In this document: positions 1-64,000 of the stretch, in pieces | Layout of the letters: the number at the start of each line of letters is the position of its first letter | How positions within the stretch are numbered: position 1 is the first letter of the stretch | Source of the DNA: Chamaelirium japonicum | Taxonomy: Eukaryota; Streptophyta; Magnoliopsida; Liliales; Melanthiaceae | Assembly: GCA_947650365.1 (NCBI GenBank) | Contig: OX393553.1 | Location: forward strand, 71,099,463-71,163,462 | Reading direction: 5' to 3' | Length of the DNA: 64,000 nucleotides | Notes under the pieces: model-generated | Told to the model about the DNA's origin: nothing | The model's database searches: none | Seen by the model: only the letters and a program-made list of their open reading frames with translations | Made by a program: the position numbers and the translations under genes

Positions 1-226
1 TAAATTACGACCCCCTATAGTTTGACCGATTATCATCTACACCCGCTCATGTTTAAAACCCTACCAATGCCTCCCTATAGTTTGAAAAACCATACACACA
101 GACTCCCTCTATAGGGGTTGCAAGTGATTTGTTTTTCAAATTATAAGGAAGCATTTGTAGGGTTTCAAACATAAGGGGGTGTAAGTGATAATCGGTCAAA
201 TGACAGGGGTCTAGGTGTAATTTATC
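1..226. mobile_element. Snapback (foldback) MITE
   Basis: Nearly the whole segment is an imperfect palindrome. Both ends read TAAATTAC inward, and the arms share blocks such as TTTGACCGATTATCA and ACACCC at mirror positions, so each arm is about 110 bp. No coding capacity is seen. This is the structure of a miniature inverted-repeat element, probably moved by a transposase from elsewhere. The window edge hides any target duplication on the left. Confidence 0.6.
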
Positions 227-720
227 CCTTGCCAACTGAAAGACTGCCTGGGTGAACAGTACCCTCGCAGAAAGATTTGTTGGTGAAATATTTTTGTTTG
301 AGAATGTTGGCCCACCAATCATTTGGAGCACTCGGAAATCTCCATCCTAGCCTCATTAAGAATGATTTGTTGATCATCTCTCTGTCACGAATGCCCAACC
401 CCCCCCCCTTCTTTTTGATGTTTAGGCAAATTGAAATTCTTTCAAGATTTAAGATATAACTATGTTTTAGTAAAATCAAAACCCCACCAAAAATCTCTCA
501 TAAGAGTATTTAAAGAATGTGTTACCTTCCTCGGAAGGAGAAGGATAGCCATAAAATATGAAGGGAGAGCCTAGATACTTCTCAGTTTTATCCATTAGTT
601 GTTTCTCCATGTCATTAGCCAAGGTATCTCTGGTCGGTTCGATGAACATTTTTGCTAAATAATATTTTGGATTTATCAAAATTGATCTGTTGATCTGAGA
701 TCTTACCAAACTTTGAGGTA
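227..720 (-). mobile_element. LINE (L1-type) fragment, C-terminal end of reverse transcriptase
   Basis: The minus strand encodes stretches typical of the region after the reverse transcriptase core of plant L1 elements, such as KKGGGLGIRDREMINKSFL followed by RLGWRF and WWANILKQKYF between about 460 and 230. A further piece in another frame lies at 709-476. The fragment is frame-broken and truncated at both ends, with no RT catalytic motif left. It is a dead remnant. Confidence 0.65.
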
Positions 721-849
721 ATTCGATTTATACATGCCAGCTAAGTAAGAGTAGCATGGTTGAAAATAAAAAAGATCATCTGCGTAGAGAAGGTGGCAAA
801 CACCCAACACTCTCCCAAGCTGAATTCCATGTATCAGATTACGACTTCG

Positions 850-3170
850 GAGTTGCTTAAGTTTTTTTTTTTTTTGAGAAATCCCTCGTACTGAGGTGGG
901 GTTCGGCCTAGACCCCTACCAGTTTATTAAAAAAGAAATATTATAACTAATGCCCAAAAACATTGAGTACACTAGCTGAAAACACGACTAAGACGGTCTA
1001 CAGAGGTAGGCTCAACGCCGCCCCATCAAACGTTGAAATTTGAGCCCAAAGAGTTGAAGTCAGAGAATCTCCATGCTTCGGCCGGGGAGGTCGTGTACGC
1101 GTGTTTGATTCAAGAGCACGCGATTTGGCTCGAAGCGTAGCCCTAAGTTCAATCGGATCTGTCCCCAGATTTGCCAGGCGAGAGCTATGACTTGGCTCTG
1201 GCAAAGCCCTTATAGGAACAAGTGCACCAGGGCCTTCACCAAAGGCTGTGTCAACACCACCACCTAAGCCCCCAACAACACGTCCTCCAACTTCGGCATC
1301 AGCACTAACCCGCTTAATAGTAGTCTCACTTTGAGACACAACACCATTAGCACCGCCAGCTAACCCATTACCTTCACCACCGCCCACAAAAACAGCAACG
1401 ACACCATCAACTGCCGCTATTGCATCAGCATATGCCAGTCCAGCAGCACCGACCCTTATAGCAGCAACTTCTGCCTTACCTCCAACACTTGAAGCAGCCA
1501 CTGACGTGCCAACATCAGCGTTAATATTCGCAGAAACAGCCCCATCCTCTGCTGCACCTGCGTCGTTCTTGAGCACTATATCAACAACAACACCTCCATC
1601 CAGGAATTTATTTTTTACGACATCAGCATTGTCCTCATCGTTACTACCTGTTTCCTATCTCCTCCTGGCTCTGCATCACTCCTATCAACCGCGTCATCCT
1701 CATCAATCTCATCATTCTCATCCTCCAGTATAGCAAACCGCGACCCAAAGGCAGGCCCTCTGTCTCTTGTCCACCTTCACCCTCACCATCCGTAGGCTTC
1801 AACCTTCTAGTTCTTGTTATATTGGTGCTCTCATCAGCCAAAGAATTTGTTACATTAGGAATCACTTCATTGGCCTTGCCCTCTACCTCTGGGTCTGTTT
1901 AATTTTCTCCCAAAGGGGTTAAAGATTTCACTACAACATCATTTCTTCCTTTAGCACTCCGACTCGCCGCTAGGTCCACACTCCGACAGCACTAGCATAA
2001 TGGCCCCACGACTTTGGCAGCGCACCTACTTGTAGGGACCTTCCGTTCACTCCGGCCATAGTTCATGGTCGAGTGCCTGAAGAGCCTACACTTCGAGCAA
2101 CTGGTCGGCCTCCATTCATATATGACTTTCTGTATAAATAGGATTTTCTCATCTTCCCCACTGGCCCGAAAGTTCATTGGGTAACTCGTCGCCGAAATTG
2201 ACTTCAACACAACACCTCGCATAATTCCGTCTTACGCCTTTAACTGTGGCTCGATCCGTCATGCGAGGCACTCTAATCAGACTCATCAAACGACTAATAC
2301 CCTCTTTCGACCACCAATCAATCGGAAGGTCTGAAAATCTCACCCATTTGGGAATTTTGTTGAGCGGGTCGCAATCATACTTAATATCTTTGTTCCATCT
2401 CTTCAAAACCATCAGTAGTCCTTCAAAGTGGTAAGGATCTTCTTCTAGCACTCGAGAGCAATCGCTTCCAACATGAAATTTGAATAAATAAAGCCCATTT
2501 TCTCTCGAGAAAATTTTTAGCCCACCCATCGATTTCTAGATCCTTTGCATCACAATATAAAATTTAGAAAAAAAAGACTTCCTTCCTACCACATACCCCA
2601 CCAGCGTATGTTCCCAACCATGCAAGTTCTCTTCAATCTCACTAGTTGGGATGATAGGAAACTTCACCCCATCTCGCACTGCAGGTTCAACATAATGGAG
2701 TTGGAGGTCCTCCTCACTGAAGGTCGAACCACCACAAATTGCACTCTATGACTGTCCTTTTGGTTGAAAATCTTTTTCAACCTCGGGGGCAGTCAAAGAA
2801 TCAGCAACCAGGGCCCCTTGCCTGAAATAGGAATTTCTTCGAACACCTAGTGTGCACTCATCTGCTCTAAATCAGGATTCGCAACACCCTTAGCACCTAC
2901 AACTCGCATGAATTTTGGGCTGTGTTGTAAATAATGTAAAGAGGGAAAGTCCCCATAGTTGTTCAAGTCCATGGCCAAGCTCGGACCTCGCTTTTCTATC
3001 CCCATAACCTCCAACAGCTGATCCGACCCCAATTGTATTCTCGCCACTATCTCCCGATCTAGCAAAGCCCACATCCGCCCCTGCTCGACCTCGACCAGAT
3101 CTATCGCCACTATTGGCTTCGACTGAACCCACATTATTAGCCTCACCCACTCGAAGATAGGCCGGGGACT
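850..3170 (-). mobile_element. LINE-derived element: ORF1 (DUF4283 and zinc knuckle) plus 3' tail, RT absent
   Basis: On the minus strand, 2529-2149 encodes a DUF4283-like domain (NGLYLFKFHVGSDCSRVLEE, then WVRFSDLPIDWW), as in the nucleic-acid-binding ORF1 protein of plant L1 LINEs. At about 2130-2040 another frame has a CCHC-like knuckle (WRPTSCSKCRLFRHS). Lower coordinates (1576-998) hold a low-complexity Ala/Gly/Val-rich tail. The element ends on the minus strand with a poly-A tract (plus-strand T run at about 861-875) preceded by a plant LINE-like 3' UTR. Endonuclease and reverse transcriptase are missing, so the copy is internally deleted and frame-shifted. The 5' limit is uncertain and may extend to about 3,420. 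Confidence 0.6.
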
Positions 3171-3831
3171 TACCTATAGCTTGTTTCGGCAGTCGTTAAA
3201 AGAAATCAAACGAGCTCCAGTCCCACGATCGACCATCCTCCCTGTCAAGATCCACCGGCCGGTCTAGATGGATTGGTTAGCGATCTCTAGCCACAGTGCC
3301 CCAAGCCATCTCTGCTATCGCTCGGGCCTCTTTCCCTCCTCCCGGATGGGGAGGAGGGGAGGGCCACCCCATGACCTCGCTTCCACCACCAACACCCAAA
3401 ATCGACCTCTCAGATCACTCTCCGAGTAAACTACTCGCTGTCAATCCAAAAGTTAGACGCTAAAGCTAGATTAGTTCAGTTGCGTAAGTATTTTAGATAG
3501 GACCTCTTTGCATAAGAGGAACAGATATGGAGATAGAGGGCAACCTTATCAAATGCGGCTAAATATCCAAGAACAGAACTGATTGGAGAAACCAGACACT
3601 CGCAAGGTTGTAAGGGGATGATGTACAGTCCATGTCACTCCCCACTGGATTCCACTCCTTTTCCACTTTCCACACCACCAAGTGAGTGTTGCAATGCTGA
3701 GTGAACTCTTCGTACACCCACAACGAGCAACATCCAAACTATCACCTAGTCATTGCAACATAACAAGGTTGTCCCTACTTGCACCCTAGTAATTACTACC
3801 ACCCCCAACTTATTAAATAATAATAATAAAA
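3171..3831. other. Unassigned stretch
   Basis: No convincing gene is seen. The first 250 bases may be the 5' part of the neighbouring LINE ORF1 region (GC-rich, CCTCCTCCCGG-type low complexity). The rest is ordinary AT-balanced sequence ending in a TAA-rich run. Confidence 0.4.
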
Positions 3832-4172
3832 AAATTACAATAACCTTCCTGAACTATACATCTTATTTCATATTGGTCCCTCAATTATTGTTTGAACAAT
3901 TTAATCCCTGAACTATTCTCCATGTGCACTTACCCCTCCATCAACTTTTTGTCCCGAAAATACCCTTATCAATTTCAAACAAGACTCAAAATTATTTTAA
4001 AATATTTAATTTATGTTTACTAAGACAAGGGTATTTTCGAAATAAAAGTTAACTAAGTGGGCTTAATGCAAACGTAGTATAGTTTAGGGATCAAATTGTT
4101 CAAAAGAAAAGTTGAGGGACCAAAATGAAACAAGATGTATAGTTCAGGGAAGGTTTTTGTAATTTGCCCAAT
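3832..4172. mobile_element. Long-TIR foldback MITE (copy 1)
   Basis: Terminal inverted repeats are long. The left arm (TTACAATAACCTTCCTGAAC, then TATACATCTTATTTCAT and GGTCCCTCAA) is mirrored at the right (TTGAGGGACC, ATGAAACAAGATGTATAG, GGAAGGTTTTTGTAA). No ORF is present. A diverged second copy lies at about 61,555-61,880, showing this is a repeat family. Confidence 0.65.
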
Positions 4173-5433
4173 AAAAAAATACTGGACGTGTCCTCAAAGC
4201 ACCCCAGACATATTGGTTTGCACACCGTCATCACCGGAGTCGTCAGGCTCCGGTCCCAGGCACCTGACCACCGTGTCGTTTCTGCCCCGACCATCGTCGA
4301 CGTCGTGTCCACCCTTTCCTCCCTCTCCTTCTCCTCCTCCTCACGTTGATCGTCCCACTGTAGTTGCCAATCCCATGCATATATCTCACCGTCGCCACTT
4401 CCTTCCCCTTTTTTTACCTCCTTCATCCCTTTTTTCTCTTCCTCCAGACATGTCGGTTAGGAACGAACGATATGGTCGTCAGTTGCTCTTGTTCGACATG
4501 ATATCTTTTCTCTATGTCGATCTTGACCAACATGGGGTAATAGTAAAAAATTAAATCCGTAACTGGGGTGTGTGCATGATATGGGGGTGTTAATAATTTT
4601 ATGGGTGCAAATAGCAACACCCACAAACAAACGAGTCACTCTTGAGTATCTCAAAATGTTAGTGCGTCAAACATTTTATCTTTCCTTTCAATTGGGGAGC
4701 CAAAATTGCTCTCCACCTTCACCGAAAGTAGGAAAAAAAACTAGGATGAGCTTAAAACACCACGCCACCACTCCATTCGCTTTCTGACTCCTTACCTTAC
4801 TGAATATATTAATCATTGCATCGCTTTAGATTAGGAAAGAAACATAAATTTTTTAAGATCCCCTTCATGCCCGCCCCCCCCCCCCCCCCCCCCCCCTTTC
4901 TCTCTGTTCCCCTGTCTCTCTCTCTCTCTTTCTCTCTCTAGGGTTTCTTGTTCCTTTGGCGAACAAGAAAGACAAAGCTAGCGATAGAGGATCAGCGAGC
5001 CCAACATCACCCCAACCCCAACAAACAGCAAGGAGATACAATATCTAATGGCGGGGACTCCCCAACCCAGAGGTAGGCCAACGGTTCCTTAACAACCCCT
5101 TTCCCCCCTTCTCTTCCCTTCCCGTTCAATCGAATCCTTCTCTCCACAAAAGAAAGCCCTTTGAAAGAGAAAAAGAAATTTTGTTTTCCCCTTCAGAAGT
5201 GAGCTCGGTCTGGACTCAAAATCAATCGAAAAAAAGGTTCTTTTGATCTTCGATTCCTTTTCTTCGCCCCTTGAACTGATCTGGGTTTGATCTGAAACCG
5301 AGAAAGTTTGCATCTTTTGGCCGACCCATCTCCTCCAATGACCAGGATCGAGCTCCTAGTCATCAAGAGATTGAGGTTTTAGCCTACCCATCTCCCCAAA
5401 TGACTTGGGTTTGGCCGCAAACTAAGAAATCAG
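4173..5433. other. Region upstream of the ATL46-like gene
   Basis: No protein gene is recognised. It holds a C-run followed by CT repeats at 4872-4940, then plain sequence with several short upstream ATGs, which is probably promoter and 5' UTR of the gene starting at 5434. No clear TATA box could be fixed. Confidence 0.4.
4872..4940. repeat. Poly-C tract joined to CT microsatellite
   Basis: About 26 C residues are followed by TCTCTC-type repeats. The same C-run plus CT combination recurs at 38,917. Confidence 0.85.
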
Positions 5434-6615
5434 ATGGTTGCGTTGGTGTATTCATCCATTAGAACCACCTGGGTTCTGTCCCAAATCAAGAGCAGAGATG
5501 GGGTTCCCTCTCCTCCTCTTCTTCATCGCCGCGACCCCTTTGAATCTCAACTCACTAGCTTTCAGAGGGACTCAATGCCTTTCCAATCATCCCAGACTCC
5601 ACCTTCACCATCCTCTCCCAGCCCCAGTTCCAGCAGCAGGATCAGCCCTGCAGTCCTCTTCATCATTGTGATCCTAGCCGTCATTTTCTTCATCTCCGGC
5701 CTCCTCCACCTCCTGGTGAGGTTCCTCGTCAAGAAGCGCCCCTTCTCTTCCTCCTCCTCCCGCTCCAATGCCCACCAGGCCGCCCTGGAGACCTCGGGCT
5801 CCGACACCCTCCAGCGCCAGCTCCAGCAGCTCTTCCACCTCCACGATGCAGGCCTCGACCAGGCCTTCATCGATGCGCTCCCCGTCTTCCTCTACAGCGA
5901 GATTGTCGGCACCAAGGAGCCGTTCGACTGCGCCGTGTGCCTCTGCGAGTTCTCCGCCGCAGACCCGCTCCGTCTCCTCCCCGTCTGTGGCCACGCCTTC
6001 CACCTCAACTGCATCGACACCTGGCTCCTCTCCAACTCCACCTGCCCCCTCTGCCGGGGGGCTCTCTTCATCCCGGGCCTCCCGATCGAGAATCCCATGT
6101 TCGATTTCGAGGATCCAAGGGAGGAGGAGGGGTCTGTGGCTGATCGGGAACCCGCACAGAAGCTAGAGGATTTGGAGGAGATTGTTGTGGAGAAGAGGCT
6201 GTTCCCTGTGAGGCTTGGTAAATTCAGGAGCTCGAGCAATACAAATGGTGTTGTCGGCGGGGATAATGTTAGCGGAAGTGCTATTTGCAATGCGAGAATA
6301 GAGGAAGGGGAGTCGAGCAGTAGCAATTTGGATGCAAGGAGGTGCTACTCCATGGGTTCTTATCAGTATATCCTCGGGGATGTCAATCTCCAAGTGGAAC
6401 TTAAGAGTGGGAGGGGGAGGAGGAGGAGGGGGTTGAGTGGGAATATCGCATCAGATGAGGGGGTGGAGGGGAAAAGGCTGTGCATTGGGAACAAGGGCGA
6501 GAGCCTTTCGGTGTCGAAGATCTGGTTGTGGTCTAATAAGAAGGGGAAGTTTCCAATCTCCTCGGATGCTGACGGAGGGCTGCCATGGATGGCGAGAGGT
6601 ATAGGGGATACATGA
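5434..6615 (+). CDS. ATL46: RING-H2 finger E3 ubiquitin ligase, ATL46-like
   Basis: Intronless gene for a 393-residue membrane-anchored E3 ligase of the plant ATL family, which passes ubiquitin from an E2 to target proteins. One transmembrane helix (about residues 70-98, starting ISPAVLFIIVILAVIFFISG) is followed by the GLD motif (140-142) and a canonical RING-H2 finger (166-207). The finger spacing is C-x2-C-x15-C-x1-H-x2-H-x2-C-x10-C-x2-C, with the conserved IDTWL and CPLC. The C-terminal blocks PVRLGKF, RRCYSMGSYQYI and SVSKIWLW match what I recall of Arabidopsis ATL46. I chose the start at 5434 because the stretch WVLSQIKSRDG resembles the N-terminus of ATL46 proteins. The next in-frame ATG, at 5575, would give 346 residues and cannot be excluded. 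A decayed copy of the 3' end lies at 7,840-8,600. Target proteins are unknown. Confidence 0.93.
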   Translation: MVALVYSSIRTTWVLSQIKSRDGVPSPPLLHRRDPFESQLTSFQRDSMPFQSSQTPPSPSSPSPSSSSRISPAVLFIIVILAVIFFISGLLHLLVRFLVKKRPFSSSSSRSNAHQAALETSGSDTLQRQLQQLFHLHDAGLDQAFIDALPVFLYSEIVGTKEPFDCAVCLCEFSAADPLRLLPVCGHAFHLNCIDTWLLSNSTCPLCRGALFIPGLPIENPMFDFEDPREEEGSVADREPAQKLEDLEEIVVEKRLFPVRLGKFRSSSNTNGVVGGDNVSGSAICNARIEEGESSSSNLDARRCYSMGSYQYILGDVNLQVELKSGRGRRRRGLSGNIASDEGVEGKRLCIGNKGESLSVSKIWLWSNKKGKFPISSDADGGLPWMARGIGDT

Positions 6616-7839
6616 ACTTTGATAAATTTGTTTGTATTGGCGGTGGTTATTAAATCTCATCAATCAAATTTCGTATTCTTCCCTTGTTTAATTTTATCGC
6701 AGCTCTTCCGCATTCCATTGCGTTGCACTTACGCTTGTTTCGATGCTTTAAGTTGTTCTTCTCCTCGCGGGAAGAGGAGTTATAATGATAGTATTGACAG
6801 ATGGATACTTGGCAAGTTTACACTTACTCCAAACATGAAAGGATCTTCAGTTGTTCTGTGTCGATTGTTCTAATTAGGGCTGCAGCTGGTGATAGTAAAA
6901 GATGGTGGGTTTCTTGGCTGTATCAGTTGGAATCTTTTCCTGCTCTTTTTGTTGGCTCTCTTTTTCATTGAGAAGATTGGTATAGTCCTTGAAAAGTTAG
7001 ATGGTGGCCTTTTGTGATGAAAACATTTGTGTTTGATGGTGTGGGCTTTGCCAGTATTGTTGCTCCCTTGATTCTGGTCTGAAGCTGTTGTCTTGTCTGA
7101 AAGAAGGCTTCTTTGCATAGGCTGCCGACACAACAATGGCCCATGCAAAGCATTTGAACCAAAAACATTTCGAGATGATCCCCTCGATGTGGAAGAGGTC
7201 AGATACACAAAACAAATGATTTGGAGATGGAATAATAGATGGCCAGTACAAGGTTGATGCTTAAATTATCACTGGTTGACTAATGGTCTTAAGCTGGAAA
7301 TCAAACGATGAATCAGAGGCTTATCCTTTGCTGAACTGAACTTTGGAGTTCTGTTACCAAAAACTCCGATTTTTTAAATTACTCGTGATTAAAACTCGAC
7401 TTATTCATCAAACGTTTGCTACGCAACTTTTATTTGGTTTTTTTAAAAAGTCATGATTTTGTGAAAGATCATATTTTTTATGTTTTAATCGTGATTTATG
7501 TGTTTTAATCATGATTAATCGTGTTTTATCTCGTCATGTAAACTTGTTGGAATATCTATGTGTAAATATATTTTAAAATTCTACTTTTTGTTTTCTGACT
7601 CTTTTATGGCTTTTCCAAATTTTTTTTTGATTTTTCTGACTTTTAAGCTGATTTTTTTCCGACTTCCAACTTGGTAACTATGCTTCGGATTATACACATC
7701 GTTTGAGAGGATGTATCACAAACAAAATAAGATAAAATGGACTTGAGATCTTGTAACTTTGATGTCAATGTTGACTGTGTTTAGTAATTTTAGCATTGTA
7801 TCAGCATGGAGCAGCAAACACCTATTGCATCACTGTATT
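6616..7839. other. ATL46 3' UTR and downstream spacer
   Basis: No gene is seen. The part up to about 7,130 is the parent of the duplicated sequence found at 8,340-8,480 (shared phrases such as AGTTAGATGGTGG and TTGATTTTGGT/TTGATTCTGGT). The rest is AT-rich spacer. Confidence 0.5.
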
Positions 7840-8600
7840 AAAGGTGTGGAGGGCAACAGGCTGTGTATTGGGACCTAAAAGGTCTGATTGTGGTGTAATA
7901 AGAAGAATAAATTTCATCTCTCTTCTGATGTTTCCTCTCTTGATTCAATTTTTTTTAGCTCTTCTACCTACTTCTCTCTTTATTTTTATTAAAGCTCTTT
8001 TACAATGTACTGTATTGCAATTATTATTATATATTTTTTTGGGAGGGGACCAAGTGGTCAGTACATCACCTGTTAGTGCGCCGGCGCAAGATAGACCAAG
8101 GATCGAAACTCACCACAAGAGCGAGAGAAATGCCCCGATTTTAATCACCCCGAGGTTGGAATGCTCACCACTAAGGCTAGAGAGAGGCCCACCACTACAG
8201 AGCGGGAGGAAATGTGCTGCTGCATTTACTCAAACCCTTGACCAAGGCCGCAGATTACATGTCTTACCAACTGAGCTATCAATCGGAGACTATTGCATTG
8301 CAATAATAATGTTCATAGTAGTGTTTTGGCAAGGGAATATAGGATTCATTGTCAGTTAGATGGTGGGATTTTGTGATCAGAACCTTGGGTGTGGATGGAT
8401 GGCATGGGCTCTGCCAATGTTGTAGCTCTCTTGATTTTGGTTTGAAGTAGTTGTCTTTTTCTGCCAATTTATTGCTGCCAATACTTAAATATCCAGTTGA
8501 TGGACTTCAATGGTCCATATGAAGCATTAGAAAATAATGATTCCTACATTGTAGAAGAGGTGGAGTATATGAAACCAACTGTTTAGGAATTTGAAAAAAA
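7840..8600 (+). pseudogene. Truncated duplicate of the ATL46-like gene 3' end
   Basis: The segment GTGTGGAGGGCAACAGGCTG followed by TGTATTGGGACC and TCTGATTGTGGTGTAATAAG is a decayed copy of ATL46 codons around 6,460-6,545. The similarity resumes after an inserted SINE and continues with ATL46 downstream sequence (6,980-7,120 matches 8,345-8,480). The RING and membrane segments are absent and the frame is lost, so it is a non-coding partial tandem duplicate. Confidence 0.65.
8034..8283 (-). mobile_element. tRNA-derived SINE
   Basis: Read on the minus strand, it starts with an RNA polymerase III A box (TAGCTCAGTTGGTAAG, at about 8281-8266). A B-box-like block follows (GGTCAAGGGTTTGAGTA). The body ends in a short A-rich tail (plus-strand T run at about 8034). 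Similar flanks, ATTGCAATTATTATTA and ATTGCAATAATAATG, look like a slightly diverged target-site duplication. It sits inside the ATL46 pseudogene copy. Confidence 0.7.
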
Positions 8601-9015
8601 GATGGTGGGACCTACCAAAAATAAAAAAGATTGTTAAAGCATCTCTGGAGGATGACCCATCCACTGGCCCCCACCCAAATATGGATAAAATGATACAAAG
8701 TTTGTTCTTCAGCAGTCGACCCATTGGTGTGGTCTCCACCTATGTTATGCAAAAACATCTGCAAAGATGTAGATCGTTTTTCCATGACCCATTGTAAAAG
8801 CTGATGTGGCTGTAATTTGGCTAGTTTGTTGGGGATCATTTTTTTTTCTTCTGATCATATGCATACGCTGATGTGGTTGTACTTTGGCTATGTATAGTAC
8901 AAATACGTATATATCTTCTGCTGGAGATGCTCTTTAACCAGGACTTACCTAATGGTTTGAAGTATGAAATTAATGGCTATTGGTACTTCTATGGAGAGTT
9001 TAATCATTGTTTTTT
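8601..9015. other. Spacer
   Basis: No gene or clear repeat is recognised; short ORFs here have no family features. Confidence 0.35.
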
Positions 9016-9245
9016 GAAGTGACCTCATGATCACTTCATTGGTGGATAGTGTTTAGACCACAAGATAAATCATGGTTCGAACCATACCTTTGCCTATAAT
9101 ATGCCACACAGGAGCATAGATGAACTCGCTACAAAAACGAGAGATAAAACCGCCACAAAGACAGGAGGGAGGCCCACGGGATTCGATACCACAACCAGTT
9201 GGGTAGTGGACAGGTGCTACTGCCACTGGGATGTGACCTCAGCCG
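9016..9245 (+). mobile_element. tRNA-derived SINE (second family)
   Basis: A tRNA-like head contains GGTGGATAGTGTTTAGACC and a near-perfect B box GGTTCGAACCAT (about 9,072). It is followed by a tRNA-unrelated body with the phrase GGATTCGATACCACAACC. No tail poly-A is obvious. The family differs from the SINE at 8,034. Confidence 0.5.
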
Positions 9246-9519
9246 CCCTTTTCTGAATTTTAGGTAAGCATTTACATCATTATCATTAAAGTTATAGAAA
9301 GATGAGTGATGAAAGAGATTCTAACTCTTCAAAATTGGAACACCTACTGTCTTTTTTTTTTCTTGGATGCCTTTTGTTCTCTCACCCTTCGTAGTCCCTT
9401 GTCCATACATGAACATTTGCTTGTGAACAACCAAAGAAATGAAACAATAGGGTTTCATCTTAATGGAACTCACCCTGGAAATGCTGAAGTGATTTCTGCA
9501 CACACCTAGCCCTTAGATG

Positions 9520-10016
9520 AACATGTGAGCAACTCCAATGAATATTCTTCAGGCCACTCATCTGCATTTGACAACAAGCTTCTCGTGGTTGTTTATATTA
9601 ATGGTCATGGTGCCCTAATACGTTTGAGCATTGGCCTTGAGTCTTTCGTCCATCGTGTGTTATTTGGGCTTCCTCCCATAGTAACATGGTATCAGAGCTC
9701 AAGACTTATCCATCACCGACTTCAACCGTCGTTGGCCACTTCCGCCACTGACTCAAACTATCATCGGTGTCCTTCGTACATAATTCCAACATGCCCACAG
9801 CATACCAGTTTCTCCACCATGATCAGCCTCCGCCTTGAAGATCCTTTGGTCACGATATTTGGTTGCCTCAGATCATCCCCACTGGAGCCTCTCTTGCGGC
9901 ATTCTTATTACAAGGTTTGGTTGCCACAAGTTCTAATAGGTAAATATGATTTTTCCGGGCGATATATATTCCTAATCTTCACCAATCAATTCCTGATCTC
10001 CATTGATCGATATCTG
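9520..10016 (+). mobile_element. Copia-type LTR element 5' remnant (LTR end plus primer binding site)
   Basis: TGGTATCAGAGC at about 9,688 is the primer binding site complementary to initiator Met tRNA, used by plant copia elements. It directly follows an LTR-like end (ATAGTAACA). A leader and an ATG with a short gag-start-like segment follow, and then the element stops at the tandem duplication border. It is an old, broken fossil; the left end of the LTR is not fixed. Confidence 0.45.
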
Positions 10017-10335
10017 ATGGGCAGATCTCCAGTTTTCTTTCTTTGTTGGCAATCATCTTCGGTCAATCCATCTCCATTGATCATCTAGGTGCTGCAAATC
10101 TTCGGCTCCTCATTTACGAGATCATCACTAAAGCGCGGTTGCCGATCATGCAGCTTCATGCTGAAAAATGTCATTTACTATCAGAATGTGAGCTTCATCG
10201 TAGATGATGCAGAGACGTTGTATACTATCAACCAATCACGATGAGATATCACAGAGGTTACTGGCTCGAGATGGGATCTTCAATGTGTTCCACAGTTGCT
10301 GGTTTCATCTCGAAGAGGCTGATGAGAAACCATAA

Positions 10336-10782
10336 GACCTCGTTTAGTAGATAGAAAGTTTCACTAAGGAGGGGGAAAGTAATGAGATTCCCTCATGTGA
10401 GTCCTAATGTGCGTGTTTGGTAGTCGGGAATGGAAAAGGTTCAACTAATTAATGGGAAAGTAAATCCATTCTTGTAAAAAAACAAGCCAACAAGTGGAAA
10501 AGTGACAGAGAATGATTTTGTTCTCCCCTCCTCCTCATTGGTCCACTTCAAGGGCTTTTGGTCATTTCCCCATGACGAATAAAATGAAATGACATACATA
10601 CCTTGAAGTGGACCAATGTGGAGGAGGGGGATGTTCCACCCCCTTTAAGGTGGGTGGAACAAAATCATTCTCGAATGTGACCGGCAACACATTCCTCTTT
10701 TCACCAAGAGGAATCATATTCTTCGGCTTAGCTTTCCCTTTCCCCTTCCTTAGTTTAAACTTTCTTGCTACCAAACCAGACC
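10336..10782. mobile_element. PIF/Harbinger (Tourist)-like MITE, copy in unit A
   Basis: Ends GACCTCGTTTAGTAG and (inverted) GGTCTGGTTTGGTAG form inverted repeats of about 26 bp, flanked on both sides by the 3-bp duplication TAA typical of PIF/Harbinger. The interior has a second inverted repeat (CATTGGTCCACTTCAAG against CTTGAAGTGGACCAATG). It has no coding capacity. Confidence 0.75.
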
Positions 10783-11429
10783 TAAACAATTAAAAGGGTC
10801 GGGTTCATGGAAAGATCTGGACCGTTGGTCTGATTTGATGGTCAAGGTGTGCTTCAATATGAATTTTGAGAGGTTACACACATAGATATGTGTGTGTGTG
10901 TGTCTGTGAATTTACAAGCAGTTTCTTTCCTTCTCATTCACTCTCTTATCCCCTCTCTATCCCAGCTTCAAATCGAACCCACCCTAAATAGTAGGTTCAT
11001 ATCCCATCCAAGAGTCTTCTTAGTGGCCCAGGGACCCCCTTATATAGGAAAGCTTCTCATGGTCCCCCTTCCATATCAATAGAATGTTCTAACCATTTCA
11101 AGTTGCAAAGTCGTTATGTCCAGCTCTTGACATGCTGTTAGAGGGGACGCCGTGCATCGTTCTCTGGACATTTTGTTTGAGGGGACATCATGTGTCACTC
11201 TCTTGACGTATTCGACAGTTAACTGCCGTATCATGTTCGGCAGCTCAATGTCGAGCATGTTTGGTTCTGAACTGTCGAACATGTTGAGCGACGGAAAGAG
11301 AAAGAAGAAGCATTGATAGCTCCGACGACAGAAAAAGAGGAATTCTCATCCAACTTAAAACCATCTATATAGAGACAACTTTCAAAAACTTCGAGAAAAG
11401 CAACAGAAACAATTATCAAGGCTTATTAT

Positions 11430-11600
11430 TATTTACTAGTAATGCCTATGTCCGAGAGCACATATAAGATTCCGAGGGTGACAAAAAAAATTTAATGGAC
11501 GTGATAAAATTTTGAGGGAGAAGACAATATTTTAACGGTGGCAATATTAATTCAAAAGCGGTGACAATATTTCGAGGACGACAATATAAAAGAAATGTGA
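11430..11600 (-). mobile_element. Helitron-like 3' end (unit A)
   Basis: On the minus strand the sequence ends GGCATTACTAG followed by T, with a short possible stem in the preceding GTGCTCTCGGACATAG. This resembles a Helitron 3' terminus. The interior is made of loose repeats of GACAATATTT-type words. No matching 5' end was found, so the element extent is open. Confidence 0.35.
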
Positions 11601-12275
11601 AAATGATTATGTATTAGTGAAATGAGATGACAAATCCTATAAAGAACCACTCGTACCTATTATGTGATGCTCCGACGCTAAAATCTGGTGTAAAAAGGCT
11701 AAAATTTTTAAGGGTTCGATAAAACTCCAATGAAGAAAAGGCTCATGTATTCTCAGCCATTGGTCTAATATCTACCATGCATATACAAAAGAACAAAAAT
11801 AATCTCAGATTCTCGTTGTCGATAATGTGCTCGTCATGCATCAGCTGCAATTTGTCGAATCCACTCCTGCCATTTATGCCACTCCTCCTGCAATCGCCAC
11901 CACTCCTTATGTCGCCCCTCTTGTCGTCGACGCCACACCCCTCGGGCACGCTATCAATGGGCAGATCTCCAGTTTTCTTTCTTTGTTGGCAATCATCTTC
12001 GGTCAATCCATCTCCATTGATCATCGAGGTGCTGCAAATCTTCGGCTCCTCATTTACGAGATCATCACTAAAGCGCGGTTGCCGATCATGCAGCTTCATG
12101 CGGAAAAATGTCATTTACTATCAGAATGTGAGCTTCATCGTAGATGATGCAGAGACGTTGTATACTATCAACCAATCACGATGAGATATCACAGAGGTTA
12201 CTGGCTCGAGATGGGATCTTCAATGTGTTCCACAGTTGCTGGTTTCATCTTGAAGAGGCTGATGAGAAACCATAA

Positions 12276-12721
12276 GACACCGTTTAGTAGATAGAAAGTT
12301 TCACTAAGGAGGGGGAAAGTAATGAGATTCCCTCGTGTGAGTCCTACTGTGCGTGTTTGGTAGTCGGGAATGGAAAAGGTTCAACTAAGGAATGGGAAAG
12401 TAAATCCATTCTTGTAAAAAAACAAGCCAACAAGTGGAAAAGTGACGAGAATGATTTTGTTCTCCCCTCCTCCTCATTGGTCCACTTCAAGGGCTTTTGG
12501 TCATTTCCCCATGACGAATAAAATGAAATGACATACATACCTTGAAGTGGACCAATGTGGAGGAGGGGGATGTTCCACCCCCTTTAAGGTGGGTGGAACA
12601 AAATCATTCTCGAATGTGACCGGCAACACATTCCTCTTTTCACCAAGAGGAATCATATTCTTCAGCTTAGCTTTCCCTTTCCCCTTCCTTAGTTTAAACT
12701 TTCTTGCTACCAAACCAGACC
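12276..12721. mobile_element. PIF/Harbinger-like MITE, copy in unit B
   Basis: Same element as at 10,336, with the same TAA flanks; it was carried along by the tandem duplication and is not a separate insertion. Confidence 0.75.
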
Positions 12722-13306
12722 TAAACAATTAAAATGGTCGGATTCATGGAAAGATCTGGACCGTTGATCTGATTTGATGGTCAATGTGTGCTTCAATATG
12801 AATTTTGAGAGGTTACACACATAGATATGTGTGTGTCTGTGTGTGTGTGAATTTAGAAGCAATTTCTTTCCTTCTCATTCACTCTCTTATCCCCTCTATG
12901 TCCCAGCTTCAAATCGAACCCACCCTAAAGAGTAGGTTCATATCCCAGCCAAGAGTCTTCTCAATGGCCCAGGGACCTCCTTATATAGGAAAGCTTCTCA
13001 TGGTCCCCCTTCCATATCAATAGAATGCTCTAACCATTTCAAGTTGCAAAGTCGTTATGTCCAGCTCTTGACATGCTGTTAGAGGGGACGCCGTGCATCG
13101 TTCTCAGGACATATTGTTTGAGGGGACATCTTGTGTCACTCTCTTGACGTATTCGACAGTTAACTGTCGTATCATGTTCGGCAGCTCAATGTCGAGCATG
13201 TTTGGTTTTGAACTGTCGAACATGTTGAGCGACGGAAAGAGAAAGAAGAAGCATCAATAGCTCCGACGACGAAAAAAGAGGAATCCCCATCCAACTTAAA
13301 GCCATC

Positions 13307-13472
13307 TGTGACAAACCCTAGAGGAAGAGAAAGAGAGAAAGAGAGAAGGAGAGCTAGGGTTTGGGGAGAGAATAGAATGAATCTCTCATTAGGCCAAATG
13401 GCCAATATAAGGTGAATACATGTGAGTCATATATACGCTGAGAGTATGTATATACACTAATACTTCTTAACA
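13307..13472 (-). repeat. Copia 3' LTR
   Basis: A 166-bp LTR with TG...CA ends; it differs from its partner at 18,498-18,663 at one position by my reading. Confidence 0.95.
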
Positions 13473-13485
13473 CCCCCCCTCAAAC

Positions 13486-14958
13486 TCAGGGTGGATCATG
13501 CACCAAGAGTTTGGCAATCAAAGACCGAAAACGTGGTGTAGGATGTGACTTCGTGAAGAAGTCTGCGATCTGCTCTGCTGAGGGAATGAAAGGTAGTGAG
13601 ATTGTTATGGCCTCATACTCCTGTCGGACGAAGTGACAGTCAATCTCGATGTGCTTTGTCCTTTCATGAAAAACCGGGTTGCTAGCAATCTGAATAGCAC
13701 TCCGGTTACCACAGTGAAGTGGAGTAGGCTCGGAGAAAGCAACACCGAGATCACTGAGGAGACGTCGAAGGTGAACTATCTCCTTAGTCGTGGAGGCCAT
13801 GGCCCTGTACTCAGCCTCAGTGCTAGAGAGAGACACCACTTTCTGCTTCTTGCTGCGCCAGGATATCAAAGAGTCGCCGAGAAACAAACAGTAACCAGTG
13901 GTGGAGCGGCGTGTAGTCGAATCTCCAGCCCAGTCTGCATCTGAGTAGGCTCGAAGTCTGAGAGAGGAGGACGACAACAGAAACAAAGAGCGAGTAACTG
14001 TCCTTCTGAGGTACCGAAGGATCCGAAGAAGAGCACCGTAGTGAACTGAGTGTAGAGCTGCAACAAATTGACTGACAATGCTGACAGCGTATGCAATGTC
14101 AGGCCGAGTGATGCAGAGATAGACGAGATGTTCCACAAACTGCCTGTACCGAGTGGGATCTGAAAGAGGAACTCCATCTATAGGACGTAGCTTCGAGTGA
14201 AGCTCAAGAGGGGTGTCTACTGTGCGGTCATCTGTGAGGGCAGCACGACTAAGGATGTCTGAAAGATACTTCTGCTGAGAGAGCAGAATGCCATCTGTAC
14301 TGTATGCTACCTCAAGACTAAGAAAGTAGCGAAGCGTACCCAAATCCTTCATCTAAAATTGGTTCCTCAAGTGCTGCTGAAGACTAGCAATCGCAGCAGA
14401 GTCATCTCCAGTGATGATCATGTCGTCCATGTATAACAGTAGAATCGCCCGGCCCTGCGGGGATGACCTGACAAACAGAGAGTGGTCCTGACTGCTCTCT
14501 GAATAACCAAGTTCCCGGACAGCACGGCGGAACCGCTCAAACCAGGCACGAGGAGCTTGCTTGAGCCCATAAATGGCCCAACGAAGACGACACACGTACT
14601 GAGAAGGAACACGGAGACCAGGAGGAGGATCCATGTAGACAGTCTCAGATAGGTCACTGTGAAGAAAGGCATTTTTCACGTCCATCTGAAGAAGGGCCCA
14701 TCGATGAATAGCTGCAACCACCAGAAGAGTGCGAACGGTGGTCATCTGAGCCACCGGAGCAAAGGTATCCTCGTAATCAATGCCATACTCTTGAGTAAAG
14801 TCACGAGCAACTACCCGAGCCTTGTGACGCTCAATGGATCCATCAGGGCGGTGCTTGACCTTATAAATCCACTTGCAGCTGACAGGCTTAACGCCAGAGG
14901 ACAGAGGGACAACATCCCAGGTCTGAGTCTGTTGAAAGGCCTGAAACTCCTCATCCAT
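13486..14958 (-). pseudogene. Copia pol remnant: reverse transcriptase and RNase H
   Basis: The part at 14,958-14,353 has copia RT (RVT_2) features: CKWIYKVKHRPDGSIERHKAR, DVKNAFLHSDL, YGLKQAPRAWF and the catalytic YMDDM. The part at 14,352-13,486 continues with RT-RNase H connection features (RPDIAYAVS, DADWAGD, STEAEYRA, KHIEIDCHFVR). The element's coding region is broken; it is treated as a fossil. Confidence 0.9.
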
Positions 14959-14970
14959 AGCTTGACGCCA

Positions 14971-16578
14971 CTAAGAAAACTGAACTGCCTCAGAGTAGGA
15001 TCGGGGCTCCTGATCTGCATGCACAGCAGTAAGAAAGGCAGTAAACCGAGGTGAGTAACTGCATACAGAGGCAAAACCAAAACGATCAGGAGGTTCAGTG
15101 TCGTGGCTAAAACGGTCAGGCGGGTGATGTGGGCGCTGAGGGTAGCGAGGCGGGCCTGGATCCACGATTGGCAATGACGGAGCAGGCACAGGAGGCAAAA
15201 AACTAGGAGTGACCTCAACAGCAGGGGAGCCGGCATCCGCTGAGAAGGAAGAACACGGAGACACAGGGGTAGGCCGGCGAGAGTAGACCTGAGGAAATGG
15301 AGAGACAACCCGGGGAGGAGAGAGAGGTACGAGCATAGAGGAAGAAGCCTCGGAGGAGTCCCCTAGAGACGCTGGGGAAACAACTGGCAACGGAGCCAAT
15401 GGTGCCGAGGGAGCTGGTGGTGGAGAAGGAGCCGGGGGAACTAGAGAGGCCGACGAGGGAGGCATAATTGTCGATGATGGAGGAGAAGAAACCTCGAGAA
15501 AGATGAGATCCTGAGCTTCAGGAGAGTAGTAGGGTGTATCCTCGACAAATGAGACGTGTCGAGAGATACGCAAGCGACGAGCAACAGGGTCATAGCGGCG
15601 GTATCCCTTGTGCTCAGTGCTGATCCCAAGAAGGATGCACTTAGCTGCCTGAGTAGACAGCTTTGTGCGCTCATGGAGAGGAATAAGAACAAAACAGGTG
15701 CACCCAAAAGTGCGAAGAGGGCTGTAGTCAGGAGTGGTAGAGAGGAGACGCTCATGAGGAGATAAGCCGTCCGGAAGAACTGACGAAGGAGTGATGTTAA
15801 TGAGCTGGACTGAGGTGAGGAGAGCCTCAGCCCAGAAGCGCCGAGGAACAGAACCAGAAAGAAAGAGAGCACGAGTAGTCGCAAGAATATGGCGATGCTT
15901 GCGTTCAGCAACACCATTCTGCTCATGGATGTGAGGAGACGAGTGCTGAAAGATAGTCCCATGGGACTGAATAAGGCTGCACATATCGGTAGATAGATAC
16001 TCAAGGGCACAGTCAGATCAAAAGATCTTGATACACCGACTAAACTGCGTGTGAATCATGGAGGTGAAGTCCTTATAGACTTGGAGGATATCCGATCGAC
16101 GATGAAGAAGGTAGACCCACGTGTAGCGACTATAATCATCAATAAACGAGACATAATATTAATACCCAGTCATAGAAGGGAGAGGAGAGGGGCCCCAGAT
16201 ATCAGAGTGAACAAGATCAAAAGGAGCAGAGCTCTGAGAAGTACTGGATGAAAAAGGAAGGGCAGCAGCTTTTGCGAGCTTGCAACCAGTACAAGTAGAT
16301 AAAGATGAAAAAGGACCACGACCTAGAGCTCCAGAATGGAGTAATCTCTTAAGTCGCAGTTCCGACACATGACCTAGTCTCCTATGCCACAGGTCGGCAT
16401 TAGGAGAGACAACTCCACAAAACCCAGATGATGACGGATCCAAAGAGTGAAGAAACTCCATCTGGTAGAGCCTGCCTGCCCTACGACCTGCTCCAATCGG
16501 TCGGCCAGTACGCAGATCCTGCACAGAACAAGCGGAAGGGGTAAATGTCACAGAGTAGCCAGAGTCACACAAAAGCAC
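14971..16578 (-). pseudogene. Copia pol remnant: GAG-pre-integrase and integrase
   Basis: The upstream part (16,578-16,159) carries the integrase zinc-finger region (WHRRLGH, then C-x2-C, and DLVHSDIWGP). The part at 15,984-14,971 has the integrase core end (QNGVAERKHRHI, RFWAEALLTS) and a long proline/serine-rich linker before RT. Broken. Confidence 0.85.
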
Positions 16579-16798
16579 TAACAGAAATCAGGTGCATGTG
16601 GACTGTGGGAGCATGAAGCACAGAGGATAAGGAGAGATGGCAAGCAGGAGCGGAGGCTGAAGTAATGGATCCAGACTGTAAGATGGCTAAGTGAGAACCA
16701 TCTGCAGTGTGGATCGGTGGCAGGTGCGTCGCAGGCTGACAGGTAGTGAGCAGGGAGGCATCCGGAGTCATATGGTGTGAGGCGCCCGAATCCAGTAT

Positions 16799-17828
16799 CT
16801 AAACAATTGGACTATCAGAAGAGGCAGAGAAGGCTGAGGCACTGGAAGGTCCAGGAGTAGCGGCAGACTGCTGAGAAAGTCTAAGCTGAGTTAGTTCCTC
16901 ACGAATAGACTGTAGTTCGCCAGCTGTGACGGAAGAGGCAGCAGCAACAGTAGGAACAGGGCGACCACGACCTCGAGCTCTTCCTCGACCTCGATCTCTG
17001 TAGGTAGGATGCTTCTCTGGATGAAGTGAGAAGCAAGTGTCCACGAAATGACCCGGTGTCTGACAATGAGTGCAAAACGGTCTACCATGGGAGGCAGTAG
17101 CTGGTGGGCCTGAGACCGGCGGCGGAGCAGCAGCAAGAACACCCTAAAGACCGGATGGAAGAGGTAGGGCCCTGGAGGCAAGAGTACACAGACGAGTCTC
17201 TTCAGCGACCAGCTCAGCCACAGCCTCATCAAAGACGAGGAAGGCTGTGCCGGTGAAGAAGCTGACCGACCAGAGCACTGAACTCTGGTCATAGGGTAGT
17301 GAATAGCTGATAAAGCTGAAGGCGCTCCCGGTAGAGCTGATACTCGATAACACGGGACGGGTCAGGAACGGGAGCAAGATCCTGAAGATCATGCCAATAG
17401 GAGTGCATCTGATTGTAAAACTGTTAGATCGTTAACTCTCCCTGCTGTGCCGACTGGGCCTGTGTGAGAAGCTGATACTCACGTGCTCCACTCTTCTCAA
17501 CAAAGCGAGCAGTGAGATGACCCCAAATCGCTGCAGAAGTGGCAAGCCCAACCATATCCCGGCGAAGAGAGCGATCCACGGATGCAACAAGGTAGGCCTT
17601 GATGTGCTGATCGCGAAGGCGCCAGGGACCGTATTCTGTATTGGAAGCAGGAAACGTGGAAGAGCCATCAAGGTGTCCTCGAAGATTGCGACCCTCAAGG
17701 GTGGATTCCACCATGGCTGACCATGCCGGCCAATCAGAGGCCTCTTGGAGAAGAAAATCGGTGGCGAGCGGGAGGAAATCCCGTGGAATCTCATAGGGCG
17801 TCACTGGATGAGATGGCGGAGTCGTCAT
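16799..17828 (-). pseudogene. Copia gag remnant
   Basis: The part at 17,828-17,424 resembles the copia gag start (DWPAWSAMVESTLEG, LVASVDRSLRRDM). Lower coordinates hold the nucleocapsid-like, Arg/Gly-rich segment near 17,044-16,960. Broken. Confidence 0.75.
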
Positions 17829-17859
17829 CGAAGAAGTCGAGGATATGTCCGGATAGAGG

Positions 17860-18440
17860 GAAGGCTCGAAGAGCTCGAGGGGTCCCTCCCCGGATCAAAT
17901 CAGGGATGCTACGAGCTGATCGGAGAGACGAGGAGACGCGCGGATCACGAGCGGGGATGCGCAGGACAGGTGCGGGTCGGAGAGGTACGCGGGGCGAGGA
18001 TCGGAGAGCGCGGGACAGGCACGCGGGACGCGAGGGGCTGGAGCGAAGCGCGAGGCAGAATGCGAGGCAGGGGCTGGAGCGTATCAGAGTGCGCGAGCAG
18101 GCTGGAGCGCGCGATGGGGAGCAAAGCGCGCGCGCGAGGCCGGGTCTGGAGCGCGCGATGGGGAGCGGAGCGCGCGCGATGGGGCCGGGTCTAGAGCGCG
18201 ATGGGGCCGGGTCTGGAGCGCGATGGGGAGCGGAGCGCGCGATGGGTCTGGAGCCCGCGATGGGGAGTGGAGCGCACGCGCGAGGCCGGGTCTGGAGCGC
18301 GCTGGGCAGGGTGCTGGACCGCGCGAGGCAGGGAGCGGAGGCAAATCTGGATCTGATCGAGGCAGATCTGATCGAGGCAGGGAGTGAGGCAGATCTGGAT
18401 CTGATCGCGATCGCGGGGAAGATCTGGTCACGAGGAAGAT
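17860..18440. repeat. GC-rich tandem repeats in copia leader
   Basis: Between the primer binding site and gag lies a very GC-rich block with repeated GAGCGCGCGATGGGG and GCCGGGTCTGGAGCGCG words. Long arginine-rich ORFs on both strands here are a by-product of composition. Confidence 0.7.
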
Positions 18441-18485
18441 CGCGGGGAAACAAGGAAGCCGTTGACGACGCCGGCGATCAACCTT

Positions 18486-18497
18486 GCTCTGATACCA
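18486..18497 (-). other. Copia primer binding site
   Basis: On the minus strand TGGTATCAGAGC directly follows the 5' LTR. It is complementary to the 3' end region of initiator Met tRNA. Confidence 0.9.
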
Positions 18498-18663
18498 TGT
18501 GACAAACCCTAGAGGAAGAGAAAGAGAGAAAGAGAGAAGGAGAGCTAGGGTTTGGGGAGAGAATAGAATGAATCTCTCATTAGGCCAAATGGCCAATATA
18601 AGGTGAATACATGTGAGTCATATATACGCTGAGAGTATGTATATACACTAATACATCTTAACA
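18498..18663 (-). repeat. Copia 5' LTR
   Basis: A 166-bp LTR, partner of 13,307-13,472, followed by target duplication CCATC at 18,664-18,668. Confidence 0.95.
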
Positions 18664-18735
18664 CCATCTATATAGAAAACAACTTTCAAGAAACTTCGAG
18701 AAAAGCAACAGAAACAATTATCAAGGCTTATTATT

Positions 18736-18900
18736 ATTTACTAGTAATGCCTGTGTCCGAGGGCACATATAAGATTCTGAGGGTGACAAAAAAAATTTCA
18801 TGGACGTGATAAAATTTTGAGGGAGAAGACAATATTTTAACGGTGGCAATATTAATTCAAAAGCGGTGACAATATTTCGAGGACGACAATATAAAAGAAA
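18736..18900 (-). mobile_element. Helitron-like 3' end (unit B)
   Basis: Duplicate of the structure at 11,430: minus-strand ...CATTACTAG|T with GACAATATTT-type repeats inside. Confidence 0.35.
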
Positions 18901-19564
18901 TGTGAAAGTGATTATGTATTAGTGAAATGAGATGGCAAATCCTATAAAGAACCACTCGTACCTATTATGTGATACTCCGACGCTAAAATCTGGTGTAAAA
19001 AGGCCAAAATTTTTAAGGGTTCGATAAAACTCCAATGAAGAAAAGGCTCATGTATTCTCAGCCATTGGTCTAATATCTACCATGCATATACAAAAGAACA
19101 AAAATAATCTCAGATTCTCGTTGTCGATAATGTGCTCGTCGTGCATCAGCTGCAATTTGTCGTATCCACTCCTGTCGTTTATGCCACTCCTCCTGTCATT
19201 GCCGCCACTCCTTATGTCGCCCCTCTTGTCGTCGACGCCACTCCCCCCGGGCACGCTATCTATCCCCCCCCCTCTCTCTCTCTCTCAAATGTCTCACTGA
19301 CCTCCGATTTAGGAAGATGACTGTGATTGGGTGTAATGGATGCCATTGATCTGTGGAGGAAAAGTTTTAGGCGAATTACTGTAATGGACAGCGACGGGCC
19401 CTCTTGCTGTATCTTTCCATTTGAATATTTGAATTCAAATTTAAAAATAAAGGGGAAAGAGGAGGATGAATCCTAGCCATTCATTTTTATCCCTTCCTTC
19501 AAACGAATATGAACCGGTAATTAAGTTTCAAAACTATCCCCCATCCTTCCCATGTTATTATAGA

Positions 19565-19790
19565 CTAGTAATGCCCGTGCCTATTGGCATGCAAAAGATT
19601 TCGAGGATGATGACAATATTATGAGGAAGGTGACAATATTTCAAAGGTGGCAAAAAAAAAAAATTCGAGAGCGGCGATAATATTTCGAGTGTGTTAACAA
19701 TATTTCATGAGCGATGATAATATTTTGATGAAGGTGAAAATATTTTTGTGAGCATTGATAATGCTTGTGTCTGCCAGCACTCAGACAGGG
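19565..19790 (-). mobile_element. Helitron-like 3' end, related to those in the tandem units
   Basis: Plus-strand A|CTAGTAATGCCCGTGCC then TATTGGCATGC gives, on the minus strand, a small stem (TGCC/GGCA) followed by CTAG and T. Repeated words of the form GACAATATTTCGAG and GATAATATTT fill the next 180 bases. A second degenerate end-like motif is near 19,757. The 5' terminus was not found. Confidence 0.4.
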
Positions 19791-19799
19791 TTGCAAAAT

Positions 19800-21060
19800 T
19801 GGAACATCTCTTTCACTTGGAAGCCAAGAGCAAACTAATTGAGGGGAGTTGCAATATTTAATTTAGGGGGTCTGCGTTGTTTATTTGTTTATATTAGCAT
19901 CGCATAAAACTAACATTCAATTTAAGAAATTCATGAGCTTCAAGTGCATTACAAAAAGTCAACAGATGATTAAGAATACACTATAGAAATTCAGATGGTT
20001 AAGAATACAGCCCTCACAAAATAGAGAGGAAAACGACTACATACACTCCTTGGCTCCGTAAAAAAGTTCAAACTGAAAAATGATCCATAAGGTACACACC
20101 AACACTTAAGTCCATGTTAGTAACACATTTTCTTTAAAAATATCATGTGGTGAGCTGAGTTTGTGGGAGTTAAACCATGTTAGGGAGTCTACTTTTGTTT
20201 CCTTATCATCTGTCTTCAAGCGCACCTCGTTTGTGTCCACGAATACCATTTCATTTCCTTTATCTCCGAAACACTAAGATCCCAATATTGCTCCGTTTCT
20301 TCAAGCGCTACCTAACCATTGCTATTACCCCTCGATAAGATCCCAATATGTATAACATATGCCTGTTTCCATTGGCTTTGAAGAACATAAGTCACTAATT
20401 TTTTATCCAAAGACCTCATGGTCATGATTCATGATGTCATACACAATAGAGTTTTTATGAGATCAAGAAGGAAATAAATAGACCCCTTGATATATGTAAA
20501 CGAAGGTTTTTTGTATCCCCACATCAAATGGTGAATAGACCCCTTGATATGTTAATCGATCAAAAAAATTCAGGAACATTTAGTTTCATCCCCAACATCA
20601 CCATCCGAGCCACCCAAATTCATTTTTTGGTTGAGTTTACCACCAAAAATGAAAGCTTTGAGTTTAACTGCAAAACAAAGAAAGCTTTAGGATTGAACAC
20701 CCAAAAATCAGTGATCCCATTAAAAAAAAAAAATCTTGAATTTAAAACCCAAAAAAAAACTAAAGTAGTGATCTCATTTCACCGGATGTATATGAACTTG
20801 AGTGTAGGTGGTGCTTCGACGTCGAGCTCATCTACTTGTGCAAGCATTTGAACATGTCGATGGGCAAGGTGTGAGTGAATTGGATCAAGATACCCGAATC
20901 GAGATCGATCTTTTAAGTTATCTGAACATGGTGATGTTCTGCAAGTGGGATATATTTCCATGAAGCCATCTTTGGTTATAGTGGCGGAAGCTTGCCTCTA
21001 GGAATGAATTCAAGCTGTAGTGAACAAAAACACATATTAATCAGTGAACAAATCATTTTT
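19800..21060. other. Spacer without recognised genes
   Basis: AT-rich sequence with short ORFs of no recognisable family. A small repeated phrase (AATAGACCCCTTGATAT) occurs twice at about 20,477 and 20,533. Confidence 0.4.
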
Positions 21061-21267
21061 TGATGCAAGATATGGCTAGACGGTATCGACGGAGAGACGT
21101 GTATGGATTGGGCCTCGATGTCGTGGAACAGAATGATACCGGTGGAACGGGAGAGCCTCGAGATTGGGACAAACTTTTGGCGTTGTCGACACCGTGGAAC
21201 GGAAGGTTTCAAGATTGGGGCAAGGTTCTCGACGACGATGGACAAAGGGTCTCAAACATAAAAGAAT

Positions 21268-21271
<4 letters not shown>

Positions 21272-21332
<61 letters not shown>
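21272..21332. repeat. (GA)n microsatellite
   Basis: About 30 GA repeats, 1.3 kb upstream of the RDR2 start. Confidence 0.95.
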
Positions 21333-21336
<4 letters not shown>

Positions 21337-21679
21337 ATACATGTAACCCATCTTTTTGCCAAGTCAGGGGTGGAGGGGGGCCGAGCCCCTTTTCTAGCCT
21401 CTACCTCCTCTTCCTCCCTCCCCCTCCTCTTCTCCTCATACTCTTCTTCATCCTTCCCTTCAACCCAAAAAAAAAGAGCCCTTTTGATCTTCTTCCTCTC
21501 TCCCCTTCCTCCTCCTCGCCGATCTTGGGTAGCTACCGTTGTGCAGATTGAGAGCTCGAGATAGGCCAGGGAGAGAGATCTGAAGGGAGGTAGAGAGAGA
21601 AATCTTGATCAAGAGATTTCTTTGGGAATGGCGTGTGGCGATCACGAATTCCGCTTGTTGTTCGGCTGAGATCGTGCCT

Positions 21680-22240
<561 letters not shown>

Positions 22241-22646
22241 ACAGATGACTGTCAAATGGAGCTGGGGGCGGGTTGCGCGATGACAGCTAGGGAGGGGTTG
22301 CGATCTCTATGATTGACTGGAGGGGATCGCTAGAGAGGGGGAGGTGGGGGGAGGAGTTTGGGGAGTGTGGGATGCAGGAGAGGATTTCGAACCGCACGAT
22401 CTCTACGATCATTCTTTATTTTGGGTTTGTCTTTTTGTCTATCTTCCATTTAAAATTTTTAAAAAACATAGCTCGCCTACGCAACCCGATGAAAACTGGC
22501 GGTGATCGGAAACCCACCTCCTCGTTATGTTCTCCCGCCAAGTTCAGAAGCCTAAACCCTCCCCAATTGGGCAATTTCCACAGTAAAACCCTAACCCCTC
22601 TTCAAACCCACCGTATCAACGGCTCTCCTCTCTCTCTCTCTCTCTG

Positions 22647-23174
22647 ATGGGCGGCGCCGGCGTCACGGTGTGTGTATCGCACATTCCCCCCACGGCGGTC
22701 GCCCAGGAGCTCTTCGACTTCTTCGAGTCTGCCGTCGGCTCCGTCTTCGCCTGCAAGATCGCCACCGTCCGGAAGGACTGGAAGCCGATGGGCTCCGGCC
22801 GCGTCCAGTTCGAGACCCCGGAGGCTGCCGAGAGGGCCTGCCGTCTCTCGGCCCAGGGGAAGCTTGGGGTCTTCCTGGGCGCCCGCCTGACCGTCCGCTC
22901 CTCGGACAAGGACATCGTCGTGAGGGCGTCAGATCCCTGGAACCGGCTGCACGGCACCATCCTCCATGCCGGGGTTCTGGCGGAGGAGCGCCGGATGGTG
23001 GCCCTGGGTTCGTGGGACCACGCCCGGGCAGAGATCATGCCCGAGAGGAACAAATTGGAGCTGTTCGTGGAGGACGGTGGCGAGCGCTACAAGCTGGAGC
23101 TCACGCTTGGGGATGTTCAGTCCACCCATGAGTGCCGTTTAGGGGGTGGGGAATCAAATGCGATTCTATTCAGG
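22647..23174 (+). CDS. RDR2: RDR2 exon 1
   Basis: Encodes residues 1-176, starting MGGAGVTVCVSHIPPTAVAQ. It is visibly GC-rich, in contrast to exon 2. The ATG follows a CT-repeat 5' UTR. The donor is AGG|GTGAGA, and the junction gives ...ILFR followed by LKFAP.... Reading on past the donor reaches a stop at 23,322 and is not part of the protein. Confidence 0.9.
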
Positions 23175-26100
23175 GTGAGATTTCTTTGCCCTTCATATAA
23201 CTTCGACGAATCATTATCATTGATCGCTTTGCTTATTGTTTGTTCAATCCTCGGTTCCAATTTCAATTTTGGGTATCTTTGGTCTGATTTTAGAATGGAT
23301 GATGGAACTAAGAGCTCGGGTTGAGCACAACTCGGAAACTTGGACGAGTTTTGCCTATTTTGACTTGAACACAGTTATAAACTATAAAGTAGAAATAGGT
23401 GGAATATAGGAAATCAGTCTTCCTGGTAAAAGCTTTTGATACTCTTATACAAATTGTTCTAACAAACAGTGTATTGTATGCTAATGTTTTGGAAAAGTTG
23501 ACCGGTAAATCTTTTCAGCTTTAATTAGAAATTTCTTTTAACATGGGACTCGTGGTCAATGTTTAATGCGGAGATATAGTTCAATAGTTTACCACGTTTA
23601 TTCTCTATAATAGTTTATGAAAATATAGATACGAAACATGTGATAGTTAACAAACTCTGGCATGTATCACTTCTTAATGTGTCTTGTATATGTGTATGTT
23701 TTATATACGTATGTATGTATGTGTATATTATATTGTTTTATTAATCAATAAGTAAAAACCCAAGACGGGGGGGGGGGGGGGGGGGGGGGGGTTCAATATG
23801 CTGGGAAGTCTTGCCCCCATGGGTTAATATTCACATGGATGGCAACCGAGCTATTTCTCCCCCCCGGCACCTCTTTTTGCGTGAAACCCCTTCTTCCCGT
23901 AATTCCTTTTAGCTGCATGCTTGTTTCTTCCTCGTTATTTGATATTTCCTCTTCCCAAGTTATTCTCCCACGTCACTTTTATCCCTCCTTTTCTTCTTCC
24001 ATGAAACCTTATGTAAAGACCCCTGATCTCCATTGTTTTCTATCAACTATTGAGATCAGATATTCTTTGTCTAAGTGCTGATTTGCACTTTTCTACCTCC
24101 TTTTCCACTCAACTTTTATCTAGCATATAGCCTTTTTTCATCTAGATCCATCCCCTCTCTTCTGCACCATTCATCTATGATTTTTCGGCTGATTGGGAGT
24201 CCTGGGACTTATTCGCTGGAAGACGAACACTCAAGAAGCCAACCAAAGGGATCAACTTTAGCATCTCCATATATTTTGTAACATCTGCCCCAAACACATA
24301 AGATATTGTCTGCTTTGCCCGTGCCCGCACGATGACTTCCCAGGAGGTCACCTATACCAGTACTACTCTCGCCCAAGCACGCTTAACTATGAAGTTCTTA
24401 TGGGATCCGTAGCGATGCACGGTTTTAAAATATGTCTTCCATATTTGGGAGGAAAAATTATATAAGTAGCTCATGATCTTCATTTCTTTAGGCGATGTGG
24501 GGCTAACATGTGGCCTTGGAAACCTCATCTCGCCTCACTTTATCCATCTTGGCATCACAGCCTCTAGAGTCTTGACTATTGGCTATTAGCTATTGGATCT
24601 TGGTCGTCACACCTTTCATCCGCTTTGTTGGACCTACCATCTTTTGATAAACCATTCTAGCAACGAGCTAAGTATTATATTTTATTTCTGAATTTTGTTC
24701 TTTCATTTCCATTATATACTGCTATCTAGATGTGCTTTGTGATTGAAATTTTTGCACTTCTCTTTTTTTCATAAACGCATCTTAAATGATTTAAAGTTTG
24801 ATAGGTGCAATATTCCCTAGTCTCGTTGGCTTAAAGTTATGCTTGATGAATTATTCCCAAGTGCCACTTATAAGCCCTTATTGAATCTTTTGTTTTCTGT
24901 GTAATATTATTTGTGCTAACTTGTATGAAGGGTTTGTTTTGAAGTAATCCTATTTTAAGTGAGTCGATCTAAAGCCAACTGCTTCACAACACAAGTTTCA
25001 CTTCGCTTTATCATCTAGGAGAGGTTTATGTTTAAGGAGTCGACTGTTTATTAAGAAGTGTTTGTCCGAACAATTCCCTGAGCCTTCCTTGATAATCTTA
25101 GCAATATCCCATCAGTTATTGTGTTAGGTTTACATGCCCCTTGAGTGTCTATTTGTAGCGTCTCGTTATATCGAATAGCATAATTTTATATATTTGCCTT
25201 CATGTCCTAATAATATTTAGGGTTCACATTTCTTTTTCTTCTCAAGCTAACACTTTGACACCATCTCAATTTGTGCCACTTGAACTAAATCCCTTTGGCA
25301 CAACTGTTTGGCAGTCCCTGACTCCCTGCATTACTGCCGTCTTTGATTGTAAACCAGACATGTTTGATCATCTTGCATTTGTGGTTGCTATTTTGGCAGA
25401 TCACCGTCTTTTGTCCTCCCCAATCTGTTTATGACTAGCTTGTGATTTTTTTATGTAGTTTTCTTTTGATCTGAACGGTTATGTAATACCTGCAATATGC
25501 AGTCAAATAGTTTAATATCAAGATCTCAATATCTATGTATTGGAGGTTAAAATAGATACCGTTTGAAACTAAGGAAGCATGTTTGAATTATATAACTAGT
25601 AGGTCGTAACATACATCTTGAGTAAATGTGGATATGAATGGATGTTAGTTTTCATTTTTAACGAATGGATTTGAAAACTGTATCACCTCTAGCATATGAA
25701 AATCACAATTCTCGTCAAGATAGTTGTGTACTTGTGTGAATATTCCGGCCTGTTCAGATGATGTTAGTTTTGTTTCCCAATGAGATACCTTATTTGAAAT
25801 TGAAATATCTCAGCTCAAGTTTGCACCAAGAATCTATCACAGAATTTGTGGACCTAAGTTCAGTTCGAAGTTTATTAGTTTTGGGAACCAGGCCTGTATA
25901 GAAGATATCCAGTTTCATTGGGTTCGTGCTACAGACTTTTCATCAAATAGCTCTATTGGGAGATCATCTTCTCTTTGTTTGGAACTTACAGAAGGATTAT
26001 CTGTTTCACGAATTCTCAAAAATTTGTTTAGTCTTGGAGAGCCTGGGGACCTGACACTAGTAAGGGGTGAACTATTTGGTTCTTCATCGAAGTTGGTTCC

Positions 26101-29100
26101 TGTAATAAGTTATCCTTGTGATTACTCAATGGCATATGAGGTTTTTTTTCAGCTGAATTCTCTTGTTCACATGCAAAAAGTTTCTTGTGCACAAGTTAAT
26201 AATGATTTGTTTGGAATTCTAAGCGAGTTATCTGTAGATTCCTCTATAAGAATCCTTAACAGGATGCATCAGCTGAAGTCAACCTGCTATAAGCCCATGG
26301 AGTTCATCCAAAATCAACTCGCTAACATCAGGCAAAATCAGCACAATATGTCAGCCAAGAAAAACATTGATGCTATAAGCCCATGGAGTTCATCCAAAAT
26401 CAACTCGCTAACATCAGGAAATTTGATGAGCTGTCATAGAGTTCTCGTAACTCCAACAAAAGTTTACTTTTTGGGTCCTGAACTCGAAAAAACTAATTAT
26501 GTAGTAAAGCATTATTCTACATATGCTTCTAACTTCCTGAGGGTTTCTTTTGTCGATGAAGATTGGAACAAGCTTCCCGCTGATGCTATTTCAACAAGGA
26601 TTGACCAAGGTGTATTCGCTAAACCTTTTAAAACGGGTATATATAGACGAGTACTATCTACTCTCAGAGATGGAATTTTAATTGGTTCAAAGAAGTTTGA
26701 GTTTTTGGCCTTTTCTGCTAGTCAACTTCGTTCAAATTCTGTTTGGATGTTTGCTTCTGATGGAAGCGTGACAGCAGAGAGCATCAGACAATGGATGGGT
26801 CATTTCAGAAGAATCAATAGTGTTTCAAAATGTGCTGCAAGAATGGGTCAACAATTCAGCTCTTCTGTGCAAACATTAAACGTTCTACCCCCGGATGTCA
26901 AGGTCATGCCAGATGTTGAAGTTATTACTGAGGGCATCAAATATTGCTTTTCAGATGGTATTGGAAAAATTTCTTTATCTTTTGCCCGGCATGTTGCTCA
27001 AAAGTGTGGACTGAATCATACCCCTTCAGCTTTCCAGATTAGGTATGGTGGTTACAAAGGAGTTATAACTGTTGACCGCACTTCCTTTCAGAAGTTGTCA
27101 TTGCGCCCTAGTATGTTAAAGTTTGATTCGAAGAGCACAATGCTCAATGTCACTAACTGGAGTCAGTATTTGCCATGCTTTTTAAATCGTGAAATTGTTT
27201 GTCTTCTGTCTACGTTGGGAATTGAGGATGGAATATTCGAGTTGATGCAACAAGACCAAATGCGTCTTTTAGATGAAATGTTAGGGAACAGAGGGGTTGC
27301 TTTGATGGTTTTGGACAGAATGACGGGATCTGAAATTAGAACGGCTGTAAAGATGTTGCTGCAAGGCTATGAACCAAATTCAGAGCCTTACCTTTCAATG
27401 ATTCTCAAGGCTTATCGGGAATACCAGCTATCTGATATAAGAAGTAAGTGCCGTCTCTTTGTACCCAAAGGTCGGATCCTCATTGGATGTTTGGATGAAA
27501 TAGGCACATTAAATTATGGTCAAGTGTACGTGAGGGTAACAATGACAAAGGAAGAGTTAGAAGATAACAATCATACTTTCTTTGAGAAAATTGACCAAAA
27601 AACAGCGGTCATAGTCGGAAAAGTGGTGGTTACAAAAAATCCGTGCCTCCACCCCGGTGATATTAGAGTACTCCAGGCTGTCTATGATCTTCAGTTCGAT
27701 GATATGGATTTAGTTGATTGCATTGTGTTTCCTCAAAAAGGTAAAAGGTATGTATGATCTCAGAATTTTTCTTTAATTGTTTTTCTCTATTTTAAAAGAT
27801 AATAAATTTGCTTTATTTTTGAAATTTGCCTGTTCCTTGTTCAAAATTCGTAATCATCAAATAGCATAATTAGCAAGCATATGAACAATGCTCCAAATAT
27901 CATATCTAGTGAGAGTATACTTCAAAATGTATTTGTTTTCGTTGTGAAGTTCATATTTTGTTATTTTCAATTGATATCTTACACATCATTTTAAAACTGT
28001 ATTGATTTGGTAAAGTATGTAGCTTTTTTGAAATCCATAGGACACCCCATTTCTAGATATTGGAGTTCGTAAGATATATTTCCAGATGAAACACAGATGA
28101 GCTTCTCTCTCCGGGTTCACGCTTCTACTGGATCGAGCAAGAATAGTAATCTATCATGTTGTTTAGGCAGCTTATGGTTGCGTGAGCTTAAACTGTGTAA
28201 CAAACAAACTGAGTAACCAACATGGTATGTCTTCCTACCGGCCAACTGGCGCTTTAGGTTTCTTGGGTCCATTTCCTGCCAAGTTGGCTTGGTCAGGTTT
28301 TTAACACCAATCTTAAAGGGTTAATGTCATAGCCGATTGGAATATTTTTTCAATCTCTCTATGTTGACCCTGTCTTATTGGGATTGGACTTTTGAATGAT
28401 GATGACTTTAAGGTCTATTCTGAAGCCATTCAAGAAAACAATGGTGTTGGAAATTACAATTGTCTCTTTGATGTTGTCGTCTCTTTTACAGTTCTCAATT
28501 CCTTAACTTTATCCGGTTTTATGTATTATGTGGTGTAAACCGTGTAGTTTTTACTACCTAAGGAGAAAGAGTATAGGTGACACAATTTTCTTATGGTGAT
28601 GTCGTAATAGAGCCATTGTGGAGGATCCATTTCATATTGGCAGCTGAATTTATTCTTCATTTTACTTAATATCTTAAGGGTTTGAGCATGTTTTAGGTAG
28701 TCTAATTCAGGTAGAACATGCATAATAATAGGAAACTATAAGAAATGTTGGAAAAATTGGAGTTCCATTTGGAACTTTCTTTTTGGATTTATATTAAAGA
28801 AAGAAAAATTATTGAGAGAAGCTTTTCTTAAGCATGAATGGTGCAATTCTATATACATGCCACGTTTTACCTTAGGCAGCTCTGGTCTAAATGCAAGGTA
28901 GAAAGCACGATCATGATCCGTTGAGAAAACAATCGGGTATTCATCGCCTTCCGCTGGGTGCTATTGATCCGAATTAATGACGTCCCCCTTTTATGATAGA
29001 GAATCGTATGGCTTTAGAAGTTCCAATATGGTGGTCTTGACTTGGTCTTCATCGGGTACAAGGGAGATAAACTTGGCCATTTCGAACTCGTATGGAACTC

Positions 29101-32100
29101 GATCCAATAGGCTAGAACTGCTGCCTCTCATCTCGACTCGCCTGGGCGAAAATCCTGGGAGCTTGAGCTTCTGCCTGCACCTGGGCAGGGTTTTAAATAT
29201 CGACCGATACCGGTACGTACCGGTCCGTATCGTCCGGTACGGACCGGTACCGACAGATTAAAGTTTTTTTTTTTTGTGGTTTTTTGGTTTTTTTCGGGTT
29301 TTTTTTTTTTCTCAATTGGTATCGGTCCGTATCGGCGGGTAACGATACGTACCGGCCGGTACATACCTGTTCGGGGCCGACCGATACCGCGACCGATACC
29401 GTGATTTTAAACCTTGCACCCGGGTTCACCCGGGTGAACACATCTTTTTTCCACAGGCAATCCCCTTCTAAATGACACCCCTTTTTTCATCCATTATGCT
29501 CATATAGACCGTTGTTCGCAGCCGCCTCTACGGCCCGTTGGTCCTATCCAACCCATCGTCGTCTCTTCCTTTTCCCCTACCACCTCCTTTCACCTTCCTC
29601 CTCACCTTCTTCCGCCTCTTTCCCCTCTTCTTCCTCCTAGAAATCGCGACACTTGGCCATTTCGGGTCGTGTGCACCTTCTATGCATTCGGTCATGGAGG
29701 CCAAATGCAACTACAAGACATTCAGTCGATGGGATGCATTTAGCCTCCAATGGCCGAATGTATTGTAGATGCATTCGGTTTCCATGGCCGAATGGACCTT
29801 CTGTGCATTATTTAGGGGTGGCCAAATGCACAAAAGGTGCATTTAGCCTGGCATGACCAAGTCTTAGAATTTCCAGGAGGAGGTGGGGGAACGAGGAGGA
29901 AGAAGCAGGGGAGGAAAAAGGAGGAAGAAGAGGAAAAAGGAGGAGAATAGAGGAAGAAAAGGACGAGGAGGAAGAAGGGGGAGGAAAAAGATGAGGAAGG
30001 AGGATGTGGCGTGGTGGGTTATCGGTGACAAAGGATAGCGGCGTCCTGCACATGGTTGACGATGATAGCAGTGGCGGGGGTTGCCTGTAGTAAAAGAGTA
30101 TGGATGCAACAGGGACATGATGGGTATTTTTACATTTTAAGTTGGAGCTACCTTTGGTATTTCGTGGGTTGTATGTAGCCCTACCCTTTGTATAAACTAG
30201 ATCCATTTAGGTTGCTCTAGACTCAGGCTAGACTAGCCTTATGTTGGTGTTGGGGGAAATATGATCGCAGCCATTTCGTGTCCACTGAATTGTGATCTAG
30301 TGTTTCCATGAAGATAGAGTGATATTGGCACACTAATGGATGAGCAAGTTACCAATGTTTATTTAGGGAAGTAATATGTAGGTAACAAGTTATAATTATA
30401 TATTAGGAATATGTGGTTGCTTTTAGAAATTGGCCCTTATTAGTTTATCCAATAGTGAAACATTTGCATGATGTGACACTGCCCTCGTTGGCGCAGTTGC
30501 CTTTGCCACCAATCCTGTCGTCGGCGCAGTCGTCTCGACTCTCGACAGACATTTTTCCGGCTGGTGCTTTCACTAGTATCTGAGTTTTGGGATATGTGTG
30601 TACCTGTCGTACCCATTGAAGAGCAGGTCGTTGGTGGGTGGCATAGGTGGTCAGTTCCGACTTCCGAGTAGAATTCATCTGCATGGGATGAGTCGTGTTG
30701 GGGGAAATTGGCTCGCACCAATGCCAATCCCTTTACTGTGGAAGCCTTTAAGCCCTCCGGATGATGCTCAAGGTTCGAGGATCGGAGCTCTACAGAGATC
30801 GCACAACCATATAGAGAATTCGATACGCCATAGTAATAAACATCACAGATTCATCAGACTATAAATGATTTTGATTATTACAAGAGAATACACCATACAG
30901 TGATCACCATTTGTCAGACCCCGCAAACCCTCATCTTGCTCCTCTCATAGAACACACTCAGGAAGTAGAGAGCAACCCACCTGAGAGATACATAGATATA
31001 CCGAAGGATCACTAAGAGATGAAAGCGCCTGCCGAAACAGACGCGTCGAAGAACCTGGATGAAGACTTGGATGAACTTGTAGGAGAACTTGAGAAGGGCA
31101 GGAGCTTTTTTTGCGCCGGCGAGCCCCCAGGACGAGGAGGAGACCCGGAGATGGAGGAGAGGGGGAGCAGCAGCTCCCCCCTGCATACGAGCACTGGCGA
31201 GCCCCCAGCATCTCAAACCCGAACTGCGAAGCCTTCATTCTCGCAGGCGGTTCAAGCTGGGTGCACCCCTCTTCGCATCGATAACATCCCCCTCGAGCAG
31301 AGAACCTATTCCTCTCGCGAAGGATGCCCAGCGATCTGCTTCACGGATAGAGAAATTCATCTCTCAACCACCCCTTTTGATATGTTCCTGGTAGCTAAGT
31401 TCTCTAGCGCTAGGCCGTCGGTTGATGTCATCAGAGCTTACATACACCAGCATTGGGGCATGGAAAACCCTTTCCATGTGGGCGCTATCGATTCAAAACA
31501 TGTGCTGATTAGATTGAGCTCTAAGGAGGACCTGATCAAAGCTTGGACGAGGGAGTCTTTCTTCATCAAAGGAGTTGGTTTTCGTTTGTTCAAATGGGCC
31601 GTCAATTTCAACCCATACGTAGAATCACCCATCACTCCAATCTGGGTGGCATTACCAGGATTGCCAGTGAATTTCTTTGTTGAATCATTTCTGTTTGCAG
31701 TTGTCGGCTCCATCGGCAAGCCTCTTACATCAGACAATCCTTCGAAGAATCTCACTAGGCCTAACTTAGCAAGAGTGTGTGTCTTGATGGATATTTCGAA
31801 GCCTCTTCCAGACAAGGTATGGTTGGGGTTCGGGACTCAAGGTGGTAGGTGGCAAAAGGTCCACTACGAGAATCTTCCCCCATTCTGCACCATCTGTTCG
31901 ATAAAAGGCCACAGTGAAACTTCTTGTAGAAAGAATGTGCAGAAAAACCATGGCAAGCTAGCAGGGAAAAATGTTCGTTTTAAGACCAAAGATATAGCTA
32001 ATCCTACTTCAGCCCTGGTTGGAATAACAGGTACAAATCCGGTTGGGGAAGTAACAGAGGCCTCTCATGGATTGAGAAGGGGAACAAGCACGGAAGGTTC

Positions 32101-35100
32101 ACAAGGCACAACAGTTCAGTTAGAGGAGCTAGCAAGGAAGGAGTGTAGCACCGTACAAAGAAGGCAAGAAGATAGCAGCCATTCTATTGAGGTGAGCAAC
32201 CAATTTAAGGTGCTTCAAAGCTTAGATAATAATGATACTATTATTGCCAATACCAAAGATTCAAAAGCTTTAGAAGAGGAGGAAAGGGCAGAGGAAGGTC
32301 AAGAAGGAGCAGAAGCTATGTTTGAGATGGAAAGAGATGACTTAAATACAATGCAAAATGTAGTGAACAATGCTTCAGGTGCTGAAATTGCTGTAGGAAA
32401 TTTTGAGTTGGCAAAGACAGTTAAGGTGCTTCAAGAGCACAAGAGTCCTGCAAAGCTTACGACTCTGTGAATAGAGAGTTTCTGCTACATGCCCTTCAGA
32501 GTTTGGGGTTCAACGAGACGTGGGTGAAGTGGATTAGAGTGTGCATTTGCTCTCCCTCCTTTTCCATCCTTGTGAATGGATCTCCCGCAGGTATGATAAA
32601 AGCTAATAGGGGGCTGAGGCAAGGGGACCCTCTATCAGCATATCTGTTTACCATCGTGATGGAATGTTTGTCGTTACAGATCGAATGGGGAGTGCTAGGG
32701 GGTGAGTGGAGGAGTTATGGTCTGGGAGGAGGGCACCCTATTTCCCATTTAATTTTTGCTGACGACCTCATGCTATTCTTGAAACCAAACAAGGAGGCAG
32801 TAGGAAGGCTTGTGGAGGTACTTCATAGGTTCGGAGAAAAATCAGGGCTGGCTATCAATGCAGACAAAAGCCAAATCTTCTTGTCTAGATCATGTGCAAA
32901 CTTCTATCATGAGATTGCAGAGTTCGGGATTAGCATGGGAACATTGCCGGTGAAGTATTTGGGACTGCCTCTATCCACCTCCATAGTGAACAGAGTCATG
33001 TTCAGACCCCTCATGGAGAAAGTCACAAACACTATTGAGTGCTGGGCCATAAAACATTTATCCATCGGGGGAAGATTGCAACTAATCAAATCCGTGCTCC
33101 AAAGCTTTTCCTATTTCTGGGCATCGGTGTTCGCGATACCAAAATTGGTTCAATCCAAAGTGGAGAAACTTATGCGAGATTTTCTTTGGCAAGGATCTGC
33201 CACTCATGTCAAATGGAGAAGGTGTGCAAGCCAAAAGAGGAAGGCGGGTTGGGGATTAGAAGGTTGAGTGATATTTCGAAAGCTAGCCAGCTTAGATTGG
33301 GCTGGAAGATAGTAAGTGGAGATAATAATCTTTGGGCCAAGTGGATGAGAGGTAGATATGTTAGGAATTGCAATTTTTGGAAGTTGGAAAGGTCGGCTAA
33401 TGCCTCGGCTGTTTGGAATGGAATATTAGACAGTAGAGAGCACTTGAAAGAAAACTTAAGGTTCCCCATTGCAGCAGATTCGGAGATAGATTTTTGGCAT
33501 GATCCTTGGATCGAAGGGCAAAGTCCAGCAGCGATTGTGGGAGAGCAAGCAATGTACAACCAGCAGTCGCAAGGAGCCGTGGTTCGAGATTTTATTCTCA
33601 ATGGGGGCTGTAATCTACCGAGGGCTACTAGTAGAAGGGTGAGAGAGTTGTTTGACAGAATTTCAGAGGTGCAGATTTTACCAGCTGGATCGATATGCAA
33701 AGTTGAATGGGTGAATAGCACACACAACAATTTCAGCTTTCGTACAGCTTGGGGAGCCGTTCGAGATAGAGATGAAGAGGTGAGATGGAAAAATCTAATT
33801 TGGAGAAGCCCCGTCCCTCCTAGAATGGCCTTTTGTATGTAGAGAGCGATGCTCGATCGGCTAGCAACTCAAGATGTTCTTAAAGGTAGAGGGGTAAGGC
33901 TTGCAAACAGATGCACCTTATGCAAGAACGAGGAAGAATCGGTTGACCACCTGTTTTTCCAATGCAACTTTTCCCAGCGGGTATGGAGTCATTTCTGCAA
34001 GCTGATACAGGTCCCAGTAGATCCCAATGAAGGTCTGATTGAACTCACTAACAGGTTGAGCTATTTCGGGGGAGGTAAAAGCTTGAAGGGGAGGATAGTC
34101 AGAACCACATTAGCATGCGTTGCTTATACCATATGGGGGGAGCGAAACGAAAGGATTTTTGGACTCCACGATAGATCCTTTCAGCAAATTCAGAATGACA
34201 TTAGTTTCCAGTTGAAGAACATCTTCTCTGGTAGTGAAGAAGCTAACTTGAAGGAGGTAGATAAAGTGAAACTGCATGCTTGGAGAGGGAGCTTATAAAG
34301 ACTGATGGTTCATACTAGAGAAGTATGGAACTTCGGGCTAATTTGATGCATGAAGTAGAAGTTGACGAGAATCAGCTATGTGCAAAACCTACTTCTACAG
34401 ATTTCAGCGAGGAGCAAAATTAAATCTGAATAGGTTTTCGCAAGCTTTAGTAAGGGAAGGAGTATATGAGGTGCTAGGATTCCTGGTGTTTGCTACATTA
34501 GAGTGCTACTATTTGTTGCTGCATGAGGTATTGGTATTCTGGTCAGATAGGGACTACTATTTTTGTGTTTGCAAAGCCTTGATTTGTAACTTGTCTTTCT
34601 TTTAATACATAGTTCTAATTATCTTTCAAAAAAAAAAAAACTTGTAGGAGAACCCGGAGACGAACCTCTACTCTCTTCCCTTCTTCCTCTTTTCTCTTTT
34701 TTCCTTCTTTTCTCCTTGCGGTAAACTCTAGACCGGGTTTCTCGTTCACTTCTTGTCCTTTCGATTTTCTCTCAATTCTCTATCTAGAAGAACAACTCCA
34801 CCTTGGTCATCGGTCGCCATGCTCCCTCGAGCATCCAAGAACTGGGGGGGAGCACCGTGCTGGCGCTCCTACCTTTGATTTTCTCTCGCGACCCGTTTTT
34901 CTCCGTAGACGATCTCAAACACATCCGGTAGCTACAACTCATATTTCCTATACCCCCCCCTTTATACCCCCCTTTTTTAAGGGAGCAAATGTATCGTTGT
35001 AGAAGTCCAAATCTGACTCAAATCCGCAGCCTAACTGCGCCAGCCCGCACCCGATTTGCCCTGGCGAAAACAGACTCGCCCAGGCTAATTGTTCACGCGT

Positions 35101-38100
35101 TCTATCACAGACCCAACATGTGATTCGCCCAGGCGAGCCCAACTTTGTCCGGGAATTTGTGTAGTCAGACTACTTCGAGTTTGGTTTTTGCAAGCCAGAA
35201 CCTAACAATCTCCATCTTGGTTTGAAAAAGCCAATTCCGCCATCGCCGCTACCCGAGAGAACCAATGATAATGCAATGTCTTCCTTGTCGCCACTTTTGT
35301 ATCCTACACCAAGTGCCCGTTCACCTAGATCGCTGATCGACCAAGTCTAATTTGCCTTTGGACTTGCTCTGAAGTCGGAACCTACTTTATTTCCTGGCGC
35401 TCGAACATGCTCCACATGCAGACTTATTTCTTCACTGAACCCTCTGCCTTTGAAGCTACCCTCGCTGCGAGCCTGCGACCATGTACAAGCCTCCATTGTA
35501 AAGTCTCTCCAAGATCAAAAATTGTTGTCCGAAACCTCCAGGATTCCACCAAACCAGTGATCCTGTACCTGAGAGAATCTAATCTGAAAAGAAAGATTTA
35601 GATAACTTCTCAAAAACCTGGTGCATAATGGACGCTCATGAGTATCCATATTGTATCATCAGACATCCTCAAGTGAATATATCTGGATCCCTTGGTCAGT
35701 TTCCTGGAGCCATCACCTGTTCGTTATTTTGCTACCCTCACACCCCATATAGCTATTGAACTACGCTGCTCCGCTTCGTGTGAACACACGTGCCCCCTGC
35801 TATCCAGTACTCAGTCTTGACCTGATTTCTAAGTGGCCGCCAAGATAACCCATCATCCGAACCTGATAATCCAACCAGATTAGCATATCATTTGACCTAT
35901 ACATCTCTATTACTTTCGGCCGACCTAAAGCGCTTTTCAGAACTTGCTCCACTTTTCCTTCTACAATCACGTGTCTAGGCTTCAAGCCCGCAGTGGTCTT
36001 CTCCTTGAAGATAGTTGAGGTAAGACGAATCAATCATAATACTGTTGAGAACCTTCCAATCCTTCTCGGATATCCCCTTCGGCTTGTCCACCTTTCCACC
36101 CAGAGGCAAAGATCTATCTGCACCTGTTAAAATCCGAAGTTCGTACCATTGAATTTCTCGATCCTCAACTTTGCGTCATCTGCAATTTGCTTCAACATCC
36201 TCGGAACCTCACATTGAACCTTTGGCTCTGATACCAATTGTTGGGGGAAATTGGATTGCACAGATGTTAATCCCTTAACTGCGGATGCCATCAATCCCAC
36301 AGAGAATTCGATAGACCATAGTAACAAACACCACGAATTCGATAGACCATAGTAACAAACACCACGAATTCACCAGACAATCAAGGATTTGGATTATCTC
36401 TAGGAAGATAATACACCATGCAGTGGTCTTCGTTTATCGGACCCCGAAAACCCTCGTCTTGCTTCTTTCACAGAACACACCCACAAAGTAGAGAACAACC
36501 CGTCCGAGAGATTCAGAGATATATCAGATGATCATCAAGTGATGAAAGCGTCAATTGAAGTAGAAGCCCAAGTAGACGTGCCGAAGAACCTGGATGAAAA
36601 CTTGGACGAGCTTGAAAGAGAACTCGGATAGGAACCTCCATTCTCTATTCCCTTCTTCCTTCTTTTTTCTTCCTCACTTCTCTTTTTCTCTTCTTTCCTT
36701 TATCTCTCTTCTCTCCTTGCGGCAAACCTTAGACTGGGTTTCCCGTTCTCTCATCGTTCTTTGATTCCCTCTCAATCCCCTACCTAGAAGAACCACTCCA
36801 CCATGGTCACTGGGCGACATGCTCCCTCGAGAATCCTAGAGCCCAGGGGGAGCGTCATTCCAACATCGCCCCGAATCCTTCAATCTTCGCACACGACTCG
36901 CTCTTTGTCGTAGATGATCTCAAACATCTCCGGTACCTACAACTCAGATACCCTAGGTCCCTCCATGTCCCCTCCTCCTCTTTATAAGGGAGCAAATGAA
37001 TCGTCATAGGAGTCCTAATCTGACTCAAATCCGTAGCCTAATTGTGCCAGCCGGCACCCAATTCGCCCTGGCAAAAACAGGCTTGCACGGGTGAATTGCT
37101 CATGCGTTTTGTCACAAACCCAGTTCGCGATTCGCCCGTGCTAGCCCAAATTCGTTTGGGCAAAATTCCTGCAGTCAGACTGCTTCAGTTTGGTTTTTGC
37201 AAGCCAAAACCCAATAAGCCATAATATTCTTTGGAATATGATGAGGCGTAATGTTATATGAGAAGTTGTGTCATACGCCAATGCCACTTTTATCTTTTTT
37301 TAGAAGAATATGGATGAAAATTTTGCTTGACGAGAGGCGTGTTGAGCGACATGTGCGTTATGTTGTTGAGAGACGATTGATAAATGAAGCGGCGAGGTGG
37401 AGGGAAAGACAAAGGCTACGACTGTGGAAGGAAAGATAGGGACAAATATTGAATAATGCGACGAAATGGAGGTGATGACGTTAGCAAAACACTGTAAATA
37501 TATATAAATATATGTAAATGTATCATATATGATGATTATCAATTTTTTTTTTTAAAGTTTATTGATATTCCATCTTGGTTATCATGGTCCATGCACACGT
37601 ACTATTATTTGGTATATTTTCTAATAACAATTCATGTAAATATGTGCAACATAACTACAAAAGACTTAAATTTAAAAATACTTGAAAAAAATCCAAAATC
37701 CTCTTTTTTAACTATTTTGAAATTTTTTGTCATTTTGGCCAAAATTTCGACTGAAATTTCAGTTTGGAAACCATGCTCTGATCTATAACATGAGTTTTAG
37801 TTCAACATTCAGTTCCTATTAAACCAGAGAGGTGTTAAATAAATTTATTTTAAACCAGTGAGGCATTGTATATCATGCAATGCCTGTGTCTGCTATATAT
37901 CTTCTGCTAATAGTCATGTCTACTGTATCCCTTCTCCTAATATCATGCAATGCCTGTGTTTACTATATCCCTTCTCCTAAATCCTAATACATACTATGTT
38001 TTTGCATTAGTTCTTAACATAAAAGTAACACATCTTTAAACTTAGCGCAGAACAATTATGTACCCTCTTTATTCAGGAAACAAATTGGGAGTGTACAATG

Positions 38101-38923
38101 TCTGTTTAGAATTCTTTATGACAGTGGTGTTGATGAATGCAGGCCTCATCCAAATGAATGCTCTGGAGGGGATTTGGATGGAGACCTATATTTTGTATGT
38201 TGGGATGAGAAACTTATTCCAGTGAAAACTGATACACCAATGGACTACATTCCACGAAGGCCGCGCCTTATGGATCATGAAGTCACATTAGAGGTTTGCT
38301 TCACTGTCCAACCTCTTATCACTGAACTGGAATCTTGTCCTCTTTGATGTTTCTGCTTATTTGATTTATGCACAATTTTAGATAGAGATTGTTGATAACT
38401 AGAATTGAGGTGTTCACTTGCACTTATTACATAGAAGTGAATTATATTTGTTTAAGATAGACGTAAGGTGGAGATGCAGTGCAACCAGTTAAATCATGAT
38501 GTAGCCAATACCGAAGGTATGATCTACAAAAGGAGTCTAAACTAACCCACTTTTCTCTGGTTTTATTAATCCTGTAATTCACCTTGTTACATTTTTGAAC
38601 TTTACTAAAATATATATCCTAAAAGAGCAATTGGTGAAGAAAGTGTGCGGTCGTGGTTTAGTCGAGCCCATACTTTATTATTAGTCCAATGACGATCCCT
38701 TGTTTTATTTTTTATATTCTTTCATTGCAAATGTTTGCATGCACCATGAGTAACCCACACCAGTAAAAGCCTAGAAAATAGGATTCAATCATTAAAGAAA
38801 AGGAATATAGAAAAAAAAAGGCCTCAAAACCTCATCCATTTTTTTTTAATGGCCGACATCTCTTGATTGTTAACTCTTACTTTTCATCCCACTTGGACAT
38901 AGCATAAATATTTACCCCCCCCC

Positions 38924-38958
<35 letters not shown>

Positions 38959-40029
38959 ACCCCCTCTTTCTCTCTCTATTTCTCCAACACAACACAACCC
39001 CAAACACTCACTCCAACCCCCCCCCCCCCCCCCCCCCCCCCCGCCAAAGGACACTAGATCGCGTGTTTGAAAACTAAGCAATGGACATAAAAGAAAATAA
39101 AAACTGCATCATTATGGATCTGAAATCACAGGAAAATATTTTCCTAAATTAATATGTAATCCTAGCTCTCTCAAATCATGATTTAGTATTTTTAATAATG
39201 AATGTCACGTCGTTTACAAAAACATTTGTTGATTATTACTACCATATTTCTTATTCTTAATCTTTAAAATTTGCAGGAGATTCAAAAGTTCTTTGTTGAT
39301 TACATGATCAATGACACCCTGGGTGTCATCTCAACCACTCACTTGGTTTACGCTGACCGCCAACCGAAGAAAGCCCGGAGTAGCGAATGCCTCCGGCTCG
39401 CAAGCCTCCACTCCATGGCGGTCGACTTCGCCAAAACCGGAGCTCCGGCAGAAATGCCAAAGATACTCAAACCGAAAGAGTTCCCAGATTTCATGGAACG
39501 ATGGGACAGGCCGATGTACCTCTCAACCGGAGTTCTGGGAAAGCTCTACAGAGCGGCCTCGGCTCATGTGGAGAGGTTTGAAGCACCTCAGCAATCTTCG
39601 TACGACTGTGATCTTGAAGTAGAAGGTTACGAGGAATTTATAGAAGCTGCCGAAGGATACTACAATCGGTACGCTGAGAACCTGAGCTCCTTGATGAACT
39701 ATTATGAGGCGGAGCACGAAGATGAGATACTGACGGGTAATCTGCGGAACCGGTCGATATATCTGCAGAGAGATAAGAAGAGATATGCTGAGATGAAGGA
39801 CCGGATTTTGATCGGGGTTAAGAGCTTGCACGGTGAGGTCCTAGGGTGGTTCGAATGTAGCTGTGACAAAAGCGAGTCGTACAGGATGGCGTCTGCATGG
39901 TACCACGTGGCTTACCACCGAAACTATTGGTCGAAGGCTAGATTCCTCAGCTTTCCGTGGATCCTAAGCGATGTTTTGTTGAGCATAAAAGCTTCGAGAA
40001 CCCATAAAAGGTTATCAGAAGGTGTGTAG
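22647..40029 (+). CDS. RDR2: RNA-dependent RNA polymerase 2 (RDR2), four exons
   Basis: Exons are 22,647-23,174, 25,814-27,747, 38,143-38,293 and 39,277-40,029. All three introns are GT-AG (phases 0, 2 and 0), giving about 1,121 residues, close to the 1,133 I recall for Arabidopsis RDR2. RDR2 copies RNA polymerase IV transcripts into double-stranded RNA, which DCL3 cuts to 24-nt siRNAs for RNA-directed DNA methylation in the nucleus. An RRM-like N-terminal region (1-85) is followed by the RdRP core with blocks QIRYGGYKGVI, KNPCLHPGDIR and the catalytic DLDGD (831-835). The C-terminus ends in SFPWILSDVLL. Wording throughout matches RDR2 rather than RDR1 or RDR6. Exon 2 carries a 16-residue insertion (about 362-378). 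Intron 2 is 10.4 kb and full of transposons. The reading frame is open throughout, so the gene looks functional; transcription across intron 2 is unproven. Confidence 0.93.
23767..23791. repeat. Poly-G run
   Basis: About 25 consecutive G residues inside RDR2 intron 1. Confidence 0.9.
24279..24508 (-). mobile_element. Cassandra-like solo LTR with 5S rRNA-derived core
   Basis: On the minus strand the segment runs TGTTAGCCCCACATCGCC ... GATGTTACA. Its middle (about 24,402-24,318) closely follows 5S rRNA (GTTAAGCGTGCTTGGGCGAG, then AGTAGTACT and GGTGACCTCCTGGGAAG). LTRs carrying a 5S-like pol III promoter define Cassandra TRIM elements. Only one LTR is seen and no target duplication could be fixed, so it is an old solo-LTR fossil. 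It is not a working 5S gene. Confidence 0.75.
25814..27747 (+). CDS. RDR2: RDR2 exon 2
   Basis: Encodes residues 177-820 plus two bases of codon 821. The acceptor (ATCTCAG|CTCAAG) is supported because translation from it, LKFAPRIYHRICGPKFSS, resembles Arabidopsis RDR2 following its LLK. The donor AAAAG|GTATGT restores FPQKGK-R-PHPNEC when joined to exon 3. It contains most of the RdRP core and the 48-bp internal copy at 26,371-26,418. Confidence 0.9.
26285..26418 (+). repeat. 48-bp direct repeat in RDR2 exon 2, read in two frames
   Basis: The 48 bases at 26,285-26,332 (starting TGCTATAAGCCCATGGAG) recur exactly at 26,371-26,418. The offset of 86 bp is not a multiple of three, so the first copy reads CYKPMEFIQNQLANIR and the second reads AISPWSSSKINSLTSG. 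Leaving the second copy out gives ...NIENLMSC, which resembles the family sequence at this place. The copy therefore looks like an in-frame 48-bp insertion. Confidence 0.9.
29185..29417. mobile_element. Palindromic MITE with GTACCGGTACGG-type core
   Basis: Ends GGTTTTAAATATCG and CGTGATTTTAAACC are inverted repeats, and both halves repeat words such as CCGATACCGGTACG and CGGTCCGTATCG. The centre has runs of T and A. No coding capacity; no target duplication was fixed. Confidence 0.55.
29540..30010. mobile_element. Foldback repeat with CT-rich and GA-rich arms
   Basis: The left arm (CTTCTTCCTCCTAGAAAT then ACACTTGGCCAT) is mirrored by the right arm (ATGACCAAGTCTTAGAATTT then CCAGGAGG). Between them lie several copies of a TGCATTCGG / GGCCAAATGCA word. 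No ORF with family features is present. Confidence 0.5.
31151..32470 (+). pseudogene. LINE ORF1 protein (DUF4283 and CCHC zinc knuckle)
   Basis: About 440 codons from the ATG at 31,151 (an upstream in-frame ATG at 31,019 lies in the host LTR and is not the LINE's own). A DUF4283-type nucleic-acid-binding region lies at about 31,370-31,850 (DMFLVAKFSSARPSVDVIRA, FNPYVESPITPIWVALPGLP, LARVCVLMDISKPLP). It is followed by the knuckle C-x2-C-x4-H-x4-C (CTICSIKGHSETSC, about 31,886-31,927). The C-terminal part is acidic and Glu-rich. The last codons run into the deletion junction before the RT remnant, so the true C-terminus is probably lost. Confidence 0.8.
32454..34298 (+). pseudogene. LINE reverse transcriptase remnant and zf-RVT region
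   Basis: Starts abruptly inside RT motif A (KAYDSVNREF). It continues with motif B (NRGLRQGDPLSAYLF) and the catalytic LIFADDLMLF. A frameshift near 33,220 moves the frame (KPKEEGGLGIRRLSDISKA) and a stop lies at 33,840. A further segment at 33,849-34,298 has the zf-RVT region (CTLCKNEEESVDHLFFQC). Endonuclease and RT fingers are missing. Not functional. Confidence 0.85.
34655..35207 (-). repeat. Remainder of the left LTR beyond the LINE
   Basis: Continues the LTR interrupted at 31,088. It is similar to 36,620-37,216 (phrases CTAGAAGAAC, CATGCTCCCTCGAG, TTTGGTTTTTGCAAGCCA) and ends AACCTAACA. Confidence 0.75.
37217..37985. repeat. 3' part of intron 2 with short tandem repeat
   Basis: AT-rich intron sequence. 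At 37,862-37,985 the phrase ATCATGCAATGCCTGTGT and TATCCCTTCTCCTAAT recur about three times in diverged form. Confidence 0.6.
38143..38293 (+). CDS. RDR2: RDR2 exon 3 (catalytic DLDGD)
   Basis: 151 bp completing codon 821 and encoding PHPNECSGGDLDGDLYFVCW ... MDHEVTLE (822-871). The DLDGD loop (38,171-38,185) holds the catalytic aspartates of the cellular RdRP family. Copies of this exon exist at 59,299 and 63,369. Confidence 0.92.
38294..39276 (+). other. RDR2 intron 3
   Basis: 983 bp, GT-AG. It contains two poly-C tracts (38,917-38,936, joined to CT repeats, and 39,018-39,041). Much of it is also found, diverged, at 59,638-60,964. Confidence 0.85.
38917..39041. repeat. Two poly-C tracts flanking CT repeats
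   Basis: C-run plus (TC)n at 38,917-38,958 and a second C-run of about 24 at 39,018-39,041. Confidence 0.9.
39277..40029 (+). CDS. RDR2: RDR2 exon 4
   Basis: Encodes the last 250 residues, starting EIQKFFVDYMINDTLGVIS, with the family blocks AVDFAKTGAPAEMP and KEFPDFMERWDRPMY and the end SFPWILSDVLLSIKAS. The stop TAG is at 40,027-40,029. The acceptor TTTGCAG|GAG joins in phase 0. Confidence 0.92.
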   Translation, partial: EIQKFFVDYMINDTLGVISTTHLVYADRQPKKARSSECLRLASLHSMAVDFAKTGAPAEMPKILKPKEFPDFMERWDRPMYLSTGVLGKLYRAASAHVERFEAPQQSSYDCDLEVEGYEEFIEAAEGYYNRYAENLSSLMNYYEAEHEDEILTGNLRNRSIYLQRDKKRYAEMKDRILIGVKSLHGEVLGWFECSCDKSESYRMASAWYHVAYHRNYWSKARFLSFPWILSDVLLSIKASRTHKRLSEGV

Positions 40030-40149
40030 ATGTCGAGTGGAGGCAGTTAATCTTTTTTTTTTTTTTTGGGGGGGGGGGGGGGGTGTTCTGTTATGTAATT
40101 GTCATCTGTCAATGGTTTTAATCCTCATCTAAAATTATATCATTTTGTA

Positions 40150-41310
40150 TAATTTTTACTTTTGTGTCGTATGGATCATTCGCATGAGGAGTTGATGGGT
40201 AAGATGGTGTTTCAACTCGTCAACCGCCGTGATACCCTATGGGTTAATTTCTGCCAGAATAAATACGGCCCTTCGCTTGACTTGTGGAATTGGCCCTGGC
40301 CTCGCCGATGCTCGTGGGCTTGGCACGCGGTGTGCACCAGAGTCCCTCTTATTCGCGATCACACAATTGCTCCTGTCTGGATTCTCTCGGAGCGGGATAT
40401 CTCGGCTACTCCGGTGTTGACATTTCCCCCATCTCAACCTCTTTTCTGGGATCCTGGACGTTCGGCTCATTTCTCCATCCAAGAGGCCTATTCCTTCCTC
40501 GATGCGTCCTAGGTACGCGATTCCCCGTTGACGAGCCGGACATAACAACTCCAGGTCACTCCTTTTAATAGTGGCCTAGTACATTTGGAAATCTCGCAAC
40601 TGTGCCCACTTCGACCTTCTAGTGGAGCTCCCTCAGTTTACCTGGAACAGTGCCTTAGTGAAGGCCGAGGCGGTCTCTCGGGCCCTCTCCTCGACGGGTC
40701 GAGCTACCACTCAGTCCCTAGCAGTTGCTTCTCCGCATTATGTGAAATGGATTCCTCCAGACCTCAGGTATCTTAAACTTAATTTTGATGGATCCTTTAC
40801 CGTGGTGTCATTTGGGCCGCCGGGACCAAGCAGTTTCATTGCAAATCGGTTCCCGATGCGGAGACTTGCAGCCTTTGGTTGGGTTTGCGCTGTCAATTTA
40901 GACATTAACTCCTCCGGTGGTGGAAGGTGATTCTATGGTTGGTCTTTAGCGTTTGACTTTCAATCGAGCGGCGGAACCCCTGATAGAAGATTGTTGGCGT
41001 CTCTTGGATCGTTGCAACGTTATTCAAGCTTCTCACACTTTTCGGGAAGGGAACGGAGCGGCTGACTGGCTCGCGAGTGCGGCGCTTTGGCAGGTGGGGA
41101 GGATTTTGGCTTGAGGATTTCCCTGTCCAGCTTCGGGACATGATGCTCTGAGATATTGATCCATGTTGTTTGCTTGCCGGGCCCGGCGATGGAGAGGTTT
41201 GTTGTGGAGATTGAGAGCTTGATTAAAGTGCCGGCCGTAGCTGATCGAGTCTACAAAACTGTAAGGGAGCTTCAACGGTCCTGATTGCTCTGCTTTAAGA
41301 TGCAAATTAG
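40150..41310 (+). mobile_element. LINE (L1-type) 3' fragment with RNase H remnant
   Basis: Encodes KMVFQLVNRRDTLWVNFC and then NKYGPSLDLWNWPW (post-RT region). In another frame lies an RNase H-like start, VKWIPPDLRYLKLNFDGSF (about 40,740-40,800). Several frames are needed, so it is dead. It lies 120 bp after the RDR2 stop, so it may form part of the RDR2 3' UTR or limit it. Confidence 0.65.
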
Positions 41311-41552
41311 TTTCATTCCGTAGTACTTAAGCACGGTTTGTGTGGTTTGTGTTAAATATTAATCTCAGCTTATTGTCCGTTTGCCAACGACGTGTTGGAT
41401 AAAATTTACTCGATCTTTTGTCTAAGTGGTTCTGAAATCTTGACTCAAAAATTTAAATATGAAGAATGAAGAAGAGGAATACTACTCCAACAAGTAGATT
41501 GGATGCATATGTGTTGTGTCATGCACTGACTTTAGAACATATTGCCACCCTA

Positions 41553-42237
41553 TCTATATAATAAGGGACGGTGGTTTTATGCTGACTAGACAAAAAAGAA
41601 CCAAATACTAACTAGACAAAATTCTCTCGCGATCACAGCTGTTCCCTCTCTTCTTCTTCTGATCTCTCTTTCTCTCTCTTCCTGGATCTCTCTCTCTCTC
41701 TCTCTCTCCCATATTTCTTTCTCTCTTCCCGATTTCTTTCTCTTCCAGGTTTGGGCTCAGGCCAGGTAAGGAAAGAGGAAAGAGCTGACGGGATCTTGGA
41801 GGGGAAGTCTCGTGCAGGGGATTCGGGTACGTGAGAAGGGATGCCTGAGATCAGATAAAGAGAGAATCCGAGGAGATCTCGGGAGATAATGAAAGAGAGA
41901 GAATTCAGGGGGAGAGAGAGGGACGATCGTAGGTGAGAGAAAATGGGATGAGAGGAGCGATTGGGTCGGTGAGAGCTGGGTGCATGGACGGCTGGGATGC
42001 ATTTTAAAGATAGAGAGAAGAGATCAGATGATGAGAGAGATAGAGTGTGGGTTGGATGCGACCTGGAGTCTCGGACGTGCATGGGTCTCACGAACAGCTA
42101 GGGTCTTGAGAGGGACACGTGGGTGAGGGGGAATCAGAAACGGAAAAACGGGATGAGAGGAGCGATCGGGTCATTGAGAGCTAGGTGCATGGATGGCTGG
42201 GATGCATTTTAAAGATAGAGAGAAGAGATCGGATGAT

Positions 42238-42296
<59 letters not shown>

Positions 42297-42469
42297 GTGG
42301 ATGCGACCTGGAGTCTCGGACGTGCATGGGTCTCACGAACAGCTGGGGTCTTGAGAGGGACACGTGGGTGAGGGGGAATCGAAAATGGGATGAGAGGAGC
42401 GATAGGGTCGGTGAGAGCTGGGTGCATGGATGGCTGGGATGCATTTTAAAATAGAGAGAAGAGATCGAA

Positions 42470-42512
<43 letters not shown>

Positions 42513-42767
42513 CTGGATGCGACCTGGAGTCTCAGACGTGCATGGTTCTCACGAACGTGGGTGAAGGGGGATCGGAAACGGGCGGTTGCGATCATTCGTA
42601 TGGGACTCGCGATCGGGTGGCTTTGCATGGAAAGAGAGAGAAAAGGGCTCTGATCGGGTCGAGTAGAGAGACTAGGATAATGGGAACGATTGTGATAGGG
42701 TATTGTGATTAATGTTCATGCATGGTGGGATCAGGTTTGATTTAAAAGGAAAAATAAGAGAAAGACA
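41553..42767 (+). mobile_element. Helitron array, segment 1a (5' end, no own 3' end)
   Basis: Starts after A with TCTATATAATAAGGGACGG, the same 5' terminus as its neighbours. The interior has GA/CT repeats and the 0.2-kb tandem repeat. It runs into a second 5'-like terminus at 42,768 without a CTAG end of its own. No Rep/helicase coding is seen. Confidence 0.6.
41940..42590. repeat. Tandem repeat of about 205-240 bp inside the Helitron
   Basis: The phrases GGGATGAGAGGAGCGAT, GGCTGGGATGCATTTTAAA and GCGACCTGGAGTCTC recur three to four times with (GA)n of different length between them (42,240-42,291 and 42,476-42,509). Confidence 0.85.
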
Positions 42768-43325
42768 TCTATATAACATGACACGTCGATTTTGTGCTGA
42801 TTAGACTAAATTTTAACGGCAATTTTGGACCCGACACGACAGACCCGACACACGACCCGACATGAAATTAGTGGGTCTGGGTCAAATGGGTTTGGGTCTT
42901 AAATGGGTCGACATGACTAACCCGTTTAGTAAACGGGTCGGGTCCGGTTTTTGTCTCCGACCTGTTTAAAATCAATGGGTTGGGTTTACCCAGGATCCGA
43001 TTACAGTCTGCAATGGGTTCAACGGATGGTTGTGATCAGGACACCCATGATGGTGAGTTGCAACGAAAAAAATAATAATAAGTATTTAAAAAAGTTTTAC
43101 CGAGTCTTAGCGGTTGTCTGTCCGTCGGGACAGGTTTGTGTTTCCGCCGAAAGTTTTTTGTTACCGAAGGTGGTTAGTTGCGTTATCGCCGAATACGACG
43201 TTGTGGGTAGGGGTGGTGATGCCAGGGGGGTGTTCTGCCATCGAAGGCGCCTGCTTTCTTGCCGACAATTGTGTTGCTGCCGAAGGCGACCCGCTGCAAT
43301 GTCGACAGGCACGGGCATGCACTAG
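42768..43325 (+). mobile_element. Helitron array, segment 1b
   Basis: The 5' terminus TCTATATAACATGACACG is preceded by A. The 3' end is GGCACGGGCATGCACTAG, directly abutting the next element's TC. The interior holds a diverged piece related to the hAT MITE at 45,224. Non-autonomous. Confidence 0.65.
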
Positions 43326-43912
43326 TCTATATAACAAGGGACGTCGGTTTTGTGCTGAGTAAACAAAATGGAACAAAAAAACTGACTGGGACAAGCTGAC
43401 TGGACAAAAATGAGCCGAATAGATCTAACAATTTGTTCAAAAATCAATGCACAATCTCTATTTCCTCGTCAACCAACTCCCTCCCCTTGGTTTCAAATCC
43501 CAACCCATTTAAACTGCACTAAACCCTTAAATTCCCGGCCCATTTAAACTGCACAAAACCTGACAGTTCATACCGTGATCGTTGTTCGCATCAACGGCTA
43601 TAAACCCGCCTACTGAAATTTTGGCTGCCCCAAACCATTGGATCGATTTCGAGGAATCCGTTCGAACAGAGACAACTGTGATTGATCAATTATAGGGAGA
43701 AGGGGAGTTGGTCATGACGAAGGCGCCCACTTCGTGCTAATCGGCACAGGCAAGGAAATGGGCGTTCTATGAATGCCGGTGTTGTCGAAAGTGTTTTGTT
43801 GCCAAAGACTTTCAGGTATGTTGTCGTCAAAGATGGCCTGCTGCAGTGCCGACAGGTGTGTTGCCGCCAAAGGCGGCCCCCTGCAGTGCCGACAGGCACG
43901 GGCATGCACTAG
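43326..43912 (+). mobile_element. Helitron array, segment 2
   Basis: 587 bp, from TCTATATAACAAGGGACG to GGCACGGGCATGCACTAG. A perfect 5-bp stem GTGCC-GACA-GGCAC lies 12 bases before the CTAG, as expected for a Helitron 3' hairpin. It is joined on both sides to related elements without spacer. Confidence 0.8.
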
Positions 43913-44766
43913 TCTATATAACAAGGGACGGTGGCCTGCATGTTGACTAGACAAAACGGAACCAAAAACTGACTAGACAAAACAAACACTGACAAGACAA
44001 AAACAAACGCTGACTAGACAAAATGGACCAAATAGATCTAATCATTCTTTTTAAAATCAAAGCATAATCTCTATTTTCCTAGCAACCAACGCCCTCCCTT
44101 TGATTCTCTCTTTCTCTCTCTATCACCAAGATCAATTACTTCCTTATCTAGCTGAAATTTTTTGAAAAGAAATAAAATATTTTTTAAATAAAATATCCTA
44201 TAAATCAGTTGGATGATCTGAAATCCCTTCTCAACTTCCTAATCTAGGCACTCGACCCAAATCCCAAATCCGCCCCATTGCCATTCTTGCTCAGAACACA
44301 TGCCACCACTATCTTTGTAGGGATTTGTGCACTTTGCCTGGAATTAGGCTTTGGGGAGAGTACGTACTTTTGCTACCCAAACGGTTTTCTAGACTGACGA
44401 CCAGTCGGTTTGTGCTACGTCGACCAATGGCTATGGGAAGTATACTACGCTTGGCTAATGTATGTTGCGCTTGCTAGCCTTTTAATGGTTGACATGTCAC
44501 AACCCGATTGGGCCCGTAAGCAAGTGTAGCAAACTGTTCAGGTAGCAAAAAGAGAAAGTAGTATGAGCCCACTGGTACCTCTATGAAACATAAAATAATG
44601 TTTTATTATGCCATAAATTGGTATTTAGCAAATATATGGAGTTAATCAATGCATGATTAAAAATGGAAGGCTATGAATTGTTTCATAATTTCAGCGAATC
44701 GCACTCGGATAAATTGTTGCATGATTCATCCTTTGGTGAATCCCATTCCGATATGGTCCCGTTCCC

Positions 44767-44768
<2 letters not shown>

Positions 44769-44813
<45 letters not shown>

Positions 44814-44816
44814 CGG

Positions 44817-44854
<38 letters not shown>

Positions 44855-44875
44855 GGTTTTCTCTCTCCCCCCCGA

Positions 44876-44916
<41 letters not shown>

Positions 44917-45122
44917 CGATCTCTTTCCTACTCTCCGATCACTCTCTCTCTCTCTCTCTTCCCCACAATCTCTTTCTTTCTCTCCGTATCTCTCTCTCTC
45001 TCCCCATCTCTCTCTCTCTTTTTCCCCAGCTCTCTCTCTCTCCCTGGTTTTCTCTCTCATATCTCTTTCACGCTCTCTCTACTCTCCCTCTCTCTCTTCC
45101 CTACAATCTCTCTCTTCCACAC

Positions 45123-45174
<52 letters not shown>

Positions 45175-45175
45175 T
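44769..45175. repeat. CT-rich microsatellite cluster
   Basis: Several (TC)n runs separated by CCGGTTTTC-like words. The serine/leucine-repeat ORFs here are only a translation of the microsatellite. Confidence 0.9.
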
Positions 45176-45223
45176 TCCAGGCCCGGCCCAATAGTGAGGC
45201 AGCTAAAGGCAGCCGCCTAAGGC

Positions 45224-45648
45224 TAGGGTTGGCAATTTTGAACCCGACATGAAGTTAGCAGGTCTGGGTCTGGGTTAAACGGGTTCTGGTCGACACGGTA
45301 GGACCGTTTAATAAATGGGTCGGGTCTGGGTTTAGGTTCTGGACACGGTAGACCGGGAAGACCCTTTTAAAATTCAATGGGTCGGGTCGGGTCTACCCGC
45401 AATCTGATACTATAGTATGCAGCGGGTCTTATTAGGTCAGGTTGTGTCGAGTCAGATTGGGTCGGATCGGATCAGCTGAATAGACTTGTGTGGTAAACGG
45501 GTCTTATCGGGTCTACCCGTTTATAAGCGAGTATGGTATGGGTTTAGGGTCTAGAAACGATTAGTTAAACGGGTCGGGTCCGGGTCTAGGGGTTTTGGAC
45601 ATGACCCGAAACTAGACACGACACGAACCCGACCCATTTCCACCCCTA
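45224..45648. mobile_element. hAT-type MITE with intact 8-bp target duplication
   Basis: Termini TAGGGTTGGCAATTTTG and, inverted, TAGGGGTGGAAATGGG are hAT-like inverted repeats. The direct duplication CCTAAGGC lies at 45,216-45,223 and 45,649-45,656. The interior consists of GGGTCGGGTC / ACCCGACC-type words with no ORF. Confidence 0.85.
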
Positions 45649-45963
45649 CCTAAGGCCCCACTTGGAAAGAAGGCAACTAAAATATGGGCCTTCTTTGATT
45701 TGGACCCAAAACACCAACAGCCGTGCAACTCTTGCATAGGTCATCTCTCTCTCTCTCTCTGTATGTGTGTGTGTGTGCCCGCGCTAAATGACTACCAAAA
45801 TGGCTTGGCGAGTTGGTGACCTCGCTCGCGACCGACAACCTCTCAACCCACACCCACCATTTAGGCCCGACGCATTATGAAAAAAAATAATATAAAAATA
45901 CCCCATTTAGAATTTTCACCTTAGGCCTTAGTCTATATCGAGACAGCCATGCTCACTTCCCCA

Positions 45964-45964
<1 letters not shown>

Positions 45965-46038
<74 letters not shown>

Positions 46039-46072
46039 AGGTGGGTGGGTGAGAGGGGGGGGGGGGGGGGGG
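45965..46072. repeat. (CT)n followed by poly-G
   Basis: About 36 TC repeats to 46,036, then a G-rich spacer and a run of about 20 G. Confidence 0.9.
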
Positions 46073-46261
46073 GGTTGGTCGCGTCGAAGGCGCCCGCTTC
46101 GTGCCAATCGGTGCGGGCACGTCGAAGACAGTCAGGTGTGTTGTTGCCACATACGATGGTGGGGGTGTCTTGCTGTCAAAGGCGGCCCGCTGCATTGCTG
46201 ATAGGTGTGTTGCCGTTGAAGGCAGCTCGCTACAATGTCGACAGGCACGGGCATCCACTAG

Positions 46262-46699
46262 TATGATTACGGCCTAAAATTAATATATTTCTAAATTATT
46301 AGTTGGTTTCCTTACTTAGTCAATTTGATGGTCTATTCTGTCTAGGTCCTACGATCACTGACGGAATCGAATTCCGATGTCAGAAGCCCAAGGTATGATC
46401 GAAAGATCGATCCATTTGAGCCATTTTACACTATAAGGGTATTTTGATCATTTCAAAATAATTTAACATTCTATATGTGATAGGATTTTCAGTTCTGAAT
46501 GCATGACCACAAACGGAAGTCAATTCCGAATGTGTTTCCTCTAGTTATGGCCAAAATGGTCGGGTAAGTCATAATAAGGCCGGTGGATTGTTTTTAATTA
46601 AAAAAATAAGGTGCATTTTAGAAACTGAGTGTGGATTTAGTGAATTTAGAGTGGTTCTATCATGTTGTTATTTGGGTTAGCCCCAACTATAGTTAAGGA
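46262..46699. other. Spacer between Helitrons
   Basis: No gene or clear repeat seen. Confidence 0.4.
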
Positions 46700-47409
<710 letters not shown>

Positions 47410-47728
47410 TAATCTTTAGAACAATGGGCTTTTGCCCGATAACTAACTTTAAACCCAGTGGGCTTTGGCCCAGTGGTATTCATTCAAAATTCATGCACTT
47501 GAGCCCAATAACTTTTGGCCCAAATTAATTAACTATGCTTGGCCTGATTTCAGTGGCCTTTGACCCAAAATTAATTTAGTTTAAAAAAATTAGGAGCTTA
47601 CACCGGTGGTGGGGCCCGACGGTAATCGTGGTCCAGTGGCAGCGGAGGCCTGTGGCGACTGCAGGCGACGGTGGACGGCGGCGACTATCGGCAACGGTGG
47701 ACGGCACGTTGGCCGGCGGTGGTGGACC
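47410..47728. other. Flank of the gypsy element
   Basis: Short repeated GGGCTTTGGCCCA-type palindromic words are followed by a GGCGGTGGACGG-type GC-rich block that continues on the far side of the gypsy insertion (55,797). No gene seen. Confidence 0.4.
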
Positions 47729-48336
47729 TGTGGGGGAAATTTCCGAGCCGCCTTGATCGAGAACCCCGCCCCACAGCCTCAATTGAATGTTGATGATTTA
47801 TAGAGTTAGAGACTAAAAAGTAGGTAAAGAGAAAGAAGACACGTGGAGTTGTTGTCGAAGTTCGGTCTTACGACCTACGTCTCCCGGCGAGAGGTGCCAC
47901 CTGGTTTCCACTATAATGAATATAAAGGTGGGGAAGTGTTCTCTCGACAGACCGATAGAAGCTTTATACAGTGGGGGTTGCACAAAGCAACAAGAAAAGA
48001 ACAAGGAGGAGAGAAGTAAGCTCTAGCTTTGGCTTTGGAATCCTCTCTTCCTCTGATTGAATAACCAACCCCTTTTTCTGAATGTCTTGGGGGTCCTTTT
48101 ATAGCATAGTCAAGTGCCCAATATGGCAGTGATGATGTGACGGTGATGACGTGGCACTAGTTCTGGGCCTCCTTGCTGGGCCCTTATTGGGCCGTTGTGC
48201 GGGCCCAATAAGGGGGAAGGCTTGAATTGCGAGCCTTGTAGATTGGGTCCATAAGCCCGGACGGGCTTACTCACTTGGGCTATCGCGTGAGTCCATGCGG
48301 CTCTGATCCGGTCCGATACAATTTTTGCTCGGGTCA
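47729..48336 (-). repeat. Gypsy-type 3' LTR
   Basis: Plus-strand ends TGTGGGGGAAATTTCC ... ATTTTTGCTCGGGTCA; partner at 55,186-55,791. Confidence 0.85.
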
Positions 48337-48555
48337 GGACCTCCTGGGTCGGCTGGGATTCCATGGTGCAAACACCTTAGAATTCTTGCATGGTTGGCTA
48401 GGGCCATCGGAGTCACGGTTCGTATGAGTAGAGTTTTGACTCGTGTCACGAGCCAAGCCAACGTGTTCGTATAGGATACTTGTGCTGATCTTCTTTCCAT
48501 ATTTGTAGCCCTCCTGCTGTCATGGTCACGATTCTGCATTTATAGGAGCAGGTTG

Positions 48556-48935
48556 AAAAGTCTCGGTTTTATAAAGGGGTGTTCCCTAAAAAATAGTATG
48601 TTTTCCAACCGAGGCTTCTTCTCCTGTTGCCGACAACGAGGTCCTCTTGGTACGAGTCAAGAAGTCTTGGTTTTGTAAGTGGGCGTTCCCGAAAAATTAG
48701 TACGTTTCCTGACCGAGACCCTTTTCCTTCTGCCGACGTCGAGACTCTCTTGGTGCGACCCAAAAAGTCTCGGTTTTGTAAGGGGGCGTTCCCGAAAAAT
48801 CAGTGTGTTTTCCGATAGAGACTCTCTTCCTTCTACCGACGCCGAGACCCTTTTGTTGCGAGCCAAAAAGTCTCGGTTTTGTAAGTGGGCGTTCCTGAAA
48901 AATTAGTGTGTTTTCCGACCTGGACCCTTTTCCTT
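48556..48935. repeat. Tandem array, about 104-bp unit, nearly four copies
   Basis: Each unit begins AAAAGTCTCGGTTTTGTAAG, contains GGGCGTTCCCGAAAAATTAG and ends near TTGGTGCGACCC. Confidence 0.85.
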
Positions 48936-48949
48936 TTTTTTTTATTTTG

Positions 48950-49210
48950 TGTGTGTGTGTTGTACACTGAAGATGGAGGCACGGCAAAAGTAGGCGCAAG
49001 GTCCATGCATGAGTAGGAGAGAGAGTAGGCGTCTCTCTTTCTCTCTTTGCTTTCACTTTCCCTTCTTTGACTTCATTCCTTCTTTCTCTTCTTTGTTTTG
49101 CTTTTTGTTTGTGCTGTACACCAAAGAAGGAGGCACATCAAAAGGGGCGCGGTTCGTGCATGAGTGGGAGAGAGAGTGACTTCTTTCTTTCTTTGACTCT
49201 TTTCTTTCTA
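48950..49210. repeat. Two-copy repeat of about 155 bp
   Basis: GTACACTGAAGATGGAGGCAC and GTACACCAAAGAAGGAGGCAC (first 20 bases similar) each lead into GCATGAGTGGGAGAGAGAG and CTTTCTTT-rich sequence. Confidence 0.65.
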
Positions 49211-49314
49211 TGTCCTCTTTCTTTTATCGTTTGGAAGGTTGGATCCCCTCTTTCTCCATTGGTGTCTACAATGGACGATGTGAGCACGCGTGGGGGGGTC
49301 GAACCCCCCGCTCT

Positions 49315-49505
49315 TCTCTGCATCTGGGTCGACTGCACAACAAGTTGGGCACGCACCATCTGGGTCAGCTACGCGACGTGGTGAGTACGCGGGTCCGGGT
49401 CGGCTGCACGACGAGGTGAGCACGCGAGGTCCGGGTCGGCTGCACGATGTGGTGAGCGCGCGGGGTCCGGGTCTGTAGCGCGACGAGGTGAGCATGCGAG
49501 GGGTT
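49315..49505. repeat. Tandem array, about 42-bp GC-rich unit, about four copies
   Basis: The words GGTCCGGGTCGGCTGC and ACGACGAGGTGAGCACGCG recur in order. Confidence 0.75.
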
Positions 49506-50224
49506 GGATCGGTTTTCGTGATCTACCGATCAGGGAGATGCTACCAGATTGGGTCACGGATGAGGAGCCATTGCGCAGATGCTCGAGATGGGTCAGCTTG
49601 GAAGCTCGGAGATCGGTGCCGATTGGCTCACGGGCTTGGAGTAGATCGGTGTCGAGCGGTCTGCAGGCTTGGAGCCGTGCTACTGATCGATGTCGAGGCG
49701 AGAATGATTGGGGGTGGGGGAGAGCACAAGACTTGGCCGACCGAGAGGCCCTGCCGTCACCGTCACTGATCGATTTGCGGTTGTCGCTACCCCATCTAGG
49801 TTGCGAGTGATGGGAGCCGCTCGTGTCGCAGGTCTCGGATCCGAGGAGGAGGAGTTGGTGGTCTTCTCTCCGGGCTGTTGATCCGGCACGAGGAAGAAGA
49901 GGGATGGGGTCACGTGTTTCCGATCAATTTCGAGGTGAGGGTGCGTGTGGCCAGATCTAAATATGGGGAGGCTATGATCCTCCTTCCAGCCACTGCGTGT
50001 CCTCCGAGAATTGATGCTTGCCACCTGCCTCTTACACCGAAAGCTTATTGAACCCCATATCGATTGGCGGTCCCATTTTCTTTTTTGTTTTGCTAGTGTG
50101 AATCCCCACCACTGGTTTCTGTGTTTGCTGTTTGATCGAAGCGAGGGATAAATGACAGACAACTCATGTGATGGTGATAAGTTGTTTTTAAAGTGGGACT
50201 TCTTCTTTAGGTTTTGGAGCAAAG

Positions 50225-51115
50225 TGATGTAGAAACCGAGACCCCCCCTCTCAGTTTTGACAAAACCGAGGGGGGGCTGTGTGTTGATGTCGATATGCCC
50301 CCCCTCTCGGTTTTCTGACCAAACTGAGAGGTGGACTGTTGTTGATGCCGACACACCCCCCCTCTCGGTTTTCTGACGAAACCGAGGGGTGGGGTGTTGA
50401 TGACGCCGAACACCCCCTTCTCAGTTTTCTGACGAAACCGAGGGGTGGGTTGCTGTTGATACCAAACGCCCACCCTCACGGTTTTCTAACGAAACCGAGA
50501 GGTGGACTATTGTTGATGCCGAACACCCCGACCCTCTTGGTTTCTTTTTTGATAAAACCAAGAGGTGGACTGTTGTTGATGTCGACACCTCTCCCCTTTT
50601 GGTTTTTTGTAAAACAAAGAGGTAGGTTGCTGATGGTGTGCCATCACCCCCTCCCCACTCGATTTTTTGCGCGAAACCGAGGGGGGCTGCTTGTTGATGC
50701 CTACACACCCCCCTCTCGGTTTTCTGTTAAAACTGAGGGGTGGATTGCTGATGACGCTGAACACCCCCGTCTCAGTTTTCTAACGAAATCGAGGGGTGGG
50801 TTGCTGTTGATGCCGAACACCCCCCCTTTCGGTTTTCTGTCGAAACCAAGGGGTGGGCTGCTGATGGTGTGTCGTCACCCCCTCCCTACTCGATTTTTTT
50901 TTGCGAAAACGAGGGGGGGGGGGGGGGCTGTTTGTTGATGCCGACACACCCCCCCTCTCAGTTTTCTGATGAAACCGAGGGGTGAGCTGCTAATGACGCT
51001 GAACACCCTCCCTCTCAGTTTTCTGACGAAATCAAGGGGTGGGTTATTGTTGATGCCGAACACCCCCCCTCTAGGTTTTTTGTTGAAGCCAAGGGGTGGG
51101 CTGTTGATGGTGCCG
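50225..51115. repeat. Tandem array of about 15 hairpin-forming 59-bp units
   Basis: Each unit has the form CCCCTCTCGGTTTTC-TGACG-AAACCGAGGGG plus a spacer of the type TGGGTTGCTGTTGATGCCGA. The unit's own arms are inverted repeats, so each can fold into a stem-loop. Spacers vary in a pattern: units 7-10 (about 50,585-50,816) are echoed in order by units 11-14 (50,817-51,059), a four-unit higher-order repeat. Confidence 0.85.
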
Positions 51116-51482
51116 ACCCCGTTATTGGGGCTGCTAGGAGAGGCTAAAAAGTGTCGGTATTAAAAATAGTGTATTTTCAGAATTTTGGTTCCTTCTGAAA
51201 CCGATACTTTTTCGGTCATATTCCTAAGGCACTGATGATCGAGGTCGTCAGCGAGGGACATCGCTACTGTTGGGGGGGCTTCTTAGAGATAATCTAAGAT
51301 GATGCCGCATGATGGCCAACCAGTCTTCACTCCATATACTATCGCACCTGGTTACTGTGTTCGCAAGGTACTACGGTCACGTGAGGGCGTTGACTTGGCC
51401 AGAATAAAGGAAGCACCCTTTTATCTCGTGTTACGATGGATTTTTCGCCCACCCAGCTCTTTACTTATCGTTTGTTCATTCA

Positions 51483-51725
51483 TTGCAGGCCGCTCTTTTC
51501 ATGATGAAAATCGTCAAGGGACCTGCTGTGTTGGGAAAATACCATCGAGAAACGAAGGAGGTTGTTTGCACTCCTCCTCTGCCACATATTGAGGATTCGG
51601 ACAGTGGCTCCGATGGTGAGCTCGGGCCATTAAAGCCCTTTGTGGACGAAGATCATGAGGAACACACCGTTGACTACACTAATGTGGAGACACACGTTGA
51701 CAGAGTTAGACCAACCACCTCCTGA
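51483..51725 (+). other. ORF on the strand opposite to gag in the gypsy-type element
   Basis: 80 codons including KIVKGPAVLGKYHRETKEVV and an acidic stretch IEDSDSGSDGELG. The first residues are preceded by a pyrimidine-rich tract and TTGCAG. I do not recognise the family. Antisense extra ORFs are known in some Tat-lineage gypsy elements, so it may be such a relic. No functional claim is made. Confidence 0.3.
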
Positions 51726-51843
51726 CCGGTTTGGAACTGTCAGTCGTTGAGAGAAGGTGATGACTGGTGATAATTTGATGCTTGGACCTGAGTGACAAGA
51801 CTAAGCTTGGACTTTTGATCAAATGCCAATACGTCGGCGATGA

Positions 51844-52025
51844 CGTCTCGGACTTTCTCTTTATGTGTCAAGGGTAGAGCCTTGGGTTTGTAGAGTCTCG
51901 AGGTGTTGGTCGCCTCGGACTTTGTCTTCGAGTGCCAAGGGCTGGGCCTTGGGTTTGTAGAGTGTCGAGGCATTAGTCACCTCAGACTTTGTCTTTAAGT
52001 GTCAAGGACAGGGCCTTGGGCTTGT
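51844..52025. repeat. Tandem array, about 74-bp unit, about 2.5 copies
   Basis: CTCGGACTTTGTCTT, GTGCCAAGGGCTGGGCC and TTGGGTTTGTAGAGT recur in order. Confidence 0.75.
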
Positions 52026-52060
52026 TCTCGTTGCATCGGATGAGTATAGTTGGCAGCTTA

Positions 52061-53245
52061 GATTGACCTGGATTGCCAGGAGCCTTTTTATCCCATTTTT
52101 GCTTCGAACTTTCGACTTGAATGGGTAGAATCGAAGTATTTTGTTGACCTGGGTTGCCAGGAGCATTTTCATTGTACCTTAAACTCGAGAGGGCGTAACC
52201 GAATTCCTTCGAGCTTCCGACTTGAACGGGCGGAATCGAAGGTCTTTGGTTGACCTGGGTTGTTAGGGACCTTTTTATCGGACTTTAGCCTCGAGAGGGC
52301 GTAACCGAATTGCCTTCGAGCTTCCAACTTGTACGAGTGGAATCAAAGGTCTTTGGTTGACCTGGGTTGCCAGGAGCATTTTTTTAAGACTTTAGCCTCG
52401 AGAGGGTGTAGCTGAATTGCTTTCGAGCTTCTGATTTGAATGGGCGGAATTGAGGGTCTTTGGTTTGACCTGGGTTGCTAGGAGTTCTTTTATCGGACTT
52501 TAGCCTCGAGAAGGCGTAGCCGAATTGCCTTCGAGCTTCCGACTTGAACGGATGGAATTGAAGGTTTTTGGTTGACCTGGGTTGCCAGGGGCCTTTTTAT
52601 CGGACTTTGGCCACGAGAGGGCATAGCCGAATAGCCATCGAGCTTCCGACTTGAACGGGCTGAATCGAAAGTCTTTGGTTGACCTGGGTTGCAAGGGGCC
52701 TTTTTATCAGACTTTAGCCTCAAGAGGGCGTAGCCGAATTGCCTTCGAGCTTCCAACTTGAACGGGCGGACTCGAAGGCCTTCGGTTGACTTGGGTTGTC
52801 AGGGGCCTTTTTATCGGTCTTTGGCCTCGAGAGGGCATAGCCGAATTGCCTTCGAGCTTCCGACTTGAATGGGCGAAATCTAAGGTCTTTGGTTGACCTG
52901 GGTTGCTAGGGGCCTTTTTATCGGACTTTGGTCTCGAGAGGGCGTAGCTGAATAGACTTCGAGCTTCCGACTTGAACGGGCGGAATCGAAGGTCTTTGGT
53001 TGACCTGGGTTGCCAGGGGCCTTTTTGTTGGACTTTACCCTCAAGAGGGCGTAGCCGAATTGCCTTCGAGCTTCTGACTTGAATGGGCGGAATCGAAGGT
53101 CTTTGGTTGACCTGGGTTGCCAGGGGTCTTTTTATCGGACTTTAGCCTCAAGAAGGCGTAGCCGAATTGCCTTTGAGCATCCGACTTGCATGGGCGGAGT
53201 CGAAGGTCTTTGGTTGACTTGAGTTGCCAGGAGTTTTTTTTTTTA
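52061..53245. repeat. Tandem array, about 107-bp unit, about 11-12 copies
   Basis: TTGACCTGGGTTGCCAGG recurs every 106-108 bp from 52,143 on. Between occurrences lie TATCGGACTTTAGCCTCGAG, GGGCGTAGCCGAATTGCC and CTTCCGACTTGAACGGGCGG. The array ends in a T-run at about 53,230. Confidence 0.9.
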
Positions 53246-53463
53246 TTATTATGCCTTCATCTAGTGGAATCACACTTTGAGAGATTTGATTTCAATAAAA
53301 AGCGGCACTTTATTGGCAAAACAAAGTTGCGGTTATAATTTTTCAGAGGTTGCCCAACAGACATTATGATTATGCATCCACGTATTACGTTGACTTTCTT
53401 CCTCCATAACTATTGCCTTTCTTTCTCTCGACCTGGTTCCTTGTCAGCGAGGTAGCCATCGAG

Positions 53464-55116
53464 TCATCCTTCTTGGATCAGGTCTTCGATGTGATGTTTT
53501 AGCTTTCGACATGTAAAGATTGGGTGGCCATGGCTGCGATGGAACGCACTGTAGTTTGTCGTATCTCCCGTTTGGTTGGAATTTGGAGGGAGAGGTTGCG
53601 GCCACTTGCAAAAGGGCTCGTTCCGCAAGTAGGCGAAGATATCTTCAATGGAGGTGTTCAGCTCAGTGAACACTCTTTGCTCCCTTGGAGTTCGCCTCTT
53701 CCCTGCCGGAGTGGCCTTCGGATCTTTATTGTTCCTTTTGGCCTGTACCTTTTGGTCGAACTCGGCATTTGCAGATTTCTTGTAGTGTGCTTCATTCGAA
53801 GCTTCGTCATCCTTCTTGTGTCAAAAGTCACAGGACTCGCGCTGCCTTCTAACCCGTAGCTGATTGTCCTCCACCTCTATCTCCCGTTGTACGTGTTTGA
53901 ACATTACCTCCAAGGAGCTGGGAGGATGCTGAATGAAGTTGATGTAGATATGGAGCTCTGGCCGGATAGTGTTTTGGAATGCTAGCATGATTGCCTCCTT
54001 ATTTTGAGATCGGTTAGTGAGCTCAGAGTGCTCATTGCGAAACCCCGTTGTGAAGCTACTCAACGACTCGTTAGAGCCCATTTTCAGCCGGAATAGGGTA
54101 TCGAGCTTCTTTTCCGGCTTCAAGTTCAGTCGGTAGTGATCCATGAAGAGCTCCACCAACTCTTCGAAAGTTGCCACCGCACTGGTGGGCGGTGTGTGGT
54201 ACCAATCGAGGGTAGGTCCCTCGAGGCTTTCCGCAAACATACGACAAAGAACATGGTTCTCATACTCGTATGGCGTTAGGGCCTGTTTGTAACCCAGGAT
54301 GTGGAGAGCAGGGTGTCACGTGATGCAGTTGAATTTGGGCAGGCTCAGAGTTCACCAACCTACAGGAAAAGGGGTTGCGAGCACCTCGGGATGCAGAGGC
54401 CCCGCTGAGGTGATTAATAGTCAGCGATCTTGATTGCGGCGTCCCACGTCGGTGGTTTGCCTTCGTCGGTAAAGTAGCTCACGTGCATCTAATGTTCTCG
54501 CATGCGAGTGAATGGGGCATCCAGTGGGCCCCGTTGATTCAGGTGACCTTTCTCGATGGCGGCCCAGCACACCATCGATGTCGAGGCATTCCCACACCAT
54601 TTGCCTCGGTGCTTGTGTGGATACTTGACGCCTTTCGGTGTGATCCTTCCTTGGTTCTTCGAGATAATGACTCGTAATTGGGCAAGTCTTCAATGGGCCT
54701 TCATTAGCGGCTAGAGGGTTGTGGGCCCCAGCCCCCGCCCTTTCAGCTGCCTTTTTCAAGGAGTCTCTCTCTTGTTCGAGGGCTACATTCTTCTTGAGGA
54801 GATTTAGCAGCTGGAAGTCAGCAGCCGAGATCTCGTATGTAGCATGAGGCTCACTTCCTTGAGTAGCGTATTCTTTTCCAGATCGTCGCCTCGGGGATGA
54901 CGGGTCTCGCCGATCGCTGCGCCCTTCTGAATGGCTGCCTTGCGGCCCCAGCCGCTCCCAAACACTTTTTTGGTTGGTTGTAACCAAAACTTCTTGTTCT
55001 TTTTCGATCAGCACATCATTTGTTCGTTCGGCACCCGCCTTCGGTGGGTTGGACCATCGAGCGTGTTGATGTCGGCGTGATGAAGGCGTTGAGGTTGACT
55101 TGTGGCTCGTCACCAC
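53464..55116 (-). pseudogene. Gypsy-type gag remnant
   Basis: 55,116-54,421 is a charged, low-complexity N-terminal part. 54,240-53,821 matches the Retrotrans_gag capsid region (FAESLEGPTLDWYHTPP, TFEELVELFMDHY, LGPE-type helix words replaced by RPELHIYINF). 53,673-53,464 has a zinc-knuckle-like block (FHRSHGHPIFTCRKLKHHIE). Broken and without pol; treated as a fossil. Confidence 0.8.
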
Positions 55117-55185
55117 AAGTTGAATAGGAGTCGGTAGAGGTGTGGGTAAGACCTCTAACGATATCCTACCGACGACACCAAAGAT

Positions 55186-55791
55186 TATGGGGAAAATTTC
55201 CGAGCCGCCTTAACCGGGAACCCCGCCCCACAACCTTGATTGAATGTTGATGGTTTGTAGAGTTAGAGATTAAAAGTAGGTAAAGAGAAAGAAGACACAT
55301 GGAGTTGTTGTTGAAGTTCGATTTTACGACCTACGTCTCCGGGCGAGAGGTGTCACATGGTTTCCACTATAATGAATATAAAGGTGGGGGAGTGTTCTCT
55401 CGACAGGCCGAGAGAAGCTTTTTACAGTGGGGGTTGCACAGAACAACAAGAAAAGAATAAGGAGGAGAGAAGTAAGCTCTAGCTCTGGCTTTGGGATCCT
55501 CTCTTCCTCTGATTGAATAACCAACTTCTTTTTCTGAATGTCTTAGGGGTCCTTTTATAGCATAGGCAAGTGCCCAATATGGCAGTGATGATGTGGCGGT
55601 GATGACGTGGCACTAGTTCTGGGCCTTCTTGCTGGGCCATTATTGGGCCGTTGTGCAGGCCTAATAAAGGGGAGGGCTTGAATTGCGGGCCTTACAGAGT
55701 GGGTCCATAAGCCCGGACGGGCTTACTCACTTGGGCCATCGCGCGAGTCCATGCGGCTCTACTCTGATCCGATACAATTTTTGCACCCACA
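55186..55791 (-). repeat. Gypsy-type 5' LTR
   Basis: Partner of 47,729-48,336; followed by target duplication GGACC. Confidence 0.85.
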
Positions 55792-55796
55792 GGACC

Positions 55797-56170
55797 GCAT
55801 CGGGGTTGGCCGGTGGTGATGGACGGCGGTGACCAGCGGCGCTTGGTGGTGGCGGCTGTGGTTAATGGGTGGTTGGGTGATGGGTTGGGCATGGATCCCG
55901 AGGAATCCTTGGGATTTGTGTGGTAAAAAGTGTAGGGGGGGGGGGAGTGGGTTATATAGCCTATTTTCATAATTCCAAAAGTCAAGTGTCTTAATTGCAA
56001 AACTGTACTTTATTATCTTATTACTGCTAAATTAGGTCAGAATCCAAGGGTCATGATCAGGTCAGAACTCCAAAGGTCCAACCCCTTCAGTTTGTTTGAC
56101 CTTGAACTCCCTTGCTACTTTATATATTTTATTTCCCTTTAATAGAAAAATTAAAACGGTTTAGTGGTTT
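55797..56170. other. Right flank of the gypsy element
   Basis: Continues the GC-rich GGTGATGGACGGCGG block, then a G-run (about 55,937) and AT-rich sequence. No gene seen. Confidence 0.4.
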
Positions 56171-56631
56171 AAGGGAAAATAATAAGAGATACACTTGGGG
56201 TTTTAGGGTTCAAATCTTTTACAAGGTTAATTTGGTTTCTGATTTTTAATTATCTTATATGTCGTTAAAAACGAAAAAGTTTATATACGGTTTTTGACCG
56301 TTTTGACGAGCCGGACGCAGTGGCGCTGCCCGATTTTTGATCCGAAATTTTTATAATTAAATTTTTATTTGTACTATTATTTAATTTTTTTAAAATTTTA
56401 AGGAAAAATAATAAGAGATAAACTTGGGGTTTTAGGGTTCAAATCTTTTACAAGATTAATTTGGTTTCTGTTTTTTAATTGTCTTATATGTCGTTAAAAA
56501 CGAAAAAAGTTTATATACGGTTTTTGACCGTTTTGACGAGCCGGACGCAGTGGTGCTGTCCGATTTTTGATCCAAAATTTTTATAATTAAATTCTTATTT
56601 GCACTATTATTTAATTCTTTTAAAATTTTGA
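56171..56631. repeat. Two-copy tandem repeat, about 230 bp
   Basis: AATAATAAGAGATACACTTG, CTTATATGTCGTTAAAAACG and GACGAGCCGGACGCAGTGG occur once in each unit (56,178 and 56,407 onward) with few differences. Confidence 0.9.
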
Positions 56632-56639
56632 GATGTTAC

Positions 56640-57745
56640 AATTTTGCTAATGCATTGACACTGGCTTGAGGTCCCTCCTAACATTATAGAACCTACAAGG
56701 GGAGAAATCATGAGAGATCATTCTGCAGTCAGATATGATACTATGTATCCGCCATGGTAGAGAAGGTCTCCATCCGATAGGAGGTGAATGAGGACCTCAT
56801 TGTCCCCCTCCACAATAACAGCTTTAGAGCTTACAGCCTAGAAGAGAAGCCTTGGTCTCGATTTTGATGGATTCACAAACGCTGAAGGTGGCCCCTTCCG
56901 AAAGGATATGAGAGTACGAGTTGTCCTTGATGATATCACATGTAGCTGACAGAGATCTGTTCACTGCTCCATCGACATTGACTTGAGGACACCCAGGTCT
57001 AGTGGTAACCAGTGCGAAGGGTGCATCTTCAGAACCCGGGGATGAGCCGAGGTGAGGTATCTAAATAGGGCATTGGAGGCCGTCAAAGTAGATTACGATC
57101 TAGGCCATTCTCTATCGAAAATCCATTGATTCCTGGCCTTCCAGATGTTCCATAGGATGATGGATCCATATTTTAAAGAGAACTTGCTAGTTTTCTCCAA
57201 GCATAGTTGCTGCTCAATCCATTCACCGAGTGTTCACCGATTGCCTTCCATGTTGAACTTAATTGCACCCACCACGTCGGCCCCTTGAGTAGACTTTGCC
57301 ACAGTAGTGATGCTCCCGTCTTGGGTGAGAGATGCCAGAAGCTTGAGTGGAGTCTGTATATCTTAGTGAGAACTTGCACCCACTAATGATCCCGAACGCT
57401 CAAGCCGCCATCTAGATTGTGTTTGAAGAATTTGTTCCATCCAAGCCAGTAGGTGGTGCTTGCTAGATTCAAAACCCCACCAGAAATCTTTCTGAATGGA
57501 ATTCAGTTCGTTAATCAATGTTTGTGGGATAAGCATGGTAGACATGAAGTATATAGGAATAGAAGAAAAGAACATCTTGATGAGAATTGTTCTGCCGTAT
57601 TGCGAGAGGGACTTGGACTTCCAACCTTTTAGATTGGATTTCAGTTTGTCCACAAGTAAGGAGAAAGCTTTAAACTTCGATCTGTTGTAGATCGAATAAG
57701 GGAGATTATAATAGCCAATGATTCTGCCTGCGCCAGGTTGGCCCT
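56640..57745 (-). mobile_element. LINE (L1-type) fragment, RT C-terminus and zf-RVT region
   Basis: On the minus strand, 57,690-57,480 encodes a classic post-RT block (LKSNLKGWKSKSLSQYGR, TILIKMFFSSIPIYFMST, LNSIQKDFWWGFESSKHH). The part at 57,379-57,173 resembles the region before zf-RVT (LTKIYRLHSSFWHLSPKTGA). Lower coordinates hold decayed C-terminal sequence. Truncated, several frames, inactive. Confidence 0.75.
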
Positions 57746-58040
57746 CACCATCGACAATCCTCCTTCGTAGAAGCCGACCGTCAAACCATCTCACAAACGG
57801 AAGTATGGCCACCACCAAAACCGTCATGCACCACCATCATGAACCAACCCCATGCCATCATGAGCCACCCCCATGCACCACCACCACTACCTTTCAACAC
57901 CACCACCACAGCCGCTGCTTTCATGCACGCCGCCACTGGCACCACCGTTGTCGACGCCATGCACATACAAATTAAGGAACGTACTGATGATGGTTTCTCG
58001 TATAATTGCAAACGGTAACTTGATCCCAACGGTCACCGCC
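57746..58040. other. Spacer with CAC/CAT-rich low-complexity tract
   Basis: The ACCACCACC-rich stretch at 57,820-57,915 yields histidine-rich ORFs that look like composition artefacts. No gene is called. Confidence 0.4.
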
Positions 58041-58047
58041 AAAAACA

Positions 58048-58079
58048 CACGTGTTTCTAGGAAGGCAATCTATATAAGG
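58048..58079 (+). promoter_or_regulatory. Putative core promoter: G-box and TATA box
   Basis: CACGTG (58,048-58,053) lies 17 bases before TATATAAGG (58,071-58,079). A TATA box here would place transcription start near 58,105, about 180 bp before the small gene's ATG. The duplicate gene at 62,258 lacks both motifs because the duplication begins at 58,115. Confidence 0.5.
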
Positions 58080-58114
58080 AGATTGTTAGGGCTCTATTCG
58101 ATCGTTTTATTACC

Positions 58115-59983
58115 GCGCCGCGTACCAGCTGCTCTATCTCTCCCGCTCTCCACCTCTTCGCCGACTTCAAACCCTAATCTCTCACTCTCTCTCTCTCTCT
58201 AGAACTCTCTCTCTCTCTCTCTCACTTCGACCATCTTCACACCCTAATCTCTCTCTCATTCTCCGTCCCTATTCCGGCAATGGAGGATGACAACGACATC
58301 GATTGGGTCCGAGATCGCCGCCGAGGTGCTGATCGCATTATCCCGTCAGCCGCCGGCCGCGGTGAATTGGCCACAAGTTCCGGCGAGTGTACCCAGGAGG
58401 AGGCCAAGGTCTGGGACCATAACGCTGCAGGGGATACGAGAAGCGGAGGCAGAGCGGCAGCGAACGAGCCCTGAGATGCCTCAGACCTCTGGGAACGACA
58501 AGTCCTCCAGAGCGAAGCCCCCTGCGGCGAAGCGGTCAAGGGTTGATCAGGGTCCCTCCGGCGGCGTCGGCGGCAACGCTGGTGGAGACTCAAAGGTCAT
58601 GGTTCTTTCTTCCATCTTCTTTCCCAATTTCCTAAGGATCAGGGGATTCAAGAAATCCCAATTTCCTTTTTCTTTTCTTCCACATCGTTTCTTCTTTCTT
58701 TTCCCCTTTTCAATCGGTTGAACAAATTAAATACAGAAAAAAAATTCAGGAAATTTTTAATTTAACAAAGATTTGGTCTTGGCTAATTTCAGGTGATTGT
58801 GTGCCAGGCTACATCTTTGATACCGAGAATTCGACTCCCCAAGCCCGTCCAACAGCCACACGATCAACTCCAGCGAATGGGTGCCGTGCAGAACTCCGAG
58901 GCTCCCATCCCAATCGGCCATGATCTACCACAACAGATGCCGGCCTGCAGCGCTTGAATTCCCTCCGGCTCTGGCTCCAGCTCCGGCTCCGAAGGGCGGC
59001 TCAAATAACATCTAGACTCATCTGATGTTGCCCACATTGATCGATCATATCATTGTTTTGAATTAGTTCTAAACATAGAATTCATACACTATCCCTTCTC
59101 TTCGTAAATAGAAATGTATTTTGCCCACATTGAAATCATACGTACTATGGTTTTGAATTAGTTCTAAACATAGAATTCATACATCTTTAAAGTTAGCTAG
59201 TGCAGAGCCTCTCCCTCTTTATAAACATAGAATTCATAAATTGGGAGTGTACACTTTCTGTTTAGAATTTTTTATGACAGTGGTGTTACTGAATGCAGGC
59301 CTCATCCAAATTAATGAATATTGCTCTGATGGCCGGGGATTTGGATGGAGACCCATCCGTTTCTATCCGTAGTTCCTTATTTCAAACTCAATGGATACTA
59401 TTTATTTGTTCCGGTGGAATGAAGGCCTTCGGAACGGTAATTTACATTGGAAATAGCTAGTAATTGACGGGAAGACCACCCTAGCTCTTCTTGATGAAGT
59501 TTAAGTGGGACAGTGATTCCTCATGCCTATATTCTGTATGGTGGGATGAGGAACTTATTCCTGTGAAAACTGATACACTAAGTTACTACATTCCGTAAAG
59601 GCCGCCGTGCTTTCTGGATCATCGACTCACATTAGAGGTAAGCTTCACTGTCCAACCTCTTATCACTGAACTCTAATTTTGTCCTCTTTGGTCTTTATAC
59701 TTATTTGATTTGCGCGCAATTTTAGATAGAGATCGTACTGAATCAGGTGAATTTTAAAATGACTTTTATGTGTGTGTCTCTAACTCCAAATCAATCGAGA
59801 CATGTTTTAATTTTTGGGTAATGGTCCTAGAACTGACAGTCCAATAATTGGTGGCTGATTTCATAGGCGACATATTGATCGAATCGACGGTCCAACAATT
59901 GTTCTCTTTTTCAATCCTTGTCCGGAGTAGAAGAGAAAAAAGAGATCGAGAAACCACAAGAAGAATTGAAAAGGTTTTTATTT
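58115..59983 (+). repeat. Segmental duplication, copy 1
   Basis: Near-identical to 62,092-64,000 (which is cut by the window end). It includes the small two-exon gene and the RDR2 exon-3 pseudogene piece. Confidence 0.9.
58287..58957 (+). CDS. Hypothetical two-exon gene, copy 1
   Basis: I do not recognise the family. Exon 1 is 58,287-58,595 (103 codons, MTTTSIGSEIAAEVLIALS ...) and exon 2 is 58,793-58,957 (54 codons and stop); the intron is GT-AG. The predicted 157-residue product is basic, with NLS-like clusters PRRRPRS and KPPAAKRSR, and ends ...QQMPACSA. A second ATG seven bases upstream (58,280) opens another frame, MEDDNDIDWVRDRR..., which stops at 58,474. The longer frame is preferred because it stays open in both duplicates, whereas the other has an extra stop in copy 2. 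A one-base shift near codon 9 could once have joined the two frames. A TATA box lies upstream. Expression is unknown, and it could be a decayed gene end. Confidence 0.45.
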
Positions 59984-61424
59984 AATGCGCCATCAACTAT
60001 ATTTCATTGTATGGACTATATGTATTGTTCAATGACTTCTTTGACTTATGACAAAAAAAGGGGTCTAAACTAACTTTTATTCTGATAATACACCCACTTT
60101 CCTCTGGTTTTATTAATCCTATAATTCACCTTGTGACGTTTTTGAACTTTACCCAAATATATCCTGAAATAACTTTTTACTCTTTCATTGCAAATGCTTG
60201 CATGCACCATGAGTAACCCACACCAGTAAAAGCCTAGAAAATAAGATTCAATCCTTAAAGAAAAGGAATATAGAAAAAAATCTACAAGACCTCATCTAAA
60301 TTTTTATTTATGGCCAACATCTCTTGATTGGTAACTCATACTTTTCATCCCTCTAGGTCATAACATAAATAATTATCCCCTCCCCCTTTTCTCTCGGTCT
60401 CTCTCTCCAACCCAACCCAACCCAACCCCAAACACTCACTCCAAAACACACACAACCCAAATGACCACCACAAAAAATCATTAAAACTAAGCTATGAACA
60501 TAAAGGAAAATTAAAGCTGCATCATTATCGATCTAAAATCACATATAATTATTTTAATAAATTAATATATAATCCTAGCTCTCTCAACTCATGATTTAGT
60601 ATTTTTAATAATGAATGTCGCATCGTTTACAACACATGGTCAAACAAATATCGATATACATACCTGTTTTTTAAGGTTACTTGCACTGCTAGAAGAAAAG
60701 GATGCAATTCATTAATATCGAAGATTAGAGTTAGATAATTGGAATTTCCACTCTTCTTAAACTATATCTAACTTCTATGTTGTATATCATTTGAGAGCAC
60801 GGTTCAAATGTTCGTTATCAGGTCTAGTGGTCTAGTATAGGCAGGAAAAAAATCCGATGCGACTCGGCGATACGTCACGAACGAAACAAAGGGAAGACAG
60901 CATATATATGGGCGCTCAGGCTTCCTAATTGCTATTGTGGCTCGGGCTGATAAAAAATCTGCAGGAGATTCTAAAGTTATTTGTTGATTACATGATCAAT
61001 GACACCCTGGGTGTGGTTTATGCGGACCGCCAACAGATGAAAGCCCAGAGTAGCGAATGCCTCCGGCTTGCAAGTCTACAAAACAGGAGCTCCAGCTGAA
61101 ATGCCAAAGATACTCAAACCCAAAGAGTTCCTGGATTTTATGGAACGATGGGACAGGCCGATGTACCCTTCAACCGGAGTTTTGGGAAAGCTCTACAGAG
61201 CAGCCTCGAGTCATGTGGAGAAGTCTGAAGACCTCAGCAATATTCCCTATGACTGTGATCTTGTAGAAGGTTACGAGGGTTTTATAGAAGCTGCTGAAGG
61301 ATGTTATGATCGGTACGCAGAGAAGGTGAGCTCCTTGATGAGCTATTACGAGGTAGAGCACGAAGATGGGATACTGACGGGTAATCTGCGGAACCAGTCG
61401 ATATATCTGTAGAGAGATAAGAAC
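59143..61424 (+). pseudogene. RDR2 3' fragment pseudogene (end of intron 2 to part of exon 4)
   Basis: Collinear with 37,985 to about 39,780. It begins with the last part of intron 2 (TGACAGTGGTGTTACTGAATG, first 20 bases shared in kind). An exon 3 copy (59,299-59,637) still contains the DLDGD codons at 59,337-59,352 but is split by about 170 extra bases and has a stop (CCGTAA). An intron 3 copy with insertions follows. An exon 4 copy (60,965-61,424) lacks two short pieces present in RDR2 and breaks off after the NQSIYL block, where a stop (TAG) occurs. It cannot make a polymerase. Confidence 0.9.
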
Positions 61425-61554
61425 AAATAAATTGGACTTTGTTAATAGTAAATTTTTGTAAATTATAGACTGCTCTTGCTCTTCTTGTTGTTGAAATTGC
61501 AAATAACAGTCTCAAGGCAATTAAATTTGGCTTTGAGATAAAGATGCTTCTACA

Positions 61555-61880
61555 TACCCTCTACTTTTTTTTAAACAATTTGATCACTGAACTATGCTCT
61601 TTCTGCATTAAGCTCCCTCCATCAGCATTAAGCTCCCTCCATCAGCTTTTTATCCCAAAAATATATACACCTATCAATTTCCTGAAAGGCTCAAAATTGT
61701 TTTAAGATATTTAATTTACGCTTACACGGGCAAGGGTATTTTCGGAATAAAAATTGACAGAGGGGGCTAAATGTAGATGAAGCATAGTTCAGGGATCAAT
61801 TTTTTCAAAAAAAAAGTTGAGGGACTAATATGAAATGAGGTGTATAGTTCTTTGGGGCTTTTTGTGATTTGCCCTAAAAA
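61555..61880. mobile_element. Long-TIR foldback MITE (copy 2)
   Basis: Related to 3,832-4,172: shares CACTGAACTATGCT/CCTGAACTAT-type arms, AAGGGTATTTTCGGAATAAA and AGTTGAGGGAC, in the same order. A short GCATTAAGCTCCCTCCATCA phrase is repeated in tandem near 61,610. Confidence 0.6.
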
Positions 61881-62053
61881 GCTCCAGTTTGAGTTTGATG
61901 GGATTGGCACAAGGGGGTGTCGGTGCGCCATCGATCATAGGTTTTGCCTATAAAATGACATCCAGAATTTTTTGAGAAACGGAACAAAAAGTATTAATAA
62001 TTTAATAAACAGAACAAAAGTTGTATAATTGAAAAAAAAATGAATATTATGTC

Positions 62054-62090
62054 ATCTCAAATGGCGTAAAGTATTTACGCCATTTGAGAT
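62054..62090. repeat. 17-bp perfect palindrome at the duplication border
   Basis: ATCTCAAATGGCGTAAA, loop GTA, then its exact reverse complement TTTACGCCATTTGAGAT. The next base but one starts the duplicated segment (62,092). Confidence 0.95.
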
Positions 62091-62257
62091 AGCGCCGCGT
62101 ACCAGCTGCTCTATCTCTCCCGCTCTCCACCTCTTCGCCGACTTCAAACCCTAATCTCTCACTCTCTCTAGAGAACTCTCTCTCTCTCTCTCTCACTTCG
62201 ACCATCTTCACACCCTAATCTCTCTCTCATTCTCCGTCCCTATTCCGGCAATGGAGG

Positions 62258-62979
62258 ATGACAACGACATCGATTGGGTCCGAGATCGCCGCCGAGGTGC
62301 TGATCGCATTATCCCGTCAGCCGCCGGCCGCGGTGAATTGGCCACAAGTTCCGGCGAGTGTACCCAGGAGGAGGCCAAGGTCTAGGACCATAACGCTGCA
62401 GGGGATACGAGAAGCGGAGGCAGAGCGGCAGCGAACGAGCCCTGAGATGCCTCAGACCTCTGGGAACGACAAGTCCTCCAGAGCGAAGCCCCCTGCGGCG
62501 AAGCGGTCAAGGGTTGATCAGGGTCCCTCCGGCAGCGTCGGCGGCAACGCTGGTGGAGACTCAAAGGTCATGGTTCTTTCTTCCATCTTCTTTCCCAATT
62601 TCCTAAGGATCAGGGGATTCAAGAAATCCCAATTTCCTTTTTCTTTTCTTCCACATCGTTTCTTCTTTCTTTTCCCCTTTTCAATCGGTTGAACAAATTA
62701 AATACAGAAAAAAAATTCAGGAAATTTTTAATTTAACAAAGATTTGGTCTTGGCTAATTTCAGGTGATTGTGTGCCAGGCTACATCTTTGATACTGAGAA
62801 TTCGACTCCCCAAGCCCGTCCAACAGCCACACGATCAACTCCAGCGAATGGGTGCCGTGCAGAACTCCGAGGCTCCCATCCCAATCGGCCATGATCTACC
62901 ACACCAGATGCCGGCCTGCAGCGCTCGAATTCCCTCCGGCTCTGGCTCCAGCTCCGGCTCCGAAGGGCGGCTCAAATAA
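62258..62979 (+). CDS. Hypothetical two-exon gene, copy 2
   Basis: Tandem duplicate of the gene at 58,287. Exon 1 is 62,258-62,566 and exon 2 is 62,764-62,979, giving 174 predicted residues. It is longer than copy 1 because a CGA codon stands where copy 1 has TGA, adding a Ser/Gly-rich end. Only a few residue changes separate the rest (G to R, G to S). The promoter motifs of copy 1 lie outside the duplicated segment. Family unknown; whether it is expressed is unknown. Confidence 0.4.
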
Positions 62980-63229
62980 CATCTAGACTCATCTGATGTT
63001 GCCCACATTGATCGATCATATCATTGTTTTGAATTAGTTCTAAACATAGAATTCATACACTATCCCTTCTCTTCGTAAATAGAAATGTATTTTGCCCACA
63101 TTGATCGATCATGTCATTGTATATCTGGTTTTGAATTAGTTCTAAACATAGAATTCATACACAATCCCTTCTCTTCGTAAATAGAAATGTATTTTATCCA
63201 CATTGAAATCATAAATACTATGGTTTTGA

Positions 63230-64000
63230 ATTAGTTCTAAACATAGAATTCATACATCTTTAAAGTTAGCTAGTGCAGAGCCTCTCCATCTTTATAAACA
63301 TAGAATTCATAAATTGGGAGTGTACACTTTCTGTTTAGAATTTTTTATGACAGTGGTGTTACTGAATGCAGGCCTCATCCAAATTAATGAATATTGCTCC
63401 GTAGTTCCTTATTTCAAACTCAATGGATACTATTTATTTGTTCCGGTGGAATGAAGGCCTTCGGAACGGTAATTTACATTGTAAATAGCTAGTAATTGAC
63501 GGGAAGACCACCCTAGCTCTTCTTGATGAGGTTTAAGTGGGACAGTGATTCCTCATGCCTATATTCTGTATGGTGGGATGAGGAACTTATTCCTGTGAAA
63601 ACTGATACACTAAGTTACTACATTTCGTAAAGGCCGCCGTGCTTTCTGGATCATCGACTCACATTAGAGGTAAGCTTCACTGTCCCAACCTCTTATCACT
63701 GAACTCTAATTTTGTCCTCTTTGGTCTTTATACTTATTTGATTTGCTCGCAATTTTAGATAGAGATCGTACTGAATCGGGTGAATTTTAAAATGACTTTT
63801 ATGTCTGTGTCTCTAACTCCAAATCAATCGAGACATGTTTTAATTTTTGGGGTAATGGTCCTAGAGCTGACAGTCCAATAATTGGTGGCTGATTTCATAG
63901 GCGACATATTGATCGAATCGACGGTCCAACAATTGTTCTCTTTTTCAATCCTTGTCCGGAGTAGAAGAGAAAAAAGAGATCGAGAAACCACAAGAAGAAT
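63230..64000 (+). pseudogene. Second RDR2 3' fragment pseudogene (cut by window end)
   Basis: Copy of 59,143-59,983 within the segmental duplication. Its exon 3 piece (63,369-63,667) has lost 41 bp that include the DLDGD codons. An exon 4 copy, if present, lies beyond the window. Confidence 0.85.

Follow-up and report, generated by a model that had tools for sequence, protein, structure and literature searches.

The closest described counterparts of the insertion considered here are templated ('filler') insertions of the type left by Pol theta-mediated end joining and the natural tandem duplications of plants. Quantitative data on the former come from a large mutagen data set whose species we take to be C. 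elegans. Inserts templated from the flanks of a break are regular products of Pol theta-mediated end joining in Arabidopsis (PMC10923293) and also outside Arabidopsis (PMC5068794), according to the sections of these papers cited here. The inserts of the mutagen data set are, in the same sections, mostly under 25 bp with a mean of about 10 bp, 37-44% of them map 20 bp or less from the breakpoint, and about 30% are free of errors, the error rate being roughly 1 in 30 bp (PMC5068794). Among rice structural mutations larger than 50 bp, insertions stem most often from tandem duplications (PMC7971508), which have also been treated in mouse cells (PMC5730883), again with reference to the cited sections. 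Narrowly worded searches of the openly licensed literature returned no paper on an in-frame insertion in RDR2 or on out-of-frame or templated coding insertions, which is not proof of absence.

In Chamaelirium japonicum, a block of 48 bases occurs twice within a single exon of RDR2 and is translated in two different frames. The window, that is the whole stretch of DNA analysed, comprises 64,000 bases, and the features on which the argument depends are located in it as follows.

22647-23174, + strand: RDR2 exon 1 (RRM and start of the PH-like domain); ATG, open frame, donor AGG/gtgaga
25814-27747, + strand: RDR2 exon 2 (rest of the PH-like domain, helical region and first part of the RdRP domain, with the repeat inside); acceptor ctcag/CTCAAG, donor TAAAAG/gtatgt
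26285-26332, + strand: copy 1, template, in the native frame, coding for CYKPMEFIQNQLANIR; resembles the corresponding place in maize, Arabidopsis and the plant's own RDR1
26333-26370, + strand: spacer of 38 bases between the copies, native linker QNQHNMSAKKNI..
26371-26418, + strand: copy 2, insertion, in another frame; contributes to residues 362-378 (DAISPWSSSKINSLTSG)
38143-38293, + strand: RDR2 exon 3 with the catalytic DLDGD; acceptor tgcag/GCCTCA, donor TTAGAG/gtttgc; aligned to 7w84 and 7eu0
39277-40029, + strand: RDR2 exon 4 to the stop TAG; acceptor tgcag/GAGATT; 7w84 alignment to residue 1117 of 1121

The earlier note, made from the letters alone, had read the gene as an intact RDR2 carrying identical 48-bp blocks whose starts lie 86 bp apart in one exon and in two frames, and the present analysis bears out both statements. 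The four exons, whose borders were set from alignment and splice consensus and not from transcripts, join into a frame of 1121 codons with no internal stop, and all three introns are of the GT..AG type. Pfam recognizes the RdRP domain PF05183 (427.7 bits, cut-off 23.8; 1.1e-127 in exon 2), RRM_1 in the exon-1 frame (28.2 bits, cut-off 20.7; 1.8e-06) and PH_RDR2 in exon 2 (4.3e-17), exon 1 alone reaching 24.8 bits for the latter, under the cut-off of 27. The catalytic triad DLDGD is intact (CSGGDLDGDLYF in exon 3). The best PDB matches of the product are RDR2 chains, with only a few plant RDR chains among the matches: residues 3-1117 align to 7w84, which we take to be maize RDR2, with 1378.8 bits, and residues 7-1116 to 7eu0 with 1320.8 bits. 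The 7eu0 chain carries the name 'RNA-dependent RNA polymerase 2', and the segment 866-890 of Arabidopsis RDR2 printed in PMC8020760 occurs in its sequence. Judged from these alignments, the gene is RDR2, complete and intact.

This RDR2 appears to be single-copy in the assembly. Exon 2 has at least one DNA match there, and a protein search, with four matches among five candidates scored, recovered RDR2 itself and at least three further RDR loci that are 42-45% identical; from their resemblance we take these three to be RDR1 (C10) and two RDR6-like genes. An RDR2 paralogue lacking the insertion, which could have served as an internal outgroup, was looked for and not found among these matches. 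The RDR2 3' end is present twice more, 19-24 kb downstream in the same orientation, as decayed partial copies (59138-61429 and 63211-63769). They retain parts of exon 3, of intron 3 and of the end of intron 2, and the first retains exon 4 sequence as well, the matched pieces being 75-92% identical; no match to exon 2 was found in these copies at 59-64 kb. Both are embedded in near-duplicate blocks (58115-59183 versus 62092-63161, 97.7%; 59025-59966 versus 63089-64000, 93.0%), the second of which reaches the end of the window. Intron 2 (27748-38142) is about 10.4 kb long and contains long open frames at 31016-34298 that by eye resemble parts of a non-LTR retrotransposon. Elsewhere in the window, a 1.35-kb block is repeated at 97% about 1.9 kb apart (10017-11366 and 11957-13307), and neighbouring stretches recur as well (11345-11958 at 18648-19263, 95.8%; 13307-13474 at 18498-18665, 99.4%); these are possibly parts of mobile elements.

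The two copies are identical at 48 of 48 bases. They form the sole exact direct repeat of at least 15 bases and spacing under 400 in 26001-26700, and a repeat finder lengthens the match to 51 bases (98%, one mismatch). A window-wide search allowing up to three mismatches returned these two matches only, against 0 expected from 100 dinucleotide shuffles, and in the 1,518,659,071 bases of the whole assembly the exact 48-mer has two forward matches, both in RDR2 exon 2, with 0 reverse and 0 reversed-control matches. Copy 1 begins at codon position 1 and copy 2 at codon position 3, within one open frame, so that the same bases code for CYKPMEFIQNQLANIR in the former and AISPWSSSKINSLTSG in the latter. 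Translated in its three frames, the block is open in two and contains two stops in the third. In the spliced protein, copy 2 affects residues 362-378, two hybrid codons included.

Comparison with orthologues indicates which copy came first. In its native frame copy 1 is the CYxPxxF segment common to maize and Arabidopsis RDR2 and, more weakly, to the plant's own RDR1: ungapped BLOSUM62 scores of the copy-1 peptide are 37 against Arabidopsis, 41 against maize and 27 against RDR1, with 0, 1 and 14 of 100,000 shuffles respectively scoring as well. The copy-2 peptide, compared ungapped with the two orthologous linkers, shows no likeness beyond that of shuffles (13,039/20,000 and 2,288/20,000 reach its score). 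The linker, measured from CY/CF to the C (A in RDR1) ahead of the RdRP domain, is a length outlier with 50 residues, compared with 34 in maize, 38 in Arabidopsis and 36 in RDR1, and removal of copy 2 returns it to 34. Because copy 1 matches the orthologues in its native frame while copy 2 does not, and because the linker is otherwise of maize length, copy 1 is, on these alignments, the template and copy 2 the addition. The reverse direction, with copy 2 ancestral, is ruled out by the conserved protein segment sitting in copy 1.

The templated, in-frame nature of the second block had been proposed in the earlier note and agrees with these comparisons; the LTEQNIMSC that it remembered from Arabidopsis is indeed present in the Arabidopsis sequence. 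Its figure of 16 added codons fits the difference from maize (+16) and fails against Arabidopsis (+12), and since the two orthologues disagree in this way, a replacement of up to about 12 bases during insertion is conceivable. In gapped alignments, both orthologues score higher without the insert (150 versus 147; 152 versus 146), and shuffled inserts equal or beat the real one in 48/2000 cases for Arabidopsis and 34/2000 for maize; this may reflect chance, or it may be a weak hint that a few edge bases of copy 2 overlap the ancestral linker.

A single locally templated insertion is the best explanation of this locus, with a probability that we put at about 0.88. A break or stalled fork would have arisen in RDR2 exon 2 in an ancestor of Chamaelirium japonicum and would have been healed by DNA synthesis copying, in direct orientation, 48 bases located 38 bases upstream, the copied bases then being joined in at 26371. 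The net length change is a multiple of three and the block is open in the frame where it landed, so that RDR2 kept its frame and gained about 16 (12 to 16) residues in the variable linker that leads from the four-helix bundle to the slab. Break repair or template switching would be the route, and retention in a tolerant linker would have been near-neutral.

A head-to-tail tandem duplication is ruled out by the 38-base spacer, and the pair takes the form of a templated insertion because it has two new junctions (spacer/copy 2 and copy 2/downstream) instead of one. The same end point could be reached in two steps, first a tandem duplication of 86 bp (48+38) and then deletion of the second 38-bp spacer, since +86-38 likewise gives +48. 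In rice, tandem duplications make up about 70% of insertions, a share that declines above 125 bp, according to the cited section of PMC7971508, and two A's past the mismatch at base 49 agree downstream of both copies. Yet this path needs two events and passes through an intermediate that is out of frame (86 is not divisible by 3), its deletion must begin where the 48-base block ends, and apart from the two A's no spacer remnant is evident 3' of copy 2; we consider it improbable.

A slightly smaller chance attaches to an artefact of assembly or polishing, by which the second block would be absent from the plant. The sequence does come from one assembly only; however, the two blocks together cover just 134 bases, a distance bridged by ordinary reads, the repeat stands at a single locus in a 93-Mb contig, and a length that happens to be a multiple of three and to leave the 1121-codon frame open would have to be due to chance.

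The locally templated insertion had also been called recent. The absence of any difference over 48 bases agrees with this, but it is the sole basis for the claim and allows an age of up to about 5-19 Myr. If 6.5e-9 and 2.6e-9 substitutions per site per year are taken as plant rates, the 95% upper limit set by zero differences is about 5-12 Myr with all 96 sites free and 8-19 Myr with about 60 free sites; the range is an upper bound, not a date, and depends on the rates assumed. The insertion would date back no further than a few to about twenty Myr.

Its position in the protein bears on the question of consequence. In Arabidopsis RDR2, residues 1-360 form the N-terminal region including the four-helix bundle, and the slab comes next, as stated in the cited section of PMC8713982. 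Opposite the insert, the alignment has its gaps at Arabidopsis residues 362-372, adjoining the end of that region, and maize and Arabidopsis already differ by four residues in this stretch. From these alignments, the insertion site is a variable inter-domain junction, in which the copy-2 segment may form a solvent-exposed surface loop, and a tolerated longer linker is the likeliest outcome.

A more consequential reading would be that the self-copy in another frame created a new regulatory linker, rich in Ser/Thr and for instance phosphorylated, which connects the helical bundle to the slab, regulates RDR2, alters 24-nt siRNA production and was kept by selection. The gene is still intact and the segment contains S/T-rich and SP sequence. 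Against this, the zero differences between the blocks speak against great age, and the contact with Pol IV, mapped to residues 866-890 of Arabidopsis RDR2 in the cited section of PMC8020760, lies far from the insert in sequence and is conserved in this RDR2. We regard this reading as very unlikely, slightly more so than either of the preceding alternatives; if it were true, DNA of the gene itself, read in another frame, would have given rise to a new protein segment that selection then retained. Insertion of a transposable element or other dispersed repeat, which has nothing in its favour besides the insertion itself, can be dismissed at the level of exact matches, as the 48-mer has just two of them in the assembly, both in RDR2 exon 2, and no third exact copy exists in 1.52 Gb to point to a multi-copy source.

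The estimate of how common such repeats are in this genome covers 278,442 bases, made up of the window (64,000), the three other RDR loci, L003-L005 (14,442), and twenty stretches of 10 kb each at round-number positions on C1-C7; L001, L002, L006 and L007 were excluded before the count for their overlap with the window. Exact direct repeats of at least 30 bases with a spacing of 20-400 were counted once a complexity filter had been applied, and they form 29 clusters, 20 with multiple pairs (arrays, nested duplicates) and nine with a single pair. Three of these nine are both gapped and at least 40 bases long, namely the RDR2 pair, L013:3864 (58 bases, spacing 64) and L016:9740 (40 bases, spacing 205), which leaves two isolated gapped repeats of this length in the 214,442 bases beyond the window. 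In this small sample, which was not aimed at genes, the count suggests that this class of repeats is not rare. The position of the RDR2 pair in a coding exon, with the frame kept, is less ordinary. In the same sample, a unit of about 23 bases (GAATGAATTAGAATGGATCGTAC and variants) forms dense arrays that fill much of L009, L010 and L015, at least three of the twenty 10-kb stretches, and is apparently an abundant satellite.

The locus shows legibly how a coding sequence can acquire new residues by copying DNA of its own into another frame while the gene is kept, with copy, template, direction and gene all identified. As RDR2 is an enzyme of siRNA-directed DNA methylation and seemingly single-copy here, the effect of the linker extension is directly testable.

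With the plant RDR2 enzymes (Arabidopsis RDR2 and maize MOP1/RDR2; PDB 7eu0, 7roz, 7w84) the product shares the domains, the catalytic DLDGD and near full-length alignment, and it differs from those of Arabidopsis and maize by a linker from the helical region to the RdRP domain that is 12-16 residues longer. The natural tandem duplications of plants (rice; patch-mediated repair) resemble it as local duplications of tens of bases that involve no transposon, but the copies here are not head to tail, 38 bases lying between them. Among repair products, the inserts of the Pol theta type are mostly under 25 bp with a template usually within about 20 bp, whereas the present one is longer. Pol theta in particular is not established as the enzyme and is not specifically assigned, because the insert is 48 bp long and perfect and the end of its template lies 38 bp away. 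Since the insert is longer and farther from its template, other copying routes, such as synthesis-dependent annealing and replication template switching, are at least as likely as Pol theta end joining. Copy 2 looks like an ordinary scar of DNA repair that reveals no new mechanism, and it shares with templated insertions their main traits: a direct-orientation copy of a nearby flank, two new junctions, and no other genomic source found, the inserted bases being identical at 48/48 to a sequence 38 bases off and present at 2 sites in 1.52 Gb.
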